DNA from: an uncultured Lachnoclostridium sp.
GTDB lineage: Bacteria; Bacillota; Clostridia; Lachnospirales; Lachnospiraceae
Assembly (NCBI GenBank): GCA_947369165.1
Contig: CANBKJ010000013.1
Location: forward strand, 1 to 46,058
DNA: 46,058 nucleotides
Direction of reading: 5' to 3'
The notes beneath the pieces were generated by a model that saw only the letters and a list, made by a program, of their open reading frames with translations, was not told the origin of the DNA and searched no databases. Shown piece by piece: positions 1-46,058 of the stretch; the first letter of the stretch is position 1; each line of letters opens with the position of its first letter. The translations under genes and the position numbers were made by a program.

Positions 1-213
1 ATATAATATTGCATATTTCTACTTATTTCTCAATTGCAATAAATCTGATATCGAGAATCGAACTCATAATGTGGCACCAACTGCCTATCAGCATATTTTA
101 TAATCATACGTACAAGAAACTCTCCTTTCTTGTATATTTTTATAATTTTACCTTACTGGTAATCAAAGGTAATCAAAACTCACGTTCTTTTTTTACCTAA
201 AACCCCCGAAAAA
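1..213. other. AT-rich left edge, no gene seen
   Basis: No convincing coding region is present. The only long open frame on the plus strand lacks a ribosome binding site and looks like random AT-rich sequence. Two adjacent copies of GGTAATCAAA lie at about 155-175. The stretch lies just past the 3' end of the tRNA-Pro gene, a common side for integrative elements to sit, but no integrase or clear attachment-site copy is visible. Confidence 0.5.
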
Positions 214-287
214 TCGGAGCAACAGGATTTGAACCTGCGACCTCACGGCCCCCAGCCGTGCGCGCTACCAAACTACGCCATGCTCCG
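214..287 (-). tRNA. tRNA-Pro (anticodon GGG)
   Basis: Read on the minus strand, the sequence folds as a 74-nt tRNA. The acceptor stem is CGGAGCA paired with TGCTCCG, with discriminator A. The D-arm carries TAGTTTGGTAGCGC. The anticodon stem CACGG/CCGTG holds the loop CTGGGGG, so the anticodon is GGG (proline, codons CCC and CCU). The T-arm carries GGTTCAAATCC. The 3' CCA is not encoded, so it must be added after transcription. The gene has no tRNA neighbours here and lies downstream of, and on the same strand as, the chemosensory operon. Confidence 0.95.
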
Positions 288-376
288 TTTACTATATTAT
301 TTTACTAAATCAGGGCCTATATTGCAATCCCTTTTTTCATTTTTTAAAAAATTTTTATCATGCTGCAAATACAAAG

Positions 377-416
377 GGATAATATCAGGTGTGGTTTTCC
401 CACACCTGACCATATC
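377..416 (-). terminator. Likely terminator of the chemosensory operon
   Basis: A strong hairpin lies about 40 nt after the chemoreceptor stop codon. Ten base pairs (TCAGGTGTGG with CCACACCTGA) close a 4-nt loop, and a further GGATA/TATCC stem lies outside a 3-nt internal loop. On the minus strand it is followed only by a moderately T-rich tail (CTTTGTATTT), so efficiency is uncertain. Confidence 0.55.
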
Positions 417-455
417 CTTTTGACATCATATATAAAGCAATATGCTCAATGATCA

Positions 456-1805
456 TCAATACTTGTCAAATCCATCTCCAAGGGAAATGATCTGTTCATT
501 CATATTAATCTTTGATGATGACATAGAACTGTCTCCACGGAAACTAGCAGCTCCCGAATCAGAACCTGTATTGTAGATAGAAAGCAGATCGCGCATGCGT
601 GTCGCCTGATTTGATAACTCTTCACTGGCTGCCGCACACTGCTCACTGGTAGCAGAGTTGGTCTGTACCACCTGGGAAACCTGAGATATAGCCTGCTCGA
701 TCTGCACTACAGCAGTCGTCTGATAATTAGAAGACTCGGCAATACCATTAATGATCACTTCACTCTTCTGAACTACATCTGTAATAATATCCAGCGCCTT
801 TGCTGTGTCATCTGCGATCTTAGAGCCTGCTCCTACCTTCACGATAGAATCTTCAATAAGCTCTGCTGTCTCTGCTGCTGCTGCTGCACTTTTAGCAGCA
901 AGGCTTCTAACCTCTTCTGCTACGACAGCAAAACCTTTTCCTGCTTCACCAGCTCTTGCTGCCTCAACTGCTGCGTTCAATGCAAGAATATTGGTCTGGA
1001 ATGCAATGTCATCGATTACCTTTATGATCTTAGAAATGCTCTCGGAAGACTTATTGATATCTTTCATGGCTTCCATCATATCCTGCATCTGCTTATTTCC
1101 CATCTTCACATCGGAGATCGCCTGAACCACTAATTCAGTAGCAGAATTTGCCTGCTCTGCGTTCTGTCTTGTCTTATCTGCGATTTCATCAATGGAAGCT
1201 GTGATCTGCTGAATCGCACTTGCCTGCTCGGTAGACCCCTGCGCCAGAGACTGGCTGGCATCCGCTACCTGAGATGCACCAACAGTTACCTGGGCAGCTG
1301 CATCGTTGATGTTGCTCATTGCATGCTGGTTATCTTCTACCAGTTTTTTCAGGGAATTCCCTAAAAGATCATCAACTGATTTTGGCGTTACCTGCACGGT
1401 CAGATTTCCGTTCGCAACTTCTTCTGCAATGTCCGCCTGATACTTGATATTTTCAATTACTTTTGTATATTCATCTACCAATCCACCAAATTCATCGTTA
1501 TTATGTTTTACGAGCTTAATATCAACTTTTCCCAAAGCAATGTCTTTTGCTGCAGTAGAGAGCTGACCAACAGACACCCGGATGGTCCGGATGATAAAAT
1601 AAGCATATACTACAATAATAAGAATGGAAACAATAATAAGTGCAGCAGAAAATATTAAATAATTTTCTATGTATGCTTCTGTATCCTCTGCCTGTTTGAG
1701 TCTTCTCATAGCAGTATTTTCCATGAATACGTTTAATATCATCAGTAATACAGGAAGCAAAAATCCAATTAATAATTTTGTTCTAATTTTCATATTCTTC
1801 ATCAT
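456..1805 (-). CDS. Methyl-accepting chemotaxis protein without extracellular sensor domain
   Basis: This is a membrane chemoreceptor of 449 residues. Two transmembrane helices (about 11-29 and 49-72) are separated by only some 20 residues, so there is no periplasmic ligand-binding domain. A HAMP domain follows (about 72-125) and then a second HAMP-like segment (126-165). The long helical signalling hairpin has the conserved tip around residues 264-303 ([20 protein letters not shown]). No C-terminal CheR-tethering pentapeptide is seen. The start codon overlaps the cheW stop by one base (TAATG) and has an AGAGAGG ribosome binding site, so it is translationally coupled to cheW. It is the last gene of the operon and the only receptor here. 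It probably senses membrane state or cytoplasmic signals; that is inference. Confidence 0.93.
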
Positions 1806-2326
1806 TATACCTCTCTTTCTTCTTCACTCATGTCATTGACCTCTTCAATAAGTGACAAATCTTCGTCGTTTAAAAGCTTATCCGGATCAAGCAGCAGCTT
1901 TACAGAATCGCCAACTCTTCCAATACCATAAACATACTGGTTCTGAGCCTTATCCATACGTCCAATCGAAGGTGGAGGCAAAATATTCTCATCTGGAATC
2001 TCCACAACCTCTGCAATTTTTTCGACGATCAATCCAACTACTGTATCCTTGACATTAATGACAATAATGCAGGTTCTGTCATTATACTCAAAGGGATCCT
2101 GTTTAAACCGAAGCCGCACATCAATCACAGGAAGAATTTTTCCTCTTAAATTAATCAGACCTTTAATATAATCCTCTGTCTCCGGTATTGCTGTGATTGC
2201 CTGAAAACCAATAATCTCATTAACATACTGAATTTTCAATCCAAAATATTCATTTCCAGATTTAAAGGTCATGTACTTGCCTTTTTGTGCGTCGTGCTCG
2301 CTGGTGAGATCTTTTGTTTCATCCAT
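1805..2326 (-). CDS. cheW: CheW coupling protein
   Basis: CheW is the scaffold that links the chemoreceptor to CheA. The 173-residue product is a single CheW-like domain: the N-terminal [15 protein letters not shown] strand, then [19 protein letters not shown] in the middle, and a strand matching [15 protein letters not shown]. The ATG at 2326 is preferred over one 12 nt upstream, because AAAGGA directly abuts the earlier ATG and would not work as a ribosome binding site there. It lies between cheA (25-nt gap) and the receptor gene (1-nt overlap). Family membership is clear. Confidence 0.93.
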
Positions 2327-2351
2327 GATTAGCACCATTCCTTTCTATCTG

Positions 2352-4505
2352 TTATTCTATTAATCCTACTGGGTCCAGAATAAGAGCGATACTTCCGTCT
2401 CCTAACTGGGTACAGCCGGAAATTCCTTTTACTTTTTTGATGTAAGAAGGAATTGGTTTTACTACGATCTCCTGTTTTCCAATAAGTCGGTCCACAAGCA
2501 GACAAATGGTCTTTCCCTCTACCTCAAAAATCAACATCATTCCCTCTTCCACATTCTTGTGGTACTCTTCCAATCCGTACCAGTCTCCAAGTCGAAGTAC
2601 AGGGAAACACTCTCCTCGAATCATGATGTATTCTTCACCAGTAGGCTCATGAATCATCATATCCTCTGTCACACTGACAAATTCCTTTATAACACCTGTT
2701 TCCACCACAAAAGAGGAATTTCCTGTCTCCATTACGATTCCATCAATGATCGCCAGAGTCAAAGGAATTTTCAGTGTCATAGTGGTACCCATTCCCAGAT
2801 TACTTTCAATATCCAGGGTTCCACCAATGGACTGGATGTTCTGAACAACAACATCCATTCCCACACCCCTGCCTGAGTATTCTGTCACCTGTTCGTTGGT
2901 TGAAAAACCAGGGAGGGTAATAAACTGAAAGACATCTTTATCTTCATAAGCGGAATCCGGCTTGGATGGATCTAAAAGTTCCTGTTTCCTCGCCTTTTCC
3001 AAAATCTTTTCCCGGTCAAGACCTTTTCCGTTGTCTTCCACACTGATCCAGACCTTACCAGCTTCTGTTCTGGCTGACAAGGTGATCTTTCCGCGGTCAG
3101 GCTTGCCGCTGTCAGCACGTTCTTCATCGCTCTCTATTCCATGATCCACAGCATTTCTGACCAGATGCATCAGCGGATCCGAAATATTTTCAATGATATT
3201 TTTATCCACTTCTGTATGCTCGCCGACCATCACAAACTCAACATCTTTTCCAAGTTTCCTGGAAACATCAAAGACGATCCGGTTCATTTTCTGGAATACA
3301 TTGGTAAGAGGCACCATTCGCATGGACATGATCACATTCTGCAGGTCTGTGGAAATCTTCGCCATCTGTGCTGCCGCTTTGTTAAAGTTGGTAAGATTCA
3401 ATCCCGGCACCTTTAAATCCTGGTTCTGCAGAACAACAGACTCTGAAATCACCAACTCTCCGATCAAATCCATAAGCTGATCCATCTTCTTCACATTTAC
3501 ACTGATGAAAGAAGCCTTTTCTCCTCTTTGCTTATCCTTTGCCAGTTTTTTATGTTTACCTGGCTCCTTGGACTTAATGACAAAATCTCCTGGCGCCATC
3601 TTAGGCTTTGATGGTTCTTTCTTTTCCTCAGCCTCTTCCGCCTTCATCGCTTTTGCTTCAATCTCTTCAGCGCTGGATTCCAGGTCGATTCCAACTACTG
3701 GGTGTTCACCAAAATCAAAGCCCTGTAAAAATTCTTCGGCTTTGCATTCATAGATATCCACTTTCTCAATGTCATAGCCAACTTTAATGATCTCCCTCAG
3801 TTCTTCCTCAGAACACTGCGCCTGAAGCAGAATTCGGAATCCATCCTCCATAATCGCATCGATACTGCTGGCATCGGTGATCAGATCTTCCGGTTCATAC
3901 AACAGATCCTCCGCGATCTCCTTCAGCGAATATACCGTTTTGTAGGCATGAACATTTGCCATCTCTGTCTCTGGAAAAAAGTTTATGTAAATCTTATAAA
4001 AACGGCTGGCACTGTTTGCCACTGGTGCGATATAAAAATGTTTGGGCTCTTCGCTCACATTCTCTTCCGGGAGCTCTTTCCCTTCTTCTACTGCACCATT
4101 TTTAATATTCTCCAAAAAGCTGTCTAACTCAGCGATGATAGCAGCAGGGTCTCCATCCGCCGGGCTGCCTTCCTGTATCTTTTCCATTTCAGCAGTAATA
4201 AAATCTGCCACTTGAAGTACATGCTCTACCAGATCGGCATGAACGACATTTTCGGGATGAGATTCTCTCAGGTAATAAAAAACATCCTCCAGCTTATGTG
4301 AGATGGCTGTGACATTGTCGAACATCATTATTCCAGAAGAACCTTTGATCGTATGCATTGTTCGAAATATCTCATTGATACTATCTTCATCAAAACATTC
4401 CGCATCTTTCTGATCCAGAACAATCTCCTGAAGCTGCTCCAGCAGCTGCTCGTTTTCGAACAGATACGTATCAAGCATTCCTTCTAAGTTAAATTCTTCA
4501 GCCAT
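2352..4505 (-). CDS. cheA: Chemotaxis histidine kinase CheA
   Basis: This 717-residue kinase phosphorylates CheY- and CheB-type receivers under receptor control. The order is: N-terminal HPt domain with the phospho-accepting His51 in MHTIKGSSG; a middle region of about 155-265 that probably binds the response regulator; a charged linker rich in Glu and Lys (270-330); the dimerisation domain (about 335-390); an HATPase domain with N-box HLVRNAVDHGIES (447-459), G1 DNGKGLD and G2 GRGVGMD; and a C-terminal CheW-like domain (about 580-715). All catalytic motifs look intact. Length is normal. It lies between a CheY-like gene and cheW in one operon. Confidence 0.97.
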   Translation of the reverse strand: MAEEFNLEGMLDTYLFENEQLLEQLQEIVLDQKDAECFDEDSINEIFRTMHTIKGSSGIMMFDNVTAISHKLEDVFYYLRESHPENVVHADLVEHVLQVADFITAEMEKIQEGSPADGDPAAIIAELDSFLENIKNGAVEEGKELPEENVSEEPKHFYIAPVANSASRFYKIYINFFPETEMANVHAYKTVYSLKEIAEDLLYEPEDLITDASSIDAIMEDGFRILLQAQCSEEELREIIKVGYDIEKVDIYECKAEEFLQGFDFGEHPVVGIDLESSAEEIEAKAMKAEEAEEKKEPSKPKMAPGDFVIKSKEPGKHKKLAKDKQRGEKASFISVNVKKMDQLMDLIGELVISESVVLQNQDLKVPGLNLTNFNKAAAQMAKISTDLQNVIMSMRMVPLTNVFQKMNRIVFDVSRKLGKDVEFVMVGEHTEVDKNIIENISDPLMHLVRNAVDHGIESDEERADSGKPDRGKITLSARTEAGKVWISVEDNGKGLDREKILEKARKQELLDPSKPDSAYEDKDVFQFITLPGFSTNEQVTEYSGRGVGMDVVVQNIQSIGGTLDIESNLGMGTTMTLKIPLTLAIIDGIVMETGNSSFVVETGVIKEFVSVTEDMMIHEPTGEEYIMIRGECFPVLRLGDWYGLEEYHKNVEEGMMLIFEVEGKTICLLVDRLIGKQEIVVKPIPSYIKKVKGISGCTQLGDGSIALILDPVGLIE

Positions 4506-4538
4506 ATCCTTCTCCTTTCCCTTAGATTCTTGTGTTTA

Positions 4539-4946
4539 TTATATCAGATTCAGCTTTTTTAATGCTTGCTCAAACCTGGTCTGATCAATTGGTTTACCAG
4601 AATAAATGGTACATCCCAGATCGAATGCCATTTTAACATTCTGCTCCTCATTCAATGCGGTGGTCATAATCACCTTAACTTCATTTTCCTTCGGAATATT
4701 TTTCTGTTTCTCCAGATTCCGGATCCCCATCAATGCCTGATATCCATCCATAACTGGCATCATAATATCCAGGCATACCAGATCATAGGGCTCTTCGTCT
4801 TCCAGAGCCATCAAAAAGGCATCCACCGCCTCCATTCCGTCTACGGTCACATCACATTCTCCGTATTGGGACAGGAAACTCACCATAAACTTCCTGGTTG
4901 CGTAATCGTCCTCTGCCAATAAAATCTTCATAATTTTTTCCTCCAT
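4539..4946 (-). CDS. Single-domain CheY-like response regulator
   Basis: This stand-alone receiver domain of 135 residues has acidic residues in LLAEDD, the phospho-acceptor Asp60 in VCLDIMMP, the switch threonines in IMTTAL and the conserved lysine in SGKPID. It has no output domain, so it must act by protein contact, either on a motor or as a phosphate sink. The alternative start at MKILLAEDD (five codons later) is possible. It lies between cheB and cheA, the usual place for cheY. With no flagellar genes nearby, a motor-binding role cannot be assumed, so no symbol is given. Confidence 0.88.
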   Translation of the reverse strand: MEEKIMKILLAEDDYATRKFMVSFLSQYGECDVTVDGMEAVDAFLMALEDEEPYDLVCLDIMMPVMDGYQALMGIRNLEKQKNIPKENEVKVIMTTALNEEQNVKMAFDLGCTIYSGKPIDQTRFEQALKKLNLI

Positions 4947-4958
4947 TCGCGCACGTCT

Positions 4959-5987
4959 TTACATCCTGTTTAAAACAGAATATGTTCTTTTTGCGATATC
5001 TGATAATTTATCCTGATACTCTACGGCGCCAAGATCATATGCCACTTTCGGCATACCATATACGACACATGTAGATTCATCCTGACCGATGGTCCTGGCT
5101 CCCGCCTGTCTCATGGCAAGCAGGCCCTTCGCACCATCTCCACCCATTCCGGTCAGAATGATACCCAGAGCATCCTTTCCTGCCACTCTCGCTACCGACT
5201 CAAACAACACGTCTACTGACGGACAGTGACCATTTACTTTTGGTCCTGCAACCACTTCCACCTGATAGTTTCCGCCTACATTTACAACCCGCATATGTTT
5301 GTCGCCTCCCGGAGCGATCAACACTGTTCCTGGCAGGACCCTGTCCCCGGTACGGGCTTCTTTTACCCTGACCCGGCACTGGTTATCCAGTCTTTTCGCA
5401 TACATCTCCGTAAATCCGGGGGGCATATGCTGTACGACAACGATACCAGGAAGATCCGCGCCATAATCTTTCATCACAGAACAGATCGCCTCTGTGCCGC
5501 CTGTAGAAGCACCGATTGCAATGATCAGATTTTTTCCTTTCGATACAAAATTCTGCTGAACTTCCTGCGCAACTTTCCTTTTGATCTTACTGATCTTAGC
5601 AGTGGAAGCAATTTTGATCTTCACCAGCAGTTCATTGTGAACAAAATTTTCCAGCTGTTTCCTGTCTGTATAGGACGGCTTCGCCACAAAATCCACTGCT
5701 CCAGCGTTCATTGCATCAAATACCTTATCGGAAAGAGAACTAATAACTACCACTGGAAGAGGATATTGTGGTATCAATTTTCTCAGAAATTCAATTCCAC
5801 TCATTCGAGGAAGTTCCACGTCAAGAGTCATAACATCCGGCTTATATTCCAATATGGCATCCCTTGCTTCAAAAGGATCTTTTGCCGTACCTACTACCTG
5901 TATGCCCGGATCTTTACTTAAACTCTGTACTAGCAGCTCCCTGAAAACCATGGAATCTTCCACCACTAAAACTTTAATTGGACGCAT
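4959..5987 (-). CDS. cheB: Protein-glutamate methylesterase CheB
   Basis: CheB removes methyl groups from chemoreceptor glutamates and deamidates glutamines, which resets receptor sensitivity. The 342-residue protein has an N-terminal receiver (phospho-acceptor Asp56 in MTLDVELP) and a C-terminal esterase domain. The catalytic triad is visible: Ser161 in GASTGGTE, His187 in VVQHMPPGF and Asp284 in TGMGGDGAKG. Both domains look complete. It precedes cheR's partner set in the operon: cheR lies 18 nt upstream and the CheY-like gene just downstream. Confidence 0.97.
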   Translation of the reverse strand: MRPIKVLVVEDSMVFRELLVQSLSKDPGIQVVGTAKDPFEARDAILEYKPDVMTLDVELPRMSGIEFLRKLIPQYPLPVVVISSLSDKVFDAMNAGAVDFVAKPSYTDRKQLENFVHNELLVKIKIASTAKISKIKRKVAQEVQQNFVSKGKNLIIAIGASTGGTEAICSVMKDYGADLPGIVVVQHMPPGFTEMYAKRLDNQCRVRVKEARTGDRVLPGTVLIAPGGDKHMRVVNVGGNYQVEVVAGPKVNGHCPSVDVLFESVARVAGKDALGIILTGMGGDGAKGLLAMRQAGARTIGQDESTCVVYGMPKVAYDLGAVEYQDKLSDIAKRTYSVLNRM

Positions 5988-6005
5988 AGCTTTTACCCTT
6001 CTTTC

Positions 6006-6809
6006 CTATTTTTTAAATATTGAAGGCTGTACCAACTGAAAGGGAGTGCTGCTCCGATCCAGCGTCTCAGTCATACCGACAAATAAATACCCTCCCGGCT
6101 CTAGTGAATCATATACCTTTTGCACCAGCTCCCGCTTCGTGGCTTCGTCAAAATATATCATCACATTACGCAAAAATATCGTGTGCATTTTCTTCCGGAA
6201 TGGGAAAGGGTCCATCAAGTTAAATTTTCTAAAAATCACTTCTTTTTTCAACTCATCTGTTGCAGCATAGCTGCCATCTTTCAAGTGATTAAAAAAATGC
6301 CGTTTCCAGTTTGCCGGTACACTTTTCAGATGTTCATCCTCATAAACTCCAGCAATCGCATGGCTCAATGCCTGCGTTGATATATCAGTAGCCAGAATCC
6401 TGGCATCCCAGTTTTTATGCTCCAGTCCCAGGAAATCATTGACCACCATAGCGATCATATAAGGCTCTTCTCCCGTAGAAGAAGCACCACACCAAATACG
6501 CATATCCTTAGAATGTTCTTCTTTTTTCTTGATCCACGGAAGTACGACACTTTTAAAAAATTCAAAATGTCCGAACTCCCTCATGAAATAAGTATGATTC
6601 GTTGTCAGAAAATTCACCAGAGTCTTCTCTAATTCACCGGATGCATCTTTTTCCACATCATTCATATACTCGTCAAAAGAACTCCACCCACCCGATTTTA
6701 AATAATTTTCCAGCCTGCCATTCATTATAACCTTTTTCTGGCTCATGTCAATGCCATACCGCTGTTTTAAAAAAGAAACTATTCTCAAAAACTCATTGTC
6801 CGTAATCAC
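6006..6809 (-). CDS. cheR: Chemoreceptor methyltransferase CheR
   Basis: CheR transfers methyl groups from S-adenosylmethionine to receptor glutamates. The 267-residue protein has the small N-terminal helical domain (1-75), then the Rossmann domain with the SAM-binding motif WCGASSTGEEPY, the acidic ATDIS strand and the FLRNVMIYF motif. Translation starts at GTG, with AAGGAG eight bases upstream. No TPR extension is present, matching a receptor that has no pentapeptide tether. It is coupled with cheB in the operon. Confidence 0.96.
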   Translation of the reverse strand: MITDNEFLRIVSFLKQRYGIDMSQKKVIMNGRLENYLKSGGWSSFDEYMNDVEKDASGELEKTLVNFLTTNHTYFMREFGHFEFFKSVVLPWIKKKEEHSKDMRIWCGASSTGEEPYMIAMVVNDFLGLEHKNWDARILATDISTQALSHAIAGVYEDEHLKSVPANWKRHFFNHLKDGSYAATDELKKEVIFRKFNLMDPFPFRKKMHTIFLRNVMIYFDEATKRELVQKVYDSLEPGGYLFVGMTETLDRSSTPFQLVQPSIFKK

Positions 6810-6849
6810 TGCTCTTACTCCTTAACAACAAAATTTTTTACGTCTTTTT

Positions 6850-7923
6850 CTAACAAAGCTGACGTGCTATTTTATGAAAGATTTTAAATATCTCCGGATG
6901 GAATTTTTTACCAGATTCCTGGCTCATGATCTGCAAAGCCTCCTCTTTGCTGTACTCTTTGCGGTACGATCTTCTCTCTGTAAGGGCACAATACACATCA
7001 ACAATGGATACGATCTGTGCTGCCAGAGGGATTTCCTCTTCTTTTAGCTGTGACGGATACCCGCTTCCATCCCAATTTTCATGATGATAATTCGCCACAT
7101 CAATAGAAATCTGGATAAAATCATTAAAATCACTTGTCACATACAAGTCTTTCAAAAGCTTAGCCCCGATCTGTGTGTGACTCTGAACCAGTACTCTCTC
7201 TTCCTCAGAGAGCTCCGTTTCTTTGTGCAGAACAGATCTCGGAATTCCGATGTTTCCAATATCACAAAGGGGCGCTGCAACTTCAATGGTATCTATATAT
7301 GTATCCGAAATCCGGTCTGTAAACAAAGGTGAAAACTGCATACTTTGTGCCAGAATCCTGCAGTTTTTCTGTAGCCTCTCGATATGTTCGAGACTATAAA
7401 AAGAATTTTCTGCCGCCACGCCAACCAGCGCATACAGTACATTTTTCCGCTCCTGTTCAATCTGTTTCACCTGTTCCTGAACCGATTTCTGGAGACGCCT
7501 GTTATTTTCGCTGACCTTAAGCGTCGCCGCATGGAGAGAAAGGTGTAACTTTACTCTCGCCTGAACGACTTCTGGGATAAACGGTTTGACAATATAATCA
7601 TTTCCTCCCAGGGAAAACCCTTTGATCACATCCTCAGTCTCACCAAAGGCGGAGATAAAAATGACAGGAATTTCTCTTGTCTTCGCATTCTCCTTTAAGA
7701 TCCGGCATAATTCATGTCCACCCATCTCAGGCATGGAAACATCTGTCAATACCAGATCCGGACTGCCGCGTTCTAACTGCTCCAATGCCTGAACACCATT
7801 TTCTGCCGAAACCGGAACACAACCCATGTCTTTTATTATTTCTTCCAAAATCACCCTGTTGGTTTCCACATCGTCTACAATCAAAATTACAGATCCACAA
7901 ATCTCATTTTGCTCAAAATCCAT
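6850..7923 (-). CDS. Receiver protein with degenerate HD-GYP domain
   Basis: A receiver domain (phospho-acceptor Asp61 in LVLTDVSMP, Lys in IVKPF) is joined by a coiled coil (about 135-165) to an HD-GYP-like output domain. The signature HD pair is changed: Cys220-Asp221 in LCDIGNIGIP where active relatives have LHDIGKIGIP, and the following Lys is Asn224. Later motifs survive (YHHENWDGSGYP at 279-290). HD-GYP domains normally hydrolyse c-di-GMP using the HD pair as metal ligands. This one is therefore probably inactive or regulatory, which is inference. The ATG at 7923 lies four bases after the kinase stop, with GAAGAAGGA upstream, and is preferred to an earlier overlapping start. Residues are numbered from it. 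Compare the intact relative at 9455-10537. Confidence 0.88.
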   Translation of the reverse strand: MDFEQNEICGSVILIVDDVETNRVILEEIIKDMGCVPVSAENGVQALEQLERGSPDLVLTDVSMPEMGGHELCRILKENAKTREIPVIFISAFGETEDVIKGFSLGGNDYIVKPFIPEVVQARVKLHLSLHAATLKVSENNRRLQKSVQEQVKQIEQERKNVLYALVGVAAENSFYSLEHIERLQKNCRILAQSMQFSPLFTDRISDTYIDTIEVAAPLCDIGNIGIPRSVLHKETELSEEERVLVQSHTQIGAKLLKDLYVTSDFNDFIQISIDVANYHHENWDGSGYPSQLKEEEIPLAAQIVSIVDVYCALTERRSYRKEYSKEEALQIMSQESGKKFHPEIFKIFHKIARQLC

Positions 7924-7927
7924 CAAA

Positions 7928-9385
7928 TCAATTTCCTTCTTCCGTCTCATGTTCAACGCATGCTTTTAATTCTTCCAGTCCCTTGATTGCTTTTTCGTAA
8001 TTCGCCTTTTGAACAGCCATCTTCAGCCGCAGCACTCCCCTCGTTACCTCTCTGGGAGCCTCTTCTGTCAGCTGTCTTATGGTCTCCATAAAGTCCTCTG
8101 CCTTCTCCCAGTTTTCCATCTCGATACAGAGGATCAGTTTGGATAAAGTTTTACCTAAAATATCTTTGTTCTCCGGCGAACCATATATACGAAAACCTTC
8201 TACCTGGCTTTCTTTCTTCTCTTTCAATTCCAGAACAGTGTCCGGAAGCTCTCCAGCTTTCCGGCCCAGATGGGATTCTGGTGCAATCGGATCGGAATCC
8301 TTATCCTCATCGATGGTAACCCAGATCGAAAAGGTAAAAGTCGTTCCCTTATTCACTTCACTTTCTACGCTGATACTGCCTCCCATCATCTCCACAAACT
8401 GCCTGGTAATATTCAATCCCAGCCCAGTGCCTCCGTATTTTCTTGTGATCGAGGCATCCACCTGTGAAAAACTCTGGAACAATTTATCATAATCTTCTTT
8501 TTTTATACCAATACCGGTATCCATCACTAGGAAATACAGTTCGATGGAATTTTGCACCTGGGCGGTTTCAATGATCTCAACGGAAACGCTGCCTACATGA
8601 GTGAATTTCTGGGCATTTGATAACAGATTGTTCAGGATCTGAACAATCTTCAGTTCATCTCCTATGATATACTCTGGTATCTTCGGTGAGACCGTCACAA
8701 AAAATTCCAGTCCTTTTTCTGTCATCCTGTTCTGATGATTACCGCGTACATAGTCAATCATATTACGAAAATGAAACCTACGGTTTTCCAATACAAACTT
8801 TCCGGCTTCCAGCTTGGAAAAATCCAAAATATTATTGATGAGCCGGTTCATATCTCCGCAGCAGCGCTCGATCAGCCGCAGGGCTTTCCGTTTTCTTTCA
8901 TCCTCTTCCTTCTCGGTCAGATCCATAACATTTCCCAGAATTCCATTGACGGGAGTTCTGAGTTCATGTGTCACATTGGCTACAAATTCAGACCTTACCT
9001 TGAGTGCCTGTTCTGCTTCCTGCTTTACCCGTTCCATCTCCTGATTCAAAAATTCTTTTTCCAGGATATCATTTGCCATACACACATACTGGGATCTTTC
9101 TTCATCCCATAGCATTCGTGCCTCTGCCGGAAAGCAAGTTAGATTTTTTCGATAGGCGACCACATTCTGTATCTGACTGCCAAAGCGGTATTCTGTTGAA
9201 AATCCATCCTCAATCTGTTGAAACTCATTGGGAAAAATGCTGCTAATGTGACTGCCGCACAACTCATCTCCATATTCCAGTTCCTCTTTCGCAGCAGCAT
9301 TCGCATATGTAATGATACCTTCCTGGCTAAACATAAGGATCATTTCCAAAGCGTTCTCAACAGGCAGTGCTCCAACCTGATCCAT
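7928..9385 (-). CDS. Soluble PAS-domain sensor histidine kinase
   Basis: This 485-residue cytoplasmic kinase has no transmembrane segment. A PAS-like domain (about 10-110) is followed by a short coiled coil, then the HisKA domain with His140 in FVANVTHELRTPVNG. The ATPase domain carries N-box NLLSNAQKFT, G1 DTGIGIKKED and G2 GGTGLGLNI. The last 90 or so residues are helical and recall an HPt fold, but lack the HxxKG phosphohistidine motif. No receiver domain is attached, unlike typical hybrid kinases. The ATG at 9385 has GGAGG five bases upstream and is preferred to a GTG four codons earlier. The two receiver/HD proteins encoded on either side are its likely phosphoryl targets, perhaps through the divergent HPt protein; this is inference from position. 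Confidence 0.9.
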   Translation of the reverse strand: MDQVGALPVENALEMILMFSQEGIITYANAAAKEELEYGDELCGSHISSIFPNEFQQIEDGFSTEYRFGSQIQNVVAYRKNLTCFPAEARMLWDEERSQYVCMANDILEKEFLNQEMERVKQEAEQALKVRSEFVANVTHELRTPVNGILGNVMDLTEKEEDERKRKALRLIERCCGDMNRLINNILDFSKLEAGKFVLENRRFHFRNMIDYVRGNHQNRMTEKGLEFFVTVSPKIPEYIIGDELKIVQILNNLLSNAQKFTHVGSVSVEIIETAQVQNSIELYFLVMDTGIGIKKEDYDKLFQSFSQVDASITRKYGGTGLGLNITRQFVEMMGGSISVESEVNKGTTFTFSIWVTIDEDKDSDPIAPESHLGRKAGELPDTVLELKEKKESQVEGFRIYGSPENKDILGKTLSKLILCIEMENWEKAEDFMETIRQLTEEAPREVTRGVLRLKMAVQKANYEKAIKGLEELKACVEHETEEGN

Positions 9386-9454
9386 ATCTTCCTCCACACA
9401 TAGAAAGACAGCGTAAAAAGCAGCAGTTTCCTTCTACTCCGCCGTCTGTTCCAT

Positions 9455-10537
9455 TTACATAAAACTAAATATACGATTTACATCCACCATATCAAAGAAG
9501 TCTTCATTCGCAAGTTCAAAACATTCCAGAATATCCGGAGAAAACTGTCCGCACTCACCGTTCTGGATCATCTCATAGGCAACGGTATGAGGGAATGCAG
9601 CCTTATATACCCTCTCACTGATCAGTGCGTCATACACATCTACAATGGATACCACCTGCGCCCAGATCGGAATCTCATCTCCCGCCAAATGATCCGGGTA
9701 TCCATTGCCATCCCATCTCTCATGATGATAACGGCAGATGTCGTAACAGTAACGATAGAACTCATTGTCCTCTTCCTTCTTGAACTTCTTCAGCATATCA
9801 CAGCCAATGGTCGTATGAGTCTTCATCGTCTCAAATTCTTCTTCCGTTAACTTTCCTGGTTTTAACAGAATGGAATCTGGTATTCCAATCTTTCCAATAT
9901 CATGAAGTGCAGATGCTCTGGCAATCTCATTGATCTGCGTCTCGGTAATCCCATATTTAGGAAAATACTTCGCAAGATACTTCAACAGAATTCTTGTGAA
10001 GTACTTGATCCGGCGGATATGTTCTCCCGTCTCGGAACTTCTGAATTCCACTACTGAGCTGAGGGCGCTGATCAAAAATTCGTTATTTTCCTGAATCTTC
10101 TTCTCTTTCGCCAGAATCGCCTCTTCCTGCTCTTTCAGCTTTCTCTCCATATTCGCCTTATGCTGATAGAGGTCAATGATGTTCTGTGCTCTTCTTTTGA
10201 CGATATCCGGATAAAATGGTTTATGTATCACATCCGCAATGCCATAGGCATATGCTCTGTCCTCGCTGTCCCGGATGGTCTCACTAGTGATCAGAATAAC
10301 CGGAAGCTGTTCGATCAGCCCCTTCTCCTTCATATACTCCAGCACATCGAATCCATCCTTTACCGGCATCACGATATCCAGTAAAACCAGCACAAAACCC
10401 GGATCTTCCTCCAGCCTGTCAATCGCCTCCTGGCCATTGGTCGCCTCCACAATGTTAAAGCTGGACCGGAACATTACCTCCAATATGGTTCGGTTTACTT
10501 CTTCGTCATCTACTATTAAAATCCGTTCTATATCCAT
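9455..10537 (-). CDS. Receiver/HD-GYP protein, probable c-di-GMP phosphodiesterase
   Basis: This is the first gene of the chemosensory operon. A receiver domain (phospho-acceptor Asp54 in VLLDIVMP, switch IITSE region, Lys in IHKPF) is joined by a charged coiled coil (about 125-155) to a complete HD-GYP domain. That domain has GEHIRR, His212-Asp213 in LHDIGKIGIP, the KTHTTIGCDML segment and YHHERWDGNGYP (270-281). HD-GYP proteins of this design (RpfG type) break down cyclic di-GMP when the receiver is phosphorylated. The product is 360 residues, and AGGAG lies five bases before the ATG. The intact motifs contrast with the second copy two genes downstream. c-di-GMP substrate specificity is inferred from the motif, not shown. 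Confidence 0.92.
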   Translation of the reverse strand: MDIERILIVDDEEVNRTILEVMFRSSFNIVEATNGQEAIDRLEEDPGFVLVLLDIVMPVKDGFDVLEYMKEKGLIEQLPVILITSETIRDSEDRAYAYGIADVIHKPFYPDIVKRRAQNIIDLYQHKANMERKLKEQEEAILAKEKKIQENNEFLISALSSVVEFRSSETGEHIRRIKYFTRILLKYLAKYFPKYGITETQINEIARASALHDIGKIGIPDSILLKPGKLTEEEFETMKTHTTIGCDMLKKFKKEEDNEFYRYCYDICRYHHERWDGNGYPDHLAGDEIPIWAQVVSIVDVYDALISERVYKAAFPHTVAYEMIQNGECGQFSPDILECFELANEDFFDMVDVNRIFSFM

Positions 10538-10585
10538 TTTTACTCCTGTACAACTTATTTTATTTTTTAATATTCTTTAAACTAG

Positions 10586-10614
10586 AGGATATCATAGATT
10601 GTTAGAAATGTCAA
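10586..10614 (-). promoter_or_regulatory. Putative sigma-A promoter of the chemosensory operon
   Basis: On the minus strand a consensus -35 box TTGACA (10609-10614) is followed after exactly 17 bp by TATCCT (10586-10591). The start codon of the first operon gene lies about 50 nt downstream. The -10 box is only a 4/6 match, so the promoter may need an activator or be weak. Confidence 0.6.
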
Positions 10615-10716
10615 CAAATATCCGATTGTAATTCCCTCCTAAAAGGTGTTATATATTGCCATTCCCGGGCATTTCTTTTCAACAGACTGTGGATCATCAG
10701 GAATCGAAAAAATAGT

Positions 10717-10745
10717 TAGACAATCCCACAAAAATCCTGTATAAT
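10717..10745 (+). promoter_or_regulatory. Putative sigma-A promoter of the HPt gene
   Basis: TAGACA (10717-10722), a 17-bp spacer and a perfect TATAAT (10740-10745) lie 70 nt before the HPt start codon. The leader that follows contains an imperfect hairpin around GGCAATACGCAATTGC. About 100 bp separate this promoter from the divergent operon promoter, leaving room for a shared regulator. Confidence 0.65.
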
Positions 10746-10815
10746 AAATTTAAATTTACACAGTCGGAGGCAATACGCAATTGCTCCCGGCGAATAACTT
10801 TAGCAGGGGGATGAA

Positions 10816-11187
10816 ATGGATACACTATTTTTCGACAAATTAAAAGACGCAGGTGTCGATGTAGACACTGCCATCAAACGTTTTATGGGCAAAGAGGATC
10901 TGTACCTCAAATTTTTGGCCAAATATCAAAATGACGAAAGCGCCGCTAATATTGAGAAATATCTGGCAGAAAAAAATGTAGAAGAAGCATTCAAAAGCGC
11001 ACACACATTAAAAGGAGTTGCAGGTAATCTCGGTCTGGATCCGATTGCCAAATACGCCTCCGAAATGGTTGAACTTCTCCGGGGCAAAGACCAACTGGAA
11101 GAGATCGACGCGGATCAGCTTGGTTCCGTCTCCGAGGAACTTCAGGCGGTACACCGCTCACTGCTGAATATTCTGTCAGAACTTTAA
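10816..11187 (+). CDS. Stand-alone HPt phosphotransfer protein
   Basis: This is a small all-helical protein of 123 residues with the phosphohistidine motif SAHTLKGVAGNLGL (His63). The N-terminal 40 residues resemble the extra helix found on HPt proteins that pair with hybrid kinases. HPt proteins shuttle phosphoryl groups between receivers and have no catalytic activity of their own. It is one of only two plus-strand genes in the window and shares an intergenic region with the chemosensory operon, so it probably serves the PAS kinase and the receiver/HD proteins encoded there. The start has AGGGGG upstream. It has its own promoter and a strong terminator, so it is a one-gene transcript. Confidence 0.88.
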   Translation: MDTLFFDKLKDAGVDVDTAIKRFMGKEDLYLKFLAKYQNDESAANIEKYLAEKNVEEAFKSAHTLKGVAGNLGLDPIAKYASEMVELLRGKDQLEEIDADQLGSVSEELQAVHRSLLNILSEL

Positions 11188-11251
11188 CAATCCGGTGACG
11201 GCAGAAAATATGCCGGTCCAGATATAGCGAAACGACGCCATTAAACTAAGA

Positions 11252-11295
11252 GGGTATCCTTTAAGTCATGATCTGACTTTTGGGATACCCTTTTT
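11252..11295 (+). terminator. Rho-independent terminator after the HPt gene
   Basis: GGGTATCC (11252-11259) pairs with GGATACCC (11283-11290), and an inner stem AAGTCA/TGACTT closes a 5-nt loop. A run of five T residues follows on the plus strand. It lies about 65 nt after the HPt stop codon and separates that gene from the convergent GH43 gene. Confidence 0.85.
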
Positions 11296-11343
11296 ATTTC
11301 AAATCAGATGGCAGCAGTCAGCACTGCTTTGGACTCTGTTTCG

Positions 11344-12768
11344 TCACTCATGCAGCAGCTCAAAGGACAGCAGACTTGCCGTGCCGCCTCCCCGGTAAGT
11401 GAGATAGACCGCCTGGGTCCCATCCGGAATCCGTGCTTTTACAGAATACTCTTCCCACACATTCGTGTACTGAACCGGTATGGCCGCCAGCGCTTCTCCA
11501 TCCCATTTTGTCTTAACTTCAAATACGCCGTCGGCGTAGCCGCGGACTTTGATCCGGACTCCCGTTACATTTTCACAGGAAAAATATTTGAATCCCGCGG
11601 TGGCAGAGTCCTGCATATTGGCGATATATCCCGGCTCTTCATCGCCATCCCTTCCATCCTGCATGATTTTCGGAAATTCATCTCCCCCCACATAGACAGA
11701 AGGCTTATCCGTAAACAAGTGGCAGGCTATGTAAGCCGGATATTCTCCTTCATCCGACAAGGGACCGCCGTTCAGGCCGCAGGACGTAATCTCCACCTGG
11801 GGAATGCTTCCGTCCGGCAGAATGTGGATCTCCTCGGCGCAGCCCTGTCTGCTGTACCAGCAGCCATTGGTATGGCGGTGGTAAAATATGTACCATTTTC
11901 CACCAATCTCCACAATGCTTCCGTGATTGTTGGCGCCATAGGCCATAGGCAGGGAAGCCGGCTTCCCCTCCTCCAGATTCAGGTCACAGTTGCTGACGAT
12001 CACCCCTCCATAAGTAAATCCCTTGCATGGATCCTGGCTCACCGCATAACAGAGCTCATGCATCACAACGGAAGAATAAATAAAATAATAGGTGTCACCG
12101 ATCTTGCGCATGGAGGATGCCTCAAAGAACTCATGTCCTTCAAAACTGCTGCCCTCCGAATACTCACATCCAGGAGCCACCCTTACCGGATCTTCGATGA
12201 TCGTAAGCATATCCCGGTCAAGAACCGTCGCCATAGCCCCGGTACGGGACTTATCACCCCTGCCGCAAAAACCGGTATAAAGATAGGTGCGTTCCCCCTC
12301 GGTGAGTACACCAGGATCAAACTGAGGTTCGTCCCCCTCCCTGTCTCCCAGCCTTGTGCCATCTTCATAATGTACATATCCATAAAACTGATACTGCCCT
12401 GCCGGCGTATCACAGACTGCCACGGACACTACAGACACATGATCCAACACATAGTATAAATAATATCTTCCGTCCGGTCCCACTGTCACATCTGGCGCAT
12501 AGAGACACATCTTTCCCTCTTTGTTCAGCGGATCCTCTGTCTTGGGGTAGATCACTCCCTCGTATCTCCAGTCCCCCAGATCTTCCACCGGCGCCGACCA
12601 GCACACATAATCGCCCAGGCAGAATACATGCCCGTTATAATAATCGTGGGAACCATACACATACACCCTTCCGTCAAAGACATAGGGTTCTCCATCCGGG
12701 ATATACTCCCAGGATGGAAGATATGGATTCACCGCCTGTTTCTTTCTGCCGCCTGCTGCTTCTTTCAT
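11344..12768 (-). CDS. Intracellular GH43-family glycosidase with CBM6-like C-terminus
   Basis: Glycoside hydrolase family 43 enzymes have a five-bladed beta-propeller and mostly release arabinose or xylose from plant polysaccharides. Residues expected for catalysis are visible: Asp25 in YIPDGEP (general base), Asp93 in YAPDVTVG and Glu216 in FFEASSM (general acid). Repeated propeller strands end in YYLYY, YYFIYS and WYIFYHRH. Residues from about 345 form a beta-rich module like CBM6 (WEEYSVKARIP, AVYLTYRGGG). With no signal peptide, it should act on imported oligosaccharides in the cytoplasm. AGGAGG lies about 10 nt before the ATG. It lies 61 nt downstream of a second GH43 gene, so the two are probably co-transcribed. 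The exact substrate cannot be read from sequence. Confidence 0.85.
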   Translation of the reverse strand: MKEAAGGRKKQAVNPYLPSWEYIPDGEPYVFDGRVYVYGSHDYYNGHVFCLGDYVCWSAPVEDLGDWRYEGVIYPKTEDPLNKEGKMCLYAPDVTVGPDGRYYLYYVLDHVSVVSVAVCDTPAGQYQFYGYVHYEDGTRLGDREGDEPQFDPGVLTEGERTYLYTGFCGRGDKSRTGAMATVLDRDMLTIIEDPVRVAPGCEYSEGSSFEGHEFFEASSMRKIGDTYYFIYSSVVMHELCYAVSQDPCKGFTYGGVIVSNCDLNLEEGKPASLPMAYGANNHGSIVEIGGKWYIFYHRHTNGCWYSRQGCAEEIHILPDGSIPQVEITSCGLNGGPLSDEGEYPAYIACHLFTDKPSVYVGGDEFPKIMQDGRDGDEEPGYIANMQDSATAGFKYFSCENVTGVRIKVRGYADGVFEVKTKWDGEALAAIPVQYTNVWEEYSVKARIPDGTQAVYLTYRGGGTASLLSFELLHE

Positions 12769-12829
12769 TACTGTATTTCCTCCTCTCTGTTCCCGCTGCT
12801 TTTCCTCTCCATTCCGTGGCCGAGCCAGG

Positions 12830-14614
12830 CTATCTCACTACGACTTTTGTCCTTACCCGGCTCAACTCTTCGGATACGTCCCGGCTCTCCACCAGATCCA
12901 GTACCGGCAGACCATCGATATCAAAATGAACCCTGCGGATCCCACTGCTTCTCTCACCGTGGATCCCCGGTCTGGCATGATAGGAATTCCAGACATCACC
13001 ATATTCATCTACCACATAGGCATTATGTCCTGTTCCAAATTCGCCCTCCACACTGCGGGACGTCATGATCGGATAATTTCCCTTCTTCCAGTTTTTTGGA
13101 TCCAGCAGATCTTTGTCTCTGTCAATGGTCATAATTCCCACCACATAGGAAGTGTCCACTGCCGCGCTGGAAAAGGTAAGAATCAAACGTTCTTCCTGGG
13201 GAAGTGCAAAAGGTCCCTCATCCACAAAGGTATGGTTATTTGCCCATCCGTATTCCGGCTTGGAGAGAAGCACCGGTTCCGAGAGAAGCTTCCAGGGCTC
13301 ATCCGCATTTAATTTAGCAATATAGAGCCAGGCTCCCAGATCCTTTGGTAGAAACTGTCTCTGGGACCAGACTACATAATAGTCCCCTTCCCAGAAAAAG
13401 CATGTCATATCCAGCGTAATGGTCTTTCCTGCTTCGCACAGTTGGCTGCCATCGCTGCGAACCACCCTTTTCGGCTCCGACCAGTCCTCCTTACGGGAAG
13501 GATTTCCGCCTTCCTTCAACTTCATAATATGGGATTCCTCACAGAAAAACTCTTCCGGGGTAAGCGCCAGGAATATATACAATTCTCCTTTGATCTCATG
13601 AAATTCCGGTGCCCACAAAAGATTCCCCACATAATCATAAGTATCCGAATCCAGGATCAGATGCTCTTTAGCATCCACCAGTCCCGGTATGGTATCCGCC
13701 TCTCTGACATATAAGGTATGGTTCTTATCCGCGTCATTGGTAGCGATAAAATAATATTTACCGTTCCAGTATGTAATGCAGGGATCCGCCCTGTCCTCCG
13801 CCATAGGGAACGGAAAATGATCCTGATGAAGTTTCCCCTCTGCCTCGTAAACTCCCGGACGGCTCCAGTCGATGGTATCCATATTCCAGTCCACCCGCTT
13901 TGACGCTTCTGTCCCGTCGCTGTACAGCGCCCTCGCCCAGACCATCTCCAGCTGCTCCCGGCTGGACACCTGAACTTCTTCTGGTACTTCCGTCTTTATA
14001 TGTCTGGGGGGCTGCAGTTTCTGTACCAATCGCTCTGCCGCCTCATCCGGTATGGAAATGACATTTCCTGCCACCGCCCCCTCGATCTCCGTCTCCACCG
14101 CCGGCAGAACCAGCTCATCCACCCTCACACCAGTGATCTTCTGGTCTGTGCATTCTATGCCCTGCAGCTCTGCCCTGTACCACTGCCGGTCCGACTGGCA
14201 CCAGCACAATTCATACCTTTCTTTTCCGGGATCATAATGGCACACCACCCGGTCCACCGCGCCCTCACACAGAGACAGAAATCCTTCTTCACTGTACTCC
14301 AGCAGATCGTGACTTGTAAAAAATATGACTTTACCGATACTCTCCGTATCCTCACCGCCGTCACCGTCTACCCGCACAGCCACTACTCCATATGTACCAT
14401 CCTTCATCACAAACAGATAAGGATGGCGTATACTTTTTGCATTCAGGGAACCATCTTCATTTTCCGTCGCCTTGGCAAAGAGCACGCCCGAATTGTGATT
14501 GAGGGCATGAAATCCCCCCTCTTCTCCCAGTGCAAGGTGCATACTGTAAGCCAGTTTGGGATCATAATAAAACTCATCAATTGGTTTTCTCGTATAGCAT
14601 AAAATATCTCTCAC
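12830..14614 (-). CDS. GH43-related glycosidase with N-terminal accessory and Ig-like domains
   Basis: Three parts are visible, numbered from the GTG at 14614. Residues 1 to about 205 are beta-rich and unassigned, possibly a partial propeller. About 213-262 look like a bacterial Ig-like domain (YSDGTEASKRVDWN, SRPGVYEAEG). The rest is a GH43 propeller with Asp277 in RADPCITYWNGKYYFIAT, Glu337 in LLWAPEFHE and Glu466 in VDEGPFAL. There is no signal peptide. Start choice is open. An ATG at 14638 would lie only 2-3 nt after the predicted transcription start, giving a leaderless mRNA. The GTG used here has GGAGG 11 nt upstream. It is the first gene of a two-gene GH43 transcript. No sugar transporter or regulator lies beside it, which is unusual for such enzymes. 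Confidence 0.8.
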   Translation of the reverse strand: MRDILCYTRKPIDEFYYDPKLAYSMHLALGEEGGFHALNHNSGVLFAKATENEDGSLNAKSIRHPYLFVMKDGTYGVVAVRVDGDGGEDTESIGKVIFFTSHDLLEYSEEGFLSLCEGAVDRVVCHYDPGKERYELCWCQSDRQWYRAELQGIECTDQKITGVRVDELVLPAVETEIEGAVAGNVISIPDEAAERLVQKLQPPRHIKTEVPEEVQVSSREQLEMVWARALYSDGTEASKRVDWNMDTIDWSRPGVYEAEGKLHQDHFPFPMAEDRADPCITYWNGKYYFIATNDADKNHTLYVREADTIPGLVDAKEHLILDSDTYDYVGNLLWAPEFHEIKGELYIFLALTPEEFFCEESHIMKLKEGGNPSRKEDWSEPKRVVRSDGSQLCEAGKTITLDMTCFFWEGDYYVVWSQRQFLPKDLGAWLYIAKLNADEPWKLLSEPVLLSKPEYGWANNHTFVDEGPFALPQEERLILTFSSAAVDTSYVVGIMTIDRDKDLLDPKNWKKGNYPIMTSRSVEGEFGTGHNAYVVDEYGDVWNSYHARPGIHGERSSGIRRVHFDIDGLPVLDLVESRDVSEELSRVRTKVVVR

Positions 14615-14647
14615 TCTGTCTTTTACCTCCAAATTCATTATAGTCCC

Positions 14648-14676
14648 ATTATACCGTGTATTTGGGAAAAGTACAA
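14648..14676 (-). promoter_or_regulatory. Putative promoter of the GH43 pair
   Basis: On the minus strand TTGTAC (14671-14676), a 17-bp spacer and a perfect TATAAT (14648-14653) precede the upstream GH43 gene. The predicted start of transcription, near 14641, almost touches the first ATG (14638). This argues for the downstream GTG start or for a leaderless message. Confidence 0.65.
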
Positions 14677-14711
14677 TGATGATTCCATATCATTTTACTG
14701 ACCATTTCTAT

Positions 14712-15434
14712 TCACAAAATATTGAGAATTCCAGATTTTATTGTCTCCCAGATCACCCTCTGCAGCTCCAGCGACGTCTGCTCGTCATAATCCTCATTCA
14801 GAAGTTCGTTGTTGGAGATCACCCGCAGAGCCACACAGGGTACGCCGCATTCCTGGCATGCCTTATACACCGCAAAAGTTTCCATATCCTCGCTGAGATG
14901 ACCAAAAGTCTCATGCAGCCACTGGATCCTGTCCTTTTCCTTACTGAACAGATCCCCCGTCCCAAGAATTCCAGTAACCACCTTTCCGCTCCGGGTCTCC
15001 TTTCCGATCCCCTGTTCAAACTTCCGAACCAGATCCGGGTCCGCATCCATATATTCTGTTTCCATCTTCACCCACTCTTGCGGCGCCATGCCCTCTCCAA
15101 AATCCCGCTTTGGCATCTTCAGGGAATGTACGTTGACCGCCTGGCTTCCGATCACCAGATCTCCGCTTTTTAACGTATCCACCTGTGCTCCGGCGGTTCC
15201 CTGATTGATGATAACATCCGGCTGAAATTCATAAATGGCTGTCATAGTGGCGATGGCAGCATATACCGTTCCCATCTTAGTCAACTGCAATAGAATCTCC
15301 CTGCCATCCAGCTCCGTCCGATAGAAGAGAAAACCATTTCGGATGGTCTTTTCTGCTTTCTGAAAACATTCCTGCTCCAGATACCAGCAGATTTCACTTT
15401 CCATCGCTCCCTGTATCAGTATTTTCTTTCTCAT
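14712..15434 (-). CDS. MTA/SAH nucleosidase-like protein (PNP/UDP phosphorylase family)
   Basis: This 240-residue protein has the nucleoside-phosphorylase fold. The N-terminus LIQGAMESEI places Glu12 where 5'-methylthioadenosine/S-adenosylhomocysteine nucleosidase (MTAN) has its catalytic acid. INQGTAGA and Met184-Glu185 in EDMETFAVY match the substrate pocket. The usual catalytic Asp of the VRAISD motif is Asn208 here (RVISNNE), so activity or substrate may differ from true MTAN. Such enzymes cleave adenine from methyl-cycle and autoinducer-2 by-products. A GGAGG box precedes the ATG. It lies downstream of fabH on the same strand, separated by a palindromic repeat, so co-transcription is uncertain. 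Confidence 0.75.
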   Translation of the reverse strand: MRKKILIQGAMESEICWYLEQECFQKAEKTIRNGFLFYRTELDGREILLQLTKMGTVYAAIATMTAIYEFQPDVIINQGTAGAQVDTLKSGDLVIGSQAVNVHSLKMPKRDFGEGMAPQEWVKMETEYMDADPDLVRKFEQGIGKETRSGKVVTGILGTGDLFSKEKDRIQWLHETFGHLSEDMETFAVYKACQECGVPCVALRVISNNELLNEDYDEQTSLELQRVIWETIKSGILNIL

Positions 15435-15493
15435 TCTCTTTCCTCCAAATTTTTTTCCAGATCAGTTTACCCCGGGGACATGCCCAGGGCTCA

Positions 15494-15529
15494 AATTGGC
15501 GCCGTTGAGCTAGCTCAATGGCGCCAATT
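15494..15529. repeat. 36-nt near-perfect palindrome, repeat copy 1
   Basis: AATTGGCGCC, then a centre reading TTGAGCTAGCTCAA, then GGCGCCAATT form a palindrome with a single G/T mismatch (a wobble pair in RNA). It begins 14 nt downstream of the fabH stop codon. There is no T-run, so it is not a classical terminator; it could protect a 3' end or be a REP-like repeat. A diverged copy lies at 17421-17456, also just downstream of a minus-strand gene. Confidence 0.8.
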
Positions 15530-15542
15530 CACAATCTCAGTT

Positions 15543-16517
15543 TTACCACTCGATCAGCGTGGCTCCCCAGGTCAGACCGCCGCCAAAACCGGAGAGAACG
15601 ATCTTATCTCCCTCCTCCAGAAGACCATTGCGGTTGAGCTCATCCAAAAGAATGGGTATGCTAGCCGAAGATGTATTGCCATAGTGGTCAAGATTCATCG
15701 GGATTTTATCCATATCTACTTTCAGCCGTTTTGCGATCAGCTCCAGGATTCTGCGGTTTGCCTGATGTAAAATGTAGTATTTGATATCATCCGGCTCCAG
15801 ATCCGTCTTTTTCAAAATATGCCTGATGTATTTGGGGACGGTTGACACCGCAAAACGGAACACTGCCTGCCCCTGCATCTGGATATAATCTTTTTTCCTT
15901 CTGCTCTTATAAAATGGATTCTGGATCCCTCTGCCCTTACAGGTGAGGACATCCCCCTGGGTTCCATCCGAACCGGTAACGCTGGCGAGGATGCCGCCTT
16001 CGCCCTCCACTTTCCTTAGCACAGCAGCACCGGCACCGTCACCAAAGAGAATACAGGTGCTGCGGTCTGACCAGTCCACCTCACGGGAAAGTGTCTCCGC
16101 ACCGATGATCAATGCCGTTTTCGCCATCCCCATCTCAAGATAGGCATTTGCCGTATTCATCGAAAACAAAAAGCCGGAGCAGGCGGCATTCAGGTCAAAA
16201 CAGGTGGCCCGGATCGCACCAATCTCTCCCTGAACCTGGCAGGAAGTGCTGGGAACGTAGGTGTCAGCCGACACCGTCGCCACAATGATCAAATCCAGGT
16301 CTTCCGGCGTCATACCCGCATTATCAAGAGCCGCTTTGGCTGCCTCGATCGCCATAAAGGAGGTTCCCTCCTTGCTTCCACTGGACAAATGACGTTCTTT
16401 GATTCCTGTCCGCTGGCTGATCCACTCATCATTTGTATCCACAATAGTAGATAAAAACTGATTATCCGCTACATTCTTCGGTAAATAACTCCCGGTTCCG
16501 ATAATCTTAACTGCCAT
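15543..16517 (-). CDS. fabH: 3-oxoacyl-ACP synthase III (FabH)
   Basis: FabH condenses acetyl- or branched-chain acyl-CoA with malonyl-ACP to start fatty-acid synthesis. The 324-residue protein shows the Cys113-His-Asn triad: Cys in LNAACSGFLF, His in YYILHQANRR and Asn in DHYGNTSSASIP. The C-terminus GFGGGLTWGATLIEW is typical of the family. A GGAGGAGA box precedes the ATG. Unlike the usual arrangement, no other fab gene flanks it; neighbours are efp upstream and an MTAN-like gene downstream. It has its own candidate promoter with a palindrome over the -35 region. Confidence 0.95.
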   Translation of the reverse strand: MAVKIIGTGSYLPKNVADNQFLSTIVDTNDEWISQRTGIKERHLSSGSKEGTSFMAIEAAKAALDNAGMTPEDLDLIIVATVSADTYVPSTSCQVQGEIGAIRATCFDLNAACSGFLFSMNTANAYLEMGMAKTALIIGAETLSREVDWSDRSTCILFGDGAGAAVLRKVEGEGGILASVTGSDGTQGDVLTCKGRGIQNPFYKSRRKKDYIQMQGQAVFRFAVSTVPKYIRHILKKTDLEPDDIKYYILHQANRRILELIAKRLKVDMDKIPMNLDHYGNTSSASIPILLDELNRNGLLEEGDKIVLSGFGGGLTWGATLIEW

Positions 16518-16537
16518 GAAATCTCCTCCAAAATAAA

Positions 16538-16570
16538 ATACTATCCTCTATGATTTGGTTTTGAAAACCA
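16538..16570 (-). promoter_or_regulatory. Putative fabH promoter with overlapping palindrome
   Basis: On the minus strand TTTTCA (16562-16567), an 18-bp spacer and TAGTAT (16538-16543) lie just before the fabH ribosome binding site. The -35 box lies inside a perfect 15-bp palindrome, TGGTTTTCAAAACCA (16556-16570). That is where a repressor of fatty-acid synthesis could bind. The match to a known operator (FapR, FabT) is not clear. Confidence 0.45.
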
Positions 16571-16608
16571 CCTCATACGGTTATTTAGATTTTTCCCTTA
16601 AACCAAAA

Positions 16609-16637
16609 TCAAGAGAGCCTTTTTACAGCCCTCTTGA
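16609..16637 (-). terminator. Probable terminator after efp
   Basis: TCAAGAGGGC and GCTCTCTTGA on the minus strand form a 9-10 bp stem around a short A-rich loop, about 70 nt after the efp stop. It is followed by ATTTTGGTTT. It separates efp from fabH. Confidence 0.6.
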
Positions 16638-16704
16638 AAAAACTCATATTCTCTATTATTTTAAAGTCCCAGATGGTTTTCCTATTATCATATGATATCA
16701 GGAA

Positions 16705-17262
16705 TCAGATTCTCTTCAAATATTCTCCGGTACGGGTATCGATCTGAATCACATCACCCTGGTTTACGAAAATAGGAACATTTACCTGTGCTCCTGTCTC
16801 TACGGTAGCCGGCTTTGTCACGTTTGTCGCTGTATCACCCTTCACACCAGGCTCGGTCTCTGTAACTTCCAGCTCCGCGAACATCGGTGGCTCTACAGAA
16901 AAGATATTTCCTTTGTAGGATACCATCTTCACCATATCATTTTCTTTCACAAATTTCATCGCATCACCGATGGCATCGTCTGCAAGCGCGATCTGGTCAT
17001 ATGTCTCCATATCCATGAAATTATACATATCACCCTCTGCGTACAGATACTGCATCTCTTTTTTGTCGATGTGGGCCTGGGGATATTTTTCTGTCGGACG
17101 GAAGGTCTTCTCCACAACACCACCGTCTACAACATTTTTGAGCTTAGTACGAACAAATGCTGCACCTTTGCCCGGCTTAACGTGCTGAAATTCAATGATC
17201 TGAAATACAGTTCCATCTATCTCGATGGTCAATCCATTTTTAAAATCTCCTGCTGAAATCAT
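16705..17262 (-). CDS. efp: Elongation factor P
   Basis: EF-P binds stalled ribosomes between the P and E sites and speeds peptide-bond formation at proline runs. The 185-residue protein has the full three-barrel length. It includes the N-terminal [20 protein letters not shown] strand and the loop [14 protein letters not shown] with Lys32, the residue that is modified in many bacteria. It ends in the conserved [20 protein letters not shown] lies eight bases before the ATG. It is a single-gene unit with its own promoter and terminator. No modification-enzyme gene is in the window. Confidence 0.97.
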
Positions 17263-17338
17263 ATTCAGTTCCTCCTGCTTTTTACGTACAGAATGCTCTT
17301 TTTATTTCCTTCTATACAATTTAATACATCTAAACATT

Positions 17339-17367
17339 ATTCTATTATATTTTGAAACATTTTTCAA
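17339..17367 (-). promoter_or_regulatory. Putative efp promoter
   Basis: On the minus strand TTGAAA (17362-17367), a 17-bp spacer and TAGAAT (17339-17344) lie about 75 nt before the efp start. A TATAAT overlaps the -10 box five bases upstream but would give a short spacer. Confidence 0.55.
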
Positions 17368-17420
17368 GAGAAATTTTCTTGGTTTCCATTTTATTTCCAA
17401 CCAGCTCGACGGCAGGTTCA

Positions 17421-17456
17421 AATTCGCACCGTTGAGCTAGCCCGATGGCGCCACAT
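17421..17456. repeat. Palindromic repeat copy 2
   Basis: This is a diverged copy of the palindrome at 15494-15529. It keeps TCAAATT on the left flank, GTTGAGCTAGC in the centre and TGGCGCCA on the right, but has lost perfect pairing. It lies about 50 nt downstream of the aroD-aroK stop codon. Read on the minus strand, GGCTAGCTCAACGGT resembles a tRNA D-arm. Confidence 0.65.
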
Positions 17457-17502
17457 TATCTCAAGCTTATAACCATCAAATATGACATGCCACGGCAGTG
17501 CT

Positions 17503-18735
17503 TCAAGAAACGGCAGACAAAATCTCCCTGGCGATTTCTTCCGCACCCTTTCCATCGGTAGAAACTGTGACTGTAGCCGCCTTCTCATAAAATGGCCGGC
17601 GCTTTTCCATAAGCCCCCGGATATAAGGCACATTCATATTTCCATTGAGAAGAGGGCGGTCTTTGCTGTTCTTCACCCGCTCATAGATCGTCTCTGGCTC
17701 TGCCGTCAAAAGTACGATCTCGCCGATAGCACGCAGCTTTTTCACATTGATATCCCGGAGCGCCATACCGCCTCCGCAGGAAATGATCCCCGGCTCCGAC
17801 GCCGCCAGTTCATCAATAAGATCTGTTTCCAGCTGCCGGAAATACGTTTCGCCCTTTTCCTCAAATATCTGGGAGATGGGGCAGCCCTGCTGTTTCACTA
17901 TCCTCTGATCGGTATCGATCTCCGGCCTGCCGCTAAGACGATGAAGGGCCCTGGAGACCGTGGATTTCCCCACTCCCATAAAACCGATAAGGGCAATATG
18001 CCGTTTGCCAGAATATAGTTTGTCAAATACTTCCTTCATCTCTGACAACTCGATCTGTCCCGGCGCGGAGGCCCTGCCCACGCATCCGAATGAAACCACA
18101 GAACCATACAGTCCCCCATACAATCTCGTCATCTTTCCCGCCTCTCCCATGCACATGGTGATAAGCGGAAAATCTGGATGTTTCTCCTTCATCTGCTCTG
18201 TTGCAGCCAGCAGGCGCGCCACATCCGTCTGCCCTTTTTCTACATCAGTAGAAGGCATGCATGCCACTTTCCCCATGTCTGCACCGCATTCTTTCGCTTC
18301 CTCCAGAATATGTACGATCTCTTCTTCCGAAGGAGTCAGCGTGAAATCATGAAAAGATCCGATGATCCTGGTACCGCTCTGTTGTGCCGCCCGGATCACG
18401 GTCTGTACTGTGTCTGGATCCCTACGGATCTCCACATCCACATATTCCGCAAGACCGCTTGCCGCCACATCACTTAGCAGAGCAGCATAGTTAAAACGGT
18501 TCCCATTTTCCTCTCCACCCTCCTGAACCGTCCTCAAAGTGAAAATAAGTTTTTTCTCCCGGAGGATCTCCCGTAGTTCTCTTACAACGCTGATTATTTC
18601 CTTTTCATATCCGGCAAAAAAATCCACCCTCCATTCCACCAGCTCCGCTGGCAGGGCCGCAAATTCCTTTGCCCGTTGAATGATTCTGTCTCTTGTTGTA
18701 TCCGTGATCGGAATACAGATTTCTGGTCGCATCAT
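17503..18735 (-). CDS. Fused 3-dehydroquinate dehydratase (AroD) and shikimate kinase (AroK)
   Basis: One 410-residue chain carries two shikimate-pathway enzymes. Residues 1 to about 238 are a type I dehydroquinate dehydratase. It has EWRVDFF, His129 in IIGSFHDF, the Schiff-base Lys156 in MGKVACMP, and the closing SFGCVGRASAPGQIEL. From residue 245 a shikimate kinase begins, with P-loop GFMGVGKST (251-259), EIDTD (Asp274, Asp276) binding shikimate, GGG (321-323) and the RPLL lid segment. The linker is only a few residues. The two catalyse steps 3 and 5; shikimate dehydrogenase (step 4) is not in the window. It lies 42 nt downstream of pepP, probably in the same transcript. The reading frame is continuous, so this is a true fusion on the sequence as given. 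Confidence 0.92.
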   Translation of the reverse strand: MMRPEICIPITDTTRDRIIQRAKEFAALPAELVEWRVDFFAGYEKEIISVVRELREILREKKLIFTLRTVQEGGEENGNRFNYAALLSDVAASGLAEYVDVEIRRDPDTVQTVIRAAQQSGTRIIGSFHDFTLTPSEEEIVHILEEAKECGADMGKVACMPSTDVEKGQTDVARLLAATEQMKEKHPDFPLITMCMGEAGKMTRLYGGLYGSVVSFGCVGRASAPGQIELSEMKEVFDKLYSGKRHIALIGFMGVGKSTVSRALHRLSGRPEIDTDQRIVKQQGCPISQIFEEKGETYFRQLETDLIDELAASEPGIISCGGGMALRDINVKKLRAIGEIVLLTAEPETIYERVKNSKDRPLLNGNMNVPYIRGLMEKRRPFYEKAATVTVSTDGKGAEEIAREILSAVS

Positions 18736-18777
18736 TATAATATGTCTCTCTTTCTTTTAAGGGTCCGTCCTGCTGCC

Positions 18778-19881
18778 CTAAATCTCCATCAATTCCTTGG
18801 GAGAATGGGTCAGATTCCGACAGCCGTCCTCTGTGACTGCCACCACATCCTCGATCCTCACGCCCCCAAAGCCTTCCACATAGATCCCCGGTTCCACGGT
18901 AATGACCATCCCCGGCTCCAGAACCGTTTCATCTTTTGGTGAAAAACAGGGTGTCTCATGGATCACCAGTCCCACACTGTGGCCCAGACTGTGGCCAAAA
19001 CAGTCCCCATAGCCCGCCTCCCGGATGATATCCCGCGCCACCGCGTCCACCTCACAGCCCTTTATTCCCGGCTTTACCGCCTGGATCGCCGCTGTCTGCG
19101 CCCGCAGCACCACATCATAGATTTCTTTCTGTCGTTCCCTGGCCTCACCGATCACCACCGTGCGGGTCATGTCGGAACAGTATCCGTTTACCCGGCAGCC
19201 AAAATCCATCGTCAGAAAGTCCCCTTCTTCCAGAACTTTGTCAGTAGGTATGGCATGGGGCATGGATGAATGTATCCCGCTGGCGGCGATGGTATCAAAG
19301 CTGGTGCCCTCTGCACCCATTTCTTTCATGTAAAATTCCAGATATGCCGCCACCTGTTTTTCTGTAAGGGCCTCTCCCCGGCTCCGACTCTCCTTGATCT
19401 TCTCAACGATCCGGGTAAATGCCCTGTCTCCGATCTGTTCTGCTTTCTCTATATCCAAAAGTTCCAGTTCCGTCTTCACCTGCCGGAGCTGGTCCAGTCC
19501 TTTGTGGAGAGGCACCAGAGTCATATTTTCCAGATCATGCTTTTTTAAAAGTGCAAGTATCGTCTGATAAGTCTGAACCGTCATGGTCTCATCTTCAAAT
19601 CCGATGGACATCCCTGCCACTGCCTCTCTGCCCAGGCGTTCCAGCAGCTCCGTAAGCCAGTTTTCATATATATTTTTTCTATATTGGATCACATCCGCTT
19701 CCGGACATTCCTCCTTTGCCGCGATGGTGTAGCGGGAGTCCGTAAACACCAGCGGTCTGTTCTCAGAAACAAAAACAATCCCCTCACCCTGGAACCCGGC
19801 AGAACTTCTCATATTTGCCGGTGAACTGACCAGTATACCGTCCAGCTTCTTAGCAAGTAATATTTTTTCCATTCTTTTCAT
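18778..19881 (-). CDS. M24-family aminopeptidase (Xaa-Pro type)
   Basis: This 367-residue metallopeptidase removes N-terminal residues next to proline or cleaves Xaa-Pro dipeptides. It has an N-terminal creatinase-like domain (1-135) and a pita-bread catalytic domain. All five metal ligands are visible: Asp in TMDFGC, Asp in SDMTRTVVIG, His in GHSLGHSVG, Glu in TVEPGIYV and Glu in GVRIEDVV. The start codon lies inside the end of yqeG (32-nt overlap) with AGAAGGA eight bases upstream, so translation is coupled to yqeG. Whether it acts as aminopeptidase P or prolidase cannot be settled here. Confidence 0.93.
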   Translation of the reverse strand: MKRMEKILLAKKLDGILVSSPANMRSSAGFQGEGIVFVSENRPLVFTDSRYTIAAKEECPEADVIQYRKNIYENWLTELLERLGREAVAGMSIGFEDETMTVQTYQTILALLKKHDLENMTLVPLHKGLDQLRQVKTELELLDIEKAEQIGDRAFTRIVEKIKESRSRGEALTEKQVAAYLEFYMKEMGAEGTSFDTIAASGIHSSMPHAIPTDKVLEEGDFLTMDFGCRVNGYCSDMTRTVVIGEARERQKEIYDVVLRAQTAAIQAVKPGIKGCEVDAVARDIIREAGYGDCFGHSLGHSVGLVIHETPCFSPKDETVLEPGMVITVEPGIYVEGFGGVRIEDVVAVTEDGCRNLTHSPKELMEI

Positions 19882-20386
19882 TTTTTCTGTCCTTCTTTTT
19901 CTGCCGATATTCTTTTAAAATGATTTTTTCCAGATACCGTTTCAAAACGATCTGGATCTCTTCGTTTTTATTGATGGGTTTCACCAGGATATTCCGTATC
20001 CCAATGCGTTTTGCCCCCCATATATCCGTAAAGAGCTGATCACCCACAAAAAGCGTGTTTTTTTTATTCGTCCCCATCATTTCCATAGCCTCACGATAGC
20101 CTTTCCTTCTGGGCTTATGGGCGTTAAAGATCATATGGGCGCCAATTTTTTCGTTAAAACTGCTGACCCGCTGTTTTTTATTGTTGGAGATCAGGCAGCA
20201 CTGAAATCCCATCTCCTTAAGCCGGTGAAACAGATCCAGCGCCTGTTCGCTGGCGCCTTTTCCATGTTCCACCAGTGTATTGTCAATATCAAACAGGATT
20301 CCACGGTAGCCTTCCTCGTACAAACTCTGAAAATCAATATCGTAGGTGGATGATACCGACTCATCCGGGAAAAATTTCTCGAACAT
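19850..20386 (-). CDS. YqeG-family HAD phosphatase
   Basis: This 178-residue member of the HAD superfamily (subfamily IIIA) has the nucleophile motif FDIDNTLVEHG (Asp33, Asp35), CCLISNNKK as motif II and VGDQLFTDIWGA as motif IV. The N-terminus (FFPDESVSSTYDIDF) is typical of YqeG proteins, which are widespread in Firmicutes. The physiological substrate is not certain. The last 32 nt overlap pepP. The C-terminus is a very basic tail (EYRQKKKDRKNEKNGKN), beyond the usual domain. Confidence 0.9.
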   Translation of the reverse strand: MFEKFFPDESVSSTYDIDFQSLYEEGYRGILFDIDNTLVEHGKGASEQALDLFHRLKEMGFQCCLISNNKKQRVSSFNEKIGAHMIFNAHKPRRKGYREAMEMMGTNKKNTLFVGDQLFTDIWGAKRIGIRNILVKPINKNEEIQIVLKRYLEKIILKEYRQKKKDRKNEKNGKNITC

Positions 20387-20400
20387 TTGAATTTTCCTTT

Positions 20401-21732
20401 CTAAGCTTTTACGGATTTTAAATAGGTGATAAACTGCTCAGCCACTCTTCCGGAATAGCCGCCGTTTCTCACGCTCCAGGCATTAGCCTTCATCAGCAGT
20501 TCCTCATTGGTAAGGCTTATATCCGGATGTTCCGCTGCCAGTCCAAGAACAATCTCCTCAAACTCCTTTTTCGACGGACTGGAAAAATTGATGGTTACGC
20601 CAAAGCGGGCTGCCAGGGATAACTTTTCCTGCATCGTATCCGAGTGATGGAGCTCATCCCTGGACATATCCGAACGGTCACTCCAGGTCTCACGGATCAG
20701 ATGCCGGCGGTTTGAGGTGGCATAGATCAGCACGTTGTCCGGACGCACCTCCATCCCGCCCTCGATCACTGCCTTCAGGTATTTGTATTCGATCTCAAAC
20801 TCTTCAAAAGAGAGATCATCCATATATATGATAAATTTATAGTTTCGGTTCTTCACCTGTTCGATAATGCCGGAGAGATCCTGAAGCTGATGCTTATAGA
20901 TTTCGATCAGCCGGAGACCCCGGTCATAATACTGGTTGAGGACCGCCTTGATACAGGTGGACTTTCCGGTGCCGCTGTCACCGAACAGCAGACAGTTATT
21001 CGCCTTTCTCCCCTCCACAAACGCCTCTGTGTTATCTATCAGCTTCTGTTTCTGAATCTCATACCCCACTAGATGAGACAATGTCACCTCACTGGTATGG
21101 GTGATGGGCGCCAGCACCATCTCGCCAGACTCTTCGTGCTTCACCCGGAACGCTTTGTTTAATCCAAATTTACCTACGCCATATTTTTTATAAAAATCCG
21201 TCAGAACCTGGAAAAATCCATCCCCATCTGGAGCTTCGGAAAGCTCCCTCGCCAGCTCTTTCACTTTCTCGCTGACACTTTTATTGTAGGTATTTTCATC
21301 CTTCGCCATCGAATGGTAATTGGTCAGAATAGAAAAGCACTCTACCTCCAAAAGTTTCTCCACCTCTGTAAAGTCATAATGGAACAAATGGTAAAAATAC
21401 TGCATATCCTGCTTCACAATCCGATTCACACTGGCAGTATCTACCTTTTCATGATCCACTCCCACTTTCTCGCAGATCACACTAAAGGGATTCTCATTGA
21501 CAGCGAGCAGATAGGCGATATAACACTGCCACAAGTTGTTATCGAAACCGTATCTGGTGGCGATATCCAAAAGCCTGTACACCTGGTCATACATCTCCCT
21601 CACGTAAGCTTCCCTGCCAGCAGAAATCTCACTGTCCTCTGAGATCTTCTTAAAGATCCCGCTCAGCTTCATCAGAACAGAATCCCTGCTAATATTTCCA
21701 TACATGATCAGTCTTGACACGTCTCGATACAT
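20401..21732 (-). CDS. DUF815-family AAA ATPase
   Basis: This 443-residue protein is of the DUF815 ATPase family. The N-terminal half (1-225) is helical and of unknown role. The AAA core has Walker A GDSGTGKST (251-259), Walker B FIIYMDDLSF (about 296-305), and a sensor-like YATSNRRHL followed by RETWSDRSD. The C-terminal helical lid includes RNGGYSGRVAEQF. No transmembrane segment is present. The role of the family is not established. It is encoded between argS and yqeG with gaps of 45 and 14 nt, so it is probably co-transcribed with them. Confidence 0.88.
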   Translation of the reverse strand: MYRDVSRLIMYGNISRDSVLMKLSGIFKKISEDSEISAGREAYVREMYDQVYRLLDIATRYGFDNNLWQCYIAYLLAVNENPFSVICEKVGVDHEKVDTASVNRIVKQDMQYFYHLFHYDFTEVEKLLEVECFSILTNYHSMAKDENTYNKSVSEKVKELARELSEAPDGDGFFQVLTDFYKKYGVGKFGLNKAFRVKHEESGEMVLAPITHTSEVTLSHLVGYEIQKQKLIDNTEAFVEGRKANNCLLFGDSGTGKSTCIKAVLNQYYDRGLRLIEIYKHQLQDLSGIIEQVKNRNYKFIIYMDDLSFEEFEIEYKYLKAVIEGGMEVRPDNVLIYATSNRRHLIRETWSDRSDMSRDELHHSDTMQEKLSLAARFGVTINFSSPSKKEFEEIVLGLAAEHPDISLTNEELLMKANAWSVRNGGYSGRVAEQFITYLKSVKA

Positions 21733-21777
21733 CCTATTCCCCCATTTCTTCCATCTTATTAATACTTGGCTGCCAGG

Positions 21778-23556
21778 CTACATCCGGTCCGGTGCGCTGA
21801 AGCCAAGCAGTTCAATACACTGTTCCAGTACATTTTTCACCAGCACAAGCAGCTGGATATAGGAAGCCTTCCTATCCTCATCTTCATTGGCCAGAATCTT
21901 AGTTTCATGATAAAAGCGGTTAAAGCTCTCACTCAATTCATAGACAAACTGACAGATCTTATGAGGCGCCCTCTCACTGTAGGCAGCTTCCATCGTGTCT
22001 GCAAATTTGCACAGTGTCAGATATAAGCCGGTCTCGCTGTTCTGAACCGGCGCCAGAAGTTTCTCTGATTCACCTGCGGGAGATACCGTCCCCCCGGCCT
22101 GTTCATACTTGGCAAGCAGCGATTTGATGCGGACGATGGTATAAAGAATATACGGGCCCGTATTTCCCTCAAAGGAGGTAAAACGCTCCATGTCAAATAT
22201 ATAATCCTTGGACGCCTGATTGGACAGATCACCATATTTGATCGCCGCAAGGCCGACTTTTTCTGCGATGTCCCTCGCCTCTGCCTCCTCATAATCACGG
22301 TTTTCCTGGATTTTTTTATACACTTCTGCACTCGTATCCTCCCGCAGTGTTTCCAATCGCAGAACCCCGCCGTCTCTCGTCTTAAAAGGTTTTCCATCCT
22401 TTCCATTCATCGTACCAAAACCGATAAACGCAAGCTTTGTGTCATCACCAGTGAGCCCTGCCTTCTTCGCCACACGGAACACCTGGGTAAAATGCATGGT
22501 CTGACGTTTATCCGCCAGATAAATGATCTCATCTGGCGCGAACAGCTTCTCCCGCTCCACGATAGTCGCCAGATCTGTGGTGGAATACAAAGAAGCTCCG
22601 TTGGATTTCAGGATAATACATGGAGGAAGCTCTTTTTTATCGCCTTCCTCTGTGACGTCCACCACCAGCGCACCCTCACTCATATAGGCAAGACCGTCTG
22701 CCTTCATCTTCTCCACCATATCCGGAATGTAAGGCTGGGCATCGCTTTCTTTTTTCCATAGGTCAAATTCTACATCTAATTTTTCATAATTTTTCTTTAG
22801 ATCTGCAATGGACACATTTAGAATATGATCGTAGAGGGCACGGTATCCCCGGACACCCTCTTGAAGACTTACTGTCGCTTCCTGCGCCTCAGTCAGATAA
22901 TCCTCATGTTCCTTGGAATACCCGCTGGCATAGGGATAGATCTCTTCCAAATCCGATATTGTAAAAGGCGCTTCTGCTGGATATTCCCCTTCAAAACTCT
23001 CATCAAAATATGGGAGCTCTGGCTGACGCTTTTTCAGCTCTGTGATGATCAGACCGATCTGAAGCCCCCAGTCACCGAGATGGACATCACCAACGATACG
23101 ATCTCCCATAAAGCGGTAAATCCTCTTGATGCTCTCTCCGATGATGGCTGAACGAAGATGGCCCACATGAAGGGGCTTCGCCACATTCGGCCCGCCGTAA
23201 TCGATCACCACGGATCTGGGCTCCGCTGACCTCTGAAGACCAAACTGCTCCTGTGTCATCATCTGCACACCGGCCTGTCTCAGCAATTCTCCACTTACTG
23301 TTATATTTATGAAACCAGGGTTGACTGCCTCAATCTCTTCAAAGGCAGAATTTCCCTTTAATCCTTCCACCACATCCCCGGCGATCTGAATCGGCGCTTT
23401 GTGATATTCTTTCGCTGCCGCCATGGCACCGTTGCACTGGTACTGGCACAGATCCGGACGATTGGAAACACTGATAAATCCGTATTTTTTATCATAACCC
23501 GCCCGCTCAAAGCCGGCTTTTACAATTTCTTCTAACTGTTCCGTCAACTTTCTCAT
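21778..23556 (-). CDS. argS: Arginyl-tRNA synthetase
   Basis: ArgS charges tRNA-Arg. This class I enzyme has the N-terminal additional domain (1-110), the HIGH-type motif in GGPNVAKPLHVGHLRSA, the class I core, and a helical anticodon-binding C-terminal domain ending in SAPDRM. The length, 592 residues, is slightly above typical. The ATG at 23556 (MRKLTEQLEE) is chosen because GGAG lies six bases upstream; an in-frame ATG four codons earlier lies inside that box. The leader carries a hairpin-rich insert and an upstream copy of this same ribosome binding site and start region, which begins a small leader ORF. Confidence 0.96.
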   Translation of the reverse strand: MRKLTEQLEEIVKAGFERAGYDKKYGFISVSNRPDLCQYQCNGAMAAAKEYHKAPIQIAGDVVEGLKGNSAFEEIEAVNPGFINITVSGELLRQAGVQMMTQEQFGLQRSAEPRSVVIDYGGPNVAKPLHVGHLRSAIIGESIKRIYRFMGDRIVGDVHLGDWGLQIGLIITELKKRQPELPYFDESFEGEYPAEAPFTISDLEEIYPYASGYSKEHEDYLTEAQEATVSLQEGVRGYRALYDHILNVSIADLKKNYEKLDVEFDLWKKESDAQPYIPDMVEKMKADGLAYMSEGALVVDVTEEGDKKELPPCIILKSNGASLYSTTDLATIVEREKLFAPDEIIYLADKRQTMHFTQVFRVAKKAGLTGDDTKLAFIGFGTMNGKDGKPFKTRDGGVLRLETLREDTSAEVYKKIQENRDYEEAEARDIAEKVGLAAIKYGDLSNQASKDYIFDMERFTSFEGNTGPYILYTIVRIKSLLAKYEQAGGTVSPAGESEKLLAPVQNSETGLYLTLCKFADTMEAAYSERAPHKICQFVYELSESFNRFYHETKILANEDEDRKASYIQLLVLVKNVLEQCIELLGFSAPDRM

Positions 23557-23733
23557 ACTACTCTCCATTCCGAGAACGCTTGCGTTCGAGGAACCGCAAG
23601 AGAAAACTGCTAAAGCAGTTTCTCTTGTCGGATAAGAGCTATTTGTGACGTTCTCGGCACAAATAGCCGTGTGAAAAATCCAAGAACTTTAGTTCTTTGG
23701 CATCAGCATGATTTTTCACACTACTCTCCATTC
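23554..23733. repeat. Hairpin-rich insert flanked by a 17-bp direct repeat of the argS start
   Basis: A 17-bp sequence (minus strand GAATGGAGAGTAGT plus start codon region) occurs at 23554-23570 and 23717-23733 with one mismatch. The 146 bp between hold four strong hairpins: GAACGC/GCGTTC (23573-23586); AAGAGAAA...TTTCTCTT with CTGCT/AGCAG (23599-23626); GCTATTTGTG/CACAAATAGC (23639-23668); and GTGTGAAAAATC/GATTTTTCACAC (23670-23721) enclosing AAGAACT/AGTTCTT. No transposase and no terminal inverted repeats are present. It looks like an inserted intergenic repeat whose flanking duplication copied the ribosome binding site. Confidence 0.8.
23639..23719 (-). CDS. Possible 26-codon leader ORF before argS
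   Basis: The upstream copy of the argS ribosome binding site (GGAGAGTAGT) is followed by GTG instead of ATG and opens a frame of 26 codons. The peptide runs from KNHADAKELKFLD to YLCRERHK and then TAG. The frame spans two of the insert's hairpins. It ends about 80 nt before the argS start. It may be translated and affect argS expression, or may simply be a by-product of the duplication. No known leader peptide is recognised. Confidence 0.4.
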   Translation of the reverse strand: MKNHADAKELKFLDFSHGYLCRERHK

Positions 23734-23757
23734 ACCTGTTCTAACAACTTGCTTCCG

Positions 23758-25089
23758 TCATTCTTTTATATTAGTTGTTAAATTAAGACTTGTCAACACT
23801 TCAAAATAATTTTCAAAGGTTTTACGGCAGCACCCCGGATCGTCTATAACGATGCCTCCGGCCCCGCATCCGGTAACAGCAAATGCCATCGCCATCCGGT
23901 GGTCCTCATAGGTCTGGACCACCGCCGGACAGATCTCACCAGGATGGATCGTCAGTCCGTCCTGTCTCTCCTCACACTGGATCCCCATCCTGCCAAGCTC
24001 CGTGACGATCCCCCTGATCCGGTCGGACTCCTGTCCCCGGATATGCCCTACGCCATCGATAACAGTGTCCCCATCAGCAAAGGGAGCGATGGCTGCCAGT
24101 GTCATGGTCTGGTCAGAGAAGTCCCCCATATCCACATGAACCCCTTTTAATGGAGCGCCGGCTACGACGATGCCGTCCTCTTCTTCTTTCTGGAAGCAGC
24201 CCATCTGCTGTAAAACTTCCAGAAAGCGGATATCTCCCTGGGTGGTACTGCTGTGTACGTGCTTTACCTTTACCTCACTCTCCGTCACTGCCGCTATGGC
24301 ATAAAAATAGCAAGCCGCGGATACATCCGGCTCCACCTGATATTCCCTTGCCTGGTACTGCTGCCCCGGAAGCACACGGTAGGAATCTTCCTCGATCTGC
24401 TCCACCACACAGCCAAACTCCGCCATCATTTTCATGGATATATTCACATAGGCCTTGGCACTCCTTGTTCCTGTCAGACGAATCGTGAGCCCACCATCAC
24501 ACATCACGCCACTCAAAAGCAGGGCGCTCAAAAACTGGCTGCTCTGATCAATATTCAGGTCTACCCTGGGGGAACTCTTTGACGGCACTGAATCTCCCTG
24601 GGATCTCCTCCCCAAAATGCGGAAAGGAAAAGCATAAGGTTCCTCCAGATATTCAAACCCCGTCCCCAGCTCTTCCAATGCCAGCAGCAGAGGCTTCATC
24701 GGTCTTGCCTTCATCTGATCCGAGGACTCCACCAAAAATCTCCCGCCAGACAGTGCTAACATCGCTGTGAGAAACCGGGCGGCAGTTCCCGCGCTCCCCA
24801 CGTATACGGTTCTTTCCTGTGCCCCGTCTCCTGGAATCTTTCCTCCCATCCCCTCGATGGTCACTTTCTTTTCTATTTCCTGAATATCCACTAAAAAACC
24901 GATTTCTTTCAGCGCCTGCATGAATACTCTGGAATCATCACTGAATAGAACGCCCTTTAGGACAGTTATCCCGTTGCCCAGCGCTCCCAAAAGAAGCGCC
25001 CGGTTCGTAATGCTCTTAGAACCCGGCACGGTTACTTCATATCTTTGATTTTTCTGTAATGGCGTACATGTAAAAGATTTCAAGCTCAC
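23758..25089 (-). CDS. aroA: EPSP synthase (3-phosphoshikimate 1-carboxyvinyltransferase)
   Basis: AroA joins phosphoenolpyruvate to shikimate 3-phosphate, step 6 of the shikimate pathway. The 443-residue protein has the N-terminal VPGSKSITNRALLLGAL, the phosphate-binding VGSAGTAARFLTAML, the RP(M)KPLLLALEELG segment, and the C-terminal VKESDR-like region (RGQESDRIRGIVTELGRMG) and YEDHRMAMAFAV. Shikimate kinase activity, which makes its substrate, is encoded in the aroD-aroK fusion five genes downstream. It begins 15 nt after the membrane-protein gene. Confidence 0.96.
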   Translation of the reverse strand: MSLKSFTCTPLQKNQRYEVTVPGSKSITNRALLLGALGNGITVLKGVLFSDDSRVFMQALKEIGFLVDIQEIEKKVTIEGMGGKIPGDGAQERTVYVGSAGTAARFLTAMLALSGGRFLVESSDQMKARPMKPLLLALEELGTGFEYLEEPYAFPFRILGRRSQGDSVPSKSSPRVDLNIDQSSQFLSALLLSGVMCDGGLTIRLTGTRSAKAYVNISMKMMAEFGCVVEQIEEDSYRVLPGQQYQAREYQVEPDVSAACYFYAIAAVTESEVKVKHVHSSTTQGDIRFLEVLQQMGCFQKEEEDGIVVAGAPLKGVHVDMGDFSDQTMTLAAIAPFADGDTVIDGVGHIRGQESDRIRGIVTELGRMGIQCEERQDGLTIHPGEICPAVVQTYEDHRMAMAFAVTGCGAGGIVIDDPGCCRKTFENYFEVLTSLNLTTNIKE

Positions 25090-25103
25090 ACTCCCCTTTT
25101 TAA

Positions 25104-26450
25104 CTAGTTCTTTATTCCCTCTTTAACTGTTTTCGCATTTGGATAGATCCGTTCCATTCTATCATCGGGAAAATGTTTGTCCAGAAAACGATTCAGCGGA
25201 CCCAATTCCTCCCTCTGCTGAACCATATCTACCCTCTGCCTTTCATCATATCTTGACAGTGCCAGACCCGACAATGCTGCATTTACCAACATAAAGCCAA
25301 TACACAGCCAGGTAACAACGATTCCTGACCTTTGGGGTATTTTTTCGATCAGCGCAGAGAGCTTTGGATAGATGCCTTTGAACCAGATCACGGCAGCAAT
25401 TCCCCAAAAAAAGCAATAGAGCAGATTGATCCGTCCTCCCAGATTAAAAGGAATATCACTGTAATCCCAGAATACGGTTCCAAATACAATTTCAGTGAAA
25501 ACACTGCATATATATTCATATGTGCCGCCCAGCACGGTTCCGGCCAAAAACATATACCGGTCGTTTTTATCTTTATATTTATAAAGCAGTCCCGTCAGCA
25601 GGGCACACGCAATTCCCCATACAAAACTAAATGGTCCATTTACAACGCTGCTTCGGCTCATCCATACCCCATCTGTGAGATAGCAGAATATGGTTTCCAC
25701 GATATCTCCCAGGAATGCCCCTATGAGAAAAAGCCACACCAGTTTATAGAAACAACATCCCTTTGCAAAGACAACCGGTTTCTGCTTTGTCTGCCCCGCC
25801 TCCCTGAGCTTATCTGACTCCAGATTCGGATACGCCCGCAGCATACGTCTCTGGATCCGTACAGTCAGAGCATTACCCAATTCATTCGTCATCTTCTGCA
25901 TACTTTCTGTTAGCTGCTCCATACGGTGCAGACGAATCTTCAACTGTAGAACAGCCACACAGGAAACAATACAATCTAAAAACATAATGACCAGGATTCC
26001 CAGTAGGAAAATATGGCCGATCCATTTGGGCATCCAGGACAGAACCCGGAAAAGCATTGGATTCCCAATCCAGATGATAAAAAAAGCCGAGACCCCAAAA
26101 GCAATCAGATGACCAATATGCAGATATCCGTCAAACTGAAACCTTTTTTTGCTGTAGTCCCACCATCGGCGGTGAAAGATCCTCTGTAGAACAACACCTG
26201 TCAGAATGCACTGCACCGCTCCCATCACTGCGCCTGCCACAAATAGAAATAACCAGTTTTCCCGGAGTTCCATCAGGAAGATAGAATATAACACAGCACC
26301 CAGACCATAGGAAGGACAAAATGTCAGGGACATAAACCCTGTGTTGACAAACTTTCTCTTCTGTACTGCATTTACAACGACGCCGGCACACCAGCCGATA
26401 AAAGAATAAATGACAAAGATCCAACATAACTGATATAATGAATGATTCAT
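25104..26450 (-). CDS. Multi-pass membrane protein, duplicated PF06541 (CmpB-like) domain
   Basis: This 448-residue protein has about ten hydrophobic segments in two halves of the same design. Each half has an entry motif (YSFIGWCAGVVVNAV; FLIGAFLGDIVETIF), then N-x-G/GPF near FCPSYGLGAVL and FSFVWGIACALL, and then WWDYS/FWDYS followed by F-x-GY or FNLGGRINL. These are marks of the family named putative ABC transporter permease CmpB (PF06541), usually a single domain. A cytoplasmic helical linker (about 170-235) joins the halves. No ABC ATPase gene is nearby, so the transporter label is doubtful. The C-terminus is a charged, probably cytoplasmic tail. Confidence 0.75.
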   Translation of the reverse strand: MNHSLYQLCWIFVIYSFIGWCAGVVVNAVQKRKFVNTGFMSLTFCPSYGLGAVLYSIFLMELRENWLFLFVAGAVMGAVQCILTGVVLQRIFHRRWWDYSKKRFQFDGYLHIGHLIAFGVSAFFIIWIGNPMLFRVLSWMPKWIGHIFLLGILVIMFLDCIVSCVAVLQLKIRLHRMEQLTESMQKMTNELGNALTVRIQRRMLRAYPNLESDKLREAGQTKQKPVVFAKGCCFYKLVWLFLIGAFLGDIVETIFCYLTDGVWMSRSSVVNGPFSFVWGIACALLTGLLYKYKDKNDRYMFLAGTVLGGTYEYICSVFTEIVFGTVFWDYSDIPFNLGGRINLLYCFFWGIAAVIWFKGIYPKLSALIEKIPQRSGIVVTWLCIGFMLVNAALSGLALSRYDERQRVDMVQQREELGPLNRFLDKHFPDDRMERIYPNAKTVKEGIKN

Positions 26451-26479
26451 AACCGTTACATCCTTTTTCTTCTGTATAT

Positions 26480-26520
26480 CAATGGGGACTATGATTCGGT
26501 TCGAAACATAATCCCCATTG
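26480..26520. terminator. Strong hairpin downstream of the transketolase genes
   Basis: CAATGGGGA and TCCCCATTG pair, extended by TATG/CATA after one mismatch, around a 13-nt loop. It lies 47 nt after the transketolase stop. The T-rich tail (CTTTTGTTT) is on the plus-strand side, so as a minus-strand terminator it is imperfect; it may act as a 3'-end stabiliser. Confidence 0.45.
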
Positions 26521-26566
26521 CTTTTGTTTCATACTATTATAATGATTTTGCGATAACTAGTCTTTA

Positions 26567-27508
26567 TTATTTGGCAAAATCCTTTACCTTTGCATAGATG
26601 CTGTCTGCGTCAAGACCATATTTCTTAACCAGCTCAACAGCAGGACCAGATTCTCCAAAGGTGTCATTGATACCGATCTTCATTACTTTGGTCGGGTATT
26701 TCTCAGAAAGCAAGTCACACACTGCACTTCCAAGACCACCAATCACAGAGTGTTCCTCGACGGTTACCACCTTACCGGTCTCTTTAGCTGCTGCCAGAAC
26801 AAGCTCCTCATCCAGTGGTTTGATGGTATGAATGTTGATCACTTTCGCATCGATGCCGTCGGCTGCCAGCTTATCTGCTGCTGCCAGGCACTCAGATACA
26901 GGAAGTCCGGTAGCAATGATGGTTACATCTTTGCCCTCACGGAGCACAACACCTTTGCCAAGCTCAAACTTATAATCCGGCTTGTCATTGATCACAGGTA
27001 CCGCGAGACGTCCAAAACGAAGATATACCGGGCCCTCGTGTTCGATAGCTGCCCGAACTGCTGCCTTTGCTTCCACGTCATCCGATGGATTCAAAACAAC
27101 CATGCCAGGAATCGTGCGCATTAGGGCGATATCCTCATTACACTGGTGGGTAGCTCCGTCCTCTCCTACGGAGATTCCCGCATGGGTAGCTCCAATCTTT
27201 ACATTCAGCTTCGGATAGGCAACGGAGTTGCGAACCTGCTCGAAAGCACGTCCTGCCGCAAACATAGCAAAAGAACTGGCAAAAGGAATTTTACCGGTAG
27301 CGGCAAGTCCTGCTGCAATACCAATCATATTACACTCTGCGATACCACAGTCAATATGTCTGTCCGGAAATGCTTTCTTGAACACTCCCGTCTTTGTAGC
27401 AGCGGCAAGATCCGCATCCAGAACAACCAGGTTCTCAAATTCTGCTCCCAGCTCTGCCAGGGCATTTCCATAACTCTCACGAGTCGCAATCTTTTTTACT
27501 TCACTCAC
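26567..27508 (-). CDS. Transketolase C-terminal subunit
   Basis: This is the second half of a split transketolase (pyrimidine-binding and C-terminal domains), 313 residues. It shows LDADLAAATKTGVF, FASSFAMFAAGRAFEQVRN, GEDGATHQCNEDIALMRTIPG and EGPVYLRFGR. It must pair with the N-terminal subunit to transfer two-carbon units in the pentose phosphate pathway. The start is GTG, and GTGA overlaps the stop of the N-terminal gene, a tight translational coupling expected for equal amounts of two subunits. Confidence 0.94.
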   Translation of the reverse strand: MSEVKKIATRESYGNALAELGAEFENLVVLDADLAAATKTGVFKKAFPDRHIDCGIAECNMIGIAAGLAATGKIPFASSFAMFAAGRAFEQVRNSVAYPKLNVKIGATHAGISVGEDGATHQCNEDIALMRTIPGMVVLNPSDDVEAKAAVRAAIEHEGPVYLRFGRLAVPVINDKPDYKFELGKGVVLREGKDVTIIATGLPVSECLAAADKLAADGIDAKVINIHTIKPLDEELVLAAAKETGKVVTVEEHSVIGGLGSAVCDLLSEKYPTKVMKIGINDTFGESGPAVELVKKYGLDADSIYAKVKDFAK

Positions 27509-28332
27509 AGGGATTCACCTACTTTCTCTAAGTCTGCCATAGCCTGTGCATACTGCTCATCATTCGGAGCTGCACCATGCCAGCTTGCCTGATTTTCCAT
27601 AAAGGATACGCCTTTGCCCTTTACACTCTTGGCAATGATCGCAGTCGGCTGTCCCTTAGTTGCCTTCGCCTCATCAAATGCTTTCTTTAATGCGTCAAAA
27701 TCATGGGCATCCACATTGATCACATGGAAATTAAATGCCTTAAATTTTTCATCGATAGGATAGGGGGAACATACATCTGCGACATCTCCATCGATCTGAA
27801 GACCATTGTTGTCCACGATGGCAACAAAATTATCCAGCTTACGATGTCCGGCAAACATAGCTGCCTCCCATACTTGTCCTTCCTGGATCTCTCCGTCCCC
27901 AAGCAGGGTATACACACGATAATCTTCTCCACTGAGTTTTGCAGATAATGCCATTCCAACAGCAGCGGAAATTCCCTGTCCCAGAGAACCACTTGACATA
28001 TCCACACCCGGAATATGTTTTTTATCCGGATGCCCCTGCAGATAAGATCCTGTATGACGAAGGGTTTCAAGATCTTTCACCGGGAAAAATCCCCTGTTTG
28101 CCAGTACAGAATAATAGCCAGGTGCCGTATGTCCTTTGCTGAGCACAAAACGGTCTCTGTCTGCTTTCTGTGGATCCTTCGGATCAATATTCAGTTCCTC
28201 AAAGAAAAGATATGTATAAATATCTGCTGCGGAAAGCGATCCACCTGGATGGCCAGACTTCGCACTGTGTACAGCAGTCACAATACCTTTACGAACTTCG
28301 TTAGCTATTTTTTTCAGCTCTAACGTATTCAT
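27505..28332 (-). CDS. Transketolase N-terminal subunit
   Basis: This is the thiamine-diphosphate-binding half of a split transketolase, 275 residues. HSAKSGHPGGSLSAADI, the RFVLSKGHTAPGYY segment and the cofactor motif GDGEIQEGQVWEAAMFAG ending in NNGLQIDG are all present. A GGAGG box lies six bases before the ATG. The leader upstream (28347-28404) contains a nested hairpin (CGCACACG/CGTGCGCG around AAGAACT/AGTTCTT). Transaldolase lies upstream on the same strand, so the non-oxidative pentose phosphate genes are clustered. Confidence 0.95.
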   Translation of the reverse strand: MNTLELKKIANEVRKGIVTAVHSAKSGHPGGSLSAADIYTYLFFEELNIDPKDPQKADRDRFVLSKGHTAPGYYSVLANRGFFPVKDLETLRHTGSYLQGHPDKKHIPGVDMSSGSLGQGISAAVGMALSAKLSGEDYRVYTLLGDGEIQEGQVWEAAMFAGHRKLDNFVAIVDNNGLQIDGDVADVCSPYPIDEKFKAFNFHVINVDAHDFDALKKAFDEAKATKGQPTAIIAKSVKGKGVSFMENQASWHGAAPNDEQYAQAMADLEKVGESL

Positions 28333-28346
28333 AGTTTACCTCCATT

Positions 28347-28404
28347 CGCACACGTTTTTTTGCGCCAAAGAACTAAAAGTTCTTAACAAGTTTGGGCGTG
28401 CGCG
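28347..28404 (-). promoter_or_regulatory. Nested hairpin in the transketolase leader
   Basis: Outer arms CGCACACG (28347-28354) and CGTGCGCG (28397-28404) pair with one mismatch. Inside lies a perfect AAGAACT-AAA-AGTTCTT hairpin (28368-28384). The inner motif CCAAAGAACTAAAAGTTCTT is nearly the same as one in the argS-leader insert (23680-23701, other strand). It could be a repeat fragment or a leader structure, because it ends a few bases before the ribosome binding site. Confidence 0.45.
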
Positions 28405-28424
28405 CCTTTTATAATAATATCATA

Positions 28425-28553
28425 ATTTATGGGACATTTTATTCCCCGAACACTGCCAAAGCGGTGTATGGTAATGCCTTATTATTCCCTGTCCGCAAGT
28501 TTGCCTGCAAACTTGTCATGTCCCATTTATGGGACATTTTATTCCCCGAACAC
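28425..28553. repeat. 29-bp direct repeat of the transaldolase 3' end, 100 bp apart
   Basis: Identical 29-bp copies lie at 28425-28453 and 28525-28553. The right copy contains the last codons and stop of the transaldolase gene. The 71 bp between hold the hairpins CACTGC/GCGGTG and CAAGTTTG/CAAACTTG, and end with ATGTCCC, which pairs with GGGACAT of the right copy. The pattern is that of an insertion with a long flanking duplication, or of a tandem duplication with later change. Confidence 0.85.
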
Positions 28554-29198
28554 CGCTTTATAGTCTGCCTGGAACTTCGCAATACCCTGATCTGTCAGTG
28601 GATGCTTTGTCATCTGCTCGATTACTCCGTATGGAACGGTTGCGATGTCTGCTCCGGCGAGAGCACAATCCGTTACATGGATCGGATTACGAACGCTGGC
28701 TGCAATGATCTCGGTATCAATGTCTGGATAATTGGCGAAAATAGCGGAAATGGTCTCGATCAGATCAATTCCAGCCTGAGAAATGTCATCCAGACGTCCC
28801 AGGAACGGAGATACATAAGCAGCACCTGCCTTAGCTGCAAGGAGCGCCTGATTAGCAGTAAAGATCAAAGTAACATTTACATCAATCCCCTCACTGGCAA
28901 GTACTTTTGTAGCTTTCAGACCTTCTACTGTCATAGGAATTTTTACAACCATATTAGGATGAAGCTTGGCAATCTCTCTTCCCTCTGCAATCATCCCCTC
29001 TGCATCAACGGTTGTTGCCTTTACCTCTCCGCTGATGGGGCCATCCACGATAGAAGCGATCTCTTTCAAAACATCTTCCTGGCTTCTGCCCCCCTCTTTC
29101 GCGATCAACGACGGGTTTGTAGTAACACCACAGATAACACCCATATCATTAGCTTTCTTAATGTCATCAATTTTTGCTGTGTCAACAAAAAACTTCAT
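28539..29198 (-). CDS. Transaldolase, short TalC/FSA type
   Basis: This 219-residue class I aldolase moves a dihydroxyacetone unit between sugar phosphates, or in the fructose-6-phosphate aldolase subgroup forms fructose-6-phosphate. The Schiff-base lysine is Lys86 in [14 protein letters not shown]. Other marks are [46 protein letters not shown] and [18 protein letters not shown] lies six bases before the ATG. With the split transketolase just downstream, a transaldolase role is more likely. The last four codons and the stop lie in the 29-bp direct repeat. Confidence 0.94.
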
Positions 29199-29301
29199 TA
29201 TGAATACCTCCTAAAAATTATTATATATATGATAGCATCACGCAGATACTACATAATCTAAACTATCCTGTCCTACAGTGGCTTTTAAGTAAACGACGAA
29301 A

Positions 29302-30627
29302 CTATGCCACAACCTCCGTGGAATCCATCAATTTTTCAAATTCGTCCATCGGCATCGGTTTTGCATACAGATACCCCTGGGCCAGATCACAGTGAATCGC
29401 CTTCAGATAACTTGCCTGCTCCTCCGTCTCAACACCCTCGCAGACCACCATCTTATCCAGCTCCTGGGTAAGTTCTACGGTTTTTCTTATAATGATCTTG
29501 CTTACATTTGAGGTCTCTGTCTCGTCCAAAAATGCTTTGTCGATCTTAATGATATCCACTGGAAGTTTTTTCAGAAGATTTAACGAGGAATACCCCGTTC
29601 CAAAATCATCAATGGACCATCGGATGCCTAAATCTTTAAGAACAGACATCATTTTTGCCATTTCATCCAGAGAATCCGAAAAGATTCTCTCTGTCAGTTC
29701 CAGTTCGATCAGATCTGGCGGCGTATCATGGCTGTTCAGTACCATTGCCACATCTGCGGTATAGGTCTCGCTGTTTAGCAGAACTCGTGACTGATTGATG
29801 GAGATTGGAAAACAGTTCTTATTTTTTGTCAGCCTTCTGCGAAGCATCTCACACACCTGCTCCAGCATATAAAAATCCAACTGTCTGATAAATCCATTTT
29901 TCTCAAATACCGGAATAAATTCATCTGGGTAAATCATCGTTCCGTCGTCTTTCACCCAGCGGACAAGAGCTTCTGCTCCGACCATCTTTTTGGTCACAAG
30001 GTCATACTTTGGCTGAAGATACACCTTAAACTCATTATGAGCCAACGCATACTCCATATTTTTCTCCAGTTCCTTCGCCCTACGGTGTTTTCCAAAATCA
30101 ATCGGATTGTAATAGGCAACCCGCACCGAAGATCTTCCTCTCAGACTCTTTCTCGCCGCATTTGCTTTCTCCACCATATCATCGATGGGCTCCGAGGTGT
30201 CATGAATGATAAAAGCTCCGATGCCCAACCTGGGAACTGCCTCAGGAAAGCGCTCCAGTGCCAGCCGGTTAAATTCCTGACAAAACTGCTGCAGAGCATG
30301 ATCCAGCTCTTTTTTCTCCTCGAATTTGATCAGCATAACAAAATGATCCGCCACACTGCGGCAGTACAGACGCAACCCGAAATCGATCTGTGATATCGCC
30401 CGGGATAATTCAAGAAGCAGGCTGTCTGCCAGGCTTCTTCCATATAGATTATTGATTCTTTCAAAGTGTGCGATGTCCGTATAAAGAAGTGCGAGATGGG
30501 ATTCTGAGTCCTGTTCTTTTAAATACTGTTTCATATTCGTCTTAAAAGTATCCAGATGATACAATCCTGTAAGGGAATCGTATGGGCTATTTTTATGGTC
30601 CAAAGCTGAACTCTCCTCTTGTTTCAA
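29302..30627 (-). CDS. c-di-GMP phosphodiesterase with EAL and degenerate GGDEF domain
   Basis: This 441-residue soluble protein has an N-terminal GGDEF-type domain (about 15-170). Its catalytic motif reads SVADHF (91-96), so cyclase activity is not expected. The C-terminal EAL domain looks intact: GAEALVRW (EAL at 219-221), ELTER, DDFGTGYSSL (340-349), VVCEGVETEEQ and QGYLYAKPM. It should hydrolyse c-di-GMP to pGpG. No transmembrane or receiver domain is present. The start is a TTG at 30627 with AGGAGG eight bases upstream; another in-frame TTG two codons earlier is too close to that box. The leader is formed by a duplicated 3' end of the beta-CASP gene upstream. Confidence 0.9.
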   Translation of the reverse strand: MKQEESSALDHKNSPYDSLTGLYHLDTFKTNMKQYLKEQDSESHLALLYTDIAHFERINNLYGRSLADSLLLELSRAISQIDFGLRLYCRSVADHFVMLIKFEEKKELDHALQQFCQEFNRLALERFPEAVPRLGIGAFIIHDTSEPIDDMVEKANAARKSLRGRSSVRVAYYNPIDFGKHRRAKELEKNMEYALAHNEFKVYLQPKYDLVTKKMVGAEALVRWVKDDGTMIYPDEFIPVFEKNGFIRQLDFYMLEQVCEMLRRRLTKNKNCFPISINQSRVLLNSETYTADVAMVLNSHDTPPDLIELELTERIFSDSLDEMAKMMSVLKDLGIRWSIDDFGTGYSSLNLLKKLPVDIIKIDKAFLDETETSNVSKIIIRKTVELTQELDKMVVCEGVETEEQASYLKAIHCDLAQGYLYAKPMPMDEFEKLMDSTEVVA

Positions 30628-30639
30628 AATCAATTCCTC

Positions 30640-30795
30640 CTATTGATTTCAGTTATCACATAAAGCATTGATCTGATTTGTAATTTTTACAGTTTCTTTA
30701 CTATTTAGGCCTTCGTTTTATCGATCCCACTTATCACACAAAGCATTGATCTGATCTGTAAATTTTGCAGTTTCTTTATTACTCAGTCCTTCGTT
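30640..30795. repeat. 78-bp tandem duplication of the last 26 codons of the beta-CASP gene
   Basis: The final 26 codons of the upstream gene, stop included (30718-30795), are followed directly by a diverged second copy (30640-30717). The copy stays in frame. After the stop it reads NEGLNSKETVKITNQINALC, compared with NEGLSNKETAKFTDQINALC in the gene. It then meets its own stop at 30649-30651. About 16 of 22 residues agree. Confidence 0.9.
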
Positions 30796-32322
30796 CCTGC
30801 GGATCACCGCCAAGAGCCGCTCTCCAGCAGCCACAAGCCGTCCAAATACATCCAGGGCTCGTTTTCTCGCAGAATCTTTCTTCTTCGCATACACCGGCGG
30901 AGCCTCGTACTCGTACTGTCCCCGTATCAGGTCAAAGATGCTGCCACTGTAGGGCGCACTTGCATCTATGCCAAGTTCCTCTCTAATACACCCGGCAAAG
31001 CTGCCACAGACATGGTCTTCTCCATGTACCACAAAAACCTGTACCGGAGGCTTTTCCTGAAAGCCCCTTACCCAGTCGAGAAGCCCTTTCTTGTCTGCAT
31101 GGCTACTGATACCAGAAATCTTGACGATCTCCGCTTTTACCTCAATGGTCTCTCCAAACAGCTTAACACTGTCTGTTCCCTCCAAAAGCGACCTGCCCAG
31201 TGTCCCCACCGACTGATAGCCAACAAAGACAATGGTACTCTCTTTTCTCCAAAGATTATGTTTAAGATGATGGCGGATTCGTCCTGCCTCACACATTCCG
31301 GAGGCAGAAATGATCACTTTAGGCTTCTGGTCAACATTGATCGCCTTGCTGTCGTCGCTGGTGATCGATAACTTCAGACCTGGGAAACCGATGGGATTGA
31401 TCCCTTTCTGTACCAGTTCCCTCGCCTCATCATCAAAACAACTCTCTACATTTTTTCCAAAAATATTTGTAGCCTCTACCGCCAAAGGGCTGTCTACATA
31501 CACCTCGAAATTTGAATTTACACGGATAAGTTTTTGCTCTTTGATCTGACGGATAAAATAAAGAAGCTCCTGTGTCCGCCCCACGGCAAAGGCGGGAATC
31601 ACTACGTTTCCCCCCCGCTCAAAGGTTTTTTCTATGATCTCTGCCAATTCTCCCACATAATCCGGAGCCTCACCATGATAACGATCTCCATAGGTGGATT
31701 CCATCACAACAAAATCTGCACTTTTGGTATAAGTGAGATTTCTAAGGATCGGTTTATTGATATTTCCCAAATCTCCGGAAAAAACAATAATCCTGTGCTG
31801 GTCTCCCTCTGTGGCAAATATCTCGATGGAGGCAGACCCCAGCAGATGTCCTACGTCCGTAAACCGTATCGTGATCTCTTCACACAGTGTAATTCTGTGA
31901 TCGTATTCACAGGGAACCAGAAGTCTCACCGCCCCCAGGGCATCTTCCATCGTATAAAGTGGAACATACTGTTCTCCTCCGGCTCTCTGCGCCTTACGGT
32001 TTCTCCACTCAGCCTCAAACTGCTGGATATGTGCGCTGTCTCTCAACATAATACTGCTGAGGTCAGCGGTGGCCTTTGTGGTAAATACCCGTCCCCGGAA
32101 TCCTCTGGCATAAAGCATCGGCAATAATCCCGTGTGGTCGATATGTGCATGCGTCAAAAGTATGTAATCAAGATCTGCCGGATTTACTGGAATCTCCTGG
32201 TTTTCAAACAAATCCCGTCCCTGTTCCATCCCAATATCCACGCAGAGTTTCTTATCTCCAATCTCCAGATAATGACAGCTTCCAGTGACCTCGTGAGCCG
32301 CCCCCAAAAATTCAAGTTTCAT
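30718..32322 (-). CDS. Beta-CASP metallo-beta-lactamase-fold hydrolase, probable RNase
   Basis: This 534-residue protein is of the CPSF/beta-CASP family, whose bacterial members are mostly RNA nucleases. Metal ligands are in LLTHAHIDHTGLLP (His58, His60, Asp62, His63). A distal His lies in GHLLGSASIEIF and an Asp in FSGDLGNI. The beta-CASP insert carries VIPAFAVGRTQELLYF. RNA-metabolising motifs SASGMCEAGRIRHHLKH and SSHADKKGLLDWV follow. A 75-residue C-terminal tail extends beyond the core. A GGAGGGAGG box precedes the ATG. Both the start region and the 3' end are tandemly duplicated outside the gene, which is very unusual. The nuclease role is from family knowledge. Confidence 0.9.
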   Translation of the reverse strand: MKLEFLGAAHEVTGSCHYLEIGDKKLCVDIGMEQGRDLFENQEIPVNPADLDYILLTHAHIDHTGLLPMLYARGFRGRVFTTKATADLSSIMLRDSAHIQQFEAEWRNRKAQRAGGEQYVPLYTMEDALGAVRLLVPCEYDHRITLCEEITIRFTDVGHLLGSASIEIFATEGDQHRIIVFSGDLGNINKPILRNLTYTKSADFVVMESTYGDRYHGEAPDYVGELAEIIEKTFERGGNVVIPAFAVGRTQELLYFIRQIKEQKLIRVNSNFEVYVDSPLAVEATNIFGKNVESCFDDEARELVQKGINPIGFPGLKLSITSDDSKAINVDQKPKVIISASGMCEAGRIRHHLKHNLWRKESTIVFVGYQSVGTLGRSLLEGTDSVKLFGETIEVKAEIVKISGISSHADKKGLLDWVRGFQEKPPVQVFVVHGEDHVCGSFAGCIREELGIDASAPYSGSIFDLIRGQYEYEAPPVYAKKKDSARKRALDVFGRLVAAGERLLAVIRRNEGLSNKETAKFTDQINALCDKWDR

Positions 32323-32457
32323 GACTACCTCCCTCCAATCCGGAAAACATTACACCTTCTCCGATACTCTCCCAGGAAAAATAACCAAAACGGCATAATT
32401 CAAGTTTCATGACTACCTCCCTCCAGTCTGGAAAACTTTACACCTTCTCTGGTTTTC
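32309..32457. repeat. 88-bp tandem duplication of the beta-CASP gene start region
   Basis: Ribosome binding site, start codon and first four codons of the beta-CASP gene (copy from 32309) recur 88 bp upstream (from 32397). About 50 of the first 54 bases agree, with looser similarity after that. The duplicated AAACTTGAA of the coding region shows that the copy came from this gene. Confidence 0.88.
32312..32410 (-). CDS. Possible 32-codon leader ORF overlapping the beta-CASP start
   Basis: The duplicated ribosome binding site and ATG upstream of the beta-CASP gene open a 32-codon frame (start MKLELCRFGYFSWES). It ends at a TGA eight bases beyond the real start codon, in another frame. Ribosomes finishing it would sit on the true start region, so translational coupling is possible. 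It may instead be an accident of the duplication. Confidence 0.4.
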   Translation of the reverse strand: MKLELCRFGYFSWESIGEGVMFSGLEGGSHET

Positions 32458-32496
32458 ATCTCAGGACACCAAAAAAACCCAATACTATATAAGATT

Positions 32497-32525
32497 AGTA
32501 TAGCCCATCAGGCATTTTTTTTCAA
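32497..32525 (-). promoter_or_regulatory. Putative promoter of the beta-CASP gene
   Basis: On the minus strand TTGAAA (32520-32525), a 17-bp spacer and TATACT (32497-32502) lie about 85 nt before the leader ORF. Its -35 box is 18 bp from that of the divergent carbamate kinase promoter. Confidence 0.65.
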
Positions 32526-32543
32526 CTTCTTTTTCAATAGAAT

Positions 32544-32572
32544 TTGATTGTTTTTCTGTTGTTTGGTATACT
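32544..32572 (+). promoter_or_regulatory. Putative promoter of the carbamate kinase gene
   Basis: TTGATT (32544-32549), a 17-bp spacer and TATACT (32567-32572) lie about 45 nt before the start codon. It is back to back with the beta-CASP promoter. Confidence 0.7.
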
Positions 32573-32617
32573 AAGAAAAAGACATTCGGCACAATACAGA
32601 GACAGGGAGGAACCTCT

Positions 32618-33532
32618 ATGAAAAATCAGAGACTTGTTGTTGCCCTTGGTCGGAACGCCTTTGGCGAAACCTTTCCGGAGCAGCAGAAAAATGTTAAAAA
32701 AGCTGCAGATGCCATCGCAGATCTGGCAGAATTAAAATATGATATTGTCATCACCCACAGCAACGGTCCCCAGGTGGGGATGATCCAGACGGCGATGACA
32801 GAGTTTTCCAGACTTGATCCCCGCTACACGGTGGCACCAATGTCCCTATGTGGGGCTATGAGCCAGGGCTATATCGGATACGATCTTCAAAATGCCATCC
32901 GTACCGAGCTGCTAAACCGGGGCATTTTCAAACCTGTATCCACGGTCATCACTCAGGTGCGGGTAGATCCCTTCGACAAGGCATTTAACCATCCCACCAA
33001 AGTTATCGGACGGTGTATGTCAGAAGAAGAAGCAAAGGCAGAAGAAGAAAAGGGCAATCATGTTGTCAGTGAAAATGGCTCCTGGCGCAGGATCATCGCC
33101 TCTCCCCATCCTGTTGATATCTACGAGATTGACGCCATCAAGGCACTGGCGGATGCCGGACAGATCGTGATCGCCGCAGGCGGAGGCGGAATACCGGTGA
33201 TACAGCAGGGTACCCGGCTCAAGGGTGCCAGCGCGGTCATAGAAAAAGACTATACTGCTGCCAAACTGGCGGATATGCTTGACGCCTCCTGTCTGCTGAT
33301 CCTCACAGGAAGCGAACAGATCTCTGCGGGGGACAAACCCATTGGTGAGATTACCAGCAGGGAAGCTCTCTCCCTGATCGAAGAAGAACATTTTGATCCC
33401 ATCACTACTCTTCCCAAAATAGATGCCAGTGTATCCTTTGTCACCTCCGGCGAAAACCGCACTGCTGTAATCGGGAAACTGGAACAGGCAGCAGACGCCG
33501 TCCAGGGAAGATGCGGCACGATTATCCGCTAG
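32618..33532 (+). CDS. arcC: Carbamate kinase
   Basis: This 304-residue member of the amino-acid kinase family normally makes ATP from carbamoyl phosphate, giving ammonia and CO2. Marks are VVALGRNAFG at the N-terminus, VITHSNGPQVGMIQ, AAGGGGIPV and VIEKDYTAAKLA (phosphate binding), and LTGSEQI. The length is typical. GGGAGGAA precedes the ATG by about eight bases. It stands alone: no arginine deiminase, ornithine carbamoyltransferase or agmatine pathway gene is adjacent. The source of carbamoyl phosphate is therefore open. It has its own promoter and terminator and is divergent from the beta-CASP gene. Confidence 0.94.
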   Translation: MKNQRLVVALGRNAFGETFPEQQKNVKKAADAIADLAELKYDIVITHSNGPQVGMIQTAMTEFSRLDPRYTVAPMSLCGAMSQGYIGYDLQNAIRTELLNRGIFKPVSTVITQVRVDPFDKAFNHPTKVIGRCMSEEEAKAEEEKGNHVVSENGSWRRIIASPHPVDIYEIDAIKALADAGQIVIAAGGGGIPVIQQGTRLKGASAVIEKDYTAAKLADMLDASCLLILTGSEQISAGDKPIGEITSREALSLIEEEHFDPITTLPKIDASVSFVTSGENRTAVIGKLEQAADAVQGRCGTIIR

Positions 33533-33569
33533 GGCTGACTGGGCATAGCAACCCTCTGACACCCTCAAC

Positions 33570-33636
33570 AAAATTGTCTGCCAGATAGAATTGGTAACTT
33601 CAAACATCCTCTTCTTTCTGACAGACAATTTTTTAT
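33570..33636 (+). terminator. Terminator between arcC and fabV
   Basis: AAAATTGTCTG-C-CAGA (33570-33585) pairs with TCTG-A-CAGACAATTTT (33617-33632), a 16-position stem with one mismatch around a 31-nt loop. It is followed by a T-run on the plus strand. On the minus strand TTTTG follows, so it may also serve the convergent fabV transcript. Confidence 0.7.
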
Positions 33637-33654
33637 TAAAAACATGTTTTAGTT

Positions 33655-34815
33655 TTAGATCTCTACATCCTCACTGTAGTCCACATTGTCATACCCAAAT
33701 CCAAACATATTATAAAACTCGTCCCAATAGCCTTTGATGTCACCCAGGTCTTTGATGGATTCCGTATCCACACTGTCCCACACTTCGGCGATCCGGTTCT
33801 GGACCTCTTCTTTCATCTCATAATCGTCCAGGCGGATCCTGCCCGCCTCGTCCGTCTGCACCACCCCGCCGGCGAGCTTCTCCAGAAAAAGACGATTCAT
33901 CTGCTCGATGCAGCCCTCATGAAGCCCTTTTTCTTTCATTACCTTGTAGAGCATAGAGATATAAAGAGGAACGATGGGAATCGCCGCACTGGACTGGGTC
34001 ACCAGCGCCTTGTTCACCGATATGTACGCTTTCAGGCCAATGTCATTATATTTGTTCATAAGCTCCACAGAAGTATCATAGAGATGCTTCTTTGCCTGTC
34101 CAATACTGCCGTCTTTATAGATCGCATGAGTCACCACCGGACCAATGTAGGAATACGCCAGGGTCACAGCACCCTCAGCCAGCACTCCAGCGTCGTAGAG
34201 CGACATGATCCAGTCTCTCCAGTCGCCTCCGCCCATCACCTGTATCGTCGCCTTGATCTCATCTTGGTCTGCCTCAGGAACCGTAACCTCTTTGATCTCA
34301 TTGGTACGCAGATCAAGGGTTTTGTTGGTAAATGGCTCGCCTACTGTCTTCAGAACAGAAGAGACCGTGGTTCCACTGGGCAGGGTTCGTCTCGGCGCCG
34401 CCATACTGTATACCACCATGTCCACTTTTCCAAAATCTTCTTTGATGCATTGGATCACCTCATCCTTCATTTCCCTGGAAAATCCATCCCCATTAAAAGA
34501 TTTGGCATAGTAACCATCTTCTCCTGCTATTTTTTCAAATGCTTTGGTATTATACCAGCCTGCAGTCGCTGTCCTCTTGCCATTGGATTCTCTCTCAAAG
34601 GCGACACCAATAGTATCCGCCCCATATCCATAGGTCACGGCAATGCGGGAGGCAAGTCCATAACCAGTGGAAGATCCAATGACCAGCACCTTCTTAGGTC
34701 CCTCAGCCCGTCCGAACTTTTTCGTGCATTCAATCTGTCTTCTTACACTTTCTTCACAGCCCTTGGGATGAGCTGTCGTACAAATAAAGCCTTTTACCTT
34801 TGGTTCTACTACCAT
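33655..34815 (-). CDS. fabV: FabV/TER-type trans-2-enoyl reductase
   Basis: This 386-residue NAD(P)H-dependent reductase reduces the trans-2 double bond of acyl-ACP or acyl-CoA. The nucleotide-binding GSSTGYGLAS (48-57) and the family catalytic pair Tyr233-x8-Lys242 (YKDGSIGQAK) are visible. So are the FabV-specific FERESNGKRTATAGWYNT and YSMAAPRRTLPSGT. Whether it serves fatty-acid synthesis or crotonyl-CoA reduction (TER) cannot be told from sequence. No other fab gene is adjacent, and fabH lies about 17 kb away. AAGGAG precedes the ATG. The 58 nt upstream contain two short strong hairpins (AGCCGAC/GTCGGCT and GTGCCC/GGGCAC). Confidence 0.93.
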   Translation of the reverse strand: MVVEPKVKGFICTTAHPKGCEESVRRQIECTKKFGRAEGPKKVLVIGSSTGYGLASRIAVTYGYGADTIGVAFERESNGKRTATAGWYNTKAFEKIAGEDGYYAKSFNGDGFSREMKDEVIQCIKEDFGKVDMVVYSMAAPRRTLPSGTTVSSVLKTVGEPFTNKTLDLRTNEIKEVTVPEADQDEIKATIQVMGGGDWRDWIMSLYDAGVLAEGAVTLAYSYIGPVVTHAIYKDGSIGQAKKHLYDTSVELMNKYNDIGLKAYISVNKALVTQSSAAIPIVPLYISMLYKVMKEKGLHEGCIEQMNRLFLEKLAGGVVQTDEAGRIRLDDYEMKEEVQNRIAEVWDSVDTESIKDLGDIKGYWDEFYNMFGFGYDNVDYSEDVEI

Positions 34816-34873
34816 TTTTTACTCCTTCCTGTGCCCGGGGCACACCGTCCCGCCAGCCGACAGTGTCGTCGGC

Positions 34874-35551
34874 TTAGGACAAGATCACATAAAATAAAAT
34901 CATAAAGAAATGCAGAACACTTCCTGCGATCACAAACAGATGAAACAGGGAGTGGATATATCTTTTTCTCTTTCCCACACCATATAACACGGCACCGATC
35001 GTATAGGCGAGCCCTCCCGTGATCAGATACACCATTCCTCCCGGCCCCAGCGCCTGCATCGTGGGCCGGATAAAGAAGATAATGCACCAGCCCATACCGA
35101 GATAGCAGATCATCGCCAGCTTCTTATATTTTTCCAGATCGATGGCAGTAAGGGTCGCCGCCACCAGACAGCATCCCCACACGATACCAAAAACCAAAAA
35201 GCCAATGACTGGATCCACTCTGCGCAGTCCTACCAGAGTGATCGGGGTATAGGTCCCAGCGATCAGAAAATAGATGGTACAGTGGTCAATCACCTGAAAT
35301 ACTTTTTTAACCATCTCAGATGTCAGCCCATGATAGATACTGGACATCGTGTACAGAATCACCATCATTGCTCCGTATATGGCTGAGGCGGCGACACTCC
35401 AGGCATCACCTCTCAGCGCAGAAAATATCACACAAAGCACCAATGCTGCAATCGCGAGAGCTCCTCCCACGATATGGGATACCATATTAAAGATTTCTTC
35501 TCCCCTTGTATAGTCAGGGAGATCCCTATCCCTAAGCCGTGTTCGCTTCAT
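34874..35551 (-). CDS. Hemolysin III-like seven-helix membrane protein
   Basis: This 225-residue protein of the HlyIII/PAQR superfamily has about seven hydrophobic segments. Family marks are GEEIFNMVSHIVGGALAI near the N-terminus, IYHGLTSEMVKKVFQVIDHCTIYFLIAGTYTP in the middle (His, Asp and His as possible metal ligands) and HSLFHLFVIAGSVLHFFM near the end. The hemolysin name is historical; the role in most bacteria is not known. It follows the small membrane-protein gene by five bases and precedes fabV by 58 nt. Confidence 0.9.
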   Translation of the reverse strand: MKRTRLRDRDLPDYTRGEEIFNMVSHIVGGALAIAALVLCVIFSALRGDAWSVAASAIYGAMMVILYTMSSIYHGLTSEMVKKVFQVIDHCTIYFLIAGTYTPITLVGLRRVDPVIGFLVFGIVWGCCLVAATLTAIDLEKYKKLAMICYLGMGWCIIFFIRPTMQALGPGGMVYLITGGLAYTIGAVLYGVGKRKRYIHSLFHLFVIAGSVLHFFMILFYVILS

Positions 35552-35556
35552 CCTTC

Positions 35557-36030
35557 CTACTTCCCTTCTTCTGACAGCAAATGGAATAACGCTGTTTTAT
35601 AGATTAAAACAAGACGGACATCCCGGTCACAGTAACGGTTCCGCATATACTCTGCCAATTTATAAAAATACATCAATGTCAGAGCACCGATCCCTACCGC
35701 CTTGATCTCCAGCAAAACCGGGATCATGGATATGGTGAGTATCGCCGCCAGAAAACCAACCGTTATATAGAAAAATATCTGACTGATCTTGACCGACAGC
35801 TGGACAGTCCGGAGCAGGCATAACAGCCTGTCGCTTAGATTTTCTTCCGATATCCGGTGCAATTCCAGATAAATGTCACAGAAGATATCCATGCATTCCT
35901 TCTGGTCCAGCTTATTGCAGTATATTTTATATTTATTTCTCCCAAACTCCTTTTGGATCAATTTCCCCAAAACACTGTTCAAAACTTTTCTCCTTCGGTT
36001 TGTATCCTTATCCTTATAGTATTCGCCCAC
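35557..36030 (-). CDS. Small two-helix membrane protein, unknown
   Basis: I do not recognise this 157-residue protein. The first 80 residues are charged and helical (DTNRRRKVLNSVLGKLIQKEFG; ENLSDRLLCLLRTVQLSVK). Two hydrophobic segments follow (about 84-106 and 108-125), then a basic C-terminal part (YMRNRYCDRDVRLVLIYKTALF). The start is GTG with no clear ribosome binding site, so the N-terminus is uncertain. The stop is five bases from the hemolysin III start, which suggests co-transcription. Confidence 0.65.
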   Translation of the reverse strand: MGEYYKDKDTNRRRKVLNSVLGKLIQKEFGRNKYKIYCNKLDQKECMDIFCDIYLELHRISEENLSDRLLCLLRTVQLSVKISQIFFYITVGFLAAILTISMIPVLLEIKAVGIGALTLMYFYKLAEYMRNRYCDRDVRLVLIYKTALFHLLSEEGK

Positions 36031-36066
36031 ATCTTGTTTCGTTATACATATAAGAATGTATGATTT

Positions 36067-37104
36067 TTAACAAAACCGGTAGATTGTCGTGCTGGCAAAA
36101 GCATCCCCGGCTTTCAGTACGCAGGAATCAAAAGCTGGCACATTGACAGAGTTCGGGAAAAACTGTGTCTCAAAGCATACTCCGGTTCTCTTCGTATACT
36201 CCGTGCCATTTTTTCCATTTTCTTTTTTGATAAAGTTTCCGGTGTAGAGCTGCATGCCCGGAAGATCCGTATAAACTTCCATGACACGCCCTGTGGTTTC
36301 TTCCGAAAGCTCTGCCACCTTTTCTACTTTGCCTGGAGTTTTATCCAACGCATAATTGTGGTCATAGCCGCCAGCGATCTTAAGAGGTTTATAATCTGCC
36401 TCAATATCATCCCCGATGGCTTTTTTCTCACGGAAATCCAACGGCGTTCCCGATACATCCACAATGTTTCCATTGGGAATCAAATCATCTGTAGTTTCCG
36501 TAAATCCATTTGCCTGGATCCATACTTTGTGATCTGTGATTTCTCCCCCATCGTGTCCTTTGAGGTTGAAGTAAGTATGATTCGTCACATTACAAAGTGT
36601 ATCCTTGTCAGATTTTGCCAAATAGCTGATTTTGAGCTCATTGTCATCCGTCACTGTATAAGTTACACTAATCTCCAGATTTCCTGGATAGCCCTGCTCC
36701 ATATCCGGGCTGACTCTGTAAAATGTCACACTATTGTCCATGGATGCCACCTCATACATCACCTGATGGTATCCTGGTGTGCCGCCGTGAAGATTATTCT
36801 CTCCATCATTTTTCTCCAGCTCATACGTAACACCATTCAATTCAAATCTGGCGTCCCCGATCCGGTTGCCATGTCTTCCAATAAAAGCCCCAAAGAAACA
36901 GCCATTCACTTCATAGCCTGCCACATCATCAAACCCCAGTACGACATCATCCAGTTTGCCCTCTTTATCTGGCACAAACAATCTGACAATATTCGCACCA
37001 TAATCAATCACTTCTGCTTTCATTCCATTTTTGTTTTCGATGGAATAGAGTGTTACCTCTTTTCCATCCTTTGTCGTCCCAAAATTACTTGTTGTCACAC
37101 TCAC
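36067..37104 (-). CDS. galM: Aldose 1-epimerase (galactose mutarotase)
   Basis: GalM interconverts the alpha and beta forms of galactose and glucose. The 345-residue beta-sandwich protein has His in NNLHGGTPGYH, His in VTNHTYFNLKGH and the catalytic Glu in GVCFETQFFPNSVN. The N-terminus (LYSIENKNGMKAEVIDYGA) and FIGRHGNRIG are typical. There is no signal peptide. It lies 20 nt downstream of aspS and is probably co-transcribed, with no other Leloir gene nearby. Confidence 0.95.
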   Translation of the reverse strand: MSVTTSNFGTTKDGKEVTLYSIENKNGMKAEVIDYGANIVRLFVPDKEGKLDDVVLGFDDVAGYEVNGCFFGAFIGRHGNRIGDARFELNGVTYELEKNDGENNLHGGTPGYHQVMYEVASMDNSVTFYRVSPDMEQGYPGNLEISVTYTVTDDNELKISYLAKSDKDTLCNVTNHTYFNLKGHDGGEITDHKVWIQANGFTETTDDLIPNGNIVDVSGTPLDFREKKAIGDDIEADYKPLKIAGGYDHNYALDKTPGKVEKVAELSEETTGRVMEVYTDLPGMQLYTGNFIKKENGKNGTEYTKRTGVCFETQFFPNSVNVPAFDSCVLKAGDAFASTTIYRFC

Positions 37105-37124
37105 GTTACCTACCTCCTCAACTA

Positions 37125-38936
37125 TTAATTATTTGATTCTGTTTTGTCAACTGCCTCTGGACGAATATCAATTCCAAGTTCCTCCAGCTGCTTCTCATCT
37201 ACCACATTAGGCGCCTCCGTCAAAAGGCAGGAAGCGTCCTTTACCTTAGGAAAGGCGATCACTTCTCTTATGTTATCTTCTTTGGCCATGAGCATTACAA
37301 GACGGTCCAAACCATAAGCAAGTCCGGCATGAGGCGGTACCCCGTACTTAAAAGCATTCAGCAGGAAACCAAACTGCTCATATGCCGTTTCCTTAGCAAA
37401 TCCAAGGGCATGGAACATTTTTTCCTGGACATCGTTCTGATGGATACGCACCGAGCCACCTCCAAGCTCTGTGCCGTTCAGTACGATATCATAGGCTCTC
37501 GCCCGCACTTTGCCCGGGTCTGTATCGATCAGATCAAGATCCTCTTCCATAGGCATCGTGAAAGGATGGTGCATCGCCTGATAGCGTCCCAGATCCTCGT
37601 TGTACTCCAGAAGCGGAAACTCTGTCACCCAGAGGAAATGATATATATTTTTATCCAGAATCTCCATTTTTCTGGCAAGCTCCAGACGAAGGTTTCCAAG
37701 AACATCATATACCACTTTATTCTTATCTGCGGCAAAGAGCAGCAGATCTCCTGGCTCTCCCTCCATAGTACAAACCAATGCCTTCAACTCTTCATCCGTC
37801 ATAAATTTGGAAAAGGATGATTTATAGCTGCCATCCTCATTGACACAGAGATAGGCAAGTCCCTTTGCCCCATATTCTTTGGCAAAATCCACAAGGGCGT
37901 CGATCTTCTTCCTGGGCATCGCCCCCTGTCCTTTGGCATTAATTCCCCGAACGGAACCTCCTGCCTCGATCGCTCCGGTAAATACACCGAAACCGCAGCC
38001 CTTCACGGTCTCTGTTACATCCTTTAACTCCATGCCAAACCGGGTATCCGGTTTGTCAGAACCGTAACGGTCCATGGCTTCCTGCCAGGTCATACGCGGG
38101 AACGGCAACGACAACTCCACGCCAAGAACCTCCTGGAACAATTTTTGGAGAAGGCGTTCGTTTACATCGATTACATCATCCTCATCCACAAAAGACAGCT
38201 CCATATCGATCTGGGTAAACTCCGGCTGGCGGTCCGCCCTCAGATCCTCGTCGCGGAAACATTTGGTGATCTGGAAATAGCGGTCATAGCCAGAGCACAT
38301 CAAAAGCTGCTTAAACAGCTGCGGCGACTGGGGAAGGGCATAAAAGTTCCCCGGGTGCACACGACTGGGAACGAGATAATCCCTGGCTCCTTCCGGCGTA
38401 CTCTTGGTGAGCATCGGCGTCTCGATCTCTAAAAATCCCTCATCTGCCAGAAACTGCCTGGTCAGCATAGCAATCCTGCTCCGCATGATCAGATTGCGCT
38501 GAAGATCCGGACGGCGCAGATCCAGAAAACGATAGCGCAGCCGAAGCTCATCCTTCGTCCTGCTGTTTTCCTCGACTGGAAAGGGCGGCGTCTCCGATTC
38601 GGAAAGAATCCGGATGTCCTTCGCCCTCACCTCGATGGCGCCGGTTTCCAGATTCTCATTGACAGCGCCGGAACGTTTTTCCACGATACCGGTCACCGCT
38701 GCCACAAATTCAGCACGCAGCTTAGCCGCCTTCTCAAAGGCTTCTGTCCCAGCATCGCTCTCCTCGAAGATCAGCTGTATGATCCCGGAGCGGTCCCGGA
38801 GATCCACAAAAATAATGCCACCTTTATTTCTGCTCTTCTGTACCCAGCCCATAACTGTCACGGTCTGACCGATATGATTTGTCGTGAGCTCCGCGCACCG
38901 GCAGGTGCGCTTTAAGCCCTTCATTGATTCTGCCAT
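37125..38936 (-). CDS. aspS: Aspartyl-tRNA synthetase
   Basis: This class II synthetase has 603 residues. An N-terminal OB fold carries VMGWVQKSRNKGGIIFVDLRDRSG. Motif 2 is FRDEDLRADRQPEFTQIDME and motif 3 is GLAYGLDRLVMLM. A GAD-type insert lies between them (about 290-410). The bacterial-type layout and length are normal. AAAGGAG lies seven bases before the first ATG. In most Firmicutes aspS directly follows hisS. Here the two are separated by a 244-bp inverted-repeat element. Confidence 0.97.
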   Translation of the reverse strand: MAESMKGLKRTCRCAELTTNHIGQTVTVMGWVQKSRNKGGIIFVDLRDRSGIIQLIFEESDAGTEAFEKAAKLRAEFVAAVTGIVEKRSGAVNENLETGAIEVRAKDIRILSESETPPFPVEENSRTKDELRLRYRFLDLRRPDLQRNLIMRSRIAMLTRQFLADEGFLEIETPMLTKSTPEGARDYLVPSRVHPGNFYALPQSPQLFKQLLMCSGYDRYFQITKCFRDEDLRADRQPEFTQIDMELSFVDEDDVIDVNERLLQKLFQEVLGVELSLPFPRMTWQEAMDRYGSDKPDTRFGMELKDVTETVKGCGFGVFTGAIEAGGSVRGINAKGQGAMPRKKIDALVDFAKEYGAKGLAYLCVNEDGSYKSSFSKFMTDEELKALVCTMEGEPGDLLLFAADKNKVVYDVLGNLRLELARKMEILDKNIYHFLWVTEFPLLEYNEDLGRYQAMHHPFTMPMEEDLDLIDTDPGKVRARAYDIVLNGTELGGGSVRIHQNDVQEKMFHALGFAKETAYEQFGFLLNAFKYGVPPHAGLAYGLDRLVMLMAKEDNIREVIAFPKVKDASCLLTEAPNVVDEKQLEELGIDIRPEAVDKTESNN

Positions 38937-38957
38937 TGTTATTCTCCTTTAGCTCAT

Positions 38958-39217
38958 ATATTAATGATGTTGGGGTCAAAAGGTATTTTGCCCCCAACGG
39001 ATGCTACGGATTGCTCCGTTGTTTCACAACTTCCGCGTCTCCGCTTCGCTCCGGTCGGTGCTAAACGAACATTCCCCGAATGTTCAGCACCCTTCAAACA
39101 TTCGAAATCCGCTGATTTACCGTGTAAATCGCTCCTTTCTCATGTTTGGCGGGTCCCAAGTTCAAATGCCTTATCATGCAAGCATGAACGGCATTTTGAC
39201 CCTAGCATCATATTAAT
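38958..39217. mobile_element. MITE-like element between hisS and aspS
   Basis: The 8-bp sequence ATATTAAT occurs at 38958-38965 and 39210-39217. The 244 bp between have inverted termini: GATGTTGGGGTCAAAA (38966-38981) against the reverse complement of TTTTGACCCTAGCATC (39194-39209), 14 of 16 matching. This is the layout of a non-autonomous transposable element with a target-site duplication. The interior is full of short hairpins, such as GTTGGGG...CCCCAAC, GAACATT...AATGTTC, GATTTA...TAAATC and CATGC/GCATG. There is no transposase. The right duplication contains the hisS stop codon, so the insertion hit the very end of hisS. Confidence 0.8.
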
Positions 39218-40463
39218 CTGCAAAGAATTCCTCGATCTCAGTGTAGCCATCCTTTGCCAAAAGTTCTTTCTGGAATTTCTTGTTCTTTTTCATCACATTA
39301 AGGCTGATCCGGTATCCGGCAGCCCGTTCCTTCTCCGCTTTCAAAAGCACCTCTTTCATTTTCTCTGGAGCTGCCTTCTTATCAATGAGATATGCCTTTT
39401 TCTTAGCTGCCGACGGGACCGCAAAATCCCGCTCTAAGAGAAGCATGACGATTCTCTCAAAACCTATGGAAAATCCACAGGCACAGGTGTCTTTTCCCAT
39501 AAACTTGCCGATCATCTCATCGTAGCGTCCGCCGCCACCCACGGAACCACCGAACTCATCCATGGAGATCTCAAAGATCGGTCCTGTGTAATACCCCATG
39601 CCCCTCACCAGGGTGGGATCAAAACACATTTTAAAATCTGCTGTCTTTGTCTCTTCCACCATGGAAATGATGGTCTCCATATCCTCTGCTGTTCCCGCTT
39701 CCAGGTGATCTCCCAGCGTCTCTTTGAGATACCGGACGCCGTCGATATCGTTGGTCACAGTCTGGAACAGTTCGATGCAGCGTTCCACTGCTTCTTTTTC
39801 ATAACCGGCAGTTAAAAGTTCTTCCTGTACCCCTTCCATACCGATCTTGTCCATTTTATCCAATATGATAAATACGTTGTCATATTCTCCTTCGGAAAAT
39901 CCACAATACGCTGCCATCGCCTTTAACATCCTGCGGTTGTTGATGCGGATGGTGAAATTTCTGAAGTCAAGTTTTCCAAGAAGAGTGGTGGTGGCGAGAA
40001 TCAGTTCGATCTCTGCCAGGATAGAAGGCTCTCCCAGAATATCGATATCACACTGCATAAACTGACGGAAACGACCTCTCTGGGGGCGGTCCGCCCGCCA
40101 CACACTGCCCATCTGCAACGCTTTAAAAGGAGCGCTCAGTTCACTGGAGTTATTGGCATAATACCTGGAAAGAGGTACCGTCAAATCATACCGCAGGCCG
40201 CTGTCTACCAGATCCGCCTCACATTCTGCGGTATCCAGTTTAAGCTTCTCGCCCCGTTTCAGGATTTTAAAGATCAGCTTTTCATTTTCGCCCCCCTGCT
40301 TGCTGCACAGGCTCTCGATGTGTTCTACACAAGGAGTCTCAATGGAAGAAAATCCATAGGTCCCATAAGTCTCTTTGATCAGACTGATCACATAATCTCG
40401 TATCTCCATCTCTTTTGGAAGTATATCCTTCATTCCCGTGACTGGTTTCTTTTTTAATGCCAT
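39213..40463 (-). CDS. hisS: Histidyl-tRNA synthetase
   Basis: This class II synthetase has 416 residues. VTGMKDILP at the N-terminus, DLTVPLSRY, the motif 2 region MGSVWRADRPQRGRFRQFMQCDID, the histidine-binding LVRGMGYYTGPIFEI and motif 3 GFSIGFERIVMLL are all present. AGAGG lies about seven bases before the ATG. The stop codon lies inside the flanking duplication of the MITE-like element. It lies 34 nt downstream of hemZ. No T-box leader is seen in front of it. Confidence 0.97.
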   Translation of the reverse strand: MALKKKPVTGMKDILPKEMEIRDYVISLIKETYGTYGFSSIETPCVEHIESLCSKQGGENEKLIFKILKRGEKLKLDTAECEADLVDSGLRYDLTVPLSRYYANNSSELSAPFKALQMGSVWRADRPQRGRFRQFMQCDIDILGEPSILAEIELILATTTLLGKLDFRNFTIRINNRRMLKAMAAYCGFSEGEYDNVFIILDKMDKIGMEGVQEELLTAGYEKEAVERCIELFQTVTNDIDGVRYLKETLGDHLEAGTAEDMETIISMVEETKTADFKMCFDPTLVRGMGYYTGPIFEISMDEFGGSVGGGGRYDEMIGKFMGKDTCACGFSIGFERIVMLLLERDFAVPSAAKKKAYLIDKKAAPEKMKEVLLKAEKERAAGYRISLNVMKKNKKFQKELLAKDGYTEIEEFFAD

Positions 40464-40497
40464 CTCTTTACCTCTTTTCCTTTTCTTTGACAGGATT

Positions 40498-41922
40498 TTA
40501 TTCTGACGAAATCGGAAGTTTCCGCCGGATCATCTCATCTATTCTACTTATGTAGTCATCTACACTCTTTACATTTTCCACCCGCTCCATCCTGTCTTCT
40601 TCATGAAAGACATATTTGGATGAGCCGCCACATCCCAATGCCAGTATCGTCTGGAGTTCCTCCATCATAAGAACATTATAAATACACTCCTTACCCGGTC
40701 TGGCATATGCCACATTTTCCTGATTGGTATTTCGGCTGGTCACTGCTTTGTTTTTCTGACGGTACATATAATAGGGTTCATATCCGTGTTCCCGGCAGAA
40801 CCGCTCCGAATATTCCTGCATTTGTGGAATACAGGCATCCTCTTCACTGATCTGGGCTCCCTGCTCCAGCTTTTCCCTCCGGATCCGGGAGGCCCGTTTG
40901 ATCACCAGCGTATGGATCGTTATGCTGTCCGGCCCCATCGCATCCACCTCTGAAAGGGTGTATTTAAAATCTTCCAGGGTTTCCTCCGGCAGCCCCAGGA
41001 TCAGATCCATATTGATATTGTCAAAGCCAAGATTCCTCGCCAGTTGAAATACGTCCCGGATCTGTTCCGTGGTATGTTTCCTTCCCAGCAGATCCAGCGT
41101 GTACTGCTTCATGCTCTGGGGATTGATGGAGATGCGCGATACCCTGTGGCTCCTCATGCACCTCAACTTGCCCTCAGTAATACTGTCTGGCCGGCCCGCC
41201 TCCACAGTATACTCCCGCACTTCATCCACAGGAAAATGATCTTCGATCATGGCAAACAGCCGTTCCATCTGCGCTTCCGTCAGGGATGTAGGCGTTCCGC
41301 CGCCGATATACACCGTCTGCAGCTGTCTCCCACCCAGATGCTCTCCTACATAGGTGATCTCTTTTTCCAGGGCATCCAGATAAGCATCTGTCTTGTATTC
41401 GTACTGCTTAAGCGGATAAGAAGAAAAAGAACAGTAAGCGCAGATACTAGGACAAAAGGGAATGCCGATATATATGCTCACACTTCGTTCATGATCCATA
41501 CCCTGGGTGATCCGCACTTCTTTTCCCGCCACATCCACAGCCAGCTCCGCTTTCGCCCTGCTGCAAAGATATTCTTGCTCCATTTCCCGAAAGATCTCCT
41601 GCCGTCCTCTCCCCTCAAGAATCCTGCGGAAGGGAATCTTAGCCGGGCGAATCCCCGTCAGGATACCCCATGGCTGCGTTCTGCCCGAAACCCTGCTAAA
41701 ATAATAATATGCCTTCTGCTTGACTTCATTTTTAGTATAAGGAGCAGGCAAAAACTCCTTATGGGGCTTTTCCCCGTCGATGTGGATCACCATGGTAAAT
41801 CCCTTTCTGGCAAGCAGCGCCGGATCTTCTTCTACCTGACACTCCTGTTCCGGAAAAAACACCATGGCAAGTGCCTTCAGATCATAGGAAAACTCATTGT
41901 CTTTAATAGTAATATGAATCAT
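40498..41922 (-). CDS. hemZ: Coproporphyrinogen III oxidase-like radical SAM protein (HemZ)
   Basis: This 474-residue radical SAM enzyme has the iron-sulfur motif Cys157-x3-Cys161-x2-Cys164 in PFCPSICAYCSFSSYP. An N-terminal extension (1-150) is typical of HemZ and absent from HemN. VYIGGGTPTSL, YTVEAGRPDS and NINMDLILGLPEET are conserved family segments. HemN-type enzymes decarboxylate coproporphyrinogen III without oxygen. Many anaerobes carry HemZ-like proteins without a full haem pathway, so the actual substrate is open. It is encoded 15 nt after a metallo-beta-lactamase-fold gene, a conserved order in Clostridia as far as I know. Confidence 0.88.
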   Translation of the reverse strand: MIHITIKDNEFSYDLKALAMVFFPEQECQVEEDPALLARKGFTMVIHIDGEKPHKEFLPAPYTKNEVKQKAYYYFSRVSGRTQPWGILTGIRPAKIPFRRILEGRGRQEIFREMEQEYLCSRAKAELAVDVAGKEVRITQGMDHERSVSIYIGIPFCPSICAYCSFSSYPLKQYEYKTDAYLDALEKEITYVGEHLGGRQLQTVYIGGGTPTSLTEAQMERLFAMIEDHFPVDEVREYTVEAGRPDSITEGKLRCMRSHRVSRISINPQSMKQYTLDLLGRKHTTEQIRDVFQLARNLGFDNINMDLILGLPEETLEDFKYTLSEVDAMGPDSITIHTLVIKRASRIRREKLEQGAQISEEDACIPQMQEYSERFCREHGYEPYYMYRQKNKAVTSRNTNQENVAYARPGKECIYNVLMMEELQTILALGCGGSSKYVFHEEDRMERVENVKSVDDYISRIDEMIRRKLPISSE

Positions 41923-41937
41923 GTCACTCCCTGTCCT

Positions 41938-42579
41938 TTACATCGCAGCATAAGGATTATTTTCCCTCTCATACCCGATCTCCGTCGCCGGTCCGTGCCC
42001 CGGAAATACTTTCACTTCATCGGGAAGAGTCAGCACCTTTTCTTTCAGGGATTCTATGATCTGGTGGTCATTGCCGGTAGGCAGATCCGTCCTTCCCACG
42101 GATTCCAGGAACAAAGTATCCCCGCTGAACAGTATACCCTCTTCTTTTAAGTAATAACAGCAGCTCCCCTTCGTATGTCCAGGGGTATGGATCACGGTAA
42201 ACTTCATACCAGCCGTCTCATATACCTGTCCATCCCGAAAATACACGTCTGCCTGCAGCGTCATGGCACTGCCCGCCATCGCCGTCACATTCAAGCCGGG
42301 ATCTTCTAACACAGCCTGCTCGTCCTTGAAGGCACAAAGTCTGCCCCCTGCCTCTTCCATCAAAAATGTCACTCCCATCATATGGTCAAAATGTCCATGG
42401 GTCAGAAGCACATCTTCCAGTTTACATCCCTCATTATGGATATACCTGGCAATCTTTCTACCACTGTATCCCGGATCCAGCACAATGCACTGATCACTGT
42501 TTTCCCGTCTCACAATATAACAGTTTGTACCAACTCCGCCTACAACGATAGAATCAATTTGAATTCCGTTTATTACCAT
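41938..42579 (-). CDS. Metallo-beta-lactamase-fold hydrolase, glyoxalase II-like
   Basis: This 213-residue protein has the binuclear metal motif THGHFDHMMG, His in IHTPGHTKGSCCYY, Asp in LFSGDTLFLESVGRTD and a final VFPGHGPAT, the pattern of small glyoxalase II-like hydrolases. The substrate is not known. The ATG at 42579 has GGAGG six bases upstream and is preferred to an in-frame ATG 12 codons earlier that would sit 16 nt from the relA stop. It lies between relA and hemZ on the same strand. Confidence 0.9.
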   Translation of the reverse strand: MVINGIQIDSIVVGGVGTNCYIVRRENSDQCIVLDPGYSGRKIARYIHNEGCKLEDVLLTHGHFDHMMGVTFLMEEAGGRLCAFKDEQAVLEDPGLNVTAMAGSAMTLQADVYFRDGQVYETAGMKFTVIHTPGHTKGSCCYYLKEEGILFSGDTLFLESVGRTDLPTGNDHQIIESLKEKVLTLPDEVKVFPGHGPATEIGYERENNPYAAM

Positions 42580-42630
42580 CTCAAACCTCCATTCCTGCCA
42601 CCTCAGCAGCTTCATCTAATCACCACTGGA

Positions 42631-44955
42631 TCACCCATTGGAACGCCTCTCAATATCGATGACACTCTCCACTCCACGCAGTTTTTTCACAAGTTTATTC
42701 AGCTGTTCTACACCTTTCGTCTCAAACCCAACTACAATTGTCGCCTTTTCTTGCTTTGTAGTACGAACGTTCATCGATTTAACATCAATTTCATTTTCGG
42801 TAAAGATTCTGGACACGTCAAAGAGGACACCACTACGGTTGTAGGAATAAATCACAATCTCCACTGGATAATAATCCTGATTCTTTTTCGCCTCCACGCT
42901 CCACTCTGCCTCGATCAGTCGATTCCTCTCTTCCACCGGAAGATGAATCATATTGACACAGTCCGTCCGGTGAATGGATACCCCCCGGCCCCTGGTGACA
43001 AATCCAACAATTTCATCTCCCGGCACTGGATTACAGCATCGTGAAAACCGTACTGCAAGATCATCCAGTCCCTCTACAATGATACCACTCTTACTCTTGG
43101 AGACACCACTATTCTGGCTGGCAACTTTGGCAGCCTTTGCCTCCTTAGCGCTCTCGATCACCTCAAGCACCTGTTCATCCGAGACGATTCTCTTGTTCTT
43201 TTTATCGTACTCGTATTGTAATTTATTGATCACCTGCCCTTCTTTCAAACCGCCATGACCGATGGCGGCACAGACAGAATCCCAATCTTTGAATCCATAC
43301 TTTCGTTTGCATGCTTCCGTATATTCCGGCTTCACCAGCTTATACAGATCGATACTTTTGGTTTTCGCATATTGTGCCAGCAGCTCTTTTCCACGGACAA
43401 TGTTTTCTTCTTTGAATTCGCTGCGGAACCACTGGTTGATCTTGTTTTTCGCCTGGGTACTTTTGACGATTGACAGCCAGTCGCGGCTTGGTCCTTTGCT
43501 GTTCTGGGAAGTATTGATCTCAATGCGGTCACCGTTCTGGATCTGATAATCCAGCTTCACAAGATTTCCGTTCACTCTGGCACCCACCATCTTATTTCCC
43601 ACAGCGGTATGCACCGCATAGGCAAAGTCGATGGTAGTGGATCCTGCGGGAAGTGTCTTTACATCACCATTGGGTGTAAAACAATATACACTATCTGAAA
43701 ACAGGTTTAGATCGCTCTTAATCAGGCTTAAAAATTCTTTATTATCCGACATATCCCGCTGCCATTCCAGAATCTGGCGAAGCCAAGTCATCTTAGCCTC
43801 ATCGTTTTCAACACTTTCCTCGCTTCCCTTGCTCTCCTTATATTTCCAGTGGGCGGCAATACCATATTCCGCCGTCTGATGCATCTCATAGGTGCGGATC
43901 TGGATCTCAAAAGGCTGGCCATTGGGACTGATCAACGTGGTGTGCAGCGACTGGTAGTGATTCGGTTTCGGCATCGCTATGTAGTCCTTGAACCTTCCCG
44001 GAATTGGTTTGTACATCTCATGAATGATACCCAGTGCCGTATAACACTGCTGCTCAGTATCCACAATAATACGTACTGCAAACAGATCATAGATCTGATC
44101 CAGTGTTTTGTCCTGGTTCACCATTTTCCGGTAAATACTGAACAAGTGTTTTACACGGCCGTCAATAGTAGCCGCGATCTGTGCTTCCTCCAGATGTTCC
44201 CTCACTTCCGCCATGATATCTTTGACGAAGGTCTCCTTACGCACACGCATATGATTGAATTTATCCGTCAGTTCCTGGTATGCCTCCGGTTCCAGATACT
44301 GCAGGGAAAGATCATCCAGTTCCACTTTCACCTTGGAAATACCCAGTCGATGGGCGATAGGAGCATAAATGTCCATCGTCTCCCTGGCTTTTTCCTTCTG
44401 CTTCTCCGGTTTCATGAACTGGAGCGTCCGCATGTTGTGAAGACGGTCCGCCAGTTTTATGATGATCACACGGATATCTTTTGCCATGGCGAGAAACATT
44501 TTTCTGAGATTTTCTGCCTGAACATCCAGCTTATCAGCCGAGTAATTCAACTGGGTCAGTTTGGTGACGCCATCCACCAAAAGAGCAATTTCCTCACTAA
44601 ACATTTCGGTGATATCTTCCACCGTATATTTGGTATCCTCAACCACATCATGGAGAAGTCCCCCCACTATAGTTTCCTCATCCATATCGATCTGGGCAAG
44701 TATGATCGCCACACATACCGGATGGATAAGATATGGTTCCCCGGATTTGCGCCGCTGATCCTTATGCGCCTCCTTAGCAAGCTCATATGCCTTTTCAATA
44801 ATCACAAGATCGCCACCAGGATGATCGGTGAGAATGATTTTTTTCAAAACCTCGAACAACACATCGGGATCAGTAAAATTGGGAGGAATAATATCCTGGG
44901 ACAGTTCGCCTGTATCAAATTTTTCTATCAATTCACTTTGTCTGTCTTCTGCCAT
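42631..44955 (-). CDS. relA: Bifunctional (p)ppGpp synthetase/hydrolase
   Basis: This long RelA/SpoT homologue of 774 residues makes and degrades the stringent-response alarmones. The HD hydrolase domain is intact (AHKDQRRKSG, His102-Asp103 in GGLLHDVVEDT). The synthetase domain has GRFKDYIAMPKPNHYQSLHT. TGS (YCFTPNGDVKTLPAGSTTID), a zinc-finger/CC segment (VRFSRCCNPVPGDEIVGFVT) and a C-terminal ACT domain (YSYNRSGVLFDVSRIFTENE) follow. Both activities are expected. The ATG at 44955 is used, with AAAGGG nine bases upstream; the longer TTG frame lies too close to that box. It has its own promoter. Confidence 0.96.
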   Translation of the reverse strand: MAEDRQSELIEKFDTGELSQDIIPPNFTDPDVLFEVLKKIILTDHPGGDLVIIEKAYELAKEAHKDQRRKSGEPYLIHPVCVAIILAQIDMDEETIVGGLLHDVVEDTKYTVEDITEMFSEEIALLVDGVTKLTQLNYSADKLDVQAENLRKMFLAMAKDIRVIIIKLADRLHNMRTLQFMKPEKQKEKARETMDIYAPIAHRLGISKVKVELDDLSLQYLEPEAYQELTDKFNHMRVRKETFVKDIMAEVREHLEEAQIAATIDGRVKHLFSIYRKMVNQDKTLDQIYDLFAVRIIVDTEQQCYTALGIIHEMYKPIPGRFKDYIAMPKPNHYQSLHTTLISPNGQPFEIQIRTYEMHQTAEYGIAAHWKYKESKGSEESVENDEAKMTWLRQILEWQRDMSDNKEFLSLIKSDLNLFSDSVYCFTPNGDVKTLPAGSTTIDFAYAVHTAVGNKMVGARVNGNLVKLDYQIQNGDRIEINTSQNSKGPSRDWLSIVKSTQAKNKINQWFRSEFKEENIVRGKELLAQYAKTKSIDLYKLVKPEYTEACKRKYGFKDWDSVCAAIGHGGLKEGQVINKLQYEYDKKNKRIVSDEQVLEVIESAKEAKAAKVASQNSGVSKSKSGIIVEGLDDLAVRFSRCCNPVPGDEIVGFVTRGRGVSIHRTDCVNMIHLPVEERNRLIEAEWSVEAKKNQDYYPVEIVIYSYNRSGVLFDVSRIFTENEIDVKSMNVRTTKQEKATIVVGFETKGVEQLNKLVKKLRGVESVIDIERRSNG

Positions 44956-44996
44956 ACATACCAACCCTTTCAGATGTTTTTTGTCACATATTTATA

Positions 44997-45025
44997 ATTA
45001 TATAAGAAAAATCCCGAAAATGCAA
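44997..45025 (-). promoter_or_regulatory. Putative relA promoter
   Basis: On the minus strand TTGCAT (45020-45025), a 17-bp spacer and a perfect TATAAT (44997-45002) lie about 40 nt before the relA start, downstream of the spo0A terminator. Confidence 0.6.
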
Positions 45026-45087
45026 CCAGTGTCTTGCAAACTGGCACTGCCAATATAAAAACCACAAACGGTACTCCGCGATAATAC

Positions 45088-45131
45088 AAAAAACACCATC
45101 ATGAACAGGTATCCTGGAATTCATGATGGCG
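45088..45131 (-). terminator. Rho-independent terminator after spo0A
   Basis: On the minus strand CCATCATGAA and TTCATGATGG form a perfect 10-bp stem, with an inner CAGG/CCTG stem, followed by six T residues. It lies about 90 nt after the spo0A stop and separates it from relA. Confidence 0.85.
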
Positions 45132-45221
45132 CTCGTTTCATCTCAGCCTTTGAAATAGTTTTGTATATACAGTTTACCAGTATCAGGGGGCACCTTGTCA
45201 GGCTTCCTGTCTGGAATTTTT

Positions 45222-46019
45222 TTAATTCGCACGCATTTTCTGCTCTAATCGTATCTTATCTGCAATTAACGCTACAAATTCCGAATTGGTAGGTTTGCCT
45301 TTTCCGTTGTTCACAGTATATCCGAATAATTCATCAATTGTATCTACCTTTCCTCTGGACCAAGCCACCTCGATGGCATGTCTGATTGCCCTCTCCACCC
45401 TGCTGGGAGTCGTCTGATGCTGTTTTGCAATGGACGGATAAAGTATCTTTGTAATGGAATTGAGCATCCCACTGTCATCCACAGACATCATGATGGCATC
45501 TCTCAAATACTGATAACCTTTTATATGTGCAGGTACTCCAATCTCATGTATAATATTAGTCACATCCATTTCCAGGTTATACCCAGGCCTGTTCTCATGT
45601 TGAAAATGTTCCCCATAATTAACTAACATTGCTCTGTTTCCTGGTTTCAACTGCTGTACCTTTGCCAGAATTGTCTCTTTTTCAAAAGGCTTCAGCAGAT
45701 AATACGATGCCCCATACTGAAATGCGGACTGCATCACGTTTTCCTGCGTCACTGCTGTCACCACAATAAAATCCGGTCTTTTATCAATCCCAGGCAATCC
45801 CCGGTGTATCTTCTCCAACACGAGTAAACCGTCCATTTTCGGCATGATCAAATCTAAAAACACAATATCCGGTGAAGTCTCTCGAATCATCTCAATCGCC
45901 TCTACTCCATCCTCCGCATGCCCTACTACTTCTACCTCATTGTCGTCCTGAAGACTTTCCCGGATCATGGCAGCTGTTCTCATACTGTCATCTACGATCA
46001 AGACTTTTACTTTATTCAT
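45222..46019 (-). CDS. spo0A: Sporulation master regulator Spo0A
   Basis: Spo0A is the phosphorylation-controlled transcription factor that starts sporulation. The 265-residue protein has a receiver domain (Asp10-Asp11, phospho-acceptor Asp56 in IVFLDLIMP, Thr and Lys in VVTAVT and LLKPF). The Spo0A-type DNA-binding domain (about 145-265) carries [18 protein letters not shown], the recognition-helix region [13 protein letters not shown] and [21 protein letters not shown] lies ten bases before the ATG. The genes that often lie upstream (spoIVB, recN) would be beyond the window edge. It shows that the host is a spore former or descends from one. Confidence 0.98.
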
Positions 46020-46058
46020 AATAACAATACCTCCAATCTCCTAAATTACTGAATATAC

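Follow-up and report, generated by a model that had tools for sequence, protein, structure and literature searches.

A second chemosensory operon with a PAS kinase and two receiver-HD-GYP proteins, one of them degenerate, in an uncultured Lachnoclostridium

Chemotaxis-type genes that share an operon with a soluble histidine kinase and HD-GYP proteins raise the question of whether such an array steers the flagellar motor or controls the second messenger c-di-GMP. The locus considered here belongs to an uncultured Lachnoclostridium sp.; the window, i.e., the whole stretch of 46,058 nucleotides that was analyzed, is one entire contig (C13), and thus it ends 455 bases past the stop codon of the receptor gene, with a tRNA-Pro located in between. 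All ten genes that the earlier note had placed here were recovered from the list of open reading frames and by Pfam. Nine of them lie on the minus strand, separated by gaps of -29 to 57 bases, and are transcribed in the order HDGYP1 (receiver plus HD-GYP, 9455..10537), a PAS-HisKA-HATPase kinase that is soluble, having no strongly hydrophobic segment (7928..9397), HDGYP2 (receiver plus degenerate HD-GYP, 6850..7956), the methyltransferase CheR (6006..6809), CheB with its receiver and methylesterase domains (4959..5987), the lone receiver CheY2 (4539..4946), CheA2 (2352..4505), which comprises P1 with its histidine, P2, dimerisation, ATPase and CheW domains, CheW (1805..2338; 127.2 bits by Pfam), and a methyl-accepting receptor of 449 amino acids (MCP, 456..1805). 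The core domains of the operon proteins scored above the curated Pfam cut-offs; the PAS domain of the kinase (PF13426) fell under it (23.9 vs 27 bits), and the HAMP match of the MCP was marginal (27.7 vs 25 bits). Among the NCBIfam matches listed, those of HDGYP2, the kinase, HDGYP1, HPt, CheY2 and CheA2 were all below the curated cut-offs. The overlap between HDGYP2 and the kinase rests on the listed TTG start; relatives begin at a methionine corresponding to codon 12 here, which is probably the true ATG start of HDGYP2, and with this start the overlap disappears.

The tenth gene, on the plus strand, codes for an HPt protein with its phospho-histidine in an AHTLKG motif (10816..11187), and diverges from the operon across a gap of 278 bases (10538..10815). 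This putative divergent promoter region contains sigma-A-like matches on the plus (10717..10745, 11/12) and minus (10614..10586, 10/12) strands, from a weak scan that gave seven matches in 9300-11400 vs 4.6 expected from shuffles. No sigma-28-like promoter was found in the gap at up to two mismatches, in a scan that had no positive control and that was also blank at the three flagellin loci (up to one mismatch). As far as names could be assigned, the genes next to the operon in the window are not flagellar.

The assembly (2.8 Mb, 123 contigs, 92.6% complete) contains a separate flagellar regulon. Three flagellin and two FliM/FliN-type matches were found, and a long run on contig C4, read by eye, includes FliF, FliG, FliI, FlgD, FlgE, MotA, MotB, FliM, FliY and CheY1, followed by FliP, FliR, FlhB, FlhA, FlhF, FlhG and a PilZ-like protein, and ends with CheB, CheA, CheW, CheD and a sigma factor, the CheB, CheA and CheW assignments being given also by Pfam. 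Thus the absence of flagellin, motor-switch and CheD genes pointed out by the earlier note is true of the region and not of the genome; similarly, its single receptor is that of the operon, while the genome holds 21 MCP-signal matches, together with 6 CheW-domain, 2 CheB, 9 HD_5 and 8 GGDEF matches by Pfam. That note had taken a normal flagellar regulon, with this operon as the only chemotaxis cluster, as evidence against its own reading; the regulon exists and brings its own CheB-CheA-CheW, which rules out the operon as the sole chemotaxis set of the cell. The operon is therefore a second chemosensory set, distinct from the flagellar che cluster.

The occurrence of this second set was surveyed in 150 genomes of the Lachnospiraceae, this one included, a family placement taken from the labels that its closest named relatives carry; in the best 80 loci such relatives include assemblies of uncultured Roseburia and Lachnospiraceae as well as Acetitomaculum ruminis DSM 5522 and Anaerosporobacter faecicola. 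CheA2, defined by at least 50% identity over nearly the full length, is present in 18 genomes. All 18 also hold a CheA resembling that of the flagellar cluster, here termed F1-like, which occurs in 70 of the 150 as counted by identity band, 14 of these having been placed by the tree (Fisher p 2.9e-7, uncorrected for kinship), and FliM/FliN was found in all 17 other carriers; thus CheA2 goes with flagellar genes. FliM/FliN was likewise present in 12/12 tested genomes with only another class of CheA, and for those 12 the equation of a missing F1-like CheA with missing flagella is ruled out; in the remaining 68 genomes no CheA was matched at E 1e-60.

Gene order was compared in 30 distinct CheA2 loci, 18 from the survey and 13 from the best 80 loci, with one in both; L114 and L070 are apparently a single contig of 19,804 bases, which reduces 31 CheA2 loci to 30 and 24 HDGYP2 rows to 23. 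In 23 of the 30, with CheA2 identity down to 57%, the kinase-HDGYP2 pair adjoins the che genes. This comparison, which the earlier note had proposed, bears out the linkage of the che core to both a PAS kinase and a receiver-HD-GYP protein. Four loci (L074, L079, L080 and L121) have no match to the kinase or HDGYP2 within the fetched flanks, indicating that the che core can do without them, and for L042, L118 and L123 the contigs are not long enough for a verdict. In eight of the 23 (the window, L065, L068, L078, L113, L119, L122 and L130) HDGYP1 immediately precedes the kinase and shares its strand, and it is absent beside the other 15; thus the order is shared and not unique to this genome, and the active phosphodiesterase is a variable component of it. 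L072 lacks CheR and the che genes of L115 are rearranged; two aminotransferases each are among the genes scanned before cheR in L074, L079 and L080, which are basal loci, and a 182-aa frame before cheR in L080 matched nothing. Among open-licence papers, no published description of this operon was recognized.

Phylogenetic analysis of CheA was performed after removal of matches that stopped short of query residue 690, of pieces below 350 aa and of one duplicate (116 to 115 sequences). CheA2 forms a clade of its own (29/29, support 0.90), which joins sister sequences from Syntrophomonas wolfei, Cand. Epulonipiscium, Clostridium and some genomes of the family (38/38, support 1.0), and lies outside the clade of the cell's own flagellar CheA (14/14, support 1.0), which we name F1-like by inference. 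The wider grouping of the CheA clades is unsupported (0.32); the E. coli CheA (L193) falls with proteobacterial sequences, and CheA2 does not group with it. Scores against the two best solved CheA structures, 6s1k and 3ja6, which we take to be the E. coli and T. maritima proteins, respectively, are nearly equal for CheA2 (323.3 and 305.7 bits), while the flagellar CheA prefers 3ja6 (394.8 vs 355.7 bits). In the sister part of the clade, the L088 cheA follows genes for FliM, a flagellar-type CheY, FliP, FliR, FlhB and FlhA (L210 and L088 together), and more distant CheAs of L082, L094 and L209 are also near flagellar genes; given such relatives, a motor role may apply to the operon as well.

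In a receiver tree from 35 chosen loci, with domains spanning fewer than 96 residues dropped, the flagellar-type CheYs that are next to cheA in six sister loci (L084, L087, L124, L125, L126 and L149) group with the cell's own flagellar CheY (7/7, support 0.98); a flagellar-type CheY beside cheA is absent in the window operon. CheY2 is a clade of its own (27/27, support 1.0), whose closest neighbors in the tree are receivers from distant hybrid kinases, at a modest support (0.77, one intruder). The kinase adjoins CheY2 in 7/7 distant clusters, which were chosen because both genes matched there, and many other distant CheA loci have neither. Our reading of these trees is that the chemosensory lineage would here have lost its CheY of motor type and retained the one on the kinase side.

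On the input side, the operon MCP has predicted transmembrane segments at residues 11-29 and 54-72, only 24 residues apart, with no sensor domain between them. This spacing is below 30 residues in 15 of 25 distinct operon receptors and about 150 or more in eight, those of L080 and L065 being intermediate. The signaling hairpin aligns without gaps to E. coli Tsr (chain 3zx6, 170.6 bits; query 148-412). According to the part of the source cited, Tsr is of class 36H, F7 systems prefer 36H and F1 systems usually 44H (PMC6943060). The operon MCP matches 36H and not 44H, as judged for this one receptor from the Tsr alignment. Of the 21 MCP matches, two (L099 and L102) were not recovered; five of the other 19 (the window, L002, L003, L004 and L005) share the hairpin length of the window with no internal indels, and most of the remaining ones have longer hairpins. 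This distribution fits two arrays that would draw on separate receptor sets.

Regarding the output, the earlier note had counted two HD-GYP proteins, which holds by domain and not by residues; its reading, insofar as both would break down c-di-GMP, is unsupported. The active-site set is taken to be the Glu and His of ETGxH, HDxGK, the His of THT, HH, GYP and the Asp of DVYDAL. HDGYP1 keeps every canonical residue in 8/8 rows. In HDGYP2 of the window CDIGN replaces HDxGK, with the Glu lost, Cys in place of the HD histidine and Asn in place of the Lys; the idea that both proteins are active is thus rejected for HDGYP2, by residues only. Among the 24 HDGYP2 rows (23 distinct), none has the full active site: at the HD histidine position 13 rows have Cys, 2 have Ser and 9 keep His, and the Lys of HDxGK is lost in 21, the Glu of ETGxH in 23 and the Asp of DVYDAL in 20. 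Fifteen rows, window included, carry CDxGN or SDxGN, and L078, L119, L120 and L122 are decayed at other positions, suggesting that the active site decayed more than once. A single residue is lost in L116 (the Glu) and in L117 (the last Asp), and thus some HDGYP2 proteins may still be active. The receiver is well preserved, with the Asp kept in 24/24 and the Lys in 23/24 rows; the receivers of CheY2 and HDGYP1 likewise retain their phosphorylation residues. The structure model of HDGYP2 keeps the HD-GYP fold (pLDDT 84, pTM 0.57), with PA4781 (4r8z, E 2.5e-12) as the best solved match. Since enzyme residues are lost and receiver residues and fold are kept, HDGYP2 of the window looks like a phosphorylated non-enzyme. 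Descent of its receiver from that of a hybrid kinase is unsupported, the two grouping apart in the receiver tree, so it does not appear to be the lost receiver domain of the kinase.

The C-terminal 95 residues of the kinase (residues 395-489; 7931..8215) are predicted to form a four-helix bundle (pLDDT 88). Comparison of profiles, as one pair, of 21 tails from CheA2 operons with five tails from distant che-linked kinases gave a probability of 95.4% (E 1.9e-8). A phospho-accepting histidine is absent in 21/21 tails of the CheA2 operons; four of the five distant tails keep it in an AHxIK-type motif, with N in L149. By Pfam, the tail piece of L125 is HPt-like below the cut-off (E 0.00036; 21.1 vs 24.6 bits), those of L126 and L085 have an HPt E of 0.14, and those of L124 and L149 are unmatched. 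Foldseek returned nothing for the kinase tail at E up to 0.001, and in the VIA-align comparison HPt chains rank level with cytochrome c', BRIL and designed bundles, so that structure search cannot tell an HPt apart. The profile comparison suggests kinship between the tail and an HPt-like domain, whose phospho-histidine the tail lacks.

The free HPt accompanies HDGYP1 in seven of the eight che-linked loci (not in L065), lying between HDGYP1 and the kinase in L078, L119 and L122. It is also found with HDGYP1-like genes on other contigs (L213, L221 and L230) and with that of L219, which is on a che contig, more than 110 kb off. Within the fetched flanks of 1.5 kb, HPt was found at 6/13 HDGYP1-like genes of at least 46% identity, two further such matches having come without a locus and standing outside the 13, vs 0/7 at 40% or below, two of these being HDGYP2 genes (p 0.05). 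These findings suggest an HPt/receiver-phosphodiesterase pair that in some species has the che operon as its neighbor.

Taken together, the reading that we prefer, to which we assign an even chance of being right, is that the operon codes for a second, non-F1-like array, in which CheA2 and the PAS kinase would act on shared receivers and HDGYP1 would lower c-di-GMP, tuning swimming against settling. CheA2 would be driven by the operon receptor, perhaps together with the four dispersed receptors of equal hairpin length; the shared receivers would be CheY2 and HDGYP2, comparable to the circuit common to CheA3 and CheS3 in the Che3 system discussed below, with HDGYP2 serving as a phosphorylated switch or relay and not as an enzyme. 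In some species the HPt would pass phosphate to or from HDGYP1, the sole likely c-di-GMP phosphodiesterase of the operon. An input capable of adaptation would thereby lower c-di-GMP, with a possible output through the PilZ-like protein identified by eye in the flagellar operon.

A more specific scheme, unlikely in our judgment, is a relay in which phosphate would flow from the kinase to the HDGYP2 receiver, as a Spo0F-like stop, then to the free HPt and finally to the HDGYP1 receiver. CheA2 would supply or withdraw phosphate at HDGYP2 or CheY2, and an array capable of adaptation would in this way set c-di-GMP breakdown; the HPt-like tail of the kinase would have lost its histidine and the free HPt taken over. 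This would explain why HDGYP2 kept its receiver and lost its enzyme residues, why the tail lost its histidine and why HPt occurs with HDGYP1. By itself it leaves the 15 of 23 operons with no adjacent HDGYP1 unaccounted for, unless the pair acts from elsewhere, and the tail lacks the histidine in such operons too. A possible remote pair is seen in genome G056 (L213, 69% identical, with HPt).

The same 15 operons bear on a decidedly unlikely alternative, i.e., that the operon is blind to c-di-GMP and serves an alternative cellular function, with CheY2 and the degenerate HDGYP2 giving an output by protein contact and HDGYP1-HPt being an independent neighbor. The decayed active site of HDGYP2 and the HDGYP1-like genes found with HPt away from che genes in other genomes are consistent with it; it is opposed by the position of HDGYP1 directly before the kinase, on the same strand, in eight loci, with HPt in between in three of them. 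A simpler account, that a standard chemotaxis operon happens to lie beside unrelated two-component genes, is highly improbable: every gene does come from a common family, but the gene order is conserved in 23 of 30 loci down to 57% CheA2 identity, which weakens it.

Accessory flagellar chemotaxis, with CheA2 and CheY2 acting on the motor beside the F1-like system to widen the receptor repertoire and with the HD-GYP proteins as side branches, is in our view rather unlikely. It draws on the 18/18 co-occurrence of CheA2 with F1-like CheA, on FliM/FliN in 17/17 other carriers, on the presence of L088 in the 38-member clade and on the distant CheAs of L082, L094 and L209. However, the operon has no counterpart of the flagellar-type CheY of the six sister loci, from which CheY2 is separated in the receiver tree; the window has no flagellar gene beside the operon, and the sigma-28-like scan, which lacked a positive control, is negative. 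The preferred reading, with HDGYP1 as the c-di-GMP output, could bear on the swim-or-settle choice of such bacteria. The CheA2 lineage, which includes flagellum-adjacent members, also offers a series for studying the rewiring of a taxis-type system, through loss of the flagellar-type CheY beside cheA, change from a hybrid to a receiver-less kinase, and decay of a canonical HD-GYP.

Arrays that combine chemosensory proteins with an auxiliary kinase and outputs of c-di-GMP type are a known kind of system, of which this operon is a variant. Among the systems closest to it are the che clusters of S. wolfei (L125) and Cand. Epulonipiscium (L124), where a related CheA, CheW, MCP, CheR, CheB, a PAS kinase and CheY2 are clustered. 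Their kinase is of the hybrid type, carrying a receiver as well as an HPt-like tail that retains its histidine, whereas the kinase of the operon has neither the receiver nor this histidine; moreover, they have a flagellar-type CheY beside cheA and no HDGYP2 match beside the kinase. A receiver-type match in L124 (41%, at 6690) is not of HD-GYP length.

Degenerate HD-GYP proteins have a parallel in Shewanella oneidensis, where, in the part of the account cited, such a protein is reported to suppress its partner phosphodiesterase; in the HnoK/HnoS-HnoB/HnoC/HnoD system kinases feed an active phosphodiesterase and an inactive, degenerate HD-GYP regulator, although no chemosensory array is involved and the active enzyme is an EAL protein (PMC6335343). 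The Wsp system of Pseudomonas, with WspR, similarly joins a chemosensory system to a receiver-borne c-di-GMP enzyme, and the excerpt cited reports the hypothesis that WspA is stimulated via its transmembrane regions (PMC8846402), which the operon receptor, having transmembrane segments and no sensor domain, recalls. Unlike Wsp, the putative output here is a phosphodiesterase and not a cyclase, and an extra kinase, HPt, a degenerate HD-GYP and the lone CheY2 are present. Cyclases are the outputs in the table of surface-sensing chemosensory systems, as far as the cited source goes; if our reading is true, a phosphodiesterase-linked array in flagellated Lachnospiraceae would widen that cyclase-only set.

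Judged by analogy, the closest precedent for the operon is Che3 of Rhodospirillum centenum, as presented in the cited part of its description: its che-like cluster holds a further histidine kinase besides CheA3 and a CheY that stands alone, as here, with two kinases and several receivers; CheA3 phosphorylates the CheS3 receiver, only phosphorylated CheS3 phosphorylates CheY3, and the system controls cyst formation (PMC3868531). Unlike in Che3, no receiver was matched by Pfam on CheA2 or on the kinase; here the receivers are on the HD-GYP proteins, and an HPt is present.

The contig that carries the chemosensory operon also encodes a GGDEF protein of 443 aa (29302-30633, minus strand), the GGDEF domain of which scored above the cut-offs. 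The top NCBIfam matches of this protein are c-di-GMP phosphodiesterases, every one of them under its cut-off; an EAL part is therefore likely to be present as well. Beside the HPt gene, the minus strand carries two putative family 43 glycoside hydrolase genes (11344-14638), named by eye, and a Clostridiales-1 RNA was matched at 38999-39210 on the same strand with 72.5 bits. Elsewhere in the source genome, two further CheW-domain matches lie outside both che clusters, on contigs C41 (16204-16608) and C6 (55025-55432).

In eight relatives' loci carrying the same or a related che operon (L066, L067, L068, L069, L070, L072, L073 and L141), additional kinase matches were observed downstream of the operon MCP gene; among these, L068 is the only one that also has HDGYP1, the receiver/HD-GYP gene, and HPt upstream. 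Pfam identified hybrid kinases in L141, among them one that follows its che operon and is fused to a DegV domain, in the arrangement HisKA-HATPase-receiver-DegV (16897-19569). Locus L117, from Anaerosporobacter faecicola, encodes an HPt as well as a large hybrid kinase after the operon MCP gene (14224-18357). The same operon type, with a rearranged gene order and CheA2 at 69%, is present in a record labelled Muribaculaceae (L115), which is perhaps a mislabelled or mixed bin.
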